IMG/VR virus record: IMGVR_UViG_3300032892_000071
Span: 1-53,337 of that record
Reading direction: 5' to 3' (one strand)
DNA: 53,337 bases
Source: a virus
Each line of letters starts with the position of its first letter. Within the stretch, counting starts at the first letter, position 1. This document shows, piece after piece, positions 1 to 53,337 of the stretch. A program made the translations under genes and the position numbers. The notes under the pieces were generated by a model. That model was not told the DNA's origin and made no database searches. It saw only the letters and a list, made by a program, of their open reading frames with translations.

Positions 1-90
1 GGCCGGCGTGGGTCCAGGCCCGGAAATGCCCGCAGGAATGGTTCCGCCCCCGCCCCTGAAACCACCCAGTTCGACAATGGGAGGCGGCCC
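1..90. other. Left edge, no supported complete gene
   Basis: One forward frame stays open from the edge to a TGA at 57-59 and could be the last 18 codons of an upstream gene, but nothing recognisable is encoded. A purine-rich ribosome binding site, GGGAGGCGG, lies at about 78-86 just ahead of the GTG that starts the tail spike gene. Confidence 0.3.
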
Positions 91-3000
91 GTGGCGCAGC
101 AGTACTTCTACACCTCCGACGCCGTCCAGACGTCCCTGTCCGCGTCCCTCGGCGCCGTCTCGGCGCCGTCCACCGGGCAGACGGTGCAGGTCGCGTCGAT
201 CGCCGGGTGGCCCACCCAGTTCCCGGCGCCGATGCTGCTCGAGTGGGGCACCGTCAACCAGGAACGGGTCACGCTGACGCAGGCGGCGACCGGCAGCGGG
301 CCGTACACGTTCGCGAACTGTATCCGCGGTGATGACGGCACCGCGGCGCCGGCGCACACCGCCGGGGCGCAGGTCAACCATGGCGTGTCGGCCCGGGATT
401 TCTTCCAGATCGCACCGGTCTACAACGTGTGCGCCTACGGCGCCGACCCCACCGGGGTCAGCACGACATCCGACGCAGGCATCCAGGCAGCTTTGAACGC
501 CTGCTCGGCCGCAGGCGGCGGCACCGTCTACCTGGCACCCGGCCTGTACCAGATCTCCCAGACACTGCAAATCCACTCGGACACCACACTGCGGGGCGCG
601 GGGATGGGCGCCACCACAATCCGGTCAAAAAACAACTGGTCACCCACCCAGGTTGACGCCATAACCGGCGCCTGCATCCTCGCGTCGTACGGCAACACGA
701 CGGCGTCGCGGATAACCGTCGCCGACATGACCCTGGACGGCAACGAAAGCAACAACCTGACAATCCCGTCCTGGGCGGCTTCTTCCCCGGAGTGCTCACC
801 TGTCGGCATCGGCTACACGGACGACTTGTTCGTCCAGGACATCGAAGTCATCAATAGCGTCGGGCGCGCGATCTACCTGACGTCATGCACGCATTTCAGC
901 GTGACCGGCTGCCGTGTCGTGACGGGACAGGTCTACGTCGGGTTCAACCAGCAGGACGGCATACACGTGCTGAACTGCCAGTACGGCGTCATCAGCGGCA
1001 ACAACGTAGATACCGGCACGATCACCAACGCCGGGCAGGGCGTTGGGGACGACGGCATAGCGATGCGGCAGTACATCAGCTCAGCAGACTTGGTGAGCGA
1101 CGTCACGGTGACGGGCAACGTGATCCGGTCGGCCACGCGCGGGATAACGATGGACCTGGGCGGCGGCGGCGAACACAACATCACGATCTCGGGTAACGAC
1201 ATTTACGGGACCAACAACGACGGCATCAGGCTCGACTACATAATCAACCCGTCTACCACGGTGACCAACGTCGCGATCACCGGGAACACGATGTCGAACA
1301 TCGGCGCGATCAACGGCGGGGCTGTCTCCATAAACGGTCCAGAAACTTCGGCCACTGCCGGCTGGCACGACTGGGTGATCTCCGGTAACACCGTCTCCAG
1401 CATCCTCAACACCAGCGTCGGGATCTACGCGATGAACGGCTCCATGCTGGTGTGCACAGGCAACGTCCTCGACGGCCTGTCCTGCGTCAAAGGCATCCAG
1501 GTCGGCGACATCGGCACGACCTCCTGGCCGGTCACGAACTTCCAGGTGACCGGCAACACGGTCAACTTGTCGGCGTCGGCGCAGACGGCGGTGTACGGGA
1601 TCGCCGTCTACGATTCGTCCACCGGCTGCGTCACCGGTAACACGCTGATCGGGAACTCCTCCGCAGGGTCGGCCGGGGTGCGGGTAGCGAGCGTCGACAC
1701 CGCCTGCACCGGTGTCGCCGTCGACGGCAACACCATGACGGGTTTCGCGACCGGGATCACCGAGGACAACGCCGGGGCGCAGCCGGACTACAACACTTAC
1801 ACCTCAAACAACACGCACGGCTGCACCGCCGGGGTGAACGCCACAGGGGCGCACAGCACGGTGTCTGGGAACAGCGGCCAGATCGCACTGGTCTACAACG
1901 TGTGCGCCTACGGCGCCGACCCCACCGGCACGGCCAATTCGACGGCGGCGATCCAGGCCGCGATCAACGCCGCGCACACGTCCGCCGCCGCAGGCGGGAC
2001 CGTTTCCTTCCCCCCGGGCACGTTCGAGATCTCGTCCACGCTGACTCTCTACCCGAACGTCGATCTCACCGGAGCCGGCTCGGGGGCGACGGTCATCAGC
2101 CAGACGTCTACGTCGGCGAACGGGATCAGCGCAGTCGACTTGCAGTCGAACACGCTGTCGGGGTTCACTCTCAACGGGCCCGGGTCGGGCACCGGTATCG
2201 GGTTCAGCTCGGCGCTGTCGGCGAACCCGGCGCAGGGGAACCTGAACTTCACCGACGTGCAGGCCCAGAGTTTCGGCTCCCACGGGTTCGACATCCAGAA
2301 CGCGATCGCGTCCCGGTTTGAGTGCGTCCAGTCCACCACGAACGGCGGTCACGGGTTCTACATCCGGGGCACCACCTCGGGCGCGTCGGGCACGTCGTGC
2401 ACGTTCGTGTCGTGCTACGCGAACACGAACAACCTGATCGGGTTCTGGATCTACAACATGACGTACTGCGCGCTTGACGCATGCGCGGCGGATACCTGCG
2501 GCGTCGGCTACCAGATCGACAGCTGCCAGGGCGTCGCCCTCACCGCGTGCGGCGCGGAGGGGATCGTCGCGAAGAACGGCTACGACGGCACCTCGTTCAA
2601 GGTCACAGGCTCGTTCGGGGTCACGCTTAACACCTGCTGGACGTATCAGAACGATGCGGTCGCGTTCTGGGTCACCAGCGGTTCCACGTCCGTGTGCCTG
2701 ATCGCCCCGTACGAGAACAGCCCGCTCGGCGGGGCGACCGCGTCGGTGAAAACGGATGCGGGCACAATGTCGACGATCATCGGCGTGCAGAACGCGACCG
2801 CGACCGCGCTCACCTCCAACACCTATAACGAGCTGAACGACGGCACCACCGGGGAGTGGACCGTCGCGGGCACCGGTTACCTGTCCACGACCAACGTCTA
2901 CGGCAACCTGAACGTGGCGACCGCCGGCAGCGGGCTGCAGGTGGCGGAGGGGTCGAACGCGAAGCAGGGCACCGCCGTTCTCAACGGCACCACCGCGGTC

Positions 3001-3180
3001 GTGGTGTCCAACACCTCGGTCACCGCCAGCTCGCGGATTTTCCTGACGATCAACACGCCCGGCGGTACTCCCGCCAGCCCGTACGTGTTCGCCAGGTCGG
3101 CGGGGACGAGCTTCAGCATCAAGTCGACGGGGGCGTCGGACACCAGCACCGTCGCGTACGAGATTTTCGAACCCGGGTAA
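91..3180 (+). CDS. Tail spike/fibre protein with two pectate-lyase-type beta-helix domains
   Basis: A 1029-residue virion protein, probably a tail spike that binds or cleaves host surface polysaccharide. The GTG start is chosen for the Shine-Dalgarno-like GGGAGGCGG just upstream. Residues 1-105 form an N-terminal module. Two copies of a pectate-lyase-3-like beta-helix follow, opening at about residues 111 and 601 with the same string YNVCAYGADPTG and then a GGGTVYLAPG or GGTVSFPPG strand. Long runs of Asn/Gly-rich ISGN and VTGN turns are typical of parallel beta-helices. Residues 955-1029 form a small C-terminal beta domain (NTSVTASSRIFLT ... STVAYEI) that also occurs as free-standing proteins at 27.5-28.1 kb. 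No catalytic residues can be assigned, so depolymerase activity is inferred. It precedes a convergent HNH gene. Confidence 0.85.
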   Translation: MAQQYFYTSDAVQTSLSASLGAVSAPSTGQTVQVASIAGWPTQFPAPMLLEWGTVNQERVTLTQAATGSGPYTFANCIRGDDGTAAPAHTAGAQVNHGVSARDFFQIAPVYNVCAYGADPTGVSTTSDAGIQAALNACSAAGGGTVYLAPGLYQISQTLQIHSDTTLRGAGMGATTIRSKNNWSPTQVDAITGACILASYGNTTASRITVADMTLDGNESNNLTIPSWAASSPECSPVGIGYTDDLFVQDIEVINSVGRAIYLTSCTHFSVTGCRVVTGQVYVGFNQQDGIHVLNCQYGVISGNNVDTGTITNAGQGVGDDGIAMRQYISSADLVSDVTVTGNVIRSATRGITMDLGGGGEHNITISGNDIYGTNNDGIRLDYIINPSTTVTNVAITGNTMSNIGAINGGAVSINGPETSATAGWHDWVISGNTVSSILNTSVGIYAMNGSMLVCTGNVLDGLSCVKGIQVGDIGTTSWPVTNFQVTGNTVNLSASAQTAVYGIAVYDSSTGCVTGNTLIGNSSAGSAGVRVASVDTACTGVAVDGNTMTGFATGITEDNAGAQPDYNTYTSNNTHGCTAGVNATGAHSTVSGNSGQIALVYNVCAYGADPTGTANSTAAIQAAINAAHTSAAAGGTVSFPPGTFEISSTLTLYPNVDLTGAGSGATVISQTSTSANGISAVDLQSNTLSGFTLNGPGSGTGIGFSSALSANPAQGNLNFTDVQAQSFGSHGFDIQNAIASRFECVQSTTNGGHGFYIRGTTSGASGTSCTFVSCYANTNNLIGFWIYNMTYCALDACAADTCGVGYQIDSCQGVALTACGAEGIVAKNGYDGTSFKVTGSFGVTLNTCWTYQNDAVAFWVTSGSTSVCLIAPYENSPLGGATASVKTDAGTMSTIIGVQNATATALTSNTYNELNDGTTGEWTVAGTGYLSTTNVYGNLNVATAGSGLQVAEGSNAKQGTAVLNGTTAVVVSNTSVTASSRIFLTINTPGGTPASPYVFARSAGTSFSIKSTGASDTSTVAYEIFEPG
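418..1928 (+). repeat. Two-copy intragenic DNA repeat in the tail spike gene (418-456 and 1890-1928)
   Basis: About 39 bp around the start of each beta-helix domain are essentially identical, coding for YNVCAYGADPTG in both copies. The flanking bases are also alike (CAGATCGCAC before each). Nucleotide-level identity next to divergent domain bodies suggests recent duplication or ongoing recombination at the domain boundary. Confidence 0.8.
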
Positions 3181-3201
3181 GCAGGCCGGGTCGCGCCCGC
3201 C

Positions 3202-3220
3202 CGCCGGAATGATTCCGGCG
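3202..3220. terminator. Possible hairpin terminator between convergent genes
   Basis: A perfect 8-bp stem, CGCCGGAA paired with TTCCGGCG around a TGA triloop, lies between the tail spike stop and the end of the convergent HNH gene. A short T run (TTTT, about 3235-3238) follows only after a gap, so termination is uncertain. Confidence 0.35.
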
Positions 3221-3223
3221 CCG

Positions 3224-3997
3224 CTAGCGGGGCCTTTTCACCAGGAGCCTGTGCCGCTCACGGTGACACTCGTCACAGAGTGAGATTAGGTTCGACGGGT
3301 CGTTGTTGAACTTGTTTGTGTCGATGTGGTGGACATGCAGGCCGGTGCCCCAATGGGTTCGCTGTTTGCCGCAGTCCCGGCAGGTCCACTTATCGCGGTA
3401 CCGGATGTTCCGGGAAATCCGTTTCCACTCGGGCGCGTAGTCCCATTCAGCTACGCCTCCTTTCCACGCCGGGTTCAGCGGGCCGGCCTGCCGCCCGATA
3501 TGGGCGTCTGACATGTCCCGCCGCTTGATGCCGAGCAAGTCCATGTAGTAGAAGATGGTCTGTATGGTCACGTCATGCTCGGCCGCTATCTCGGCTAGCG
3601 TGCGCCGTTTGCCGACGTATTGCTCGTAGAGCCACGCTTCCTGCTTGTACGGCGCGGCCGGATGGTAGTGCCCTGTCACGTAACGGTTCCAGCGGTTCTT
3701 GCGCCGGTTCCACGCGGTTCGCTCTCCGCACCCGCAGGTGCAGGCAGGGGCATCTGATACCGGAACGTTCTTGACTGGCTTGCATGCTTTTCCGCCCGAA
3801 TGCGATTCCCGCGCGGAGCGGATTTCCACACCCCGCAGCCGCAGCCATCGGTAGAGAGTCTGCGGCCGTACGCCGTAGTCGCGTGCTATTATTACCGTTC
3901 CTTCCCATGTTCCATCCGGCAGCCTGGTCGTATAGCGTCTGACGATCTCGTCGACCTGCGCAGGCGTGAGTTTTCGGCGACGTTCTCCAGTAAGCAT
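3224..3997 (-). CDS. Free-standing HNH homing endonuclease
   Basis: A 257-residue protein. The N-terminal third has helix-turn-helix-like segments (VIIARDYGVRPQTLYRWL, and a second copy TLAEIAAEHDVTIQTIFYYM at about 135-155) that probably bind DNA. The C-terminus is an HNH nuclease: a CRDCGKQ zinc pair, the catalytic HVHHIDTNKFNNDPSNL core and CDECHRERH. It sits on the strand opposite its neighbours, between the tail spike gene and the sugar genes, which is a typical place for a mobile homing gene. Its base composition is less GC-rich than that of its neighbours, which fits recent transfer. The ATG at 3997 is the first start available. The adjacent glycosyltransferase has a broken 5' end. Confidence 0.85.
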   Translation of the reverse strand: MLTGERRRKLTPAQVDEIVRRYTTRLPDGTWEGTVIIARDYGVRPQTLYRWLRLRGVEIRSARESHSGGKACKPVKNVPVSDAPACTCGCGERTAWNRRKNRWNRYVTGHYHPAAPYKQEAWLYEQYVGKRRTLAEIAAEHDVTIQTIFYYMDLLGIKRRDMSDAHIGRQAGPLNPAWKGGVAEWDYAPEWKRISRNIRYRDKWTCRDCGKQRTHWGTGLHVHHIDTNKFNNDPSNLISLCDECHRERHRLLVKRPR

Positions 3998-4036
3998 TAA
4001 TACATACTAGTGCACCATGCTTTAAAGTGTGGCGCA

Positions 4037-4098
4037 AAGGAGGTGGTGCTGGGAGTGAAGATGTTGATAAACTCCAATTTACGCCCCTTTTCTTAAGA
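4037..4098 (+). other. Ribosome binding site, start and frameshift of the glycosyltransferase gene
   Basis: AAAGGAGGTGG at about 4036-4046 is a strong ribosome binding site. It is followed by GTG at 4055 and ATG at 4061. This frame reads MLINSN and then meets TAA at 4094. Removing one T from the TTT at 4078-4080 gives N-S-N-Y-A-P-F-L-K-T-G-Y-G, a standard GT-B N-terminus that runs on in the main frame. The gene therefore has a one-base insertion, is phase-variable, or carries a sequencing error in a short homopolymer. Confidence 0.7.
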
Positions 4099-4127
4099 CC
4101 GGCTACGGTATTCAGACGGCGCAGCTG

Positions 4128-5750
4128 GTGCGGAGGCTCACCAAAGCCGGGCACGAGGTGTCCATCAGCTCGCCGTACTCGTTTTTCGGGAACGCGTTCA
4201 ACTGGGAAGGCCACACCGTCCTCCCCGGCGGCCTCGACGCCTTCGGCTCCGATGTCATCGACGCCCACTACCGCTACGTGAACGCGGACCTCCTCATCAC
4301 CTTGTGCGACGTGTTCGCCATGGACGCCAAAAAACTCAAAGGACTCAACGTCGCGCACTGGATGCCCGTCGACTCCAACCCGCTCGGCGCGATGGACAAA
4401 ATCAAGCTTGAGCAGTCCGGCGGCACCCCAATCGCGTTCAGCAGGTTCGGTGAGGACAAACTCCGCGAAGCAGGCTGGGAACCTCTCTACGCCCCCCACG
4501 GCATCGACACCGCAGTGTTCAAGCCCCCCGCCGACCGGGACAAGCTGCGGGAAGACATGGGCATCAGCGCGAACACCTTCCTCATCGGCGTCTGCGCGAT
4601 CAACAAGGACGCCGGTAACCGGAAAGCGCTGCCGGAGCAGATGCTTGCGTTCGCCCGGTTCCACAACCGGCACCCCAACAGCAGGCTCGTCATCCACTCG
4701 GTGATCAACGCGAAGCAGATCGGCGGGATCAACCTCCAGTCCATCGCCGGGAGCCTCGGCATCGCCGACGCGGTCATGTTCCCCGACCAGCACGCCTACA
4801 CGTGCGGGCTGATCGGCGAAGAGTCGATGGTGGAATGGTTCGGCTGCCTCGACCTGTACTCCGGCTGCTCCCTCGCCGAAGGGTTCGGCCTGCCGTCCCT
4901 CGAGGCGCAAGCCTGCGGCGTGCCCGTCGTCGTCACCGACGGGTCCGCGATGTCGGAACTGTGCGGGCCGGGATGGAAAGTCAAAGGCGAACCGTACTGG
5001 TCACCAGGGCACGAGGCGTGGTGGATCCGCCCTTCCGTCAAAGGGATCCTCGACGCCTACGAGGAGGCGTACGAGGCGTGGCCGCTGGACAGCACACGTT
5101 CCAAAGCGGCCCGCGAGTTCGCCCTCCAGTACGACGCCGACGCGGTGTTCGATCAGTACTGGCGGCCGGTCCTGCGCCAGCTGGAGCAGATGGTGGAAAG
5201 CGCCGCGGTGTCGCGGGCGCCGAAGACCGCGACCGACTTGCAGGCCGACTACGAGGACCGCTGGTCACGGCCGTCGGACATGCAGCATTACATGCCGATC
5301 CTCCACGAGACCGCGCTGCGGTTCCCGGACGTCCAGGTCACCGAGCTCGGTGTCCGCGGCGGCGAGTCGACGTCCGCGTTCCTCGCCGCCGCCGAGAAGG
5401 TGGACGGGCACGTGTGGTCCGTCGACGTGGAGGAGCCGAAGGTCCCCGGCTACTGGGCCCGGACCGGCCGGTGGGAACTCACCGTCGCCGACGACCTCGA
5501 CGTCGAGCCGAAACTCTGCGACGTGCTGTTCATCGACACATCCCACGAGTACGAGCACACTTTGGCGGAGCTGCGGAAGTTCGTCCCGGCGGTGCTGCCC
5601 GGCGGGGTGGTCCTGTGCCACGACACGCTGAACTGGCCCGGCGACGGCGTCGCCAGAGCCCTCGACACCTACTGCGCCGAGGAGGGCCTGGAGTGGGAGG
5701 AGATCGGGCACGGCCGCTACGGCCTGGGCCGGATCACCATCCCCGGCTAG
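4128..5750 (+). CDS. GT-B glycosyltransferase fused to a class I methyltransferase
   Basis: The open frame starts here at GTG, but the natural start is almost certainly 4055/4061 in a frame one base away. The missing N-terminus would supply the NSNYAPFLKTGYG donor/acceptor loop. Residues up to about 345 are a glycosyltransferase family 4-like GT-B fold (YAPHGIDTAVFKPP, then GFGLPSLEAQACGVPVVVT, the nucleotide-sugar binding EX7E-type segment). Residues from about 365 to 540 resemble a class I SAM-dependent methyltransferase (VTELGVRGGESTSAFL as motif I, DVLFIDTSHEYEHTLAEL, LPGGVVLCHDT). The fused enzyme would transfer and methylate a sugar, possibly on virion proteins or cell wall. The stop shares a CTAG with the stop of the convergent epimerase gene. 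Confidence 0.85.
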   Translation: MRRLTKAGHEVSISSPYSFFGNAFNWEGHTVLPGGLDAFGSDVIDAHYRYVNADLLITLCDVFAMDAKKLKGLNVAHWMPVDSNPLGAMDKIKLEQSGGTPIAFSRFGEDKLREAGWEPLYAPHGIDTAVFKPPADRDKLREDMGISANTFLIGVCAINKDAGNRKALPEQMLAFARFHNRHPNSRLVIHSVINAKQIGGINLQSIAGSLGIADAVMFPDQHAYTCGLIGEESMVEWFGCLDLYSGCSLAEGFGLPSLEAQACGVPVVVTDGSAMSELCGPGWKVKGEPYWSPGHEAWWIRPSVKGILDAYEEAYEAWPLDSTRSKAAREFALQYDADAVFDQYWRPVLRQLEQMVESAAVSRAPKTATDLQADYEDRWSRPSDMQHYMPILHETALRFPDVQVTELGVRGGESTSAFLAAAEKVDGHVWSVDVEEPKVPGYWARTGRWELTVADDLDVEPKLCDVLFIDTSHEYEHTLAELRKFVPAVLPGGVVLCHDTLNWPGDGVARALDTYCAEEGLEWEEIGHGRYGLGRITIPG

Positions 5751-6769
5751 ATCGCCCCCGCCCGGATGGCCTGCTCCACCCACGGGATGACCTCGTCCAG
5801 CATCGCGCTGAGCGTCGTCGTGGCCCTGAACCCGAGGACCGTGCGGGCCTTCAGCGTCGACGGGACGCGGCGCTGCACGTCGTGGGCGAACGGCGGGTCG
5901 GACACGTAGCGCAGCGGCACCGGGCCTTTGACCTTCGCCCAGATCAGCGCGGCCAGCTCGAGGACCGTTGTGCCGGCGGCGGTGGCGAGGTTGAAGTCGT
6001 CCCCGCTGCGGGGGTGCTCCATCGCGGCCACGACGCCGTTGGCGAGGTCACCGCCGTAGGTGTAGTGCCGCACCTGCGACCCGTCGCCGAGGATGTGCAA
6101 AGGGTCCTGCCCTTTCAGGACCTTCTGCGCGAGGTCGGGGACGACGTGGGACATGGCGAGTTTCACGTTGCCGGACATGACGTCCGCGCCGCCGAGCGCC
6201 CGCTGTTCCCCTACGCCGACGCAGTTGAACGGCCGCACGATCGTGTACGGCAGCCCGTACTGTTCCCACGCGGCGCGGGCGAAGTACTCGACCGCCAGTT
6301 TCTGGAAACCGTAGGAGGACAGCGGCGGCGGGATCGCCAGCTCCGACCCCTCCGTGGAGGGCCAGCTGGTGGCGGACTCGTACACCATCGACGACGACAG
6401 CCAGGTGACTTTCCGCAGCCTGCCGCGGCGGCGGGCGTGGATGGCGGCGTCGCAGGTGGCGGCGGTGATCCGCTCGTTGGCGGCCATCAGGTCGTACGGG
6501 TAGGCGTGGAAGTAGGAAATCCCGCCGATCTTCGCCGCGCCGGCGATGATGTGGTCCGCTTCGGACGCGAGGGCCTGCATCGTCGCGGGGTCGGCGGCGT
6601 CGCCTTCGACGAGGCGGTACCGCGGGTGCGTGTCGTAGGACTTTGTAACCGGCCCGTACTTGGACAGGTCGTCGAGGCCGGTCACCTCGTAGCCGCGGTG
6701 GAGGAGTTCGGCGACGATGTAGCCGCCGATGAACCCGGCGGCGCCGGTCACCAGCACCCGGACGCTCAA
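5747..6769 (-). CDS. NAD-dependent epimerase/dehydratase (extended SDR)
   Basis: A 340-residue nucleotide-sugar epimerase or reductase. Visible signatures are the N-terminal Rossmann motif TGAAGFIGG, DLSKYG after beta-2, and the catalytic YGFQK (Y-x-x-x-K) near residue 150. The length is normal for GDP-fucose-synthase or UDP-glucose-epimerase-like enzymes; the substrate cannot be told. The start is taken as the TTG at 6769, which overlaps the TGA of the dehydrogenase gene (TTGA), so the two are translationally coupled. A longer in-frame extension upstream is only a shadow of the dehydrogenase gene. The gene is convergent with the glycosyltransferase. Confidence 0.85.
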   Translation of the reverse strand: MSVRVLVTGAAGFIGGYIVAELLHRGYEVTGLDDLSKYGPVTKSYDTHPRYRLVEGDAADPATMQALASEADHIIAGAAKIGGISYFHAYPYDLMAANERITAATCDAAIHARRRGRLRKVTWLSSSMVYESATSWPSTEGSELAIPPPLSSYGFQKLAVEYFARAAWEQYGLPYTIVRPFNCVGVGEQRALGGADVMSGNVKLAMSHVVPDLAQKVLKGQDPLHILGDGSQVRHYTYGGDLANGVVAAMEHPRSGDDFNLATAAGTTVLELAALIWAKVKGPVPLRYVSDPPFAHDVQRRVPSTLKARTVLGFRATTTLSAMLDEVIPWVEQAIRAGAI

Positions 6770-7941
6770 ATCAGGGTCCCTTGCCCGCGGAGGCCCCAGA
6801 TGTCGATGACCGGCTTGGTGGTTTCGGTGTCGGCGTACTGCGGGTGCGGCGCGCCGATGATGAGCAGGTCGGCGAGTTCGAGGACGGTGGCGAGCGGCAG
6901 CAGCGTGTCGTCTTTCACGTAGGGGTCGGTGCGGACGACGGCGCACCCGGCGGTCTCGAGCTGCCGCTGCAGCTCGGCGGCGAGGCTGGACCGGGGGTCG
7001 TCGCTGCCTGCTTTGAACGCGGTGCCGAGGATCCCGACCGTCATGCGGTTCAGGCCGTACCGTTTCGCGGCGCGGGCGGCGACGTAGGCGGGCATGCCCT
7101 TGTTGACGGCGACCGCGACGAGCCCGAGCCAGAAGGTGCGGCCGCCGCCGGCGTACGCGGTGAGCATCTTGGTGTCTTTCGGCAGGCACGGCCCCGCGGT
7201 GAACCCGGCCGGTGGCAGGTCGGCGGCGCGGGGGTAGTCCTGGGTGACGGCGCGGCGGATCTGCTCAAAGTCTAGGCCCGCGTCTGAGGCGATCTGGAAG
7301 AACTGGTTCGCGGCGGCGAACTTGAGGTACCGCCAGGCGTTGGTGAACAGTTTCGCCAGCTCCGCTTCCGGGGGGCGGACGTGGATGATGCGGTGCGTGA
7401 GCTGCCGGAACAGTTTTTCGGCCCGCTGGGCGGCGCCGGGGGTGACGCCGCCGATGATCTGCGGCAGGCGGGGCAGTTCGCCCATGGCGCGGCCTTCGGC
7501 GATCCGTTCCGGGCAGCACGCCACGTCCATCGCCCACAGGTGGGCGAACCGTTCGGTTGTGCCGGGGGCGACGGTGGACCGCAGCACCAGCAGCTGCCCG
7601 CCGGGCAGCAGGCGGGAGCGGCAGCCGGCCAGCGCCGTGAACGGGTCGAGCTTGCCTTCGGCGGCGCCGATCGCGACGATCACATGCTCGGCGCCTTCGA
7701 TGACCGCGGGGTCGGCTGACAGGGTCAGGCGGCCCGCAGTCAGGGCCCGGCGGAGGGCTTCTTCCGCTCCGGCTTCGCGGAACGGCATCCGGCCCGCGGC
7801 GACTTGGCTGACGGCGGCTGTGTCGGTGTCGTAGACGGCGACCTGCAGCCCCCGGTCGGCGAACGCGACCGCGAGGGGGAGGCCGACGTGGCCGCAGCCG
7901 CCGATGACGGCGACGTCGCGGGCCCATCTGGTGTCCGGCAT
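6766..7941 (-). CDS. Nucleotide-sugar dehydrogenase (UDP-glucose/ManNAc dehydrogenase family)
   Basis: A 391-residue enzyme that would oxidise a UDP-sugar C6 alcohol to a uronic acid with NAD. The N-terminus has the Rossmann GGCGHVGLPLA motif. The middle has the helix with LAKLFTNAWRYLKFAAANQ, and residues around 250 carry GPCLPKDT with the catalytic Cys and the Lys-Asp pair. The C-terminal domain starts near VGILGTAFKAGSDD, as in the family. It is first in a two-gene minus-strand operon with the epimerase and diverges from the 7973 gene across 31 bp, which must hold both promoters or start signals. Confidence 0.9.
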   Translation of the reverse strand: MPDTRWARDVAVIGGCGHVGLPLAVAFADRGLQVAVYDTDTAAVSQVAAGRMPFREAGAEEALRRALTAGRLTLSADPAVIEGAEHVIVAIGAAEGKLDPFTALAGCRSRLLPGGQLLVLRSTVAPGTTERFAHLWAMDVACCPERIAEGRAMGELPRLPQIIGGVTPGAAQRAEKLFRQLTHRIIHVRPPEAELAKLFTNAWRYLKFAAANQFFQIASDAGLDFEQIRRAVTQDYPRAADLPPAGFTAGPCLPKDTKMLTAYAGGGRTFWLGLVAVAVNKGMPAYVAARAAKRYGLNRMTVGILGTAFKAGSDDPRSSLAAELQRQLETAGCAVVRTDPYVKDDTLLPLATVLELADLLIIGAPHPQYADTETTKPVIDIWGLRGQGTLI

Positions 7942-7972
7942 GGAAAGAGAGCCTAGCTAGTGACTGATCCTG

Positions 7973-8668
7973 ATGCGTGATCTGCTTGTTGTGGTCCCGT
8001 CGCGGGGCAGGCCGGGGAACGTGGCCCGGCTGGTGCGGGCGGTCGCCGCCACGTCGCAGGCGCGGACCGACGTCGTGTTCGGTTTCGACGACGACGACCC
8101 GTCGCTGCGCAAGTCGGCGCTGGCAGCGGTGTCGGCGGACGTGCAGGTGAAAGTCGTGACCGGGCCGCGGCGGGGCCTGGCGGAGTGGACGAATGTTCTC
8201 GCGCTGGCCGCCGCGGATTTCTACCCGGCGCTGGCGTCGTTCGGGGACGACCACGTGCCGCAGACCCCCGGCTGGGACAAGCTGCTCCTCGACGCGATCG
8301 AAGGCATGGGCGGGACCGGGATCTCCTACCCGAACGACCAGGTCCGCGCCGACGTGTGCGAGGCGTGGGTCATGTCGTCCGGCATTGTGCGGGCGCTCGG
8401 CTGGATGTGCGAACCCAGCCTCGCGCACTGGTATGTCGACAACGTGATCCACGACCTGGGCACCCGCGCCGGGTGCCTGCAGTACCTGCCGGATGTGATC
8501 GTGCGGCACAACCATCCCGCTGCCGGGCGCGGCCAGTTCGACAAGACGTATTTCGACGCGTACGAGGGCCTGCATGATGACCGCCGCGCGTACGAGGCGT
8601 GGTGCGCCACCCGCCGCAGCGCCGACGTGGCGAAGGTGCGGGCGCTCCGCGGGAAAGCCCGGGCGTAG
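7973..8668 (+). CDS. GT-A-like glycosyltransferase (phage sugar cluster)
   Basis: A 231-residue protein. It opens with LLVVVPSRGRP, the first beta strand of a nucleotide-diphospho-sugar transferase. FGFDDDDPS near residue 40 and ASFGDDHVPQTPGWD near residue 90 are acidic DXD-like loops suited to metal and UDP-sugar binding. HNHP near 180 could be the late metal-binding His. It is compact and lacks membrane segments, so it is probably a soluble enzyme that modifies virion or DNA components. The four sugar genes at 4-8.7 kb form one functional group; the acceptor is unknown. Confidence 0.75.
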   Translation: MRDLLVVVPSRGRPGNVARLVRAVAATSQARTDVVFGFDDDDPSLRKSALAAVSADVQVKVVTGPRRGLAEWTNVLALAAADFYPALASFGDDHVPQTPGWDKLLLDAIEGMGGTGISYPNDQVRADVCEAWVMSSGIVRALGWMCEPSLAHWYVDNVIHDLGTRAGCLQYLPDVIVRHNHPAAGRGQFDKTYFDAYEGLHDDRRAYEAWCATRRSADVAKVRALRGKARA

Positions 8669-8669
8669 G

Positions 8670-10040
8670 TTGTTCGGCGGATTCGCGCTCGGGCCGTGGC
8701 GGCAATGCAACGCCGTCACGCCCGTGGTCACCGCGACCGAGACCGGGCCCGGCATCCAGGACGGGATCGCGCTCACAGTCACCGTGCTCAACGGCGCGGC
8801 GATTACGGTCAGCGGGCCGACATACCAGTCGTCATTCACGGCCGGCGCGGCAGGTTCAGCGAACGCCGCCGCCCCGGCCGAAGTGACGCTCATCCCGCAA
8901 GGCACCGGGTCGCTCATCTACGGGGCGGTCAACCGCATCAACATGGCATCCGCATGGACACCCGCCGCCGGCACGGTCTTCAGCCAGAACGTCGCCGACA
9001 CGGTTAACGGCGCCTCCTACGGCACATTCCGCAGCGGCACCGGCACGGCGCCCACCCTGGCCGCCTCCTATCCGGTGTACGACATCAGCGCAGACGCGGC
9101 GTCGCTGGTCACCGGCTCGTTCACCCCGTCCGCCGGGGACATCCTGGTCGTCAAGGTCCTGACACCCGGCGATACGGCCCGGCCGTCCGGGCCGCCGTCC
9201 GGCGGCGGCCTGGCCTACACGCAGCAAGTCTGGGACGACCCGTCCGCATGGGCCTACGCCAGCATCTGGACATCCTCGCCGGTCGGGTCCTCGCCGTCGG
9301 CGATGACGGTGACGGTGCCGTTCACCGGATCCATCGAGCAGCATTCGATGGTGGTGGAACGATGGTCCGGGGCGCAGATCGCGACAGTGCCGAACACGGA
9401 CGACGATCGGATGACCACTGCTGCCGCCACTCAGATCAGCGCCCAGCCGTCATCGGCGGTCTCGTGGTGCGAAGTAGACTACAACGCCGTTGATGGCAGC
9501 GGGCGCACCTACGCGACGACGTCGGCGACCCCCGCCGAGGACGGGTACACCTACACCGCTGCGGTCTACACGGCCTATTACGCCACCCAGATGGCCGCCG
9601 CGGGAACGATCCAGAACTTTGGCGTCACCTCCCCCAGCGTGGGCGTTAAGGACACCGCCCTCGGGATCGAGATCCTGGGCGTTCTCAGCGGCGGCACCAC
9701 GACAGCAGGCACCCCGGTCACCGTCGGGGCTACCGACGGTGACGGCGCGGGCGGCGCCTACGGCGGTGTCGCCGCCGTCGAAATCCCCGCTACTGGTGTC
9801 TTGTCGCAGGACCTGTCAACGCCGTCGCCCGTGATCAACTTTTCGGACATCACCGTGTCGACGGGCCGGTTCTGCCCGCCGATGGGCTCGCTGCTCGTCG
9901 CAACGGTGGCCACCGCCGGCGGCACGGGCGTGAGCGTGACCGATGACAACGGGATGCTGTCCTGGCGGGAACTGTCCCGTCAGGCGTCCGGCATGTCCGG
10001 CTACGCCGGGGTGTGGGGCGCCGTTGTCGTCTGCGGCTGA
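8670..10040 (+). CDS. Beta-sandwich virion protein, probable minor tail/adhesin protein
   Basis: About 456 residues. It shares no clear enzyme motif but is rich in Thr, Ser, Gly and Ala with alternating hydrophobics, as in phage tail beta-sandwiches. Two copies of a module of the type GDILVVKVLTPGD ... SLLVATVATAGG ... W can be seen; the same module recurs in the 12213, 32680, 39528 and 45333 genes. The start is uncertain: TTG at 8670 lies one base after the upstream stop and is preceded by GTAGG, while later GTG codons are possible. It overlaps the next gene's leader, so it is probably co-transcribed with it. Confidence 0.65.
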   Translation: MFGGFALGPWRQCNAVTPVVTATETGPGIQDGIALTVTVLNGAAITVSGPTYQSSFTAGAAGSANAAAPAEVTLIPQGTGSLIYGAVNRINMASAWTPAAGTVFSQNVADTVNGASYGTFRSGTGTAPTLAASYPVYDISADAASLVTGSFTPSAGDILVVKVLTPGDTARPSGPPSGGGLAYTQQVWDDPSAWAYASIWTSSPVGSSPSAMTVTVPFTGSIEQHSMVVERWSGAQIATVPNTDDDRMTTAAATQISAQPSSAVSWCEVDYNAVDGSGRTYATTSATPAEDGYTYTAAVYTAYYATQMAAAGTIQNFGVTSPSVGVKDTALGIEILGVLSGGTTTAGTPVTVGATDGDGAGGAYGGVAAVEIPATGVLSQDLSTPSPVINFSDITVSTGRFCPPMGSLLVATVATAGGTGVSVTDDNGMLSWRELSRQASGMSGYAGVWGAVVVCG

Positions 10041-10051
10041 AAGGGGGAGGC

Positions 10052-11821
10052 GTGCGGCCTGTGCTGAACCCGGTGTGGATAGCGTCCCTGCAGCCGGTTT
10101 TCCTCAACCCGTCGATGTCACCGGCTGCCATCCAGGCGATCGTATCCGCCGCACCTCCTGGGGCGAAGTTCCTGTTCCTGCCCGGCACCTATGCGAACGT
10201 GTCGATCGTCCCGCAGCCCGGGCAGCTATTCGACGGCGACGGGCAGGGCGCGATCCTCGACGGCGGCAGCACCACGCCGTACGCGTTCCACTCCACGACG
10301 GCCACCGGGGTCACCATCCAGGGCCTGGTCATTCAGCACTATGACCCGCCGGAGTACAACGGCGCTGTCTACTCCTATGGCACGAACGGCTGGGTGATAC
10401 AGAACAACCACATCACGGCCAACTCGACCGTCGGGATCACCACCTACAGCGGTGTGCAGGTCCTGAACAACCTCATCGACCACAATGGCCAGGAGGGTTT
10501 CTCGGCGCAGGGCAGCGGCGTCTTGTACCAGGGCAACGAGGTTGCCTTCAACAATCCGGCCCTGATGTACGACATGACCGTCGAGGCGGGCGGCGGGAAA
10601 GCCTACGCGACGACCAGCGCCACCTTCCAGAACAACTACGTGCACGACAACGGCGGCAACGGCATCTGGTTCGACACCAGCAACATCTACGCCACCATCA
10701 CCGGTAACAGGTGCATCAACAACTCGGCCGCCGGGATCTTCTACGAGATCAGCTACGACGCGGCGATCACAAACAACACGTGCACTAGCAACGGGATGCC
10801 GTCGTCGCCGGGCGGCGGGGAGCGCCTCGGCTGGTTCTGGGACGCCGGTATCCAGCTGCGCCGCTCGGGCGCCCTCACCCCCGCGTCCCCGCTGATCATC
10901 TCCGGGAACACGGTCTCCGGGAACTACAACGGCATCACGCTCATCGAGAACCCGCCGACGCAGGCCCCTGGCGAGTACGGCCCGTGCACGGTGCAGAACG
11001 TCCTGGTGAAGAACAACACGGTTGCGATGACCCAGGGCGTGACCGGCCTCGCGCAGGACGGCGAGGGCGACGCGGTGTTCTCGCAGAACAACCACTTCAC
11101 CGGCAACACCTACCAGGTCGGCTACGAAGGCAACTTCGCCCACCCCGATGACACCTATTCGTCCGGATGGTTCGGCTGGCTGGATGCCTATACGACAAGC
11201 CTGGCCACCTGGCAGGGCTACGGCAACGACACGACCGGCAGCTTGTCGCAGCTCGCCACCGTCCCGTACCGGCTGTTCCCCGTCACTAGCGGCCCGTCCG
11301 CGTCGGGTGTTTCCGGTTCGTGGACCCTCGGCGTGTCGTTCACCGTCACCCAGCCCGGGCAGCACCTGCAGGGCTACTGGTGGTGGGTCGCCGACACGGC
11401 GCAGAACACCGCCCCGGCAAGTTTCGCGCTGTGGATATCGACGGGCACCGGCGCAGGCACTTACGTCGCCGGCTCGCTGCTGACGTCGGGGACGCTGGCG
11501 GCCGGCTGGAACTACGTCCCGTACGGCACGGGGATCTCGCTGACGCCGGGGACGGTGTACCGGGCGGTGATCGGCGTCACCAACGGCGCGTTCACCAACA
11601 GCTTCAGCTACACCCCCGGCTACTACTCCTCCGGCAGTGACGGGGCGAACGGGTTCGTCAATGGCCCGCTGCTCGGCTACTCCGGCTCGGCCGGAGTGAC
11701 GAACGTGGCACCGTACGACGGGCAGAACACCTACTACAACGCTGGCGGCGACGATCCCACCGTCAGTTACCCGTCGGGCTCGTCCGGGTCGAACTACTGG
11801 CTCGACGTCCAGGTCGGCTGA
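10052..11821 (+). CDS. Right-handed beta-helix tail protein with C-terminal sensor-like domain
   Basis: A 589-residue protein starting at GTG 10052, 3 bases after the strong ribosome binding site GGGGGAGG. Residues 30-360 are a parallel beta-helix: FLFLPGTYANVSI, then repeated Asn-rich turns (VIQNNHITANST, VLNNLIDHNGQEG, ITGNRCINNSAAG). Residues about 410-589 form a separate beta domain with SWTLGVSFTVTQPGQHLQGYWWW and ISLTPGTVYRAVIGVT, resembling DUF4082-type modules that accompany carbohydrate-active proteins. It is probably a second receptor-binding or polysaccharide-degrading spike. The unrelated longer start at 10013 lies inside the previous gene. Confidence 0.75.
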   Translation: MRPVLNPVWIASLQPVFLNPSMSPAAIQAIVSAAPPGAKFLFLPGTYANVSIVPQPGQLFDGDGQGAILDGGSTTPYAFHSTTATGVTIQGLVIQHYDPPEYNGAVYSYGTNGWVIQNNHITANSTVGITTYSGVQVLNNLIDHNGQEGFSAQGSGVLYQGNEVAFNNPALMYDMTVEAGGGKAYATTSATFQNNYVHDNGGNGIWFDTSNIYATITGNRCINNSAAGIFYEISYDAAITNNTCTSNGMPSSPGGGERLGWFWDAGIQLRRSGALTPASPLIISGNTVSGNYNGITLIENPPTQAPGEYGPCTVQNVLVKNNTVAMTQGVTGLAQDGEGDAVFSQNNHFTGNTYQVGYEGNFAHPDDTYSSGWFGWLDAYTTSLATWQGYGNDTTGSLSQLATVPYRLFPVTSGPSASGVSGSWTLGVSFTVTQPGQHLQGYWWWVADTAQNTAPASFALWISTGTGAGTYVAGSLLTSGTLAAGWNYVPYGTGISLTPGTVYRAVIGVTNGAFTNSFSYTPGYYSSGSDGANGFVNGPLLGYSGSAGVTNVAPYDGQNTYYNAGGDDPTVSYPSGSSGSNYWLDVQVG

Positions 11822-11858
11822 GCCGCACATACCCGCGTCTAGGTGAGGATGAAATGTC

Positions 11859-12146
11859 ATGTCGGTAGGCAGCCAGGCGACAACGGCAACGGTGAATAAC
11901 ATCCTGACCAGCTACGCAGTCACGCTGCGGAACAACTGCCAGCAGATCAGCAACTTCAACCAGTTCGTGTCTGATCTCGGGACTGCCGGGCTGGAAGCGA
12001 TCGGCTTCGCCGCCGCCGACGCGGCCAGCGTGATCAGCTTCGCCGCGATCCTGAACACCATGGCCGCCCTGTTCTTCGGCACCGCGACGCAGGCGACCGA
12101 GTACAACTTCAGCAATGCTCTGGCACCGCTGTACGCCGGGCAGTAA
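11859..12146 (+). CDS. Small alpha-helical hypothetical protein
   Basis: 95 residues, starting at ATG after GGTGAGGATG. It is Ala/Asn-rich with two or three amphipathic helices (TVNNILTSYAVTLRNNCQQI, then ASVISFAAILNTMAALFFG), and no family is recognised. It lies between two large adhesin-like genes on the same strand, so a structural or assembly role in the tail tip is a reasonable guess but not shown by sequence. Confidence 0.7.
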   Translation: MSVGSQATTATVNNILTSYAVTLRNNCQQISNFNQFVSDLGTAGLEAIGFAAADAASVISFAAILNTMAALFFGTATQATEYNFSNALAPLYAGQ

Positions 12147-12171
12147 ACGCGCCGCACTCCAGCCTAGTTAC

Positions 12172-12211
12172 CGGGATGTGATGCCGTCCTAGCCGTCGGG
12201 ATGTGATGCCG
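12172..12211 (+). repeat. 15-bp direct repeat ahead of the 12213 gene
   Basis: CGGGATGTGATGCCG occurs at 12172-12186 and again at 12197-12211, ending one base before the ATG of the next gene. No normal ribosome binding site is visible for that gene, so the repeat may affect translation, or it may simply be a local duplication. Confidence 0.6.
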
Positions 12212-12212
12212 G

Positions 12213-13661
12213 ATGGCCGTGGCATACGATAACGTCGGCCCTTCGGCGAGCGGCCAGACCGCCACCACCGGCACCACGCTGAGCTGGTCACACGACGTCC
12301 TGGCCAGCGGCGCCGGCAGCAACAACGTGCTCTTCGCCCTTGTCGCGATCGGCTCCAACCTCACCGACGCGGCCTACACGGTCAGCGTCACCTACGGCGG
12401 CTCCGCCATGACACAGGTCGGGCCGTACGTGCACGCCAACAACGCCACCACAGGCTTCATCAGCTTGTGGAAAATCGCCCTGGGCTCAACCAGCGGCACC
12501 CAGACCGTCGCCGTGACAACCGGCGGCACAACATCGGGTGACATCGACCTGTCCGGCGGCTCCATCTCGTTCAGCGGCGCCGACCAGACCACCATCTGCA
12601 ACAGTCCCTACCTGGCCATGGGCACTGCGGACGGCACCAGCTCGTCGGTCACGGTCTCCGCGAACACCAGCGGCAACATGATCGCCGCGTTCCAGGGCTG
12701 CGGCAGCGGCGGCCAGGCCATCTCGTCCGGCACCAGCAGGTTCATCGCTAACATCGGCAGCTCCGGGATGGGTGCCTGCTCTTCCTCGGCGGGCGCGACA
12801 GCGGCGGCAACGGGCAGCCCGGTCACGGTGTCGTGGACGCAGACCAGTGACGGCTGGAGCGCCATGGCCGTCGAGGTCCTGCCGCCCTTCACCGGGATCC
12901 ACCCGATCGGCAACCCGGCGTGCAACACCGTCGCAGCCGCATCCGTAACCGGCACCTGGGGCAGCGGGCAGACCCGGACGGCGGGCAACCTGCTGGTGGC
13001 GGCAGTAAGCTCGGCCATCGCCACCGCCCCCGTCGGGGCGACCGCTAACTCGGGCAGCTGGTCACAGGCCGTAGGCCATGGCATAGAAGAACCCAACTCC
13101 GCCTCGGCCACCGTGCGCACCGCGATCTGGACCCTGACGGCCATCGGCAACGACGGGGCGCCGACGTTCACCTCATCCAGCGCCACCGCCATGAGCTGCA
13201 CGCTGTTCGAGCTGAACGGCGCCAGCACCACAACGCCCATAGACACCTCCAACGTCTACGGGTCCGGCGCTTCGAGCGCGACGCTGGCGGCGGCGAGTTT
13301 CACCGTCACCACCTCGGGCAACGTCGCTGCCGCAGGCGAGTACGCCGTAGCAATCTTCGCCCAGGAGCGGGCGTCCGCGAAGCTGTACTTCACCGACAGC
13401 GGCACCGGCGGCTATTTCGGCAAGTTCCACAACGGGGAAGCCGCTGCGGCGATCCTGAACACCTACGTCGGCGCCGCGCTCAGCCCGCCCAGCGGCGCCG
13501 CGCTCAACGACAAAGGCCAGTTCTCCACCGACACGACCGCGTTCGGCGCCGCCATTGTCGCCGTCTTCGCGGTCGCCCCCACCACCCTCGGCGCTCTGCC
13601 GCAGCCGCCGCCCCGCCCGGTCCTCCAGCACCTGCCGCCCCGCCGGGCGATCGTAGGCTGA
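12213..13661 (+). CDS. Beta-sandwich virion protein ending in one Pro/Arg repeat
   Basis: 482 residues made of two tandem beta-sandwich modules. The first (about 10-225) has NNVLFALVAIGSN, SLWKIALGSTSGTQTVAV and GWSAMAVEVLPP. The second (about 230-455) has TRTAGNLLVAAVSSAIAT, TAIWTLTAIGNDGAPTF and AAIVAVFAVAP. The same module appears in other genes here. The last 24 residues (LGALPQPPPRPVLQHLPPRR) are almost the same as a repeat unit inside the next gene (about 15.81 kb), so the array effectively begins here. It is probably an exposed tail or capsid surface protein. The stop is one base before the next GTG. Confidence 0.7.
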   Translation: MAVAYDNVGPSASGQTATTGTTLSWSHDVLASGAGSNNVLFALVAIGSNLTDAAYTVSVTYGGSAMTQVGPYVHANNATTGFISLWKIALGSTSGTQTVAVTTGGTTSGDIDLSGGSISFSGADQTTICNSPYLAMGTADGTSSSVTVSANTSGNMIAAFQGCGSGGQAISSGTSRFIANIGSSGMGACSSSAGATAAATGSPVTVSWTQTSDGWSAMAVEVLPPFTGIHPIGNPACNTVAAASVTGTWGSGQTRTAGNLLVAAVSSAIATAPVGATANSGSWSQAVGHGIEEPNSASATVRTAIWTLTAIGNDGAPTFTSSSATAMSCTLFELNGASTTTPIDTSNVYGSGASSATLAAASFTVTTSGNVAAAGEYAVAIFAQERASAKLYFTDSGTGGYFGKFHNGEAAAAILNTYVGAALSPPSGAALNDKGQFSTDTTAFGAAIVAVFAVAPTTLGALPQPPPRPVLQHLPPRRAIVG

Positions 13662-13662
13662 C

Positions 13663-16600
13663 GTGCCTATTCTGCCGGGTGAGCATGTAGGCGGTGTCGG
13701 CGGCGGTATCGCCTCCAGCATCGTCACACCACTCGGGAGCCTCGGCCCGCCTAGGCCGTTCGTCGCCCGGAACCGCCCGCTCCCGACCCGCGCCGTCACC
13801 GGCCACGGCAGCACAGGGGACATCCCCGGGACCCTGCTGCCGTACTACCAGATCAGCGGCACCGGCCGCGGCGGCGGCGGTATCGCGTCCCTCACGGTCA
13901 CCCCGGCGACCCCGCCTGCCGTCACGATGGAGCAGCGGCCCCCGTACATGCGGGCCCGGACCCAGTCCCGGGCGAAGATCGGCCCACTGAACACGATCTC
14001 CACCGGCGACGGGATCGCCTCACAGATCACGACCCCGCTCGGCAAGGTGGGGCCACCTAGGCCGTTCGTGGCCCGCAACCCGCTGCGCGCCCGGGCGCGG
14101 CTCGGGAACAGCGTCCAGCCGGGCGACGGTATCGCCGCACCGGGCCCCCCGCTCGGCGCGCCGTCGAGGCCCAGGCCGTTCGTGTGGCGCAGCCCCCTGG
14201 CCGCCCGGGGGCGTGCCGCCGGCGCCGGGCGCTTCAGCGTCCCGATGTGGACGCTGGCCGACGACTTCTCCAACCCGGCCACCCTCACCACAATCTGGGG
14301 GCACTCGGCCGGCGGCACCACCATCTCCGGCGGCGCCGCGAACATCCCCGTCGGCGGCGGCGAGTCAACCCTGTCCCCGAACATCGGCGGACATTGGGAC
14401 CTCACCGGCACCTACATGTACGCGAAGGTCACACCGGTCGTCGGGACCGGCGCCCAGACCTTCATGATCGACTACGTTGACCAGAACAACCAGCTTTACT
14501 TCGCCGTCTCCAGCGGGCAGATCTCCGCCACCATCGTCGAACGCGGCGTCACGACCTTTTCCGGCTACGTCACCTACAACCCGGCCGCGCACCAGTGGTG
14601 GCGGATCCGCGAGCAGGCCGGAACGCTGTACTTCGACACCTCCGGCGACGGTAACCTCTGGGCGAACTTCTGGACCACCACCTACACGGTCCAGGTGTCG
14701 TCGCGGATCCCGTTCTTCAGCTGCACCACCACCGGCGTCACCGGCACCAGCCTCGTCGACAACTTCAACGTCCCGCCGCTGACACCAGGGCCGTCCAGGC
14801 CGCCCGCGACGTGGACGGGTGCCCTAGGTTTGCGGCGTGCCCCGCGCCGCGCGTGGGCGGGTGGCAGCTACGGGCCGTACGGCGGCATAGCCGGGCCGCA
14901 GCCCGCTGCTGCGGCGGCCCGTCTTGTAGCGCGCCCGTTCGTTGCCCGTAACCGGGTCCCGGCGCGGGCGCGGCTGGGCCCGCGTGGCGGGGCGGGGGCC
15001 GGTGTCGCCTCGCCGGTTGTCACGCCGCTCGGATACCCTCCCGCGCTCGCTCCCCGGCCGGTCGTCGTTCACCTGCCGCCGCACCGCGCGAAAGTCGGCC
15101 CCGGCACCTACGTCGCGTCCGGCCGCGCCGGGGTGCAGACGCCGCTCGGGTTCCAGCAGCAGCCGCCGCCGCGCCCGGTCATCCAGCATGTCCCGCCGCA
15201 CCGCGCGCACCTCGGCCCGCTCGGGCTGGCTGCGGGCGGTGTTCCCAGCGCCGTCAGCACGCCGCTGGGTTCACCGTCGCAGCCAGCCCCCCGCCCGGTC
15301 ATCCGGCATGTGCCGCCGCGGCGGGCGTGGGTCGGCGGCAGCTACGGCCCGTACGGCGGCATCGAAGCCCAGATCCCGGTCACCCTCGGCGCGGCGGCCC
15401 GGCCCAGGCCGTTCGTGTTCCGCTCACCCGCCCCCGCGCGGGCCCGGCTCGGGAACAACCTGCAGACCGGCGACGGCGTCGCCTCCCAGGTCGTCACCCC
15501 CCTCGGCGTCCCATCCCGGGCGAAGCCGTTCGTATGGCGCAGCCCGGCGCCGATGCGGGGGAAAGCTGGCCAGCGCGGCGCCCCGGCAGGCGGTGTCGCC
15601 AGCCGCGTCATCACACCGCTCGGCACGCCTAGCCGGCCGAAGCCGTTCACCGCCCGGAACCCGGTACCAGCGCGGGCCCGGCTCGGTAACAACCTGGCCT
15701 GCGGCGACGGCCAGCCCTACCCGGCGATCTACGCGCCGCTCGGCGCGACCGGCATCTACGGCCTGCCGGGGCCGGTCACCCGGCCGATCTCCTACCGGCC
15801 CAGCATCATCCTCGGCGCGCTACCGCAGCCGCCGCCGCGCCCGGTCATCGTCCATGTGCCGCCGCACCGGGCCCGTTCCGGCTCGCGTGGCCTGCCAGGT
15901 GCCGGCATCGCGTCCCGGATCGTCACGCCGCTGGGGTCGCTCGGCCCGCCACGGCCGTTCGTGTACCGCAGCCCCCTGCCGCCGCACCCGGCATGGGCGC
16001 GTCTCGGCCCCCGCAGCGCCCCCGCCGGCGGGATCGCAAGCCGCATCGTCACACCCCTCGGCACGGTAGGGCCACCCAAGCCGTTTATCTTCCGGTCACC
16101 GCTGCCCGCCAGGGCCCGGCTCGGGAACAACCTCCAGCTAGGCGGCGGCTACGCCTCCGCCGTCGTCACCCCGCTGGGATCGCCCAGCCGGCCCAGGCCG
16201 TTCATCTTCCGCTCCCCGGCACCAGCCCGCGCGCGGCTCGGGAATAACCTCCAGCCAGGCGACGGCCAGGCCGTACCTGCCGTCACGGTCACCGCCGCGG
16301 CCTACCAGCGGCCACCGGTCCAGGTAAAGCGCCCAGTCCCGGCCCGGGCGCTGTGGCGTGGTTACGCCAGCGCCGTCGTCACGCCGCTCGGCACCTCCAG
16401 CCGGCTGCGGCCGTTCGTTTTCCGGTCGCCTGCGCCTGCCCGGGCACGGGTCGGAAGAAATCTTCAGCCAGGCGGTGGCTACGCCAGCTACGCCGTCACC
16501 CCGCTGGGCGCGCCGCCATCACCCGCGCCACGCCCAGCCATCCAGCACCTGCCGCCGCATAGGGCGCATCTCGGCCCGCTCGGGCTAGCCGCCGCCGGCT

Positions 16601-18669
16601 ACGCATCCCAGGTCATCACCCCGCTCGGGATCCCATCCCGGCCGGAACCGGGCTGGGTGTTCCGGTCCCCGGCACCCGCCAGGGCACGCACCGGCGCACG
16701 CTGGCAGGCCGCATCCGGCTACGCCTCCCATGTCGTCACCCCCCTCGGCACGCCGCCGAGGCCCGAACCGGGCTGGATCTTCCGCAGCCCGGCTCCCGCA
16801 CGGGCCCGGCTGGGAACCCGCCCCGCACCCGCCGGCGGCGTCGCATCCCAGGTCGTCACCCCCCTCGGCGCGATCCCGCCGCCGCAGCCGGCTGCCTTCC
16901 GCCGCCCCGCCCCGGCCAGGGCCATCTGGCGCGGGATCACCGGGCTCCCGCCGCGGGTCACCGCCTATCAGCGGCCACCCGCCCAAGTCCGCCGGCCGTC
17001 ACCTGCGCGGGCCCTATGGCGTGGCCTGGCGGTCGCCGCCGTCTCAATCGGTGTCACCGTCGCCCAGCGCCCGGCGCCGCAGGTCCGGCGCCCGGTGCCC
17101 GCACGCGCCAAGCTCGGCCCGCAAGGCGCCACCGCAGGCGGTATCGCCAGCGCGGTTATCACCCCGCTCGGGTCACTCCCGGCGCCGCGTAAGGTCCCGC
17201 TGTTCCCGCCGCACATCACCCGCGCCCGCATCGGCTGGAGCACCGTCGCAGGCGGCATTGCCTCGCCCATCGTCACGCCGCTCGGCAGTCTCCCGCCGCC
17301 GCGTAAAGTCCCACTCTTCCCCCCGAAGATAACCAGGGCGCGGGTTGGGCACGGCACCATCGCAGGCGGGATCACAGAGCCCTACCTGATCCCCACGCCG
17401 CAGGCGTATCAGCGGCCCGCCCCGCACATCAAGCGCCCCGCTCCAGCGCGAGGACAGGCAGGCCCGCGCGGGCCAGCCGGCGCCGGCATCGCCTCCCAAA
17501 TCATCACGCCGCTCGGCACCCCGTCGCGGCCAAAGCCGTTCGTCTTCCGCAGCCCGGCACCAGCACGGGGCCGGTTCGGCGCAGGCATCGCCTCCCGGAT
17601 CGTCACCCCGCTCGGGAGCCTCGGGGCACCCCGGCCGTTCGTGTTCCGCTCACCCGCCCCCGCGCGAGCCCGTCTCGGGAACAACGTTGCCGCAGGTGAC
17701 GGGTTCGCCGGGCCCGCCAATGCGGCCGTCACCGCCTACCAGCGCCCACCAGCCCAGGTACGCCGCCCGTCACCTGCCCGCGCTACCTGGCACGGCCAAG
17801 TCGGCCCGGCTCCGGCAGCCGCAGTCACCGCATACCAGCGGACCGCGCCGCAGATCCGGCGCCCGGCACCGGCCCGCGCGCTATGGCGGCACGTCACCGG
17901 GATCCCGCCGGTGGTCACCGCATACCAGCGGACCGCGCCGCAGGTACGCCGCCTAACTCCAGCGCGTGCGCTGTGGCGCGGCGCAGGAGCAGCAGCAACC
18001 CCGCCGGTGGTCACCACCCGGCAGCGGCCCGCGCCGCAGGTCCGCCGCCCTGTCCCGGCGCGGGCGCTATGGCGTGGCTACGCCAGCCGGATCGTCACCC
18101 CCCTCGGCCAGGCCGGCCCGCCGCGGCCGTTCGTATTCCGCTCCCCCGCCCCGGCGCGGGCGCTCTGGCACGGCGCAGCAGTACCAGCCCCGCCGCCGGT
18201 TATCACCGCCCGGCAGCGGCCCGCCCCCCAGATCCGCCGCCCGGCCCCAGCCCGCGCCCGCCTCGGCCCATCAGGCACGACCTCCGCCGGGATCGCCTCA
18301 GCCGTCATCACCCCCATCGGCTACCCCCAGCCGAAGATCACCCCGTTCGTGTGGCGGTCCCCGCTCCACGCAAACGCTCGCCTCGGCCCCCGCGGATCCG
18401 CCGCAGGCGGGATCAACGGCACCCCGCTCATCGCCCCGCTGCCGCCGCAGCCGCCGCTGTTCTGGACCGTCACCGCAGCCCAGCCGCTCACCGTCACCGC
18501 CGCCCCGGCTGTCCCGCTCGCCATCACCATCAACCCGGCGGCGCCGATGACAGCCGACGTGTCCCCCAGCGGCGAACACCTGCCACCCCCCGGGCAGCAG
18601 CACATCCCCGCAGAACCCGAAGTGACCCTGAACCCGGAACTACCGCCGCCCCTCGGGCAGCCGACATGA
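13663..18669 (+). CDS. Giant Pro/Arg-rich repeat protein with a concanavalin-like domain
   Basis: 1668 residues. Apart from residues about 190-370, the protein is a chain of about 35 units of 23-37 residues. Three unit types alternate: TPLGxPSRPRPFVFRSPAPARARLG, TPLGxxPxPRPVIxHVPPHRAHLG and VTAYQRxAPQVRRPxPARALWRG, usually joined by Gly-rich spacers such as NNLQPGDGxAS. The non-repeat part (MWTLADDFSNPATLTTIWG ... GDGNLWANFWTT) looks like a LamG/concanavalin-like beta-sandwich. The protein is strongly basic and proline-rich, so the array should be extended. The C-terminus is acidic and Pro-rich. No family is recognised; a long virion tether, adhesin or cell-wall-binding fibre is the best inference. 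The frame is intact over 5 kb, so it is under selection. Confidence 0.75.
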   Translation: MPILPGEHVGGVGGGIASSIVTPLGSLGPPRPFVARNRPLPTRAVTGHGSTGDIPGTLLPYYQISGTGRGGGGIASLTVTPATPPAVTMEQRPPYMRARTQSRAKIGPLNTISTGDGIASQITTPLGKVGPPRPFVARNPLRARARLGNSVQPGDGIAAPGPPLGAPSRPRPFVWRSPLAARGRAAGAGRFSVPMWTLADDFSNPATLTTIWGHSAGGTTISGGAANIPVGGGESTLSPNIGGHWDLTGTYMYAKVTPVVGTGAQTFMIDYVDQNNQLYFAVSSGQISATIVERGVTTFSGYVTYNPAAHQWWRIREQAGTLYFDTSGDGNLWANFWTTTYTVQVSSRIPFFSCTTTGVTGTSLVDNFNVPPLTPGPSRPPATWTGALGLRRAPRRAWAGGSYGPYGGIAGPQPAAAAARLVARPFVARNRVPARARLGPRGGAGAGVASPVVTPLGYPPALAPRPVVVHLPPHRAKVGPGTYVASGRAGVQTPLGFQQQPPPRPVIQHVPPHRAHLGPLGLAAGGVPSAVSTPLGSPSQPAPRPVIRHVPPRRAWVGGSYGPYGGIEAQIPVTLGAAARPRPFVFRSPAPARARLGNNLQTGDGVASQVVTPLGVPSRAKPFVWRSPAPMRGKAGQRGAPAGGVASRVITPLGTPSRPKPFTARNPVPARARLGNNLACGDGQPYPAIYAPLGATGIYGLPGPVTRPISYRPSIILGALPQPPPRPVIVHVPPHRARSGSRGLPGAGIASRIVTPLGSLGPPRPFVYRSPLPPHPAWARLGPRSAPAGGIASRIVTPLGTVGPPKPFIFRSPLPARARLGNNLQLGGGYASAVVTPLGSPSRPRPFIFRSPAPARARLGNNLQPGDGQAVPAVTVTAAAYQRPPVQVKRPVPARALWRGYASAVVTPLGTSSRLRPFVFRSPAPARARVGRNLQPGGGYASYAVTPLGAPPSPAPRPAIQHLPPHRAHLGPLGLAAAGYASQVITPLGIPSRPEPGWVFRSPAPARARTGARWQAASGYASHVVTPLGTPPRPEPGWIFRSPAPARARLGTRPAPAGGVASQVVTPLGAIPPPQPAAFRRPAPARAIWRGITGLPPRVTAYQRPPAQVRRPSPARALWRGLAVAAVSIGVTVAQRPAPQVRRPVPARAKLGPQGATAGGIASAVITPLGSLPAPRKVPLFPPHITRARIGWSTVAGGIASPIVTPLGSLPPPRKVPLFPPKITRARVGHGTIAGGITEPYLIPTPQAYQRPAPHIKRPAPARGQAGPRGPAGAGIASQIITPLGTPSRPKPFVFRSPAPARGRFGAGIASRIVTPLGSLGAPRPFVFRSPAPARARLGNNVAAGDGFAGPANAAVTAYQRPPAQVRRPSPARATWHGQVGPAPAAAVTAYQRTAPQIRRPAPARALWRHVTGIPPVVTAYQRTAPQVRRLTPARALWRGAGAAATPPVVTTRQRPAPQVRRPVPARALWRGYASRIVTPLGQAGPPRPFVFRSPAPARALWHGAAVPAPPPVITARQRPAPQIRRPAPARARLGPSGTTSAGIASAVITPIGYPQPKITPFVWRSPLHANARLGPRGSAAGGINGTPLIAPLPPQPPLFWTVTAAQPLTVTAAPAVPLAITINPAAPMTADVSPSGEHLPPPGQQHIPAEPEVTLNPELPPPLGQPT
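13690..18420 (+). repeat. Degenerate coding repeat array (about 35 units of 70-110 bp)
   Basis: The DNA coding for the repeat units is visibly repetitive, with recurring segments such as CGGCCGTTCGT, CCCGCGCGGGCCCGGCTCGG and GTCACCCCGCTCGG spaced 70-110 bp apart. The array is broken once by the non-repeat domain at about 14.23-14.79 kb. Units are in frame and divergent, so this is a protein repeat array, not a CRISPR or satellite. Confidence 0.85.
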
Positions 18670-18697
18670 ACAACCCGATACCCCGCCGAGGAGGCGT

Positions 18698-21301
18698 GTG
18701 GCCGCGACATTGACCGCCGAGCAGGAACTCACGTACGCCTCGTTTCCCATCGAAAAGGTTGAGCACACCGCCGACGGCGACCTGCTGGTCTTCGGCAAAG
18801 CCACCGACGGCACCGTCGACTCGGACGAGCAGATCGTCGACCCCGCCTGGTCACAAAAGGCCCTCGCCGACTGGCTGGAGACCGGCGGGAACGTCCGCGT
18901 CCAGCACCAGGCGCAGCGCGACCCGGCCGGGAAAGGCGTCGGAGTCGAGTTCACCCCTGACGGGCATTTCGTCAAGGCCCTCATCGTGGAACCGGTCGCG
19001 AAACGCCTCGTCGAGAAAGGCGTCCTCCGCGCCTACAGCGTGGGCATCTCCCGCCCGGTGATCGAGCGGGACGTCACCGGCAAGGCCAGAGGCGGCCTCA
19101 TCAAGGGCGGAGTCCTGTCCGAGCTGTCCCTGGTGGACAGGCCCGCGAACGGGAACTGCAGCTTCCAGCTGGTCAAGTCCGCCGATGACGGCACCGCCGA
19201 GTTCACCGGCAAGGTGTACGGCGCGGACGGCTTCCTCGCTAAGGCCGCCGCGGATGAGCGGATCACGTCGACGGTGTCGTTCTCCCCGGCGGACATGGCG
19301 AAGCTGCTGACGTTGCGCGCGGAGCTGGAGAAGACCAGCAGCAACGGCAAGCCAGGCGACGGCGACGATGACGGCGATGACGGCGAGCCGGACAGCGATG
19401 ACAGCGACGGCGGAGCCGGCGGCAAGGACGACACCGCCGGTGATGAAAGCGACGTCGAGGCCGACGTCGATGACGCCGACGACGACAGCAAAACCGCCGA
19501 ACCAGACACTGTGAAAGGCGACCTGTCCGCCAAGGACCGCGACGCCCTCCCCGCCTCAAGCTTCGCCTACATCGACTCCCAAGGCGGGAAGCACCTCCCC
19601 GTCCACGACGAAGGGCACGTCCGTTCCGCGCTCGGCCGGTTCAACCAGACCCAGTTCGAAGGCGGCAAAGCGAAACGGAAAGCCGCGAAGAAAATCCTGT
19701 CCCGGGCCAGGTCGATGGGCATCGACGTGTCCGGTGACTCGGCGGTCGCGCAGGCGGCGAAGAAGACCGCCAAACCCGCCGCAGCGAAGACAGCGGGGGA
19801 GAAGTGCGGCACCTGCAACGGCACCGGGAAAATCATGGACGGGCACCGTAAATGCCCCGACTGCGGCGCCGACGGCACCATCGAGCCCGGCGACGAAGGC
19901 GCGAAGGCCGCGGAAGCCGACGTGGCTAAGGCCGGGTCGAAAGCGTGCACGGGGTGCGGGAAGAACTACCACTCCGACTCCCCGGCGAAGTTCTGCGAAA
20001 GCTGCGGGAAGAAACTCCCCGCCGCCGAGAAAGCCGCCAAACCGACCGTCGATGCCGGCGCGATAGGTGAGCACACCGCTCCGGTGCCTGCGCACCGCGA
20101 ACCCGACGGCGACGAGCAGACCGGCCAGGAGCAGTTCGAGAAAGACGCCGGTATCCCCACCGTCTCAGACGCGCCCCTTGAAGTGAAAGCCGCCCGCCGC
20201 CGCGCCCAGATCGGCGCCGGCACCGGCGAGGCGGTCCTGCATGATCTGCTGTGCCCCGCCTACTCCGCGAAGGTCCTCGGCGACACCTACCCGTGGCTCG
20301 GGGATGTCCGCGACGCCGTCGACATCGGCTACTGGCGGCAGAAGGCTGTCGACTCCGCCGCCGGCGCCCCCCTCGAGGAGGCCAGGGCGGCGGCGGACAT
20401 GTGGCGGCACGCCGAAACGTTGAAAGAGTCCGGCCCCGCCGACCTCGCCGACCTCCACGCCGAGATGCACAAGGCGTTCACCGACGCCAACCCCGGCCCT
20501 GGGCATCCGCTGACGCCCGGCGACATGCAAGCCGGCCGGTACAACCGGCCGCTCATCACCGCCGGCCATGAACGCCCGTCCACCGGCTACACCGTAGGCA
20601 AGCCGGACGTCACGATCCCGTCGGGGACACCGGACGCGTCGCAGTACACCCGCGGGCCCGTCACCGCCGGCCACGAACGGCCCGCCCCCTCCAGCGAACC
20701 CGGCTCCAACAGCAAGGTCCCGCCGCCCGCACCGGCCGGGCAGGTCGGGCGGACATTCTACACCAACGCGTCCCGCGACTCCGCCCGCTCCGCGATGGCC
20801 TCCATGCACGACCACATCGCGCAAACGTTCCCCGACCTGTGCCCCATGTCATCCAAGACCGCCCAGCCGCCGGTGATCGAGGCGGAGCCCGACGTCACCA
20901 AGAACGCTGAGCCAGCCAAGCCCAAGAAAATCAAGAAGGTTAAGGCTTCCGCCGTCACCAAAGCGGCGGTAGAAGGCGCCATCACCGGCCCAGACCTGAC
21001 CAAGCAGATCGGCGATCTGCAAGCAGAGCTCGCCAAATCGCGGCGCGACTACGACGAACTCCGCACCCAGGTCGAAGAGATGGCAGCGGCACCGGACCCG
21101 CGGTACGCCCCCTTCAAAGGCGTCATGTCCGGCTACCCGCCAGCCCGGCAGGCGGAGCCTGCCAGCGCAGTACAAAAAGCAGCCAACGCAGCGCAATCAA
21201 CACTGCTCGACGACCTCAACAAAACATGGCGCTACGACCCGGATCCGGCAGCCCGCGAAAACGCCTACGCGGCGATCCGCAAAATCCTGGGCCTCCCATA
21301 G
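18698..21301 (+). CDS. Prohead protease fused to zinc-ribbon and scaffold-like regions
   Basis: 867 residues from GTG 18698, behind GAGGAGGCGT. Residues 25-155 are an HK97/XkdF-type prohead serine protease: FGKATDGTVDSDEQIVDPAW, VRVQHQ with His70, YSVGISRP with Ser114 and SELSLVDRPAN at 141-151. Residues about 210-275 are an acidic linker. Residues about 285-345 match a DUF6582-like module (KHLPVHDEGHVRSAL). Two zinc ribbons follow at about 368-398 (CGTCNG, CPDCG) and 412-445 (CTGCGKN, CESCGKK). The C-terminal 300 residues are helical with a Lys-rich KPKKIKKVK stretch and a coiled coil, as in scaffolds. It would cleave scaffold and capsid protein during head maturation. It lies directly upstream of the capsid gene. 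Confidence 0.85.
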   Translation: MAATLTAEQELTYASFPIEKVEHTADGDLLVFGKATDGTVDSDEQIVDPAWSQKALADWLETGGNVRVQHQAQRDPAGKGVGVEFTPDGHFVKALIVEPVAKRLVEKGVLRAYSVGISRPVIERDVTGKARGGLIKGGVLSELSLVDRPANGNCSFQLVKSADDGTAEFTGKVYGADGFLAKAAADERITSTVSFSPADMAKLLTLRAELEKTSSNGKPGDGDDDGDDGEPDSDDSDGGAGGKDDTAGDESDVEADVDDADDDSKTAEPDTVKGDLSAKDRDALPASSFAYIDSQGGKHLPVHDEGHVRSALGRFNQTQFEGGKAKRKAAKKILSRARSMGIDVSGDSAVAQAAKKTAKPAAAKTAGEKCGTCNGTGKIMDGHRKCPDCGADGTIEPGDEGAKAAEADVAKAGSKACTGCGKNYHSDSPAKFCESCGKKLPAAEKAAKPTVDAGAIGEHTAPVPAHREPDGDEQTGQEQFEKDAGIPTVSDAPLEVKAARRRAQIGAGTGEAVLHDLLCPAYSAKVLGDTYPWLGDVRDAVDIGYWRQKAVDSAAGAPLEEARAAADMWRHAETLKESGPADLADLHAEMHKAFTDANPGPGHPLTPGDMQAGRYNRPLITAGHERPSTGYTVGKPDVTIPSGTPDASQYTRGPVTAGHERPAPSSEPGSNSKVPPPAPAGQVGRTFYTNASRDSARSAMASMHDHIAQTFPDLCPMSSKTAQPPVIEAEPDVTKNAEPAKPKKIKKVKASAVTKAAVEGAITGPDLTKQIGDLQAELAKSRRDYDELRTQVEEMAAAPDPRYAPFKGVMSGYPPARQAEPASAVQKAANAAQSTLLDDLNKTWRYDPDPAARENAYAAIRKILGLP

Positions 21302-21342
21302 CGCCACCCAGCAACCCCCGCGAGGGGTTCGATAGGAGGCGT

Positions 21343-21779
21343 GTGGCAACCACCACCGCACCCCCGGCCACCGACATCGCGTCCGCCGCAGGCGGCGTGT
21401 TCGAGCAGGCCCCAGCAGAAACCGCCGGAGCACGCGGCCCCGGCGACGTCATCAAAGCCCGCATGCCCAACATGGTCAAAGGCGCCGGCTACATCGGCCC
21501 CGGCGGCAACACCCCCGTCACCGACCAAGCCGAAATCGCCACCCGCACCCACTCCGCCACCATGGCCCTGCGCACCGAAACGTGGCGCGGGTACAACGCC
21601 AAACACGACGTCGTCAATAAGGGCTTCGACCAGGGGTTCCTGAACCAGTTCGGCCGGCTGAAAGCCGCGCTGACGATGCCGTCGGTGCAGGAGCAGGTCG
21701 CCCAGCTTGTGGGGGGGCTCCCCGGCGGCGCGGACGCGGTGAAGTCGTTCACCGCGGGGAACCTCGGGATCGGAACCGT
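21343..21779 (+). CDS. Major capsid protein, exon 1
   Basis: Codes for residues 1-145 plus two bases of codon 146. It includes the N-terminal arm with ARMPNMVKGAGYIGPGG and the helical VNKGFDQGFLNQFGRLKAAL. The unspliced frame ends at TAG three codons after the splice site. The exon ends in CCGT, which can pair with GCGG at 21787-21790 of the intron (U-G at the splice site). Confidence 0.85.
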
Positions 21780-24700
21780 CAACTAGGCGGCCTCACCCGG
21801 CGACGGGTGAGTGAATAACCACGAGAATTGCTGGGACACCCGTACCACCTGGTCACGCCACAGCGTGGCGCGAAAGCGCGAGCGCGACGGCTTGAGAAGC
21901 GGGCCAGAAGGGGCAATCAGCAGCCGAGGGCCTAAAGGCGCATGCCCAAGGTCAAGGTTCAGAGACTCTGTACGTGGGGTCTGGTAAAGTTAAATGGTAT
22001 GACCCGGAAAACGTTGCTCAGTGACGCCGACAAGCGGGAGATCGCAGGGCAGTACGCCAATGGGGCAGGCATCGTGCAGCTTGCCCGCGCGTACTCTTGC
22101 CGGACTAGCCAGATCAACTCGGCCATTGAGGCGAGCGGTACAGCACGCAAGATGCTGACTGCTAGCACGCCCATCGAGTGTCGTCTCCACGACGCGCTCA
22201 AGGCCGCAGGGATCGGCTTCACCACTCAGAAACGCCTAGTCGGCCGGTATGTGGTGGACATCAGCATCCATCAGGCGCCGGTTGTCATTGAGGCAGACGG
22301 AGCCCGGCACCACGCCGGTACCAAAGCCCAGGAACGGGACACGCTACGAGACGCGGCACATGAAGCCGCCGGATACCGCATGTTCCGCTTCAGCGGCAGC
22401 GAGATCAACGCCGACGCGGTGAAGTGCATCCAGAAACTGATAGACGCTTGCGGGCTGGTTCCCGACAAGGAACCCGTTTACGACATCCGCACGAAGTTCA
22501 GCGGCGCCGACCATCCTCGCCATGTCGGCATGTATGAGCTGACCTGCGGCTACTGCGGCGAAACGTTCCTCAACCGGCGGTCGAAGAGGATGTACTGCTC
22601 CCACGAGCACTACATTCTCGGCGTTCAGAAGGGGAAGCCGAAGAGCGCGGAGGTTCGTGCGGCGCTGGCTGAGTCCAACAGGCGCCGCGTATGGACCGAT
22701 GAGGCTCGTGCGAAAGTAAGCGCGTCTCGCGTGGGAAAGCCCACCACAAAGGGGCGTCCCAAGAGTGCCGAGCACCGCGCGAAGATCAGTGCAGCGCTGA
22801 CGGGCCAACGTCAGAGTGATGAGACCCGTGCCAAGAAAAGCGCATCTCATCGCGGCAAGACGATGGATGAGCCAACCCGCGCGAAGATCAGCGCAGCGCT
22901 GACAGGCCGCAAGCGTTCAAACCAGACCAAGATAGAGTCCGAGCCTGCGTGAGAACGCAGGAGCTACCCAGAAATGAGGTAGCCCGCGGTCATCCCTGAT
23001 CGCGAGTAACAACACTGCTCCGGTCTCGTCCCGTTCGATCTCCTTGCACCATCCCGCCTTAGTTAGATAGGGCCGCCGCGCCGTGAGGCGCGGATGAAAA
23101 CTCCGAGAATTGCTGGAAAGCCCGTGCCACCTGCCTGTGCCACAACGTGAGGCGAAAGCCTGAGCGTGACGGCCCGAGAAACCGGCAGAAGGGGTAATCA
23201 GCAGCCGAGCCCGCCTGGCCCCGCGCCGACGGGAAGGTTCACAGACCATGCACGGAGCACCCCTGGTGGGGTGAAGATATGGCCGGGCCTCACGTCGAGA
23301 GCGTGAGAGGCAGACAGCAATGATCTGCCCCACTGTCAAAACGGACAGTTGGTAACAAGCAGCGCATCTACCCCGTATATACAGTATTTCGTAACAAGCT
23401 GCCTAGGCCGCAAGGCCAGGGCACCATGCGCCAAGAACGCGTCATCACCGGCATCTCCGGATCACAAACCGGCGGCCAGGGCGTCGTCGACATCTCCATC
23501 CCAGAACTCGTCAACGCGACCGGCGGCGGGCTGTCGTCGTCGGCGAACTGGCCCAACAACCTGCCAGGCACCGGCGCGCAAACCGAAGTTAATCTCGCTG
23601 TCCCGTACCGTTTCTTCGGCCTTACGGAATCACTGTCGTGGCTGGCGCAGTTCGCCGGCCAAGGCTTCGAAGACATTTCCGCCCTAAACTAACCTGGGGC
23701 CCAGCGTGGTGACGCGCTGGTGAATAACCCTGCTGTATCGGTGAAAGCCCTTCGCCCCGAGGTGATATTCTCGGAACCATGGGTAACGCCGAGGCAACCC
23801 GGCCCGCAGCCGGAGAGTCCGTAGAGGCCATACGCAGGGGATCTGACGAGCTGGAACACCCTGATGCGGACTGCGGCGCTCGCCTCCCAGCGAGTAGCAA
23901 AGTGATTAACACGCCGCATGAGGCACTGTTCCATCAAGCACTACTCCGCGCCCGCCTTAGCTTTGAGACACAGACACATCCTGCTGGCGACAGGTGGGAA
24001 GCGGACATTGAGCTACGCCAAACGCCCATCATCATCGAGGTCACAAACAGCCCCGGACAGACGCGCAACGCTGACAGATACCGGCGCAAGACGGAAGCCT
24101 TCCAGGCTGCCGGGTACCGGGTCTACTGGTTCAGCAACCATATGGCGCGGACCAATGCCGATGCTTGCGTGCAACGGGTGATGAGAGAGAACGGGCTCAC
24201 GCCAGAGGCGGCACCGGCCGTCCTGATCCGGCCTAACCGGATCGGTCATGTGAGGGAACTTAACCCGAACTGGGGCGGCGGCCCGCAGGCGACCGCATGT
24301 GAGCAGTGCGGCGAGCTTGTCATCGCGGGTAAGCGGAACGGTGGCAAGCGTGCACGGTTCTGTAGTTCGAAGTGCTACGGGAAGTGGATGCACGAGCATC
24401 CTGAGACGGTCAACAATAAGCGCACCATGCCTGATATGCCCGATCTAGCTGACCGGTACGACTCGGGGATGTCTGCGCAGCAGGTTGCCGCCTCCTACGG
24501 CGTGAGCCGCTCCTACGTCATGCATGAGATGCGCAGGCGCGGCATCGCTCTCCGTCCTTCTGGCGGGTACCGTCCGCGGGGCGGCTTCTACCAGAGCGGT
24601 GATCTTCCCGGCTCGTGAAACGTCAGATCATGACATGGTCCGACCCGCATTCGATGACAAAGGTGCGGAGCTAGGCGGAACAGAAACGGCCTAGCCCGTT

Positions 24701-26390
24701 GTCCGGCCCGAAACTGGACAACGAGTAACAAAAGTGGGCAAATCTCATATTGCTACAGGAAATGATGCTGGGTTGAGATCATCTTTGCCCAGCCTAAACC
24801 GCGAGAATTGCTGGGACACCCGTGTCACCTGCTCGCACCACAGCGTGGGGCGAAAGCCCGAGCGCGACGGTCCGAGAAGCGAGCAGCAGGGGTAATCAGC
24901 AGCCGAGCCCGCCTGGACCGCATTGCGGCACCGACGGGATGGTTCAGAGACCATGTACGCGGCACCTCACCGAGGTGAAGATATGGCCCGGCCTCACGTG
25001 AGAGCGTGAGAGGCGCGCAGAAATGACGCGCCCGCTCGCCTGCCCGATGGGCGAGAGGTAACAGCGCGGAAGAGTACATGCTGCTCGCTGGGACGTCGCA
25101 GACGCTGCGGCCACCGACTTTGGTGTCGGCGAACACCCGGATACCAGGATCGAACGAGACCGCTGTCAACTCGTCGAATTACGTGTCGATCGGGGTGACC
25201 GCCACCAACTACTACGGTGAGACGGTCTGCTCGACGGTGCTTGACCCGGCGGTCACCAACAACACGTACGTGATCGACCTGACGGTGACGTTGCCGCCTG
25301 GCGCGCTGCAGTGGAACGTGTATGCGCTTACGCAGGCGGGCACTAACACGGTCGCGTCGACGCTGACGAAGGTGGCGTCGGGTATCGGCGGGTCGAAGTA
25401 CACGCTGCAGGGCACGATCCCCACTGTGCAGGTCTCGGGTGGGGCGCCGCCGTCGTCGGACACCTCTACGGGTGCCTCAACCCGGATGGAAGGGATCATC
25501 CCCACTCTGACCGGCCAGTCGGCGAACGCCGGGGTGTACCCCTCCACCTGGCAGGGCGGGTACATTAACCAGTCCGTCGGTACCCACCTCAGCTACAACA
25601 CGATCTACACGGCGCTGGACGCGTTGTGGGAGTCGGCGACCGGTTCCACCAGCCCGGGTGCGTTCCGTGCGGACCCGGCGGAGCTGGTCGGCGACGGCGG
25701 CGACATCATGCGCCTGTCGAATGATGTGATCTCCCAGGGGGCGGCGACGAACTACCGGCTGTTCCTCGACCAGCCCGACGTCGCCGGCGTCCGAGTCGGC
25801 GCTGCGGTGTCGGAATTCCAGAACCCGATCACCCGGTCCATCCTCAAACTGGTGGTCCATCCCTGGTTCACGCAGGGCACCGCGATCCTCATGTCGTACC
25901 AGCTGCCGCAGACGTGGACCAACGTCGCCAACGCGTGGGAAATGACCTGCGTACAAGACTACGCGAGCATTGCTTGGCCGGTTATCGACGCTTCGTTCAG
26001 GTACTCCATCAACAGCGTTCAGTTCTCGCTGAACTGAATAGGTGGCGCGGCAGGGTGACCTGCCGTGGAAAACTGCACTGTTCGGGGAACCCCTCCGCTA
26101 GCCGGGGAATCCCGAGCTTCGGCGATGCCTGCTGGAGTGTAGAGACTGTATGTGCGGGCTCTGTCATGGACGGCCGCCTGGGGCATCACAGGCGTACGGC
26201 CGCAGAGCATGAGACAGTCCGGTCTGCACCGATGGGAAAGGTGCAGAGGCTGGCAGAAATGACCAGCCCGCCCGCCATCCGGCGGGAGGTAACAGATCGC
26301 TTTCTCTATGGTGCCCTGGTCGCAAGCGCGCCTTTCTACTCGGGGATCTTGCAGGGGCTTCAAGTAAGTGACACTACACCCTACAGTTGA
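21343..26390 (+). CDS. Major capsid protein gene in five exons split by four group I introns
   Basis: Proposed join: 21343-21779, 23018-23059, 23365-23685, 25065-26030, 26300-26390, giving 1857 nt and 618 residues. GTG 21343 follows ATAGGAGGCGT. The spliced protein reads across junctions as GIGTV/SGLVPFDLLAPSRL, SRL/IYPVYTVFRNKLPR, FEDISAL/AEEYMLLAG and SVQFSL/FLYGALVASAPFY, a continuous HK97-fold actinophage-type capsid sequence. Without splicing, each exon runs into stops within a few codons. Position after the protease and before decoration and connector genes supports the call. Exon boundaries are inferred by group I rules (U before, G at intron end) plus frame; they may be off by a few bases where alternatives exist. 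An intein is excluded because the insertions contain stops. Confidence 0.85.
21780..23017 (+). ncRNA. Group I intron 1 of the capsid gene (carries a nuclease ORF)
   Basis: 1238 nt. Core elements: P strand AATTGCTGGGA at 21826-21836 pairing (P4) with AATCAGCAGCC at about 21915-21925; S strand TTCAGAGACTCT at about 21958-21969; and the matching P7 strand AAGATAGAGTCC at 22929-22940, with GACTCT paired to AGAGTC. A P2 hairpin (CTCACCCGGCGACGGGTGAG) precedes the core. P9-type hairpins (GCCTGCGTGAGAACGCAGG; GCTACCCAGAAATGAGGTAGC) follow it. The nuclease gene occupies the P8 region. The intron ends GAGTAACAACACTG. Splicing itself is inferred. Confidence 0.85.
21999..22952 (+). CDS. Intron 1-encoded Vsr/DUF559-like homing endonuclease
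   Basis: 317 residues from ATG 21999; the upstream in-frame ATG at 21942 lies inside the intron core and is unlikely. Residues about 1-50 form a helix-turn-helix (GAGIVQLARAYSCRTSQI). Residues about 55-150 are a very-short-patch-repair/DUF559-like nuclease (TPIECRLHDALKAAGIGF, then YVVDISI ... VVIEADGARHH). A CGYCGETF ... YCSHEH zinc knuckle follows. The C-terminus has repeated RAKISAALTG units, the NUMOD3-like DNA-binding motif of homing enzymes. It would cut the intronless capsid allele to spread intron 1. The last codons also form the intron's P7 strand. Confidence 0.85.
   Translation: MTRKTLLSDADKREIAGQYANGAGIVQLARAYSCRTSQINSAIEASGTARKMLTASTPIECRLHDALKAAGIGFTTQKRLVGRYVVDISIHQAPVVIEADGARHHAGTKAQERDTLRDAAHEAAGYRMFRFSGSEINADAVKCIQKLIDACGLVPDKEPVYDIRTKFSGADHPRHVGMYELTCGYCGETFLNRRSKRMYCSHEHYILGVQKGKPKSAEVRAALAESNRRRVWTDEARAKVSASRVGKPTTKGRPKSAEHRAKISAALTGQRQSDETRAKKSASHRGKTMDEPTRAKISAALTGRKRSNQTKIESEPA
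23018..23059 (+). CDS. Major capsid protein, exon 2 (42 nt)
   Basis: Only 42 nt, coding SGLVPFDLLAPSR plus split codons at both ends. The peptide is what is expected just before the IYPVYT strand of exon 3. It lies between the end of intron 1 and a GCCT/GGGC guide pairing that defines the start of intron 2. No start codon or stand-alone frame exists here, so gene callers would miss it. Confidence 0.8.
23060..23364 (+). ncRNA. Group I intron 2 of the capsid gene (no ORF)
   Basis: 305 nt with a complete core and no protein gene. P: AATTGCTGGAA (23108-23118). Q/R: TAATCAGCAGCCGAG (23195-23209). S: GGTTCACAGACCATG (23236-23250). P7 partner: GAAGATATGGCC (23273-23284). The 5' guide GGGC pairs with the exon GCCT. 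The intron ends GGTAACAAGCAGCG, with a terminal G. It is close to the core of intron 3 over most of its length. Confidence 0.85.
23365..23685 (+). CDS. Major capsid protein, exon 3
   Basis: 321 nt coding from LIYPVYTVFRNKLPR through the glycine-rich ISGSQTGGQGVVDISIPEL loop to GQGFEDISAL. The frame is open upstream of the first ATG (23426), showing that the region is not an independent gene. The exon ends in GCCCT, which pairs with GGGGC at about 23695-23699. Confidence 0.85.
23686..25064 (+). ncRNA. Group I intron 3 of the capsid gene (carries a nuclease ORF)
   Basis: 1379 nt. The 5' part has the guide GGGGC and a P2-like hairpin CCAGCGTGGTGACGCGCTGG. After TGAATAACC, about 1.07 kb with the nuclease gene is inserted before the core resumes: P AATTGCTGGGA (24806-24816), Q/R TAATCAGCAGCCGAG (about 24893-24907), S TGGTTCAGAGACCATG (24940-24955), P7 partner GAAGATATGGCC. 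It ends GGTAACAG. Without the insert the intron would be about 308 nt, the size of intron 2. Confidence 0.85.
23779..24618 (+). CDS. Intron 3-encoded Vsr/DUF559-like homing endonuclease
   Basis: 279 residues. About the first 40 residues are unlike any domain and may be encoded by leftover intron RNA sequence, so the true start may be later. Residues about 45-130 are a Vsr/DUF559-type nuclease (TPHEALFHQALLRARLSFET, then WEADIELRQTPIIIEVTN and a YRVYWFS strand). A zinc knuckle (CEQCGELV ... FCSSKCYGKW) lies at about 175-215. The C-terminus is a helix-turn-helix (DSGMSAQQVAASYGVSRSYV). It has the same parts as the intron 1 enzyme, but the helix-turn-helix is at the other end. It sits between P2 and P3 of its host intron and should promote homing into capsid genes. 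Confidence 0.8.
   Translation: MGNAEATRPAAGESVEAIRRGSDELEHPDADCGARLPASSKVINTPHEALFHQALLRARLSFETQTHPAGDRWEADIELRQTPIIIEVTNSPGQTRNADRYRRKTEAFQAAGYRVYWFSNHMARTNADACVQRVMRENGLTPEAAPAVLIRPNRIGHVRELNPNWGGGPQATACEQCGELVIAGKRNGGKRARFCSSKCYGKWMHEHPETVNNKRTMPDMPDLADRYDSGMSAQQVAASYGVSRSYVMHEMRRRGIALRPSGGYRPRGGFYQSGDLPGS
25065..26030 (+). CDS. Major capsid protein, exon 4
   Basis: 966 nt, the largest coding part, from AEEYMLLAGTS to SINSVQFSL. It holds an inserted Ser/Thr-rich beta domain (ATNYYGETVCSTVLDP to GGSKYTLQG) and the C-terminal core with ITRSILKLVVHPWFTQGTAI. The unspliced frame stops at TGA 26035-26037. The exon ends in CGCT, pairing with GGCG at about 26043-26047. Confidence 0.85.
26031..26299 (+). 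ncRNA. Group I intron 4 of the capsid gene (no ORF, different subgroup)
   Basis: 269 nt. The core differs from introns 1-3: P strand TTCGGGGAACCCC (26081-26093) pairs with GGGGAATCCCGAGC (26104-26117) through TCGGG/CCCGA. S strand TAGAGACTGTATG (26140-26152) pairs with GAGACAGTCC (26211-26220) through GACTGT/ACAGTC (P7). It ends GGAGGTAACAGATCG. The difference suggests an independent invasion from introns 1-3. Confidence 0.8.
26300..26390 (+). CDS. Major capsid protein, exon 5
   Basis: 91 nt coding the C-terminus FLYGALVASAPFYSGILQGL and nine further residues, ending at TGA 26388-26390. The YGxLVxSxPxYxGILQG pattern is what capsid C-termini in this class look like, and it follows SVQFSL of exon 4 in frame when intron 4 is removed. 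Confidence 0.85.
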
Positions 26391-26395
26391 CCGTT

Positions 26396-27202
26396 TTATC
26401 CCGTAATGTCCAGTTCGATTTGGCTGGATTGCGGGAGCCTCTTGCGGGCCAGTCCGGGCACGTCGCGGTGCAGCCACGCATCGAGTGCCCGGACTGGGCT
26501 GCCGCTCGCCACGATCGACCATGCGGCGTTGTGCCGCGTGTCCTGGTACGGGCCGCCGACCTTGACGCCCGTATGTGCCTTGATGCGGCCCTGCATCACC
26601 TGAAGGAACGCCAGGGTGCCGGACACGACCGCCCAGCGGTACGGCGGTTCCTGTCGCAGGCTGCCGTCGCCGTCGAAGTAGCCGCAGAGATAGCTGCCTT
26701 CCAGCTCGGGTGGCACGTCCTCAGGCCAGCGGGTGATGAGGCTTTTGCGGTGTATGACGCCGTGGCTGGCGAGGTCCGCGACCAGGCCGGGGGCGCTGAC
26801 CATGAACCTGGCCATCGGGGTTGTTCGGGTCCGGTAATGCGAGATCCGGGCACCGGGCGCGATGTGGTCACGTGCTAGTTCCACCAGGCAGATGTCTTTC
26901 TCATGCAGCTCCAGCTTGAGCTGCCCGGCCTTCGACATTGAGCCATCTGCCGCGAGCAGCCCCAGCAGGTACGCCTTAACCGGCGTATCGATGACCTGGA
27001 AGTAGCCGGGAATGAGCGAGTTGAAGCCCGCCCGGTGCAGGGATGTCAATCCCTCGATCTTGGCTCGCTGATATATGGCGCTGTAGGACCGGCCGAGCTT
27101 CTCTGCGATCAGCCTGGCCGGCAACTTCGTGTAGTTCTCGTGCAGGTAGGCGAGTTCCTCCGTCGTCCATGGAGCCGCCCAGTAGCCCTCTTTAGTTCTC
27201 AC
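26396..27202 (-). CDS. Free-standing LAGLIDADG homing endonuclease next to the capsid gene
   Basis: 268 residues on the minus strand, its stop 5 bp after the capsid stop. Residues 10-55 are a SANT/Myb-like or GcrA-like DNA-binding region (WTTEELAYLHENYTKLPARL, then GRSYSAIYQRAKIEGL). Two LAGLIDADG helices are clear: YLLGLLAADGS near 80 and YLCGYFDGDGS near 175, each with the catalytic acidic residue, so it can act as a monomer. It is not inside an intron as I read the exons. It may be a former partner of the ORF-less intron 4, which ends about 100 bp away, acting in trans (collaborative homing). Confidence 0.85.
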   Translation of the reverse strand: MRTKEGYWAAPWTTEELAYLHENYTKLPARLIAEKLGRSYSAIYQRAKIEGLTSLHRAGFNSLIPGYFQVIDTPVKAYLLGLLAADGSMSKAGQLKLELHEKDICLVELARDHIAPGARISHYRTRTTPMARFMVSAPGLVADLASHGVIHRKSLITRWPEDVPPELEGSYLCGYFDGDGSLRQEPPYRWAVVSGTLAFLQVMQGRIKAHTGVKVGGPYQDTRHNAAWSIVASGSPVRALDAWLHRDVPGLARKRLPQSSQIELDITG

Positions 27203-27242
27203 AAGCAGATTCTATACGGCATGCCAAGAGAAAGGGCCCATC

Positions 27243-27533
27243 ATGGCCATTTATGCGGGTGGCCCCGGCTACCAGAAGTCAACGATCGGCAGCAGCATCG
27301 GCACCGTCTACAGCCTGGCCGGAGTGACTAACCCTTACAACATGACCGTTGTCAACACCGGCTCAGCGGTCGTGTACCTCGGCACCAACGCAGTCACGGC
27401 GGCGACGGGGATCCCGCTGGCGTCGGGCGGGCAGCTCACCATCCAGGGCCCGGCGATCGCCCTGTGGGGCATCACCGCTTCGGGGACCGCCTACGTGGAG
27501 GCCGGGCTGTCTACTGTGGCGGCGGTGGACTGA
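27243..27533 (+). CDS. Small capsid-associated beta protein, VYLGG family (copy 1)
   Basis: 96 residues from ATG after GAGAAAGGG. The pattern NPYNMTVVNTGSAVVYLGTN, then GIPLASGGQLTI and ALWGITASGTAYV matches three more proteins in this cluster (28121, 28611, 28882), so these are tandem paralogues. No enzyme motif or signal peptide is present. Small beta proteins directly after a capsid gene are often decoration proteins or fibre tips; that role is inferred from position and fold only. Confidence 0.75.
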   Translation: MAIYAGGPGYQKSTIGSSIGTVYSLAGVTNPYNMTVVNTGSAVVYLGTNAVTAATGIPLASGGQLTIQGPAIALWGITASGTAYVEAGLSTVAAVD

Positions 27534-27536
27534 CCG

Positions 27537-27800
27537 ATGACTGATTCGGGTGGGCCGCAGCCTGCGTGGCAGCGGGAACCTGTCGGCCCTGCGTCGGGTT
27601 CCGTGGCCCTGGTGGCGGGGTCGGCGACGGTGTACACGTCGGCGGTGTCGCCTGGTTCAGGGATTCAGCTGACCACGCAGGAGCCAGGTGGTGTGCTCGG
27701 GTCGCATTATGTGGCCGAGACCACGCCAGGGGTGTCGTTTGTTATCGGGTCCACGTCGCCGTCGGATACGTCGACGGTGGCGTGGCAGCTCACCGGCTGA
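27537..27800 (+). CDS. Small beta protein, STVAW family (copy 1)
   Basis: 87 residues. The C-terminal half (SGIQLTTQEPGG ... PGVSFVIGSTSPSDTSTVAW) is homologous to the last 75 residues of the tail spike at 0.1-3.2 kb and to the next gene. A free-standing copy of a fibre domain beside capsid genes suggests a shared attachment or trimerisation unit. It starts 3 bases after the previous stop, and no strong ribosome binding site is seen, so translational coupling is likely. Confidence 0.7.
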   Translation: MTDSGGPQPAWQREPVGPASGSVALVAGSATVYTSAVSPGSGIQLTTQEPGGVLGSHYVAETTPGVSFVIGSTSPSDTSTVAWQLTG

Positions 27801-27816
27801 GGGAAGGGGCCTGATC

Positions 27817-28119
27817 GTGGCGTACAACTGCACCGGCCTCGGGGCGATGAATTTCGCTGTCGCTGAGGGCGGCACCAGCGACTACCAGGGCCTCGCGGTC
27901 CTGGGCACTGTCCCGGCAGCTGGCCAGGTGACCGTTGCTACTGATGCGGCGCTGGAAGACAATATCCGGATTTTTCTCACGGTCCAGTCGGCTGGCACGG
28001 GCACTGTCGGCGCGCTGTACGTGTCGACGGTCGATAACAGCGCCGGGACGTTCACGATCGCCTCGACGTCTACGACAGACGTGAGCACGGTCGCTTGGCT
28101 GATCACAGGGAGCTGCTGA
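27817..28119 (+). CDS. Small beta protein, STVAW family (copy 2)
   Basis: 100 residues from GTG 27817, behind GAAGGGGCC. The central and C-terminal parts (NIRIFLTVQSAGTG, GTFTIASTSTTDVSTVAWLI) match the 27537 protein and the tail spike C-terminus. The in-frame extension upstream is the shadow of the previous gene. It is probably a virion surface subunit; function is not shown. Confidence 0.75.
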   Translation: MAYNCTGLGAMNFAVAEGGTSDYQGLAVLGTVPAAGQVTVATDAALEDNIRIFLTVQSAGTGTVGALYVSTVDNSAGTFTIASTSTTDVSTVAWLITGSC

Positions 28120-28120
28120 G

Positions 28121-28606
28121 ATGGCAACCATTCATACCCCGGTCACCGGGGCCCCGGCGCTGATCTACAGCCCGTCAGCGTCGGGTACGCCGCATGTGAC
28201 GGTCATCAACGAGGGCCCTTCTGCTGTCTACATCGGGCGGGCTGGAGTGACGTCCAGCAGCGGGATGCCGTTGCAGCCACAGCAGGAGCTGTCGCTGCCG
28301 TTCGCGCCGGCCGCGCTGTACGCCGTGGCCAGTGTGGCGTCAGCCGGCACGACCATCAACACGAATCTGGCTTTCAACAGCGGCGGGACGCAGCTGACGT
28401 TCGGCAGCAACTTCTACTCGGCGGCGGTGAACAACACGCAGGCGCAGATCGGGTCGGGCAGCAGCGCCGAGGTGGTGACCATCACCGCCGGCGGGGGCAC
28501 GGGAACGCTGACGGTGTCGGCGCTCGCCTATGACCACCGGACGGCGTCGCCGGTCGGGCCGGTCACACCGGCCGGGTCGGCGGTGCATACCGAGGCGGCG
28601 TGCTGA
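28121..28606 (+). CDS. Small beta protein, VYLGG family (copy 2)
   Basis: 161 residues from ATG, 1 base after the previous stop. Residues 1-75 carry the family pattern (HVTVINEGPSAVYIGRAGVT, GMPLQPQQELSLPF, ALYAVASVAS). Residues 80-161 add a second beta segment (TQLTFGSNFYSAAVNNTQAQ ... TLTVSALAYDH) not present in its shorter paralogues. It is a likely capsid decoration or fibre protein. Confidence 0.75.
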   Translation: MATIHTPVTGAPALIYSPSASGTPHVTVINEGPSAVYIGRAGVTSSSGMPLQPQQELSLPFAPAALYAVASVASAGTTINTNLAFNSGGTQLTFGSNFYSAAVNNTQAQIGSGSSAEVVTITAGGGTGTLTVSALAYDHRTASPVGPVTPAGSAVHTEAAC

Positions 28607-28610
28607 CGGG

Positions 28611-28877
28611 ATGGCGATCTCCGCTCAGTTCACGGTGACCGCGGCGGCGCAGCCGCTCATCATGGCGCCGCCGGGGCCGCAGCCGGGGCCGGTCGGCTGG
28701 TGGTACATCACCAACGGCGCCGCTGTCATCTACCTCGGCGGGCCCGGTGTGACCGTCTCGTCCGGCGCGGCCGTGGCCGCGTCGGCGACGCTGTCGGGGT
28801 TCCTGTGGCCGGGTGACGTGATCTGGGCGGTGTCGGCGGGGAGCTCGACGGTTGGCGTGCTGAGAACCGGGAGCTGA
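28611..28877 (+). CDS. Small beta protein, VYLGG family (copy 3)
   Basis: 88 residues from ATG 28611. It shows the core pattern WWYITNGAAVIYLGGPGVTV, a GAAVAASATLSGFLWPGD turn and the VIWAVSAGSSTVGVLRTGS end strand. It is the shortest family member and probably represents the minimal domain. Four bases separate it from the next gene. Confidence 0.75.
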   Translation: MAISAQFTVTAAAQPLIMAPPGPQPGPVGWWYITNGAAVIYLGGPGVTVSSGAAVAASATLSGFLWPGDVIWAVSAGSSTVGVLRTGS

Positions 28878-28881
28878 CCCG

Positions 28882-29367
28882 GTGGCCCTTTCGGTGTCGC
28901 CGGTGCTTGTCGGGAACGCCCAGCCGGCTTGCGTTCTCGCCCAGGCGCCTGTCTCGCCCGGGCAGGGGCCGGAAGTGTATGTCCGGCTGACCGTCGGCAT
29001 CGTCCCGGTGTATCTCGGCGGCCCGGGCGTGACCTGGCAGAACGGGGTCCAGGTCGCGGCCGGTGCGGTGTGGACGGGGTACCTGTTCGCCGGTGAGAAG
29101 TTGTGCGCGGTCACGCAGGCTGGGACGTCGCTGGTGAATGTGCTGTTCACCGGTTCCGCGTTCTCGGCGGGCGGCGGCGCGATGCTGGGTTCCTTCCAGC
29201 CGACGATCACCCCGTTTGTGTTTCGTTCCCCTGCGCGGGCCCGGGGCCGGGTCGGTCATGGGGTGGTGCAGGCGGGGCCGTCGGCGCCCCACCCGCCGCC
29301 GTACCCGTACCTTGTCGCCGGAACCGGCACGGCAGGCGGCGGTATCGCCAACCACTGGAACGGCTGA
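28882..29367 (+). CDS. VYLGG-family beta protein with a Pro/Arg repeat unit at its end
   Basis: 161 residues from GTG. Residues 1-95 have the family pattern (VYVRLTVGIVPVYLGGPGVT, GYLFAGEKLCAVTQAGTSLV). Residues 100-161 are one unit of the repeat that makes up the 1668-residue protein at 13.7-18.7 kb (ITPFVFRSPARARGRVGHG, then a Gly-rich tail AGGGIA). The protein thus joins two modules that are each reused elsewhere in the window. Confidence 0.75.
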   Translation: MALSVSPVLVGNAQPACVLAQAPVSPGQGPEVYVRLTVGIVPVYLGGPGVTWQNGVQVAAGAVWTGYLFAGEKLCAVTQAGTSLVNVLFTGSAFSAGGGAMLGSFQPTITPFVFRSPARARGRVGHGVVQAGPSAPHPPPYPYLVAGTGTAGGGIANHWNG

Positions 29368-29379
29368 AAAGGGGCACCG

Positions 29380-29652
29380 ATGGCACGAGTCGAGCTTCCT
29401 GGTGGCTGCTACGGCCTGGAATGCGCGGACGGCACCAAGTACACCGCTGACCCGGGCGGCCATATCGACGTGTCGGACCGGCACGCCGCCGCGATCAAAA
29501 GCTCGCAGCATGGGCAGACCGGGATGCTGTCCGCGTCGAAGGCGTACCACCTCGGCACCAAAGGTGGCCGGCGCTGCCCCCGGTGCCGGTTCCTCGCCCA
29601 GGTATGGGCGGCTGACTGCCCCCACTGCGGGGCTGCGACCGAAACGGAGTAA
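29380..29652 (+). CDS. Small zinc-ribbon protein
   Basis: 90 residues from ATG after AAAAGGGG. The N-terminal half is a short beta domain (CYGLECADGTKYTADPGGH). The C-terminal half has two CxxC pairs, CPRCRF and CPHCG, that should bind one zinc. It is the first of three zinc-ribbon proteins in a row between the decoration-like proteins and the connector. It is probably a minor head protein; function unknown. Confidence 0.75.
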   Translation: MARVELPGGCYGLECADGTKYTADPGGHIDVSDRHAAAIKSSQHGQTGMLSASKAYHLGTKGGRRCPRCRFLAQVWAADCPHCGAATETE

Positions 29653-29655
29653 CTC

Positions 29656-30270
29656 ATGACGCTTTACGCGAGGTCGGACCTGACCTCGGTGATCATCTCT
29701 GCTGGGAGCGGAGGGTGCGGCACCAGCCACGCCCGACCCGTGACCGCGGGGGCCCCCGCCAAGGTGTGGCAGCTGCGCTGCCCCCAGTGTGAGACCGTCC
29801 TGAAAGGCAGCGACCTGTGGGCCGGGACCGTCGCGGACATCCCCGAGACCCCCGATGAGACCCGGATCCGTGAGGATTACGAGAAACGCGGCGCGAAAGA
29901 CCAGGACCACATGGTCGCGCTCGCCCTGGGGAAGCTGGCCGGGGTTGATGTGCCGGAGTCTTTGACCCGTGTCGTGTCCGGGGCGCAGCCGCACATCCCC
30001 GGGACGCTGCCATGCGCGGGCGGGCATCCGAACCCGGCCGGGGTGAAGTTCTGCGGCGAGTGCGGGACGCCGATGCACCAGCCGGCCGTGCCTGATGAGG
30101 ACGCCGCCCCCCGGCCGCAGGCCGGGCCTGCGGCCGGCGAGGCAGCGGGCCCGGATCTGTCGGCGCTCGGGTACAGCGAGCTGCGGCGCCTGGCGGTGTC
30201 ACGGGGCCTGCCGGGTGCCGGCACCAAAGCCAAGCTGCTGGCGCGGCTGCAGGAGGCCGCCGCAGCATGA
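29656..30270 (+). CDS. Zinc-ribbon and SAP-like domain protein
   Basis: 204 residues. LRCPQCETVL near 38 and FCGECGTPM near 135, with nearby Cys/His residues, form zinc-binding pairs. An acidic helical region lies between them (PDETRIREDYEKRGAKDQDH). Residues about 168-204 (LSALGYSELRRLAVSRGLPG and a Lys/Leu helix) fit a SAP-type DNA-binding motif. Together these suggest a DNA-contacting head protein made with the connector genes. The 3' neighbour starts 21 bases on. Confidence 0.75.
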   Translation: MTLYARSDLTSVIISAGSGGCGTSHARPVTAGAPAKVWQLRCPQCETVLKGSDLWAGTVADIPETPDETRIREDYEKRGAKDQDHMVALALGKLAGVDVPESLTRVVSGAQPHIPGTLPCAGGHPNPAGVKFCGECGTPMHQPAVPDEDAAPRPQAGPAAGEAAGPDLSALGYSELRRLAVSRGLPGAGTKAKLLARLQEAAAA

Positions 30271-30291
30271 CCTGCGGGTGCTAGGCGGCGT

Positions 30292-30504
30292 GTGAGGCGG
30301 CGCACTGGAGGCCACGCCGGGCTGTGCGCCCTGTGCGGCGGCCCGCAGCGCCGCCGGTCCGCGCGTAAGTCGGAGCCTGTCGCGGACTGCGGCCTGTGCA
30401 TGGAACCGGTGTGCGAACGGCATGTGCGGTGGGACACCGACAGCAACCGGAACGTGTGCACCCGCTGCGCCCGCGAGTTCGGCCTGACCGTAACCAAAGG
30501 CTGA
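30292..30504 (+). CDS. Small Cys-rich zinc-finger protein
   Basis: 70 residues from GTG, with three Cys pairs: CALCGG, CGLCMEPVC and CTRCARE, plus CERHV. This could bind two zincs in a RING-like or double-ribbon arrangement. It is basic at the N-terminus (MRRRTGGH). It forms a run with the two upstream zinc proteins. No family is recognised. Confidence 0.65.
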   Translation: MRRRTGGHAGLCALCGGPQRRRSARKSEPVADCGLCMEPVCERHVRWDTDSNRNVCTRCAREFGLTVTKG

Positions 30505-30521
30505 TGCGGGGGTGATGCCAG

Positions 30522-31466
30522 GTGCCCGTCGCCGGCCCGGGAACTCCCTACGTGACCCCGGAACTGCTCCTCGCCGCTCCTACCGGGATCTCGTGGGCGA
30601 CGATCCCGTCACGCAACGCCACCCCGGCGCAGCAGCAAGCCGAGCAGCTGAACCTGTGCATGCGCGCCACCGCGATGGTCGACGCCTACTGCAACCAGGT
30701 TTTGCGCGCCACCATCGACGTGGAGACGCTGCGGGGGCCGGGGTTCCGGCTCACCTCCGGCGGGAACGGCAACGCCAGGGCGGTCCTGTCCCGGTGGCCG
30801 GTCACGCAGGTCCTCGCTGGGCAGGTCGCCGTGAACTCGCTGCCCTACCAGTGGACGGCGATCCCGGCGCAGTACATGGCACCGGAGGTCCCGCCGATCG
30901 GGGTGTACGGCACCTCCGCGCCCTCGTCCGCGGCGGACGGGGGGCAGGCGATCCAGATCGGCGGCAGCTATGTCAGCTGGCTGAACGGCCGCGGCGGGTA
31001 TGTGCTGCAGGTGACCTACCTGAACGGGTGGCCGCATGCGGGGCTGACCGCCCCAGCGGCTGCTGGGGCGGAGGAGTTGCAGGTGGATGACTGCACCGGG
31101 TGGGCGCCGGTCACAGTGGGGGGGCAGGGCGCGGCTGGGACGGTTTTCGACTCCGGCGCCCAGGAACTTGTCACGTGCACGGCCGCGTCGGCGGTGTCGG
31201 GCCCGGGGACGTTGACGCTGGCGTCGCCGCTGGTGTACGCGCACACGCCGGGTGTGGGCCCGGGGGTGGGGATCGTGGTGTCGGCGCTGCCGCAGCAGAT
31301 CCAGTGGGCGGCGATTAACTTCGCTGCCGCGCAGGCCCTCACGAGGGGCGCGACGTCGACGACGGTGCAGACGATGGGCGGGCAGGCCGGCGGCGGCGGG
31401 AAAGGCCCCGAGGACCTGGCCGGGGAGGCGGAGCTGTTCTGCCACCCCTTCCGCAGGTCCATATAA
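30522..31466 (+). CDS. Head-tail connector (adaptor) protein with inserted beta domain
   Basis: 314 residues from GTG. The N-terminal helical part (VTPELLLAAPTGISWATIP, QLNLCMRATAMVDAYCNQVL) resembles gp6/gp15-type head-tail adaptors, which have two helices packing under the portal. Residues about 185-260 are a beta insert (ELQVDDCTGWAPVTV, GPGTLTLASPLVYAHTPG) related to segments in the tail tube protein and the tail spike. The C-terminus returns to helices (WAAINFAAAQALTRG). The connector role is inferred from these helices and position. Confidence 0.7.
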   Translation: MPVAGPGTPYVTPELLLAAPTGISWATIPSRNATPAQQQAEQLNLCMRATAMVDAYCNQVLRATIDVETLRGPGFRLTSGGNGNARAVLSRWPVTQVLAGQVAVNSLPYQWTAIPAQYMAPEVPPIGVYGTSAPSSAADGGQAIQIGGSYVSWLNGRGGYVLQVTYLNGWPHAGLTAPAAAGAEELQVDDCTGWAPVTVGGQGAAGTVFDSGAQELVTCTAASAVSGPGTLTLASPLVYAHTPGVGPGVGIVVSALPQQIQWAAINFAAAQALTRGATSTTVQTMGGQAGGGGKGPEDLAGEAELFCHPFRRSI

Positions 31467-31507
31467 CCGTCTAACACACTTGGCCGGTGTGATCGGGTGG
31501 TGGCCGT

Positions 31508-32143
31508 GTGGCGGTGAAGAAGAAGGGGCAAGAGAAATGCCCCGCACCGAAAACCCGCCGCGAATCCGCCGCCGAGAAGAAAAAAGCCGCAGCTAAACGC
31601 CGCGCCGACGCGGCGAAGAAACGCGCCGCCGCCACCAGCAAGCACAAGACCGCCGCGCCGAAGAAACCGGCCGCGGCGAAGGCCCCCGCGAAACACCCCA
31701 AGGCCCCCGCGGTCAAGAAGAAGCCGAAGAAGCTGACCGCGAAGCAGCTCGCCGCGGACAAGGCCAACGCGAAGAAGTGGGCCGCCGCCGCACACGCGAA
31801 AGCGTCAGCGTCGGCGAAGAAACGCGCGAGCGCGACAGCGAAACGGGCCGCTGCGAAGACCCGCGCCGCCAAGCACAAGACGGCGCGGGAAGCGAGCAAG
31901 CGGACCAGGACGGTGCATGCCGCGCACAAGGCGTGCATCGTCGCGCACAAGCACGCCGGCGCGCACGTCCACGGCGGCAAGCACATCAAGAAGATCACCA
32001 AGATCGCGAGCTTGAAGGTGAAGCCGACGGCGAAGCAGATAGCGGAGCGGAAACGGTGGGCCGCGGCCGGCACCGCCGCCGCCCACGCGAAAGCGGTGGC
32101 CCGGCACGAGGCCCTCGGCCTGCCGCCGCTGAAAGGCTGGTGA
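31508..32143 (+). CDS. Histone-H1-like Lys/Ala-rich basic protein
   Basis: 211 residues, starting GTG GCG GTG. It is dominated by Ala, Lys and Arg with KKAAAKRRADAAKKRAA, PAAAKAPAKHPKAP and KKWAAAAHAKAS stretches, like the tail of histone H1 or of actinobacterial HupB. A His-rich stretch (HKHAGAHVHGGKH) lies near 140-152. Such proteins bind DNA non-specifically. Between two connector genes it may be packaged with DNA, help condense the genome or act on the host nucleoid. The low complexity makes homology unreliable, but the intact frame and position in the operon support a real gene. Confidence 0.75.
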   Translation: MAVKKKGQEKCPAPKTRRESAAEKKKAAAKRRADAAKKRAAATSKHKTAAPKKPAAAKAPAKHPKAPAVKKKPKKLTAKQLAADKANAKKWAAAAHAKASASAKKRASATAKRAAAKTRAAKHKTAREASKRTRTVHAAHKACIVAHKHAGAHVHGGKHIKKITKIASLKVKPTAKQIAERKRWAAAGTAAAHAKAVARHEALGLPPLKGW

Positions 32144-32150
32144 GCTGCCC

Positions 32151-32654
32151 GTGCCCGGCGTCAACGCGGTCCAGACGTACCTGCATGGGCTCCTCGACGG
32201 TGTCCCGGTCCCCTCGAGCGCCGGGCCGCTGCAGGCGTTCATCGAGCCGCCGAACCCGCTCACCGACACCCTTAACCCCGGCGTGTACGTGTGGGACTCC
32301 CTCGGCCCCGAAAAACGCCGCGCCATGCCCCGCGGTAACGTCCTCGCCGGCACCGCCGGATGGAAAGAGATCGACCACACCGCTCACCTGTGGGTGATCT
32401 GGTTCGGGGAGGACACCGACCCCGACTCCGACACCGCGTTCCCCAGCGTGATCGACACGATCACGCAGACGCTCCGCAGCTCCGCGGACCCGGCCGTCAT
32501 CACCGACCCCGAGACGGGGCTGATCTCCTACCTGATCGACGTCGGCGAGAAAATCAACACCGACTACCCGCCGGTGAAAGCTGTCGCGGACCAGCGGTAC
32601 CTGCGGTACGACGCCCAGTTCTCGCTGCCGATCCTCGAACTGTTCCAAGCGTGA
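32151..32654 (+). CDS. Tail terminator/neck protein
   Basis: 167 residues from GTG, 7 bases after the previous stop. It has a mixed alpha/beta pattern: NAVQTYLHGLLDGVP helix, then YVWDSLGPEKRRAMPRG, AHLWVIWFGEDTDPDSD and a long C-terminal strand pair (RYLRYDAQFSLPILELF). This is like minor tail U/gp17-type tail terminators. The place between adaptor and tail tube genes is the usual one. Confidence 0.6.
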   Translation: MPGVNAVQTYLHGLLDGVPVPSSAGPLQAFIEPPNPLTDTLNPGVYVWDSLGPEKRRAMPRGNVLAGTAGWKEIDHTAHLWVIWFGEDTDPDSDTAFPSVIDTITQTLRSSADPAVITDPETGLISYLIDVGEKINTDYPPVKAVADQRYLRYDAQFSLPILELFQA

Positions 32655-32679
32655 CCGCTCTAGCCCCGCTGGGAGGCGT

Positions 32680-33675
32680 GTGGCGACCTACCCGTATCTC
32701 GGGACAGTCCCGAAGCTCTACCCGCAATACCTCAACGCCGCCGGGCAGCCGCTGTGGGCGATACCTGGCGGCACCTACACCATGACCGCGGTAGCCGGGG
32801 ACGGCGCCGACATATCCGGTGCTATCCCGCCGACCGACGGCCACTGGGGGGCGGCGAGCGGCGCCGTGACCGGTTTCTGGCCCGCCGTCACCCAGGTCGG
32901 CACACCCTCAACGGCCGTGCAGACGACCGGGGCGGCGAACGGCTCAGTCCAGGGCACATGGTCCGCAGGCCAGCCCAGGTCAGCCGGTGACCTGCTCATC
33001 GCCTGCGTCACCGCCTACGGCGACGGCGGGATCGGCACCACCGGGCTCACCGAAACATCCGGCACCTGGGCCCGGCTCGGCTACGCCGTCAACTACGGCA
33101 CCGTCGCCGCGATCTTCGCGAAAGTAGCCGGCGGCGGTGACGGCGCGCCGACGTTCGGCTGCCTCATGAACGGCACCGTCGCCACCACCCGGATGAGCTG
33201 CTACCTGATCGAGCTGACCGGCCTGTACCTGGACAGCTCATCGGTGACCACCACCATCTCGAACACGCTCACCACCGGCACGTCGACCATCACCACCACG
33301 AACCCGGTCGCCTACGCCACCTCCTACGCGATCGCCCTGTGGAACATGGAATCGGCGTCCGGCACCCCGACATGGGCGGCGGCGTCGTCGTGGACGAACG
33401 TGTCAGGCTCCCCCGCGACCGCCGGCGTCAGCCACCCGTTCGTCGACATCTACGCGGCGCCGCCGGTCACGGCGCTGACAGAAGCCCCGTCGATGACCGT
33501 GGCCACCCCGACACGGCAGGCCGCGGTCCTCGCGGTCATCGCGCCGATCACCACCCTCTACACCATGCACGGAGCAGGTGACCCGGGCTCCGCAGGCGAA
33601 CCACCGGGCGAGACAGCCAGCGAGCCAGCCTGGGCTACGGCGGCTGGGACAGAAGTGGAGCAGGGCATTGGCTAA
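32680..33675 (+). CDS. Beta-sandwich virion protein placed between neck and tail tube genes
   Basis: 331 residues from GTG, behind GGGAGGCGT. Residues about 1-70 are a short N-terminal domain (YPYLGTVPKLYPQYLN, PLWAIPGGTYTMT). Residues about 70-290 are the beta-sandwich module seen in the 8670, 12213 and 39528 genes (TWSAGQPRSAGDLLIACVTA, TRMSCYLIELTGLYLD, RQAAVLAVIAPITTL). This is an unusual place for an adhesin-like protein, so it may decorate the tail or neck. Its stop overlaps the tail tube start. Confidence 0.7.
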   Translation: MATYPYLGTVPKLYPQYLNAAGQPLWAIPGGTYTMTAVAGDGADISGAIPPTDGHWGAASGAVTGFWPAVTQVGTPSTAVQTTGAANGSVQGTWSAGQPRSAGDLLIACVTAYGDGGIGTTGLTETSGTWARLGYAVNYGTVAAIFAKVAGGGDGAPTFGCLMNGTVATTRMSCYLIELTGLYLDSSSVTTTISNTLTTGTSTITTTNPVAYATSYAIALWNMESASGTPTWAAASSWTNVSGSPATAGVSHPFVDIYAAPPVTALTEAPSMTVATPTRQAAVLAVIAPITTLYTMHGAGDPGSAGEPPGETASEPAWATAAGTEVEQGIG

Positions 33676-34918
33676 CGCGCCGCACGTCTACCCGGTCACC
33701 AGGCGGTTCATCGGCTGGGGCCCCGAACTGAACCCCGGCACCGCCGTCGTGCCGACCGTCACCGTGCCGATGACAACATTCACCCCCGTCGACAAGATCA
33801 CCTATCTGCATGATGCCGCGTGGCGTAACGCCATGGCCGGCCTCTACAACCTGATCCCCGGCCCGATCATCGCGGACCTGTCCATGGGCGGCCCGTTCTT
33901 CTCCGACACCTACCCGTACCTGCTGAACAACATCCTCGGCGACTACTACGTGTCCGCCATGTCGAACCAAGGCGCGTCGGTGACCTCGGTCGCGGCGTAC
34001 CCGGCGGGAACAACAGCCATCACGCTCACCAGCGGCACCCTGACCCTCAACACGCCCTACCTGTTCTACCTCGGCGACGACTCAGGCCCCGCCGAGGTGA
34101 TCACCCCCACCGCGGGCAGCCTCACCGGCCCCTACACGCTGAACCGGCCGCTGTACTACGCGCACACCATCACCTCCACCCTGACCGCCTCCACCGTCAA
34201 CTCGCTCTACACCCACAACTTCGCCCTGCTGAACTCCGGCACCGGCGCCGGCGGCGCCGCGAACGCCCAGCCCGTCACCCACACCATCACCGACTACACC
34301 GGAGTCCCCGCCACCTCCGGCGCCCGCCAGTACGCCTTCGGCTGCCTATCCGAAACGTCACTGACCGGCACCTCCACCGCGCTGATCCTGTGGGACGCGA
34401 AAGCGATGGGCCTCGGCTCAGTCATCGCCGCGAACGCGCCCACCGCCGCGATCTCCCCCGTCGTGCCGCAGGCCGCGTGGACCACCACCGTCGCCTTCGC
34501 CGGATCGCAAGTGTTCAACGTCTCCGAATGGAAACTCCAGATCACCCGCAAACTTGAGCCGATCTGGACCGACCAAGGGCAGCAAAGCCCCTACGCGATC
34601 CCCCGCGGCGAGCTCACCGCCCAGTGCAACTTCCTGTTCGACCCCGCGCTCGACGAATCACAGTTCCTGTACTACCTGAACAACACCCAGCCGACGCTGC
34701 AGATAACCGCCGCGAACGGCCTCCCCGGCGTCAAAGCGTCAACGCTCACGATCAGCGCCCAGATCGCCGGGTTCGACACCGCCGCCATCGACGACAAGAA
34801 AACAGTGTTCGGCTTCGACCAGCAGGCGCTGCTGATCGCGAACACGACCAACGCCGGTATCTCCGGGGGGTTCTCCCCGCTGGCCGTCACCATCCAGAAC
34901 GCAACCCCCTCTTACTGA
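33668..34918 (+). CDS. Major tail (tube) protein
   Basis: 416 residues. The start is taken as TTG 33668, overlapping the previous TAA, with GTGGAGC upstream; the longer frame is a shadow. The N-terminus (RRFIGWGPELNPGTAVVPTV, TYLHDAAWRNAMAGLYN) and the core strands (VSEWKLQITRKLEPIWTDQG, LTISAQIAGFDTAAIDDKK) fit a siphovirus tail tube. Residues about 120-190 hold an inserted beta domain (ITLTSGTLTLNTPYLFYLGD, GPYTLNRPLYYAHT) also found in the connector. The position, directly ahead of the frameshifted chaperone genes, is diagnostic. Confidence 0.8.
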   Translation: MANAPHVYPVTRRFIGWGPELNPGTAVVPTVTVPMTTFTPVDKITYLHDAAWRNAMAGLYNLIPGPIIADLSMGGPFFSDTYPYLLNNILGDYYVSAMSNQGASVTSVAAYPAGTTAITLTSGTLTLNTPYLFYLGDDSGPAEVITPTAGSLTGPYTLNRPLYYAHTITSTLTASTVNSLYTHNFALLNSGTGAGGAANAQPVTHTITDYTGVPATSGARQYAFGCLSETSLTGTSTALILWDAKAMGLGSVIAANAPTAAISPVVPQAAWTTTVAFAGSQVFNVSEWKLQITRKLEPIWTDQGQQSPYAIPRGELTAQCNFLFDPALDESQFLYYLNNTQPTLQITAANGLPGVKASTLTISAQIAGFDTAAIDDKKTVFGFDQQALLIANTTNAGISGGFSPLAVTIQNATPSY

Positions 34919-34940
34919 CCTTGCTGAGGAGCCGCTCAAG

Positions 34941-35327
34941 ATGAATGTCGCGCTGCCGTCCGGCTGCAAAGCCGAACTGCGGGACCAGATCCTCGCCGGG
35001 GACAAACGCGCCGCCAACGCCGCCATCGAAGTCCACATGGACGCCGACGGCGGCCGTGTCGTGTCCGTGTCCATGACCGACAACGTCAAATACGCGCTCC
35101 TGACCCGGCTGATCGTGTCCTGGGACATCGGCCAGCCCGTACCCAGCCAGGTCGTCGACCCGGTCGGGCTGCTCGACTCGCTGCCCCTCGACGACCTTGA
35201 GGCGCTCGACGAGGCGGTGGACCCCCTCTACCGGCGGATCATGGGCATCAAAGACGGCAAGGATGACGGCCCAAAACCGAAGGCGAAGAAAGTCATCTCC
35301 GGCAGCGCTTCACCGACTACTTCCTAG
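34941..35327 (+). CDS. Tail assembly chaperone, short form (G-like)
   Basis: 128 residues from ATG, with GAGGAG upstream. The fold is helical after a short beta start (IEVHMDADGGRVVSVSMTDN, YALLTRLIVSWDIGQPVP), and the C-terminus is acidic then Lys-rich. As in lambda G, it would bind the tape measure protein during tail assembly. Most ribosomes end at TAG 35325-35327; a fraction should shift at 35270-35276 to make the longer protein. Confidence 0.85.
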   Translation: MNVALPSGCKAELRDQILAGDKRAANAAIEVHMDADGGRVVSVSMTDNVKYALLTRLIVSWDIGQPVPSQVVDPVGLLDSLPLDDLEALDEAVDPLYRRIMGIKDGKDDGPKPKAKKVISGSASPTTS

Positions 35328-35569
35328 GCCGGCCCGGCGCTCCGCGCCCGTGTGAGCCGCATCTCATCGACTGGTTCCTGGGGGCGCAAAGGTTCCACTG
35401 GACGCCGGAGCAGTGCGATGCGCTGCCGCTGGAGTTCGCGGAGCTGCTGCCGGCGATGGCAGCCGGGTGGGACACCGCGGTCGAACGGGCGTCGCGGCAT
35501 CATCAACGGCCGACGGAGATGGCCCCGGACCCGGGCAGGCCGAGGTTCACCGGCGGCATGGCAGGCTGA
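34941..35569 (+). CDS. Tail assembly chaperone, frameshifted long form (G-T-like)
   Basis: The -1 frame entered at CCCAAAA (35270-35276) is open to TGA 35567-35569, giving about 209 residues. The extension after the slip reads TEGEESHLRQRFTDYFLGRP, then PHLIDWFLGAQRFHWTPEQ and FAELLPAMAAGWDTAVERAS, a sensible helical T domain. It has no start codon or ribosome binding site of its own that fits, so it should be made only by frameshifting. The long form recruits tail tube subunits to the tape measure in lambda. Confidence 0.85.
35270..35276 (+). promoter_or_regulatory. Programmed -1 frameshift slippery site CCCAAAA
   Basis: In the zero frame the site reads C CCA AAA, exactly the X XXY YYZ rule. 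Both tRNAs can re-pair after a one-base backward slip (CCC AAA). It lies 17 codons before the zero-frame stop, and the -1 frame stays open for about 97 more codons. Confidence 0.9.
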
Positions 35570-35580
35570 ACGGGAGGCGT

Positions 35581-35997
35581 GTGGCTGGCGATCTGTCCGA
35601 CGTGGTGGTCAACCTGCAAGCCCTCGAAGGCCGCGGCCCCGCCGTGGCGGTAGCCGCCGCGACCGCGATGGGTGCGCTGATGGTCGCCGAAACGATGAAC
35701 ACCCTGTCGTCGACGTCGTCGTCTCCGTCGGAGCCGGGGACACCGCCCGCGATCGTCACCGGGCAGTTGCGGCGCAGCGTGAAAGCGGAACCGGCGGAGG
35801 TGAGCGGCACGTCGGCGTCGGTGACGGTCGGCGCGACGACCGTGTACGCGCGGATTCAGGAACTCGGCGGGGACGCCGGGGTCGACCACTCCGCGCATCT
35901 GCCGCCGCGGCCGTACCTGGCGCCGACGATTGAGCGGATCCGGCCCGCCTTGCATGACGTCGCGGTCGCCGCCGCGGCGGCGGTGCTGGGCGCCTAG
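35581..35997 (+). CDS. HK97 gp10-like tail completion protein
   Basis: 138 residues from GTG, behind CGGGAGGCGT. The pattern (LQALEGRGPAVAVAAATAMG helix, then IVTGQLRRSVKAEPAE, VTVGATTVYARIQELGG and PPRPYLAPTIERI near the end) is that of gp10/minor tail Z-type completion proteins, where the LPPRPYL segment is conserved. It lies after the chaperone instead of among the connectors, a small change from the usual order. Confidence 0.8.
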   Translation: MAGDLSDVVVNLQALEGRGPAVAVAAATAMGALMVAETMNTLSSTSSSPSEPGTPPAIVTGQLRRSVKAEPAEVSGTSASVTVGATTVYARIQELGGDAGVDHSAHLPPRPYLAPTIERIRPALHDVAVAAAAAVLGA

Positions 35998-36002
35998 CCG
36001 CC

Positions 36003-39000
36003 ATGGCTGGCGACACGCAGCTCCCGCCAGCCGTCCAGACGTTCATCGCTGACACGGAGGAGTGGATCGCCGGGATCGAGGAGGCGGTCGAATCCACCCA
36101 GGAGTTGGTCGACGCCGCGGCGGAGATCACGGGCGCCGCGGATGAGATGTCCGCTTCGATGGGGGAGTCGGCGGGGGCCGTCGCCGAGGCGACGGAAGGG
36201 ATGGGCGCTGCGGCGGACGCCGCCGCAGCGCAGGTCACGGCCGCCACGGATGACATAACCGGGGCGACGGAACGGATGGGCGCGGCCGCGGACACGGCGG
36301 CCGGGCAGGTCACCACGGCGTCCGAGCAGGTCTCGGCGAGCGCGGATGCGATGGCGGCCGCCACCGATTCGGCTGCGGCCGGGGTCGAGGGCGCCTACGA
36401 GAAGATCGGCACGGCGGCGGAGACCGGCGCCGCGGGTCTCGGCGCCGCCGACACGAAAGTCACCGAGGGTGCCGAGGCGATGGTCACGTCGGTTAACTCG
36501 GCTGCGGCCGGGGTTGAGGGCGCCTACGAGCGGATCGGCACGGCGGCGGAGACCGGTGCCGCCGGTCTCGGCGCCGCCGACACGAAAGTCACCGCCGGCG
36601 CGGAGGAGATGGTCTCCGCCACGAACACCGCCGCCGCGGGGGTCGAGGCAGGGTACGCGAAGATGGGGACCGCCGCAGAGGAAGGCGCGGCGGGGATGGC
36701 TTCCGCGGACGCGAAGGTGACCGCGGGCGCGGCCGAGTCCGCCGAGGCGGTCGAAGCGGGCGCGGCGAAACAGTCAGCCGCGGTGGAGGAAAGCGCCGCC
36801 AAGTCTGACACCGCCGGTGAGGCAGCGGTCGGGCTCGGGTCGAAGATGAAAACCGCCGCCCTGGGTCTCGGTGTCGCCGCAGCCGCGTCGGTGAAGATGG
36901 CGTCGGATTTCCAGGAGATGGGCACCCAGCTGGTCACGGGCGCCGGTGAGACCGACAAGAACCTGCAGATGGTGCAGAACGGGATCCTGCAGCTGTCGGT
37001 GTCGACAGGCACGTCGGTGAAGCAGCTTGAGGCCGGCATGTACATGATCGAGTCGGCGGGGGATCACGGCGCGCAGGGCCTCGACGTGCTGAAGGCCGCG
37101 GCGGAGGGCGCGAAAACCGGCAACGCGGACCTGGGGTCGGTCGCGAACGCGGTCACGAGCGCGCTGAACGCCTACCACGAGCCCGCGTCGGCGGCGGCCG
37201 CGGTGACGTCTGAGCTGGTGGAGACGGTCGCGTCGGGTAAGACGCACATGGATGACCTGGCGAAGTCGCTGGGTTCGGTGCTGCCGGTCGCGGCGTCGGC
37301 GCATATTTCGCTGGCGCAGGTCGGCGGGGCGATGGCGACGATGACGGACCAGGGTGTCACGGCGCGGCGGGCGGCGCAGAACCTCGCGAACATGATCCGG
37401 TCGCTGGAGTCGCCGAGCACGGCGGCGGCGGCGGAGATGCAGTCCCTCGGCCTGAACGCGAACACGGTCAGCACCCACCTGGGGTCTGAGGGCCTGACCG
37501 GGACGATGAACGAGCTGACCGAGGCGATCCTGAAGAACACCAAGGGCGGCATGGTCCTGGTCGGGGACATGAACGCCATGACCCCCGCGTCGAAAAGCCT
37601 GGCCGAGGGGATCCTGGCGGGGAAGGTCTCCACCAATGACCTGACGACCGCGGTGAAGGGGCTGACGCCGCAGCAGGCCGCGCTGGTGACATCGTTCGCT
37701 AAGACCGCGTCCGGCGCGACCGGGCTGAAGCAGACGTTCGACGGGGCGATGAAGACGATGACCGGCGGGGCGACCGGGCTGAACGTGGCGCTGGAGCTTG
37801 GCGGTAAGCAGGCGGGCGTGTTCCAGGGCAACGTGAAGGCGATCGGCGGGGCGGCGGCAACAGCCGGCGGCAGCGTGCAGGGGTTCGCTAAGACGCAGCA
37901 GGATTTCAATTTCAAGCTGGAGCAGGCGAAGAACGCGGCCGAGGCGGTGTCGTACTCCCTCGGTGACGCGCTGCTGCCGGCGGCGACGAAGGTGATGGGG
38001 GTCATCGCCGACTTCGGCGGGTGGCTGGCGAAGAACCAGGCTGCGGCGGTCGCGCTGGCCGCGGTCATCGGCGGCACCCTGTCGGTCATCATCGGCGGCA
38101 AAATGATCTCCAGTATCAAGGATGCCGTCGACGCGTTCAAAATGCTCGCTGACAGCGAACTTGTCCAGGCCGCGGCGTCCAAGGTGGCGGCGGCTGCGCA
38201 GTGGCTGCTGGACGCGGCGATGGACGCGAACCCGATCGGGCTGGTTGTTATCGCGATCGCGGCGCTGGTCGCCGGAATCATCTACGCCTACACGCACTTC
38301 AAAACGTTCCGCGACGCGATCAACGACGTCGGCAGGGCGATCGCGACGGTGTTCGACTGGGTTAAATCGCACTGGCAGCTGATCCTCGGCATCCTGACCG
38401 GCCCGATCGGCGCCGCCGTGATCTTCATAGTCGCGCACTGGAAGCAGATCCAGGCCGACGCGGCGGCGGCGTGGAACGCGATCGTCGCGTTCCTCAAGGG
38501 CGTCTGGACCACGATCACGTCAGATATTTCAACCGCGTGGAACGCGATCGTCACCTGGTTCAAAACCCTGTGGAACGGCTGGGTCACGTTCGTCAACACG
38601 ACCTTGAACACGATCAAGACGGACCTGAGCAACGCCTGGACCGCGATCACGTCCGCAGTCCAGACCGCGTGGAACGCGATCGTCACCTGGTTCAAAACCC
38701 TGTGGAACGGCTGGGTCACGTTCGTCAACACGACGCTCACCACTATCGAGAACGCGCTGAAGGCCGCCTGGACGGCGGTCACGACAGCGATCCAGACCGC
38801 ATGGAACGCGATCACCGCCTGGTTCAAGACATGGTGGACGACCCTGACGGCAGCGTTCACCGCCGCCTACACGCTGATCGAGAACAACCTGAAGCAGGCG
38901 TGGACCGATGTCGCCACAGCCGCGACAAACGCATGGAACACGATCAAGACTGATATTGAGAACATCGTCAAGACGATCGCCACCGACATGGTGACCCTCG

Positions 39001-39524
39001 GGAAAAACATCGTCACCGGGCTGATCAACGGGATCACGTCGATGGTCTCCACCCTGACCAGCACCATGACCAGCCTCGGGTCGTCCGCCCTCAGCGCCCT
39101 GAAATCCGCGATCGGGTCACTGTCCCCGTCGGTGCGGTTCCACGAGGAAGGCCGGAACATCGTCCTCGGCCTGATCGGCGGCATCGGCGCGATCAAGCCC
39201 CAGGTGATCAACGCGATGCGTTACCTCGCGCTGGACATGGGCAACGCGTTCCGCGGCGGCTACAGCTTCGGCGGCGGCGGGTTCGGGCAGGGCGGCTGGG
39301 GGCAAGGCGGCGGGGGCGGCGGCTGGGGGCAGGGCGGCTGGGGCGGCGGCTGGGGATGGGGCGCGGCACCCGTCCCCGGCGGCGCCGCGCAAGGCGTCAC
39401 CATCAACGTCCAAGGCTCCGTCCTCGCCGAGAAAGAACTCCAGCAGATCATGCAGCAAGGGGTTCTGCGGTACACCCGCCGTAACCAGGGCAACGGGCTG
39501 TTCCTCGCCGGACGGCAGTCCTAG
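36003..39524 (+). CDS. Tape measure protein
   Basis: 1173 residues. Residues 1-290 are Ala/Glu-rich coiled coil with three 43-residue tandem repeats. Residues about 300-560 carry the phage tail tape measure domain (FQEMGTQLVTGAGETDKNLQ, QLEAGMYMIESAGDHGAQGL, MATMTDQGVTARRAAQNLAN). Three hydrophobic segments follow at about 680-810 (ALAAVIGGTLSVIIGG, GLVVIAIAALVAGIIYAY, LTGPIGAAVIFIVAHW). Next come repeated Trp-rich units (WNAIVTWFKTLWNGWVTFVN). The end is Gly/Trp-rich. By the usual 0.15 nm per residue the tail would be about 175 nm long (inference). Hydrophobic parts probably reach into the host membrane during DNA entry. Confidence 0.9.
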   Translation: MAGDTQLPPAVQTFIADTEEWIAGIEEAVESTQELVDAAAEITGAADEMSASMGESAGAVAEATEGMGAAADAAAAQVTAATDDITGATERMGAAADTAAGQVTTASEQVSASADAMAAATDSAAAGVEGAYEKIGTAAETGAAGLGAADTKVTEGAEAMVTSVNSAAAGVEGAYERIGTAAETGAAGLGAADTKVTAGAEEMVSATNTAAAGVEAGYAKMGTAAEEGAAGMASADAKVTAGAAESAEAVEAGAAKQSAAVEESAAKSDTAGEAAVGLGSKMKTAALGLGVAAAASVKMASDFQEMGTQLVTGAGETDKNLQMVQNGILQLSVSTGTSVKQLEAGMYMIESAGDHGAQGLDVLKAAAEGAKTGNADLGSVANAVTSALNAYHEPASAAAAVTSELVETVASGKTHMDDLAKSLGSVLPVAASAHISLAQVGGAMATMTDQGVTARRAAQNLANMIRSLESPSTAAAAEMQSLGLNANTVSTHLGSEGLTGTMNELTEAILKNTKGGMVLVGDMNAMTPASKSLAEGILAGKVSTNDLTTAVKGLTPQQAALVTSFAKTASGATGLKQTFDGAMKTMTGGATGLNVALELGGKQAGVFQGNVKAIGGAAATAGGSVQGFAKTQQDFNFKLEQAKNAAEAVSYSLGDALLPAATKVMGVIADFGGWLAKNQAAAVALAAVIGGTLSVIIGGKMISSIKDAVDAFKMLADSELVQAAASKVAAAAQWLLDAAMDANPIGLVVIAIAALVAGIIYAYTHFKTFRDAINDVGRAIATVFDWVKSHWQLILGILTGPIGAAVIFIVAHWKQIQADAAAAWNAIVAFLKGVWTTITSDISTAWNAIVTWFKTLWNGWVTFVNTTLNTIKTDLSNAWTAITSAVQTAWNAIVTWFKTLWNGWVTFVNTTLTTIENALKAAWTAVTTAIQTAWNAITAWFKTWWTTLTAAFTAAYTLIENNLKQAWTDVATAATNAWNTIKTDIENIVKTIATDMVTLGKNIVTGLINGITSMVSTLTSTMTSLGSSALSALKSAIGSLSPSVRFHEEGRNIVLGLIGGIGAIKPQVINAMRYLALDMGNAFRGGYSFGGGGFGQGGWGQGGGGGGWGQGGWGGGWGWGAAPVPGGAAQGVTINVQGSVLAEKELQQIMQQGVLRYTRRNQGNGLFLAGRQS
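36366..36760 (+). repeat. Tandem 43-codon repeats in the tape measure gene
   Basis: Three successive units share VEGAYEKIGTAAETGAAGLG and variants. The first two are nearly identical in DNA over about 110 bp (offset 129 bp); the third is more diverged. Unequal recombination here would change tail length in 6-7 nm steps. Confidence 0.8.
38532..38734 (+). repeat. 71-bp exact direct repeat in the tape measure gene
   Basis: 38532-38602 and 38664-38734 are identical over 71 bp, offset by 132 bp (44 codons). They code for AWNAIVTWFKTLWNGWVTFV and its flanks. Further diverged copies of the same 44-residue unit lie on both sides. Confidence 0.9.
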
Positions 39525-39527
39525 GCG

Positions 39528-42500
39528 ATGTCGGTCACCACCGCGTTCGCGCTGCGCCGCAACTACACCGGCAGCGTCTACGGCGGCACCCCCACATGGC
39601 TGCAGTTCCAGGTCCCCACCATGCGGGTCCGCGACCGCCCCCGCCCCCGGGCCCTGCTCGGGAACAACCTGGCCTGCGGCGACGGGATCACCGGGCCAGC
39701 CAACACCGCCAGCCCCGCCGTGCAGGCGGTGAACACCTGGACATCGACGTTCGTCCCGCAAGGCGCGACCCCGAACGCCTACACCACCACCGTCACCCCC
39801 AGCACCGCCTGCCAGAACATCACCGTCGCCAACTCCGACGGGAACTGGCTCATCGCCTACCTGGCGTGGGACTCCGCGAACTTCGCCGCCCAGCCCATGT
39901 CCCCCTCCGTCGGCGACGACGCGCATAACCTGTGGGAACCGCTCGGCACCGCACTCACCACATCCCTGTGCTCGGTCACCATCTGGGCCGCCCCCGCAGC
40001 CCGCCCCGCGCAGACGGTGTACGTGTCAGCGAACGCGGCGACCACCGTCCGCGCCGCCGTCATCCAGGAGTTCACCGGCCTCGCAGCCGGGCTCGCCGTC
40101 ACCGGATACCAGTCGGCGGCCGTGTCCGGCACCGCCCAGGCCGCCGCCACCGCCGCCCTCCCCGCACCGCCGGCGGCGGCGCTGGTGCTGACCTGCGGCG
40201 CGTACGACAACGCCGCCTACTCCACCACCGCGGTCCTCACCGGCGGCGGGTGGAACACCCCCGTCAATCTGCCGTCGCAGAACACCGGCTACGGCTACGA
40301 CCTGATCCTGGGCACCTCCTGGCAGGTCACCACCGGCGCCGCCACCGCCAGGTGGCAGCCAGCCGCCGCCGGGAACGGCACAAGCCTCGACGTCACCGCC
40401 GTCACCGCCGGGGTCCTCACCGCCCAGCCGCCACCCGCGCAACTGTCCGCGAACTGGCCGCTGATCCAGCTGCAGGCCGCGCTAGGCACCGCCGGCGGCG
40501 GCCCAGCCGGGCAGAACACACCCCCCGACCAGAGGATCTGGGCCGACATCTCCGGCCGGCTGCTGTCATGGGACGAGACCCGCGGCGCCCAGTACGAGCT
40601 CGACCAGATCCAGGCCGCGCAGGTCAACGCGCAGCTCGACAACCACGACGGGGCGCTCACCCCCCGCCCCCCGTGGGCGATCACCGCCACCGGTAACTCC
40701 GCGAACGCGACCACGATCACCGTGTCCGTCCCGGACGCGGCGCAGGTCACCGTCTCCGACTGGTTCCAGATCTACCCCACGTCGCAGACCTACCCGTACA
40801 GCGGCGCCGGGACCCCGCAGGCGGCGGTGTTCCAGGTCACCGCAGTCAACACGGCCACCGGGCTCGTCACCTTCACCCCCGCAGCCGCGTCGCCGCCGGT
40901 GACCGGGAACGTGGCGCAGTCCGGGTCGCTGGCCCCGGTGCCGCTCGGGCAGGTCACCTCATACGTCCCCGTCCGGCTCCTGCACACCTGGAACGGCCGC
41001 ACGTCGGTCAGCTTCGGCGGGTACTCCGAACGGTGGCCGCAGGACTGGAACCCCGACTCGTGGTGGCAGCAGTCCCACGCGATATTCACCGACGTCTGGT
41101 CCCTGATCAACGGGCAGATGCGGACCATCGGGCAGGCTGAGATCCTCAACGACGGGCCGGTCGCGTACTGGCCCCTCGGCGATGACAACGGCACCGCCGC
41201 CGCGCCGACCCTCGCCGCGGCGAACATCGCCGCCACCAGCTACGGGCAGCTCATCGTCCGGCAGTCCAAATACGGCACCGGCGGCGCCACCTACTCGTTC
41301 GGGTCGTCCTCCGGCACCGGGGCCCCATCCGGGTCGAACACGTGGCGGCAGCAAGGGCTGGCCGCGACCGAAACCAGCCAGGGTTACACCCTGTTCTTCC
41401 AGCCCGCCTCCCCGTACCAGCCGCTGCCGCTGACCATCACCGGCTGGTTCGAGGTCGACGCGGCGGCGCCGTCCGGGCCGGTGCTGATGTCGGTGAAGTC
41501 GTTCGCCGGGCCGATCGCGCAGGTCTCCATCGCCGCGGAAACCGGCTACCTGACGTTCTCCTGGTGGGACAGGTTCTCCGGGCAGCAGTTCGAGATCACC
41601 GTGAACGCCTCCCAGAACTGGGGCAACGGCACCTGGTTCATGGTCACCATGCAGCTGACCCAGTCCAGCTGGGACGTCATCATCAACGGCGGCCTCGACC
41701 TCGGCCTGAACGGCATCGCGGACCTGCCCCCGTACTGGGGGTGGGTGTCCTTCTGCGGGCAGGCCGACGCGAACTACAGCGGCTACATGTACAACGGCGG
41801 CGTCGCCCACTGCGCCCTGTTCAACTACCTCGTGTCGCCGCTGCGGGTCCTGACCGAGTACCTGGCGACCGCGGGGGCGCTCGCCGAAACCCCAGGCGTC
41901 AACGTGTCCGGCGACACCTGCGGCCGGCGCATCGAGCGGCTGCTCGAGGCCGGCGGCTACACCGGCCCGAAATGCGTCGACGTGACCTCCACGACGGACA
42001 ACCCGAACCTGACCGTCCCCGCGACCGACACCTCCGGGCAGCAGGCGTCCGCAGCGGTGCAGGCCGTCTCCGAATCCGACGGCGGGGTCCTGTTCATCGC
42101 CGGCGACGGGAACCTGTTCTACCGCTCCGCCGCCGCGAACTACTGCCGCCCAGCCGCCTGGACCCTCGGCGAGCTCACCTCCGCCGGGGAGATCCCCTAC
42201 CTGCCCGACGCGTCGCTCGATTTCGACCCGACGCACATCGCGAACGACATCTCCCTGCAGCAGCTCGGCGGGCCGGTCATCACGCCCGGGTCGGCGCTGT
42301 CCCCGTTCATCGCCGCGTCGAAGGCCCAGTTCGGTGACATCACCTACACCCCGACGGTCTACCTGGCGGACACCCAGAAGGTCACCGACCTGGCGAACTG
42401 GGTCGCGCAGACGCAGGGCGCCCCGGCGATGCGGGTCTACCAGGTCACCGTAGACGCGGCGAAAACAGTCGCCGCGTGGCCGATGGTGCTGCACGCCGAC

Positions 42501-42716
42501 ATCGGCGACGTCGTCATCTTCCACCGCCGGAACCCGAACATGGGACCACCCGTGATCACCCTCACGACGATCATCATTAAGTTGCAGCGGTCCCTGACCT
42601 GGTCGTCCGGCACCGGCACCCTGAAACTGGTGCTGTCGCCCTACTACGCTGCGGCGCTGTCGACGAACTCCGCCACCTACGGGTACCCGAACGGCACGGT
42701 GAGGCTGGCGCGATGA
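39528..42716 (+). CDS. Large minor tail protein (Dit/Tal-like) with LamG-like domain
   Basis: 1062 residues. The N-terminus (PTMRVRDRPRPRALLGNNLA) carries one Pro/Arg repeat unit. Residues about 65-300 are the shared beta-sandwich module (NWLIAYLAWDSANFAAQPM, SVTIWAAPAARPAQTVYVSA). Residues about 335-390 (RIWADISGRLLSWDETRGAQ, ELDQIQAAQVNAQLDNHDGA) match the start of siphovirus tail-tip proteins. Residues about 530-770 look like a LamG/concanavalin domain (NDGPVAYWPLGDDNGTAA, GTWFMVTMQLTQSSWDVIIN). The rest resembles the tail-tip hub. It is likely a baseplate protein that binds host glycans. Confidence 0.8.
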   Translation: MSVTTAFALRRNYTGSVYGGTPTWLQFQVPTMRVRDRPRPRALLGNNLACGDGITGPANTASPAVQAVNTWTSTFVPQGATPNAYTTTVTPSTACQNITVANSDGNWLIAYLAWDSANFAAQPMSPSVGDDAHNLWEPLGTALTTSLCSVTIWAAPAARPAQTVYVSANAATTVRAAVIQEFTGLAAGLAVTGYQSAAVSGTAQAAATAALPAPPAAALVLTCGAYDNAAYSTTAVLTGGGWNTPVNLPSQNTGYGYDLILGTSWQVTTGAATARWQPAAAGNGTSLDVTAVTAGVLTAQPPPAQLSANWPLIQLQAALGTAGGGPAGQNTPPDQRIWADISGRLLSWDETRGAQYELDQIQAAQVNAQLDNHDGALTPRPPWAITATGNSANATTITVSVPDAAQVTVSDWFQIYPTSQTYPYSGAGTPQAAVFQVTAVNTATGLVTFTPAAASPPVTGNVAQSGSLAPVPLGQVTSYVPVRLLHTWNGRTSVSFGGYSERWPQDWNPDSWWQQSHAIFTDVWSLINGQMRTIGQAEILNDGPVAYWPLGDDNGTAAAPTLAAANIAATSYGQLIVRQSKYGTGGATYSFGSSSGTGAPSGSNTWRQQGLAATETSQGYTLFFQPASPYQPLPLTITGWFEVDAAAPSGPVLMSVKSFAGPIAQVSIAAETGYLTFSWWDRFSGQQFEITVNASQNWGNGTWFMVTMQLTQSSWDVIINGGLDLGLNGIADLPPYWGWVSFCGQADANYSGYMYNGGVAHCALFNYLVSPLRVLTEYLATAGALAETPGVNVSGDTCGRRIERLLEAGGYTGPKCVDVTSTTDNPNLTVPATDTSGQQASAAVQAVSESDGGVLFIAGDGNLFYRSAAANYCRPAAWTLGELTSAGEIPYLPDASLDFDPTHIANDISLQQLGGPVITPGSALSPFIAASKAQFGDITYTPTVYLADTQKVTDLANWVAQTQGAPAMRVYQVTVDAAKTVAAWPMVLHADIGDVVIFHRRNPNMGPPVITLTTIIIKLQRSLTWSSGTGTLKLVLSPYYAAALSTNSATYGYPNGTVRLAR

Positions 42717-44647
42717 CCGAGACGACGTCGCTCGGCGCGGTGCCGGTGGAGATCGAGGTCACCTGCACCCAGACCGGCGGGATCGCGGTCCGGACCGGGA
42801 TGCTGATGCGGGTCCTGGTCCTCGACAACTGCGCCTCCTACACCGATCAGGCGGACGCCGCCGTCGCGTCGGTGTCCGGGCGGACCACCGCGACGCAGGA
42901 CTTCTGCCAGGGGTACATCACCCCCACCGAGGCCGGGTCCGTCGTCTACGGCGCCGCGTTCGGGTACCGCAACGGCTCGTTCTCGGTCGACTCCGCCTCC
43001 ACGGAGATCGACAACGTGGCTGACACGGTCAACCTTTGCCAGTACCTGACCGCGCAGTCGTCGGCACCGACGGTGTCCCCCCCGGCGCAGATCATTTTCG
43101 GCTGGTCGACGTCGCCGTCGGAGACCGGCGGGATCGCGATGTGCGAGATCCTGCCGGCCACGGACGTGTTCACCGGGAACCCGATGACGATCACCGTGGA
43201 CGCGTCGTCGCCGGATGTGGCGACGTCGACCACGTCGATCGACGTCACCACCGTGTCGTTCTCCCCGCCGCCGGGATCTTTGCTGGTCGCGCTCGTGTCG
43301 GCGGACTCCTCCACCGGGACCAACTCGAACACCGTCTCGGTCACGTCGAACGTTGTGGGCGTGAACGCGGCGACGACGACCGCGCCGATCTGGTCTCAGG
43401 CTGTGTTCGGGAACACCCCGGGCTGCGGCTACGTCGGGGTGTGGGTGTCGTACATCCCGGTCGGCGCGGTGCCGATCGCGGCCGGCACCTACCCTGGGCC
43501 GCCGGACGGGATGCACACCTGGAGCCTCACCACACCTGAAGTGATCACGGTGGCGATTTTGCGGAACGACATCACCGCCGCCGCGTGGTGGCTGTCCGCG
43601 CCGCCTTTGTACTCCGGGCAGCAGGCGGTCTACCCCCAGGAAATCAGTTCCGGCAACGACCAGGTGATCTATCTTGACACCACCGTCAACGACCCGCTGA
43701 ACGAAGGCTCCGAAGCGGACGGGGCCGGGGTGTTCGGCGCCTACTCCGGCTGGTACCTGGCGTTCGGGATGGTGTCATTCGACGCCGCGTCCGCCAGCAA
43801 AGACTTCGCAGCCGGGATCGGCGCGCAGCAGTTCGGGAACATCACCGTCGTCCACGGCCAGACATGCCCGTCGAACCCGGGCTACATCACGCTGCTGATC
43901 ACCTGTGACATGCAGCCGCTGAACACCTACGCGTCCGACAACATGGCGCTGTGGGGCTACCAGGACGCCGGGTCCGTGTTCACATACGTGTACGGCCTGT
44001 CCACCAGCCAGCTGTACGGGCCGCAGAACAGTCTCGCGCCGACGTTCAACATGCTGTACGCGGCGCGCATGAGCCCCCCCGCGGGCTGGGCGTCGTCGCT
44101 GCCCGTCCCCGCCGGGACAGCGTTCTCGGACACGACGCAGATCACCGGCGCGTTCATGAACGCCGCGATCCGGGACACCGTCAACTTCCTCCAGTACCCG
44201 CCGGTGTGCCGCCTGCAGCTCACTTCCACGATCCAGATCGCGTCGGCAGTGTTCCCCGCCGGCACCGCGGTCACGTTCTCCACGGCGCAGATCCTCGGGC
44301 GCAACTCCGACACCTACGGCGGCTGGAACGGCGCGACCCGGTACACCTTCCCGGCCGCGGGGCTTTATTACGTGTACGGGCAGGTCGCGTTCCTCAACAA
44401 CACCACCGGAACCGACCGTGCCTGCGGGCTGCGGGTGTCCGCGGGCACGACCCAGTGGGGGTCGACGGAGGCGTCGGCGAACGACTCCACCGGCCACGTG
44501 TCCGTCGCGGTGCAGATGATCCGCGCCACCGCGGGCCAGTACGTGGAGCTGATCGGCTACAGCAACGCGACGACCACGGGGGGGATCAGCATCGGCGGCA
44601 ACGGCGAATCAAACACCACCATGATCATAATGTGGGTTGCGAAATGA
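42713..44647 (+). CDS. Minor tail protein with C1q-like C-terminal domain
   Basis: 644 residues. ATG overlaps the previous TGA (ATGA), so translation is coupled. Most of the protein is beta-sandwich repeats (PPPGSLLVALVSADS; TWSLTTPEVITVAILRNDIT). The last 135 residues resemble C1q/TNF-like jelly rolls of phage tail tips: RYTFPAAGLYYVYGQVAFLN, then YVELIGYSNATT and a final MIIMWVAK strand. It is probably trimeric and receptor-facing. Confidence 0.75.
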   Translation: MTETTSLGAVPVEIEVTCTQTGGIAVRTGMLMRVLVLDNCASYTDQADAAVASVSGRTTATQDFCQGYITPTEAGSVVYGAAFGYRNGSFSVDSASTEIDNVADTVNLCQYLTAQSSAPTVSPPAQIIFGWSTSPSETGGIAMCEILPATDVFTGNPMTITVDASSPDVATSTTSIDVTTVSFSPPPGSLLVALVSADSSTGTNSNTVSVTSNVVGVNAATTTAPIWSQAVFGNTPGCGYVGVWVSYIPVGAVPIAAGTYPGPPDGMHTWSLTTPEVITVAILRNDITAAAWWLSAPPLYSGQQAVYPQEISSGNDQVIYLDTTVNDPLNEGSEADGAGVFGAYSGWYLAFGMVSFDAASASKDFAAGIGAQQFGNITVVHGQTCPSNPGYITLLITCDMQPLNTYASDNMALWGYQDAGSVFTYVYGLSTSQLYGPQNSLAPTFNMLYAARMSPPAGWASSLPVPAGTAFSDTTQITGAFMNAAIRDTVNFLQYPPVCRLQLTSTIQIASAVFPAGTAVTFSTAQILGRNSDTYGGWNGATRYTFPAAGLYYVYGQVAFLNNTTGTDRACGLRVSAGTTQWGSTEASANDSTGHVSVAVQMIRATAGQYVELIGYSNATTTGGISIGGNGESNTTMIIMWVAK

Positions 44648-44661
44648 GCGGGGGCTGACTG

Positions 44662-45333
44662 GTGCCGCCGGCCATGAGAACCATCATCCGGGAGAAACGG
44701 GCCAACATCTCCTACGCCACCTCCGTCAACTGGTGCGGCTACGTGGAGACAGTCAACGCGCCCTACACCAGCGTGTCCGCGACGTGGACGCAGCCGACGA
44801 CGTCGGGTAGCTCATCGAGCTCGGCGGCCGCGTTCTGGGTCGGGTTCGACGGCTGGGCCGGCAGCGGCATGGGGGCGGTCGAGCAGTGCGGCACCCAGGC
44901 CGCCGGAGCCGGCGGCACCGGCGTCTGGTACGAGCTGTACCCCACCGGCGAGGTCGACTACTCCACGTCCGCGTACCCGCTCGCCGCCGGGGACGTCATC
45001 ACCGCCGGCGTCTCGTTCAACGGCACCTACCTCGACCTGGCGCTCACCGACACGACGAAGGGGTGGACGTACACGGTGCAGAAAGGGATCCGGGCCGCAG
45101 AGATCGAGCAAGGCTCCGACTTTATCGGCTTCTCCTCCGCCGAGATCATCGTCGAGGACTACCTCCTCGGGCATCTGTACGACTTCGGCACGGTCACCTT
45201 CACCGGCATCACCCCCACCATGACCGCCCCGATCGCCGTCACCTGCGTCAACGCCACCAGCTCCGACATCGAAATGTCACCCGGCAGCCTGTCGAACGGC
45301 TCGTTCACCGTCACCTGGCTCGCCTCCAGCTGA
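44662..45333 (+). CDS. Glutamic (G1/eqolisin-type) peptidase homologue in the tail module
   Basis: 223 residues from GTG; ATG 44674 is also possible. The sequence follows the peptidase G1 pattern: SVNWCGYVETVNAPYTSVSA, AAFWVGFDGWAGSG, VEQCGTQ with the expected catalytic Gln75, WYELYP, LAAGDVITAGVSFNG and FIGFSSAEIIVEDY with the expected catalytic Glu161, then DFGTVTFTGI. There is no signal peptide, unlike fungal and bacterial secreted members, so it is probably built into the virion. It might cleave a host surface protein or mature a tail protein. Family assignment is from motif memory; activity is inferred. Confidence 0.75.
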   Translation: MPPAMRTIIREKRANISYATSVNWCGYVETVNAPYTSVSATWTQPTTSGSSSSSAAAFWVGFDGWAGSGMGAVEQCGTQAAGAGGTGVWYELYPTGEVDYSTSAYPLAAGDVITAGVSFNGTYLDLALTDTTKGWTYTVQKGIRAAEIEQGSDFIGFSSAEIIVEDYLLGHLYDFGTVTFTGITPTMTAPIAVTCVNATSSDIEMSPGSLSNGSFTVTWLASS

Positions 45334-46589
45334 TGACGTTCCTCGGCTCCAGCGTCCAGACCTCCGGGGCGGCCGCCACCACCAACTACCTGATCATCTA
45401 CCCGCCGCCGTACGAGCCCGGCAACATCCTTATCATGGCCGCGATCGGCGGCGGCTCATCCACCGGCAGCATCTACGCAAGCCCCCCGATCCAGTGGACG
45501 GCCCTGTCCGCGTCCGACGCAGTCCTGGGAGTCTTCTACAAGGTCGCGCAGCCGATCGAGACGGCCTACTACCTGCCGTTCTCCGGGCAGTGCATGGCCG
45601 CCGCCGTCATCGTCGCATACCCCGCCTCGACGATCCCGTCGAGCCTGTTCGCGTCCAGTTCCGCCGGGGTCGTCACCTACACGCCTGCCCTTCCGGCGGG
45701 GGTCACGGCAACCGAAACCGTCGTCATGATCACCGCGAATCAGGTGTCATCGAAGTCCCCGATCGACAGCGGCGTCTACCAGGCCGCCGAAAACATCGGC
45801 CTCCCCGGCGGGTGGGCGGAACGGGTCCCCGCGTTCGGGTCCGGCATCGGCGGCGGCTCCGGCCTCACCGACTACGCCGTCAACGCCGGCGTCTCCGACT
45901 GCCTCGGCACCCCCCCAGCCGCGACCGTCACCTCCGCCGCCACCTCCGACTTCTTCACCGGCTTCGTCGTCTTGTCCCCCACCGGCGTCCCCCCGCCACC
46001 GCCGCCTGCCCCGGCGACAGTCGTCCCCCCGCCCGCCGGCGGCCCGCAGTTCACCGCCGGGTCCACCCCGCACGGCACCGCCGGGCTGGGCGACCAGTAC
46101 GCCAACCTCACCTACCTCATCTCCGGATCGTTCAGCTTCCTCGCCTCCAAGGCGGTGTTCCGCGGCACCCAGTCCGTCTCCTCCCAGTCGCTGTCCGCAT
46201 CAGTCGTGTCGAACCCGATCACCCTCGACACAGTGCTCGAGGACCCGTACGGGGGGTGGACGGGGTCGCCGTGGTACTACTGGATGCCGCCGCAGGGCGT
46301 GTCCGGCTGGTTCCTGTGCACCGGGAACGTGTTCACCGCCGCGCCGGCGACAGCGAACGCGGTGAACCCGCTGGTCGCCACCAACGGCGCCGACAACTAC
46401 GCCGGGTCTTTGACGTCGAACCCGTCGGTGTCCCACGGCTGCGGCCGGCCGGTGATCGCGCTGGTGTACCTCCTCGGCGGCGTCAACCTCGTACAGCTGC
46501 AGGCGGTCCTCGCGGGCGGCGCGAACCTCGCCACCTCTATCACAGCAGGCCAGAACAGCCACCTTGAGGTCTGCTGGGTGAGCAGCTGA
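45333..46589 (+). CDS. Minor tail beta protein with Pro-rich linker
   Basis: 418 residues. ATG overlaps the upstream TGA by one base. Residues 1-225 are a beta-sandwich module (NILIMAAIGGGSSTGSI, AVLGVFYKVAQPIETAYYLP) like others here. Residues about 225-245 are a Pro-rich linker (VPPPPPPAPATVVPPP). Residues about 250-418 form a second domain (NLTYLISGSFSFLASKAVFR, GVSGWFLCTGNVFTAAPA). It is the last virion-type gene before the membrane proteins and is likely a tail-tip protein. Confidence 0.7.
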   Translation: MTFLGSSVQTSGAAATTNYLIIYPPPYEPGNILIMAAIGGGSSTGSIYASPPIQWTALSASDAVLGVFYKVAQPIETAYYLPFSGQCMAAAVIVAYPASTIPSSLFASSSAGVVTYTPALPAGVTATETVVMITANQVSSKSPIDSGVYQAAENIGLPGGWAERVPAFGSGIGGGSGLTDYAVNAGVSDCLGTPPAATVTSAATSDFFTGFVVLSPTGVPPPPPPAPATVVPPPAGGPQFTAGSTPHGTAGLGDQYANLTYLISGSFSFLASKAVFRGTQSVSSQSLSASVVSNPITLDTVLEDPYGGWTGSPWYYWMPPQGVSGWFLCTGNVFTAAPATANAVNPLVATNGADNYAGSLTSNPSVSHGCGRPVIALVYLLGGVNLVQLQAVLAGGANLATSITAGQNSHLEVCWVSS

Positions 46590-46975
46590 TGCATGCCCTG
46601 CGGCGAGTCGGCCGCCGCGGCGCCGCGCTGGCGGTCCTCGCCGCCGTCGACGTGTGCTACGGCACCGCGCTCCTCGCCGGCCACACCGCCGCCGCGACAG
46701 CCGCAGTCATGGTGATGCCGCTGCACCTGTGGGGCTGGGTGTGGATCGGCGCCGCCGCGGTCCTGGCGGCCGGTGTGCCTCTAACCGACGACAGGTGGCA
46801 CTACGGGTTCGCGGCGCTGTTCAAAACGTTCTGGGCGCTGCTGATCGCCTGGCACTGGCTGGCGCACCGCGAACACGGCGGCTGGGGCGCCGCGATGGCG
46901 TGGCTCGGCCTCGCCGCGCTGGTCCTGCTTATCTCCGGCTGGCCCGAGCCGCCCCGGCCCGCAGCGCCGCCGTGA
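46589..46975 (+). CDS. Four-helix membrane protein, possible holin
   Basis: 128 residues. ATG overlaps the previous stop by one base. Four hydrophobic helices are visible: LAVLAAVDVCYGTALLAG, VMVMPLHLWGWVWIGAAAVL, LFKTFWALLIAWHWLAH and AMAWLGLAALVLLISGW. The N-terminus is basic. Location between tail and lysin genes and the coupled small membrane proteins downstream suggest holin/antiholin functions, but no family signature is seen. Confidence 0.7.
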   Translation: MHALRRVGRRGAALAVLAAVDVCYGTALLAGHTAAATAAVMVMPLHLWGWVWIGAAAVLAAGVPLTDDRWHYGFAALFKTFWALLIAWHWLAHREHGGWGAAMAWLGLAALVLLISGWPEPPRPAAPP

Positions 46976-47277
46976 CGGCCGGGCCCGGATGGGACAGCGT
47001 CATCATCGGCCTCGCGTCCCTGTCCATCGCCGGCCTCGCCTACACCTCGTCGGGCCGCGCCCGCACCGCCGGGGCCCGCACCGGCCACACGGCCGTCGAA
47101 GCGCAGGCGTGGGACCGCGCCCGCCTCGTCTACGAGAACGCGCTCCGCCAGCAGGAACACCAGATCGCCGCGCTGAACGAGAAAGTTGCCGCGCTGGAGG
47201 CCCGGACCGGGATGCTGGAGACGGTGATCCGCGATGCGGGCCTGCCCGTCCCCCCCAGCCCGGGCCAGGCCGGTTAG
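46972..47277 (+). CDS. Small membrane-anchored coiled-coil protein
   Basis: 101 residues from GTG 46972, overlapping the upstream TGA (GTGA). One hydrophobic segment (SVIIGLASLSIAGLAYTS) is followed by a basic stretch and a coiled coil (RQQEHQIAALNEKVAALEAR). This layout is seen in spanin-like or holin-regulating proteins and in minor phage membrane proteins. Function unknown. Confidence 0.7.
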   Translation: MTAGPGWDSVIIGLASLSIAGLAYTSSGRARTAGARTGHTAVEAQAWDRARLVYENALRQQEHQIAALNEKVAALEARTGMLETVIRDAGLPVPPSPGQAG

Positions 47278-47410
47278 GCGGGCGGCGGGGCGTGCCGCCC
47301 TCGCCGCAGCCGCGGCCGTCACCTGGTGGCGGCGGCGCCACACCAACATCGACGCGATCATGTGGCGGTCGTGGTACGACCCGGACCGCGGCAGGGGGGA
47401 CAACGGTTGA
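47234..47410 (+). CDS. Very small basic membrane-type protein
   Basis: 58 residues, ATG 47234 inside the end of the previous gene and TGA 47408-47410 overlapping the TTG start of the next (TTGA). It has a basic N-terminus, one short hydrophobic stretch (AALAAAAAVTWW) and a polar C-terminus (HTNIDAIMWRSWYDPDRG). The overlap at both ends and an otherwise empty 130 bp support a real gene. Confidence 0.45.
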   Translation: MRACPSPPARARPVRRAAGRAALAAAAAVTWWRRRHTNIDAIMWRSWYDPDRGRGDNG

Positions 47411-47880
47411 GCATCTACAAATACCGGCCGCACCCCCACATCCAGGCCCGCCAAAAAAAAGGCCCAGTGAAAATCGCCGACCAGCACCCGCACGGCACCG
47501 CCTTCGCCAGGTTCAACGCACGGCTCGGCCTGAAAATCACCCTGCTGATCGGGACGATGGGCTGCGCCTACATCTTCGCCGTGGTCGCGCTCATATCGCT
47601 GCCGTCAGCGATCAGGACACACGACGTGATCGTCATCGTGGCGTGGGTGGCGCAGACCTTCTTCCAGTTGGTGCTGCTGCCGGTCATCATCGTCGGGCAG
47701 AACCTTCAGGGCGCTGCGGCGGACAAACGCGCCCAGCAAACCTTCGACGACGCCGAGACGATCCTCGCGGAGTGCGTTGAGCTGCAGAAACATCTCCAAA
47801 ACCAGGACGACCTGCTCCTGGCGCACCAGGAACGGCTCGGCGCGCTGATCCTGGCGAGCGAGAAACGGCGAATGCCGTGA
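47407..47880 (+). CDS. Two-helix membrane protein, DUF1003-like
   Basis: 157 residues from TTG 47407. Residues 1-35 are basic (KYRPHPHIQARQKKGP). Two transmembrane helices follow (LKITLLIGTMGCAYIFAVVA; VIVIVAWVAQTFFQLVLLPV) ending in VIIVGQNLQ, like the SQNRQ box of DUF1003 proteins. The C-terminus is a coiled coil (ECVELQKHLQNQDDLLLAHQ). It is probably part of the lysis module. Confidence 0.7.
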   Translation: MSIYKYRPHPHIQARQKKGPVKIADQHPHGTAFARFNARLGLKITLLIGTMGCAYIFAVVALISLPSAIRTHDVIVIVAWVAQTFFQLVLLPVIIVGQNLQGAAADKRAQQTFDDAETILAECVELQKHLQNQDDLLLAHQERLGALILASEKRRMP

Positions 47881-48648
47881 TCAAAGGATCGCGAGTTGCT
47901 CCCCTCCCGGCCACACGCCGTCTCGCTTCGCGCTATTGCACCCCATATGAGCCGCACGTAGGTTCGATCGCTCGCCAGTCCCGCCTTGCGAGAGTGGAAT
48001 AACGTGGTCGATTGATGCTGACATCGAATCTGGATACTTTATTTTCGGATTGATCCGCTTCTGGCATAGGGAGCACCGGAACTTCTGCTCCTGTAATAGC
48101 TCGGCAATGTATACCGTGTCAGCCGGAACGCCGCGCTGACGTGCGCGTCTTCTCCGGCCTCTAGCTGACACCTTCTCTGGATTCGCCCGCGCCCAGGCCC
48201 GCCGCATCTCCGCCCGGCGTTCCGGGTTCGCCCGAGCCCACGCCCGCGTCCGCTGTCTCGCCCTAGTGCGCGCCTCAGCGTCTTGACGTGCTTGCCACTC
48301 CGACCGTATGCGGTCCCGGTTCGCTACGTACCACGCTGCCTTGCGGGCAGCCTCATGCTCGGCATTCGCCTGGGCATACGCGCGTTTCCTCGCTGCGATG
48401 GCTTCCTTATTCGCTGCTCGGTGCTGCCGCCGCTGCTCAGTTATGCGCTCTCGATTGGCGAGCGCCCACTCCCGCGCCTGAATGATCGCCTGTTCCCGGT
48501 TCTCCGCATACTGCTTCTTACGACGCGCCTTTCTACGACGTTCTTTGCATTCAGTGGAACATGTCATAGCTACATGACCGCCGCCTGGACGGGCCGGTAT
48601 CCTAGTTCCACATTCCGCGCAGATTCCCGCACTGGCCACGACATCCAT
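47881..48648 (-). CDS. HNH homing endonuclease in the lysis module
   Basis: 255 residues from ATG 48648; GTG 48669 would add 7 residues but overlaps the divergent lysin start. The N-terminus has CAECGTRIP ... CSTECKERR zinc pairs. The middle 130 residues are Arg/Ala-rich helical repeats (RERITEQRRQHRAANKEA; ARANPERRAEMRRAWARANP), probably DNA-wrapping. The C-terminus is an HNH domain: CSLCQKRI, SASIDHVIPLSQGGTGERSN with the catalytic DH, and LRAAHMGCNSAKR. The opposite strand and the split of the lysis genes mark it as a mobile insertion. Confidence 0.85.
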   Translation of the reverse strand: MDVVASAGICAECGTRIPARPGGGHVAMTCSTECKERRRKARRKKQYAENREQAIIQAREWALANRERITEQRRQHRAANKEAIAARKRAYAQANAEHEAARKAAWYVANRDRIRSEWQARQDAEARTRARQRTRAWARANPERRAEMRRAWARANPEKVSARGRRRRARQRGVPADTVYIAELLQEQKFRCSLCQKRINPKIKYPDSMSASIDHVIPLSQGGTGERSNLRAAHMGCNSAKRDGVWPGGEQLAIL

Positions 48649-48662
48649 TCTAGGAGGTGCCA

Positions 48663-49376
48663 GTGACACTTGTTATGTACGACTCCGTAGATTTGACGGC
48701 ACTGCCTGGTGACGGCCTTTATTTCGCGGGGTACGTGGACGGCGCGTGGGTCACCGAGCCGATGCTGCGGGCCCGCTACCCCCGCGCGCACATCCTGTCG
48801 ATCGCCGTGTTCGCCGGCGACGACGCCGAATGCCTCGACGTCGAACCCGGGGACGCCACCGCCGCCCAGGTCCCGGCGTGGGTGGCGCGGCAGCAGGCCC
48901 GCGGCATCCACCGCCCGGTGGTCTACACCAGCGCCGGCAACGTCAACGCCGTCCTGCGCGTACTGCAGGCGGCCGGGACCGGCCGTTCCGGGGTGCGGAT
49001 CTGGTCCGCGCACTACGGCTGCGGGGAACACATCTGCGGCCCGGCCACGTGCGGCTACATCGACCCCGGCGGGCAGGTGGTGGCCGCGTGCGACGGCACC
49101 CAGTGGACCAACCAGGCGCTCGGCCGGAACCTGGACGAGTCCGTCCTCCTCGACGATTTCTTCGGCGCCCCTGCCCCGTCACCGGCACCTGCGGAGGCTG
49201 ACATGCCCGGCATCTGGAAGCAGATCATCTCGGTTACGCCGACGTTCGCCGCAGGTGTCATCGGCGGCTGGACCATGGTGGGCATCGGCGAGGACGGGGC
49301 TCTGTGGACGGTGTCGAAGCAGGGCGGCACGTGGACAAAACCTGAGCGTATCGACAGCATCGACATCCGCGCCTAG
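48663..49376 (+). CDS. Endolysin with GH25/DUF1906-like glycosidase domain
   Basis: 237 residues from GTG 48663, behind TAGGAGGTGCCA. Residues 1-165 form a TIM-barrel-like glycoside hydrolase: YDSVDLTAL, ILSIAVFAGDDAECLDVEPG with Asp59 and Glu61 as likely catalytic pair, RPVVYTSAGNVNAVL, VRIWSAHYGCGEH and DGTQWTNQ. Residues about 185-237 are a small C-terminal module (WTMVGIGEDGALWTVSKQGG) that may bind the wall. It would cut the glycan chains of peptidoglycan. There is no signal peptide, so it would depend on a holin. Confidence 0.8.
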   Translation: MTLVMYDSVDLTALPGDGLYFAGYVDGAWVTEPMLRARYPRAHILSIAVFAGDDAECLDVEPGDATAAQVPAWVARQQARGIHRPVVYTSAGNVNAVLRVLQAAGTGRSGVRIWSAHYGCGEHICGPATCGYIDPGGQVVAACDGTQWTNQALGRNLDESVLLDDFFGAPAPSPAPAEADMPGIWKQIISVTPTFAAGVIGGWTMVGIGEDGALWTVSKQGGTWTKPERIDSIDIRA

Positions 49377-49406
49377 GTGTATCGACAGCATCGGAATCCG
49401 CGCCTG
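49348..49406 (+). repeat. Tandem 31-bp duplication at the endolysin 3' end
   Basis: GTATCGACAGCATCG followed by a CCGCGCCT end appears at 49348-49375 and again at 49379-49406. The first copy contains the endolysin stop; the second lies just after it. The duplication has changed only non-coding sequence in the present frame. Confidence 0.75.
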
Positions 49407-49474
49407 ACCTGCGGTTTTAAAGTTTCCGGCAGTTTTCTGCAATTCGGCGCCCTCAAATGTTAGGGAAGTTGCAC

Positions 49475-50383
49475 ATGGTCGAGTTCCGGTCCGGATGGCT
49501 CCCGTCCGACCCGCGTGTCCCACGCGCCCACTTCGGCTGGCACCTCACCGGCGCCGCGCCCCCTGCCAGCGCAGGCTGGTACAGCGCGGTCCCAGCCTGG
49601 GGGATGCTGCTCAACGACCAGCTTGGTGACTGCGTCGGCGCCGGGATCGGCCACACCGTCGACGCGTACTCCTACTACGGGCAGGGCACCGAGGACACCG
49701 TCACCGACGCGCAGGTCCTCGCCCAGTACGAGCGGGTCGGCGGCTACGTCCCCGGGAACCCGAACAGCGACCAGGGTGAGGACATCCAGTCCGCGCTGGC
49801 CGACTGGACCGCGAACCCGATGGCCGGCGTCGAAATCCAGGCGTACGCGCAGGCTGCCGTGGACGACACCGAAGAGATCCAAACCGCCGTCGCCGAGCTC
49901 GGCGCCGTGCTGATCGGGGTGAACTTCCCGAACTCGGCGATGACCCAGTTCAACGACGGGCAGCCGTGGACGGTGGTCGCCTACGACGGCGGCATCGCCG
50001 GCGGGCACTGCGTGCCGCTGCTCGGCTACGACGCCACGAGCCTGTACTGCGTCACCTGGGGCAAGGTGCAGGCCATGACATACGGCTGGTACGCGAAGTA
50101 CTGCGAGGAGGCGTGGGTTCCAGTTTCGAGCGAGTGGGTGTCTGCGACCTCGGGTAATGACCCGGCGGGGGTGGACCTGGCGGGCCTGGGCGCGGAGTAT
50201 GCGGCGGTCACGGGGGGCGTCAACCCGTTCCCGGGCCCAGCGCCCACCCCGACCCCGACTCCTACGCCGACCCCGACTCCTACGCCTACGCCGTCCCCGG
50301 CGGAGATCTGCACCGAGATCGCAGCCTCGTTCACGTCACTCGCTAACTGGTTCGCCAGCCAGCCCCCCGCCAGCCTGCGCTAG
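49475..50383 (+). CDS. Papain-like cysteine peptidase, second lysin
   Basis: 302 residues from ATG 49475, which has AGGGAAG 6 bases upstream; ATG 49457 would add six residues. The C1-like peptidase core has LLNDQLGDCVGAGIGH with Cys53, GGHCVPLLGYDATSLYCVTWG with His178, and a following Trp/Gln region. Residues about 250-272 are a Pro-Thr repeat linker, and the last 30 residues are a short helix. It would cut peptide cross-links or a host protein during lysis. It is the last gene on the plus strand before the terminator. Confidence 0.75.
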   Translation: MVEFRSGWLPSDPRVPRAHFGWHLTGAAPPASAGWYSAVPAWGMLLNDQLGDCVGAGIGHTVDAYSYYGQGTEDTVTDAQVLAQYERVGGYVPGNPNSDQGEDIQSALADWTANPMAGVEIQAYAQAAVDDTEEIQTAVAELGAVLIGVNFPNSAMTQFNDGQPWTVVAYDGGIAGGHCVPLLGYDATSLYCVTWGKVQAMTYGWYAKYCEEAWVPVSSEWVSATSGNDPAGVDLAGLGAEYAAVTGGVNPFPGPAPTPTPTPTPTPTPTPTPSPAEICTEIAASFTSLANWFASQPPASLR

Positions 50384-50427
50384 AATCGCCGCAGCCCCTC
50401 TCCCGGGGCATGCTCAGCCGCTTCAGC

Positions 50428-50477
50428 AAAAAAGAGCCCTCCCTGTCCGCACTCGCGGGCCGGGAGGGCTCTTTTTT
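50428..50477. terminator. Strong bidirectional rho-independent terminator
   Basis: AAAAAAGAGCCCTCCC and GGGAGGGCTCTTTTTT form a long GC-rich stem with A and T tracts on both sides and a GC-rich loop. It can end the plus-strand late operon and the converging minus-strand genes. Confidence 0.95.
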
Positions 50478-50478
50478 G

Positions 50479-50661
50479 TCATCTCCGGGGACCGGTGACC
50501 AGCCCCGCGCAGCGCGGGCAGAGCCACCTCACGCCCACCTGGTGCGTCACCCACGACGACCGGCAGATGTGGCACCGCCTGCCCCCGTAGCCGACCAGCC
50601 GCCACATGCGTGCCAGCAGCCTAGACACCACCGTTATGCGTGCCAGCAGCCGGAACATCAT
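50479..50661 (-). CDS. Small zinc-ribbon protein
   Basis: 60 residues from ATG ATG behind GAGGGGAACG. The N-terminus repeats RLLAR twice (RLLARITVVSRLLARMWRL). The C-terminus has CHICRSSW and CPRCAG, a one-zinc ribbon. It ends right at the terminator, which fits the last gene of a minus-strand unit. Function unknown. Confidence 0.6.
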   Translation of the reverse strand: MMFRLLARITVVSRLLARMWRLVGYGGRRCHICRSSWVTHQVGVRWLCPRCAGLVTGPRR

Positions 50662-50746
50662 CGTTCCCCTCGACTTTCAAGGACTGGGCCGCGCGGCCCC
50701 TGGGATTCCCCTACGCCCCCCTGCGGGGCCGCGCGGCGTCAGCCGG

Positions 50747-51328
50747 CTACGGAATGTAGGGGGTGGTTGCGCCCAGGGACGGGTAGCAGATTCCCGTCTC
50801 ACCGTTGACGTACAGGTAGCCCTCGTCAGTCCACGGGTTGGGCACCCGGTACCAGGAGATGCCGGACACGACGCGGTACACCGCGGACGGGTAGGCGTAC
50901 GGGTAGACCAGCCCTTCGGTGGTGTCGCAGCCGCAGGTGGTGAGGGTCAGCCGCGGCAGTCCGATCCGGTAGATCGGCAGCCGGGGGCGTGGCAGGCCGA
51001 TACCGCAGCCGCAGCTGGTGATGGGCAGCCTCGGCAGCCCGGGCCGGTAGATCGGCAGGCCGGGGTGGTAGATCGAGATGCCGGTGCCGCATCCGCAGCT
51101 GGTGATGGGCAGCCTCGGCAGCCCCGGGCGTGGCAGGACCGGCCTCGGCAGAACGGGCCGTGGCAGGACGGGCCGTGGCAGGCCGGGGGCGGTGCATGCG
51201 GTGAGCGTAGGCGCGGTACACGCCGGCGCGGCGGGCGCGGCCGAGGCGGCACCCGCGCCGAGCGCGACGACACCGGCGGCAGCCAGCGGCGTCACGACGA
51301 CGGCAGCGAGCCGTGAGAGCTTGAACAT
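50747..51328 (-). CDS. Exported protein with GLPRL/CGC repeats
   Basis: 193 residues. A signal peptide is clear (basic MFKLSRL, hydrophobic core, ASA cleavage near residue 30). The mature part begins with four LPRPV repeats, then three units of about 30 residues each ending in SCGCG, SCGCG and TCGCD. The end is aromatic (YPYAYPSAVYRVVSGISWYR). The Cys pairs may form disulphides outside the cell. ATG 51328 has AACGAGGAACG upstream. No family is recognised. A secreted wall-associated or superinfection-blocking role is possible but not shown. Confidence 0.7.
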   Translation of the reverse strand: MFKLSRLAAVVVTPLAAAGVVALGAGAASAAPAAPACTAPTLTACTAPGLPRPVLPRPVLPRPVLPRPGLPRLPITSCGCGTGISIYHPGLPIYRPGLPRLPITSCGCGIGLPRPRLPIYRIGLPRLTLTTCGCDTTEGLVYPYAYPSAVYRVVSGISWYRVPNPWTDEGYLYVNGETGICYPSLGATTPYIP

Positions 51329-51377
51329 CGAAACGTTCCTCGTTTCCTGGGGTTGAAGGGACTCAGGGCCGGGGGTG

Positions 51378-51584
51378 TCAGTGGTCGCGGACCCAGTGGC
51401 AGACCCGGACCCACTCGACGTGGTGGTGCCGGTGAATCTTCTCCCAGTGGCAGACGAGCCGGGGATGGTCCTGGCCGCCGCCGGGGTGGTGCGCGGGTGA
51501 GGCCATCGCCGGCGCCGCGCCGGCCGCGACCACGCCCAGCCCCATCACGGCGGCGCCGATCCACTTAGTCAGACGATTGCGCAC
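51378..51584 (-). CDS. Small exported His-rich protein
   Basis: 68 residues from GTG 51584 behind AAAGGAGAGTC. A signal peptide (WIGAAVMGLGVVAAGAA, cleaved near AMA/SP) leaves a 38-residue mature peptide rich in His and Trp (HHPGGGQDHPRLVCHWEK, HRHHHVEWVRVCHW) with two Cys. It could bind metal or form one disulphide. It is in the same transcription unit as the exported proteins around it. Confidence 0.7.
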   Translation of the reverse strand: MRNRLTKWIGAAVMGLGVVAAGAAPAMASPAHHPGGGQDHPRLVCHWEKIHRHHHVEWVRVCHWVRDH

Positions 51585-51605
51585 GACTCTCCTTTTTGAT
51601 CAAGG

Positions 51606-51639
51606 CTTTTGCTGGGCCGCATCTGCGGCCCAGCAAAAG
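51606..51639. terminator. 34-bp near-perfect palindrome, hairpin or protein site
   Basis: Arms CTTTTGCTGGGCCGCA and TGCGGCCCAGCAAAAG flank a 2-base centre. It lies between two minus-strand genes, 50 bp after the end of the hydrolase gene. There is no clear T run after the stem, so it may attenuate, protect RNA, or be a binding site instead of a full terminator. Confidence 0.5.
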
Positions 51640-51673
51640 GACGCGCGAGCCCCGCGAAAGGTTTACCCGCGCC

Positions 51674-52126
51674 TCATCTTTCCACTGCGACCCGGTAGTA
51701 CGCCGACGGCTCCCAATAGCGCCCGGTCCGCGACCAGCCCGCCGGCTGCCCCGGCCGGTACGCGGAGAACACCACATCCCCCGCATCGACCAGCGCCACA
51801 TGATCCGGCGCCGACGCGGGGCCGAAGAACACCAGGTCCCCCTGCCGGGCCTGCGACCGGGTGATCCGCACCAGGTCGCGGCTGCCGGCCATGCCGTAGG
51901 TGTCGCGCGGCAACACGACCCCCGCGTGGAGGTAGGCGGCGTAGACGAGCCCGGAACAGTCGAAAGCGGCCGGCCCGTCAGCACCCCACTGGAACGGCTT
52001 ACCGGCCTGCCCGACCGCGAACTGGTACGCCACCTGTCCGGGGCTCGGCGCGGCGGCGCGGGCCGGGCCCGCGAACACCGCCACCGCCAGCGCAGCCGCG
52101 GCCACGGCGGCGGCCCGGGACGCCAT
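51674..52126 (-). CDS. Exported NlpC/P60 peptidoglycan hydrolase
   Basis: 150 residues from ATG 52126, overlapping the upstream TGA by one base. Residues 1-25 are a signal peptide (RAAAVAAAALAVAVFAGPAR). The catalytic Cys is in FDCSGLVYAAYLHAG, the region before the His has GDLVFFG, and the His is in APDHVALVDAGDVVFSA. It would cut stem peptides outside the cell. It is coupled to the LysM gene, so the two probably act together on the wall. The merged longer frame reaching 52975 is not real. Confidence 0.85.
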   Translation of the reverse strand: MASRAAAVAAAALAVAVFAGPARAAAPSPGQVAYQFAVGQAGKPFQWGADGPAAFDCSGLVYAAYLHAGVVLPRDTYGMAGSRDLVRITRSQARQGDLVFFGPASAPDHVALVDAGDVVFSAYRPGQPAGWSRTGRYWEPSAYYRVAVER

Positions 52127-52875
52127 CAGCAGTCCCCGGCCGTGGTCCAGGCACCCCAGTTCGTGCCGTCGCCCGACATCCGGACCGCGGCAGAGGCGCT
52201 GACCGCCGGGTCGAGCGCGGCCGGGTCGTCGTGCTCCTGCCACAGGCCGTAGTCGGTGGTGGGGGAGACCGCGCCGGGGTTGCCGCCGGACTCGTGCTCG
52301 GCGATGCACGCCGCGTGCGGCGCGGCCGCCGCAGAGCCACCCTCGGACATCCAGATCCGCTCGAGCGCGGCCTCGGAGAACATGCCGCCAGAGCTGGTGA
52401 ACGTGGCCCGCTGGTGCTGCTGCGGCACGTGCGCGGCCATAGCCACCCGCAGCGGCGCCGGCGGCGGAGGGGGCGGGGGCGGCCAGGCCCGGTAGGACAC
52501 CGGATGGCGCCGCGGCAGTTGCAGTATCCGGCCCGCCTCGAGCAGCCCGGGGTCCGCGCCGACCCGGGCGCGGTTGACATGCCACAGCCACGGCCACGCG
52601 GCCGTGTGGCCGTAGAACCGCTGGGAGATGGCCGCCAGCGTGTCGCCGGGGCGCACCACGTAGACGCGCGCACCGGGACTGGCGGGCGCGGGTGCCTGCG
52701 CCGCCGCGGCCGGGGTCACGATCTGGGTGGCGTGGCCGCCGCCGGCGGTTGCGGCTACGGTCAGCGCGGCGGCCGCCGCAGCAACGGGTGCCGTCTTCAC
52801 CGCGATCCGCGCGCACCGGGCTACGGGGGAGGGGGCGGCGTGACGGCCGCCGGGTTTTTGTTGTCGGCTCAACAA
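52126..52875 (-). CDS. Exported LysM and transglycosylase-like protein
   Basis: 249 residues from TTG 52875 (start uncertain). An N-terminal hydrophobic Ala-rich segment (APVAAAAAALTVAATAGG) is a signal or anchor. Residues about 70-122 are a LysM domain (YVVRPGDTLAAISQRFYG, WHVNRARVGADPGLL). A Pro-rich linker follows. Residues about 185-249 look like an Rpf/transglycosylase core with CIAEHESGGNPGAVSP, where the Glu is the likely catalytic acid, then YGLWQ. It would bind and cut glycan strands outside the cell. Confidence 0.8.
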   Translation of the reverse strand: MLSRQQKPGGRHAAPSPVARCARIAVKTAPVAAAAAALTVAATAGGGHATQIVTPAAAAQAPAPASPGARVYVVRPGDTLAAISQRFYGHTAAWPWLWHVNRARVGADPGLLEAGRILQLPRRHPVSYRAWPPPPPPPPAPLRVAMAAHVPQQHQRATFTSSGGMFSEAALERIWMSEGGSAAAAPHAACIAEHESGGNPGAVSPTTDYGLWQEHDDPAALDPAVSASAAVRMSGDGTNWGAWTTAGDC

Positions 52876-52992
52876 GGTTCCTGACGCTGGAACGGTGCCC
52901 GCCTACCGGCTGCCCACGGGTGGGTGCTTCCGGCGGGCCTGATCCAGCCAGAGTGCCAACAGCACACGCGGTCACGTGGCGGAATCGTGCAA
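52876..52992. other. 117-bp gap between minus-strand genes
   Basis: No gene or clear repeat is seen. It probably holds the translation start region of the LysM gene; no promoter could be assigned. Confidence 0.4.
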
Positions 52993-53247
52993 CTACCGCA
53001 ACGCGCCGGCCGTGCTGGCCGGATCGTCAGACCAGTAGCGCGGATCCACCGCCACCGAGAAAACACCGACCGTCTCCGGATCACCGCAGGAACAGATGAA
53101 GCAATTGTGCTCGGCATGCCTGTGGTGTCCCTCATGGCGGGGCGCCTCTGCCGCGTCGGCGCATTGTTCTTCAGCCGCTTCTGCTGCCGCCCGGCCCGCC
53201 GCCCGCTGGTTCGCTCTGGCAGCCATCCGTTCTTCCCAAGTGCTCAA
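52993..53247 (-). CDS. Small Ala-rich protein with Cys cluster
   Basis: 84 residues from TTG 53247, 6 bases after GAGGAGG. The first half is an Ala/Glu-rich helix (ANQRAAGRAAAEAAEEQ). A His-rich bridge (HEGHHRHAEH) leads to CFICSCGD, which may bind a metal. The end is short beta (TVGVFSVAVDPRYW). It is the first gene of the minus-strand cluster below an inverted repeat and might be a regulator. No family is recognised. Confidence 0.55.
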   Translation of the reverse strand: MSTWEERMAARANQRAAGRAAAEAAEEQCADAAEAPRHEGHHRHAEHNCFICSCGDPETVGVFSVAVDPRYWSDDPASTAGALR

Positions 53248-53286
53248 GCTGATGCCTCCTCGGCACCTCCGGAATGCCGCCCAAGA

Positions 53287-53314
53287 GCGTTGGATAATCA
53301 CTGTTATCCAACGC
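53287..53314. promoter_or_regulatory. 28-bp perfect inverted repeat, probable operator
   Basis: Arms GCGTTGGATAA and TTATCCAACGC flank the 6-base spacer TCACTG. It lies 40 bp upstream of the first minus-strand gene. The half-site length and spacing fit a dimeric repressor operator. The AT-rich inner part could include a -10 box for either direction. Confidence 0.65.
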
Positions 53315-53337
53315 ACATGACTATGTCAGCGGTCCTC

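Follow-up and report, generated by a model that had tools for sequence, protein, structure and literature searches.

A peptidase family G1 (eqolisin) homologue encoded among the tail genes of a phage contig

Introduction

Why would a phage carry, among its tail genes, a relative of a rare family of acid peptidases that cells secrete? According to a 2018 description, members of the eqolisin family occur in archaea, bacteria and fungi (PMC6154417). The characterised G1 enzymes, including the bacterial pepG1 with activity at pH 2-5, function under acid conditions (PMC3009609). A first-pass annotation of a 53,337-base linear IMG/VR virus contig, the whole of which we refer to as the window, had assigned the gene at 44662-45333 to this family. 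It proposed that the product was either a virion-borne protease or a catalytically idle fold reused in the tail. Our search, which covered open-access literature, found no phage G1 or Peptidase A4 enzyme. The combination of glutamic peptidase and bacteriophage returned no phage enzyme by title or abstract, and the papers naming PF01828 were fungal.

A complete member of family G1

The gene under study is:

44662..45333, + strand: G1 (eqolisin) peptidase gene, 223 aa, without signal peptide

Translation may start at GTG 44662 (223 aa) or at ATG 44674 (219 aa), and the stop codon ends at 45333. The family profile search that the first-pass annotation had suggested placed the protein well above the cut-off of PF01828 (Peptidase_A4), with an E value of 2e-22 and 80.1 bits against a cut-off of 22.3. 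The match covered residues 23-206, corresponding to profile positions 2-187 of 206. A PF01828 scan of the whole record gave the same match, and none was found in the control genomes (0/14). NCBIfam models did not match the protein, and a direct phmmer search with it against the PDB found nothing. When the PDB was searched with a profile built from 32 relatives, the window protein included, the sole hits were scytalidoglutamic peptidase (5e-26) and aspergilloglutamic peptidase (1e-26).

We also modelled the protein with AlphaFold (AF2) on the alignment of relatives (pLDDT 87.1, pTM 0.86). The predicted structure is a two-sheet beta-sandwich of the scytalidoglutamic peptidase type. Its five top PDB matches were all G1 structures (2ifw, 2ifr, 1s2b, 3trs and 1y43), led by scytalidoglutamic peptidase 2ifw with an E value of 4.7e-13 and TM scores of 0.73/0.79. 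Two Bacillus proteins (8xai; yncM, 4hfs) followed, and then generic lectin-like sandwiches; a fold search of BFVD retrieved generic sandwiches only, at a TM score of about 0.4. Pfam, the PDB profile match and the predicted fold thus bear out the proposed homology, and it is near certain that the product of 44662-45333 is a complete eqolisin (peptidase family G1, Pfam Peptidase_A4).

Conservation of the active site

The codons of the proposed active-site residues are:

44848..44850, + strand: Asp63, aligned with Asp43 of scytalidoglutamic peptidase
44884..44886, + strand: Gln75 (CAG), aligned with catalytic Gln53 of scytalidoglutamic peptidase
45142..45144, + strand: Glu161 (GAG), aligned with catalytic Glu136 of scytalidoglutamic peptidase

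In scytalidoglutamic peptidase Q53, E136, D43 and four conserved glycines are treated as important (PMC6154417). The PDB profile aligned Q75 and E161 with the catalytic Gln and Glu of both scytalido- and aspergilloglutamic peptidase, in agreement with the catalytic pair named in the first-pass annotation. Glycines G8, G41, G44 and G55 of scytalidoglutamic peptidase, together with Asp43, correspond to G26, G61, G64, G77 and D63 in the window protein, which also retains the WYE motif. Residues W24, G26, W59, V60, G61, G64, Q75, G77, P94 and G110 were invariant in alignments of 32 and 34 sequences, and D63, W89, E91, S159, E161 and E165 were invariant or nearly so. The dyad is kept among the relatives, those from phages included. 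Neither of the outcomes that the first-pass annotation had named as counter-evidence, a different fold or relatives lacking both catalytic residues, was observed.

Judged from these alignments, every testable active-site feature is retained in the window copy. Sequence does not separate a virion-borne protease from an idle fold, but an active enzyme is favoured because this copy has kept the dyad and Asp63 as well as the WYE motif and the glycines. The protein shares its fold, dyad, Asp43, four glycines and WYE with scytalidoglutamic (1s2b/2ifw) and aspergilloglutamic peptidase (1y43/3trs) of MEROPS G1. Those enzymes are fungal, made as precursors and secreted, and are about 24% identical to the window copy, whereas the latter has neither signal nor pro-segment and lies in a phage tail operon. 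The bacterial members of the family, namely the characterised Alicyclobacillus enzyme pepG1 (PMC3009609) and the uncharacterised copies that Actinomycetota secrete, differ from the window copy in having signal peptides and residing in cellular genomes.

The gene lies in a tail module

The neighbouring genes are:

36003..39524, + strand: tape measure protein, 1173 aa (phrog_1272, E = 1.4e-66, and many other tape measure families)
39528..42716, + strand: putative tail protein, 1062 aa, after the tape measure gene (function by position; phrog_5313, unknown function, E = 3.3e-23)
42713..44647, + strand: putative tail-tip or receptor-binding protein, 644 aa, directly upstream of the G1 gene
45333..46589, + strand: putative tail protein, 418 aa (function by position only)
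46589..46975, + strand: 128-aa protein (phrog_4026 'minor tail protein', E = 3e-8)

With a tape measure gene upstream, a minor tail family two genes downstream and tight packing of the genes, the tail operon setting that had been proposed was upheld. The protein encoded at 42713-44647 has a weak TNF/C1q-like C-terminus (E = 0.015, below cut-off) and a match to phrog_15750 (E = 0.0019). Because the last base of the G1 stop is also the first of the 45333-46589 gene, and because the G+C content of the G1 gene (0.674) and its third-position G+C (0.942) are both like those of the neighbours, the gene is not an assembly join. Its codon-usage correlation is somewhat lower (0.82 vs 0.91-0.98), which may reflect a short gene or import. 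The gene does not sit beside portal, scaffold or capsid genes, as would befit a prohead protease acting in the cytoplasm; a weak head-maturation-protease match was located elsewhere in the window (18698-21301).

A search of the window for terminase family PF03354 gave no match, and the 53,337-base contig may be a fragment. We retrieved no relatives of the G1 protein from INPHARED by tblastn at E <= 1, from PHROGs or from a single-sequence scan of IMG/VR. INPHARED also contained no relatives of four further window proteins tested or of the DNA at 35000-47000, and the phage is therefore new to that database. A search for the 1062-aa tail protein in 21 actinobacterial genomes, the majority of them with G1 genes, was run with no positive control and did not find it. 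The host is probably among soil actinobacteria.

Secreted actinobacterial relatives and the missing export signal

A two-sequence profile scan of 84,980 species genomes identified 45 loci, mostly in Actinomycetota, and many came from peat and other soils according to their record titles. G1 genes were present in 30 of 343 genomes from the family of a Streptosporangiaceae MAG, in 24 of 294 from the order of an Actinospica strain and in 30 of 298 from the order of an Acidimicrobiaceae MAG (often several per genome). In the tree the window copy fell on a long branch among secreted actinobacterial enzymes, with weak support (83/86), and these are its nearest relatives at up to 44% identity.

Secretion as a pre-proenzyme is the usual trait of G1 enzymes, though not required for the family, and the window copy departs from it. 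Its domain match begins at about residue 12, and the 11 residues before it, which include no hydrophobic stretch, are too few for a signal peptide, as the first-pass annotation had noted. By a simple hydropathy rule (not SignalP), 85 of 93 G1 domains had a hydrophobic stretch upstream; the remainder were the window copy and copies that were broken or cut by a contig end. Five candidate signal-less relatives (L006, L012, L045, L046 and L064) were rejected as broken or cut in this way.

Two further loci were set aside. L126, a secreted G1 of the cell type, shares its contig with an integrase and genes of cellular appearance, and is probably host flank. L004 (3-797) appeared to be a fusion, with a signal-peptided N-terminal G1 half in frame with a structural-protein-like C-terminal half; its G+C drops sharply at the join, from about 0.59 to 0.42, and it is a possible assembly chimera. 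Separately, Actinomycetota genomes carry up to eight G1 genes each (G209, G015, G016, G375, G916 and others). Many of these G1-rich organisms are uncultured and from soil, and the family expansion in them is little studied.

A possible role at the tail tip

Phages carry virion-associated depolymerases and tail lysins, enzymes on or near the tail that clear a surface barrier. Known virion-borne phage enzymes mostly cut polysaccharide or peptidoglycan. The window enzyme would differ from tail depolymerases and lysins in cutting protein.

Our best reading, which could equally well prove right or wrong, is that the gene encodes a working G1 endopeptidase in or on the tail tip that acts on host-surface proteins and was captured from secreted actinobacterial enzymes. 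The absence of a signal peptide, the position among tail genes and the acid optimum of known G1 enzymes favour this role, and that optimum suits acid soil and not the cytoplasm. Under this scheme, the gene would have been taken from the secreted enzymes of soil actinobacteria, and the signal peptide and pro-segment would have been lost after capture as needless for a protein carried on the particle. A particle-borne protein needs no signal peptide, which we propose is why the window copy starts at the mature domain. The protein would be built into or attached to the tail tip, where Gln75 and Glu161 would together activate a water molecule under acid conditions, much as the dyad of scytalidoglutamic peptidase does. 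During adsorption it would cut proteins on or around the host surface and so clear a path for the tail. The enzyme's activity, its place in the virion, its substrate and an acid-soil host are all inferred. Against the tail-tip role, known G1 enzymes work at pH 2-5 (PMC3009609), conditions that the habitat of this phage may not offer, and the neighbours were assigned as tail-tip genes mostly by position.

A G1 domain beside fibre-like genes and the alternatives to a tail-tip protease

The best match among 343 Streptosporangiaceae-type genomes (an actinobacterial MAG, 6.25-kb contig) was L065:844-2085, equal to L079:4374-5615. This 413-aa protein begins without a signal peptide, after a GGAGG ribosome-binding site, and has a 215-aa N-terminal domain of unknown family followed by a G1 domain that shares 39% identity with the window protein. 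No similarity was detected between the N-terminal domain and the window proteins; an AAEI..GS.F stretch is common to L065 and the window G1 protein. A nearby gene matches the podophage fibre family Gp80 (E = 1.4e-5, just below cut-off), and neighbours match PHROG virion structural (1.7e-24) and tail spike (7e-20) families via a repeat, perhaps with low specificity. By gene context alone, L065 is tail-associated. A tree uniting it with the window copy in one clade was neither demonstrated nor rejected (AU p = 0.19; long branches).

In L065 the Gln and Glu are retained but the Asp43 site and the WYE-YP motif are gone, which makes drift to an idle domain plausible. We therefore considered whether the window copy is itself a G1 fold that the tail has adopted as a binding or spacer domain without catalysis, one whose concanavalin-A-like sandwich could attach to a surface polymer. 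Generic lectin and tail-spike sandwiches are the next matches in the fold searches, and the long branch of the window copy is consistent with such reuse. However, the window copy retains all active-site residues examined, and we think this explanation rather unlikely.

It is also conceivable that the enzyme is no part of the particle, being made late in the cytoplasm and freed at lysis. There it would digest extracellular protein or host debris that traps progeny, or simply free nutrients. The gene is a late one without a signal, cell lysis would free its product, and the hosts of related enzymes secrete several G1 peptidases. Its location between tail genes and not in a lysis region, and the fibre-like genes adjoining the related L065 fusion, argue against this possibility, which strikes us as distinctly improbable.

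A second phage lineage with a G1 gene in the head module

Profile scans of IMG/VR identified 19 contigs of another phage clade (L050-L059, L111-L125), the longest about 38 kb, with 41-46% G+C and the gene order terminase, portal, G1, scaffold, capsid. The portal gene lies upstream of G1 in 18/19 contigs, the remaining one beginning just before G1, and scaffold lies downstream in all 14 contigs that extend far enough. PHROGs confirmed the portal, capsid and scaffold of L052, whose G1 copy gave an AF2 model with a pLDDT of 77. All G1 proteins of the clade keep a signal-like N-terminus and the dyad. Pairwise dN/dS was 0.07-0.19 where measurable (about 0.1), and the gene is under strong purifying selection. 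Because this clade keeps an intact gene at such a ratio, phages have a use for a G1 enzyme. Head maturation proteases often occupy the portal-scaffold slot, but the protein of this clade has an export signal.

A protease that processes tail proteins inside the cell would fit a gene placed among its likely substrates in the tail operon, and in the other lineage portal and scaffold flank the G1 gene, but characterised G1 enzymes need acid pH (PMC3009609) in contrast to the near-neutral cytoplasm and the 38-kb clade protein carries an export signal, so that we find a morphogenetic role highly doubtful. Because that clade has a signal-peptided copy in its head module, phage G1 genes need not be tail parts.

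The G1 proteins of the 38-kb clade are monophyletic (100/100), with a Planctomycetia copy as nearest neighbour. A single origin of the window copy and this clade was disfavoured (AU p = 0.014; long branches). We tentatively suggest, with slightly less than even confidence, that tailed phages acquired G1 peptidases on two or more occasions. One acquisition would have given rise to a tail-tip protease that lacks a signal and degrades proteins of the host surface, and another to an exported head-module enzyme in the ~38-kb clade. If so, no earlier use of the eqolisin family by phages is known. A tail-tip protease would imply that protein layers of the host obstruct certain phages, which digest them, and with an acid optimum infection would be linked to the pH of the habitat. 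The homologues extend the eqolisin family to phages and provide a small enzyme ready to assay.

Viral glutamic proteases have precedents outside phages. In a 2019 review, Strawberry mottle virus Pro2-Glu is a virus-encoded glutamic protease with a proposed concanavalin-A-like fold, which was then known from no further viral protease, and closterovirus minor coat proteins have a putative Pro2-Glu-related domain in a virion tail protein (PMC6357015). These are proteins of plant RNA viruses, and the review describes Pro2-Glu as differing from eqolisins in sequence, catalytic spacing and sheet arrangement.

Other features of the window

A 1668-aa open frame at 13663-18669 consists of many repeats like 'RPFVFRSPAPARARLGNNLQ.GDG.AS.VVTPLG', and a similar motif, RPRPRALLGNNLACGDG, occurs near the N-terminus of the 39528-42716 protein. 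The tailspike encoded at 91-3180 matches K1-lyase_C; two small proteins (65 and 100 aa) at 27603-28119 resemble its C-terminal part and are apparent stand-alone copies of the tailspike end domain. At 49457-50383 lies the gene of a 308-aa protein that matches phrog_19005, a family of unknown function (E = 1.2e-33), and has a Thr-Pro repeat close to its C-terminus. It also weakly matches a PHROG peptidase family and is possibly a papain-like peptidase. Beside the tailspike genes, 4158-5750 combines glycosyltransferase and methyltransferase domains in one protein, and it is followed (region 4158-7941) by an opposite-strand pair of genes resembling nucleotide-sugar enzymes.
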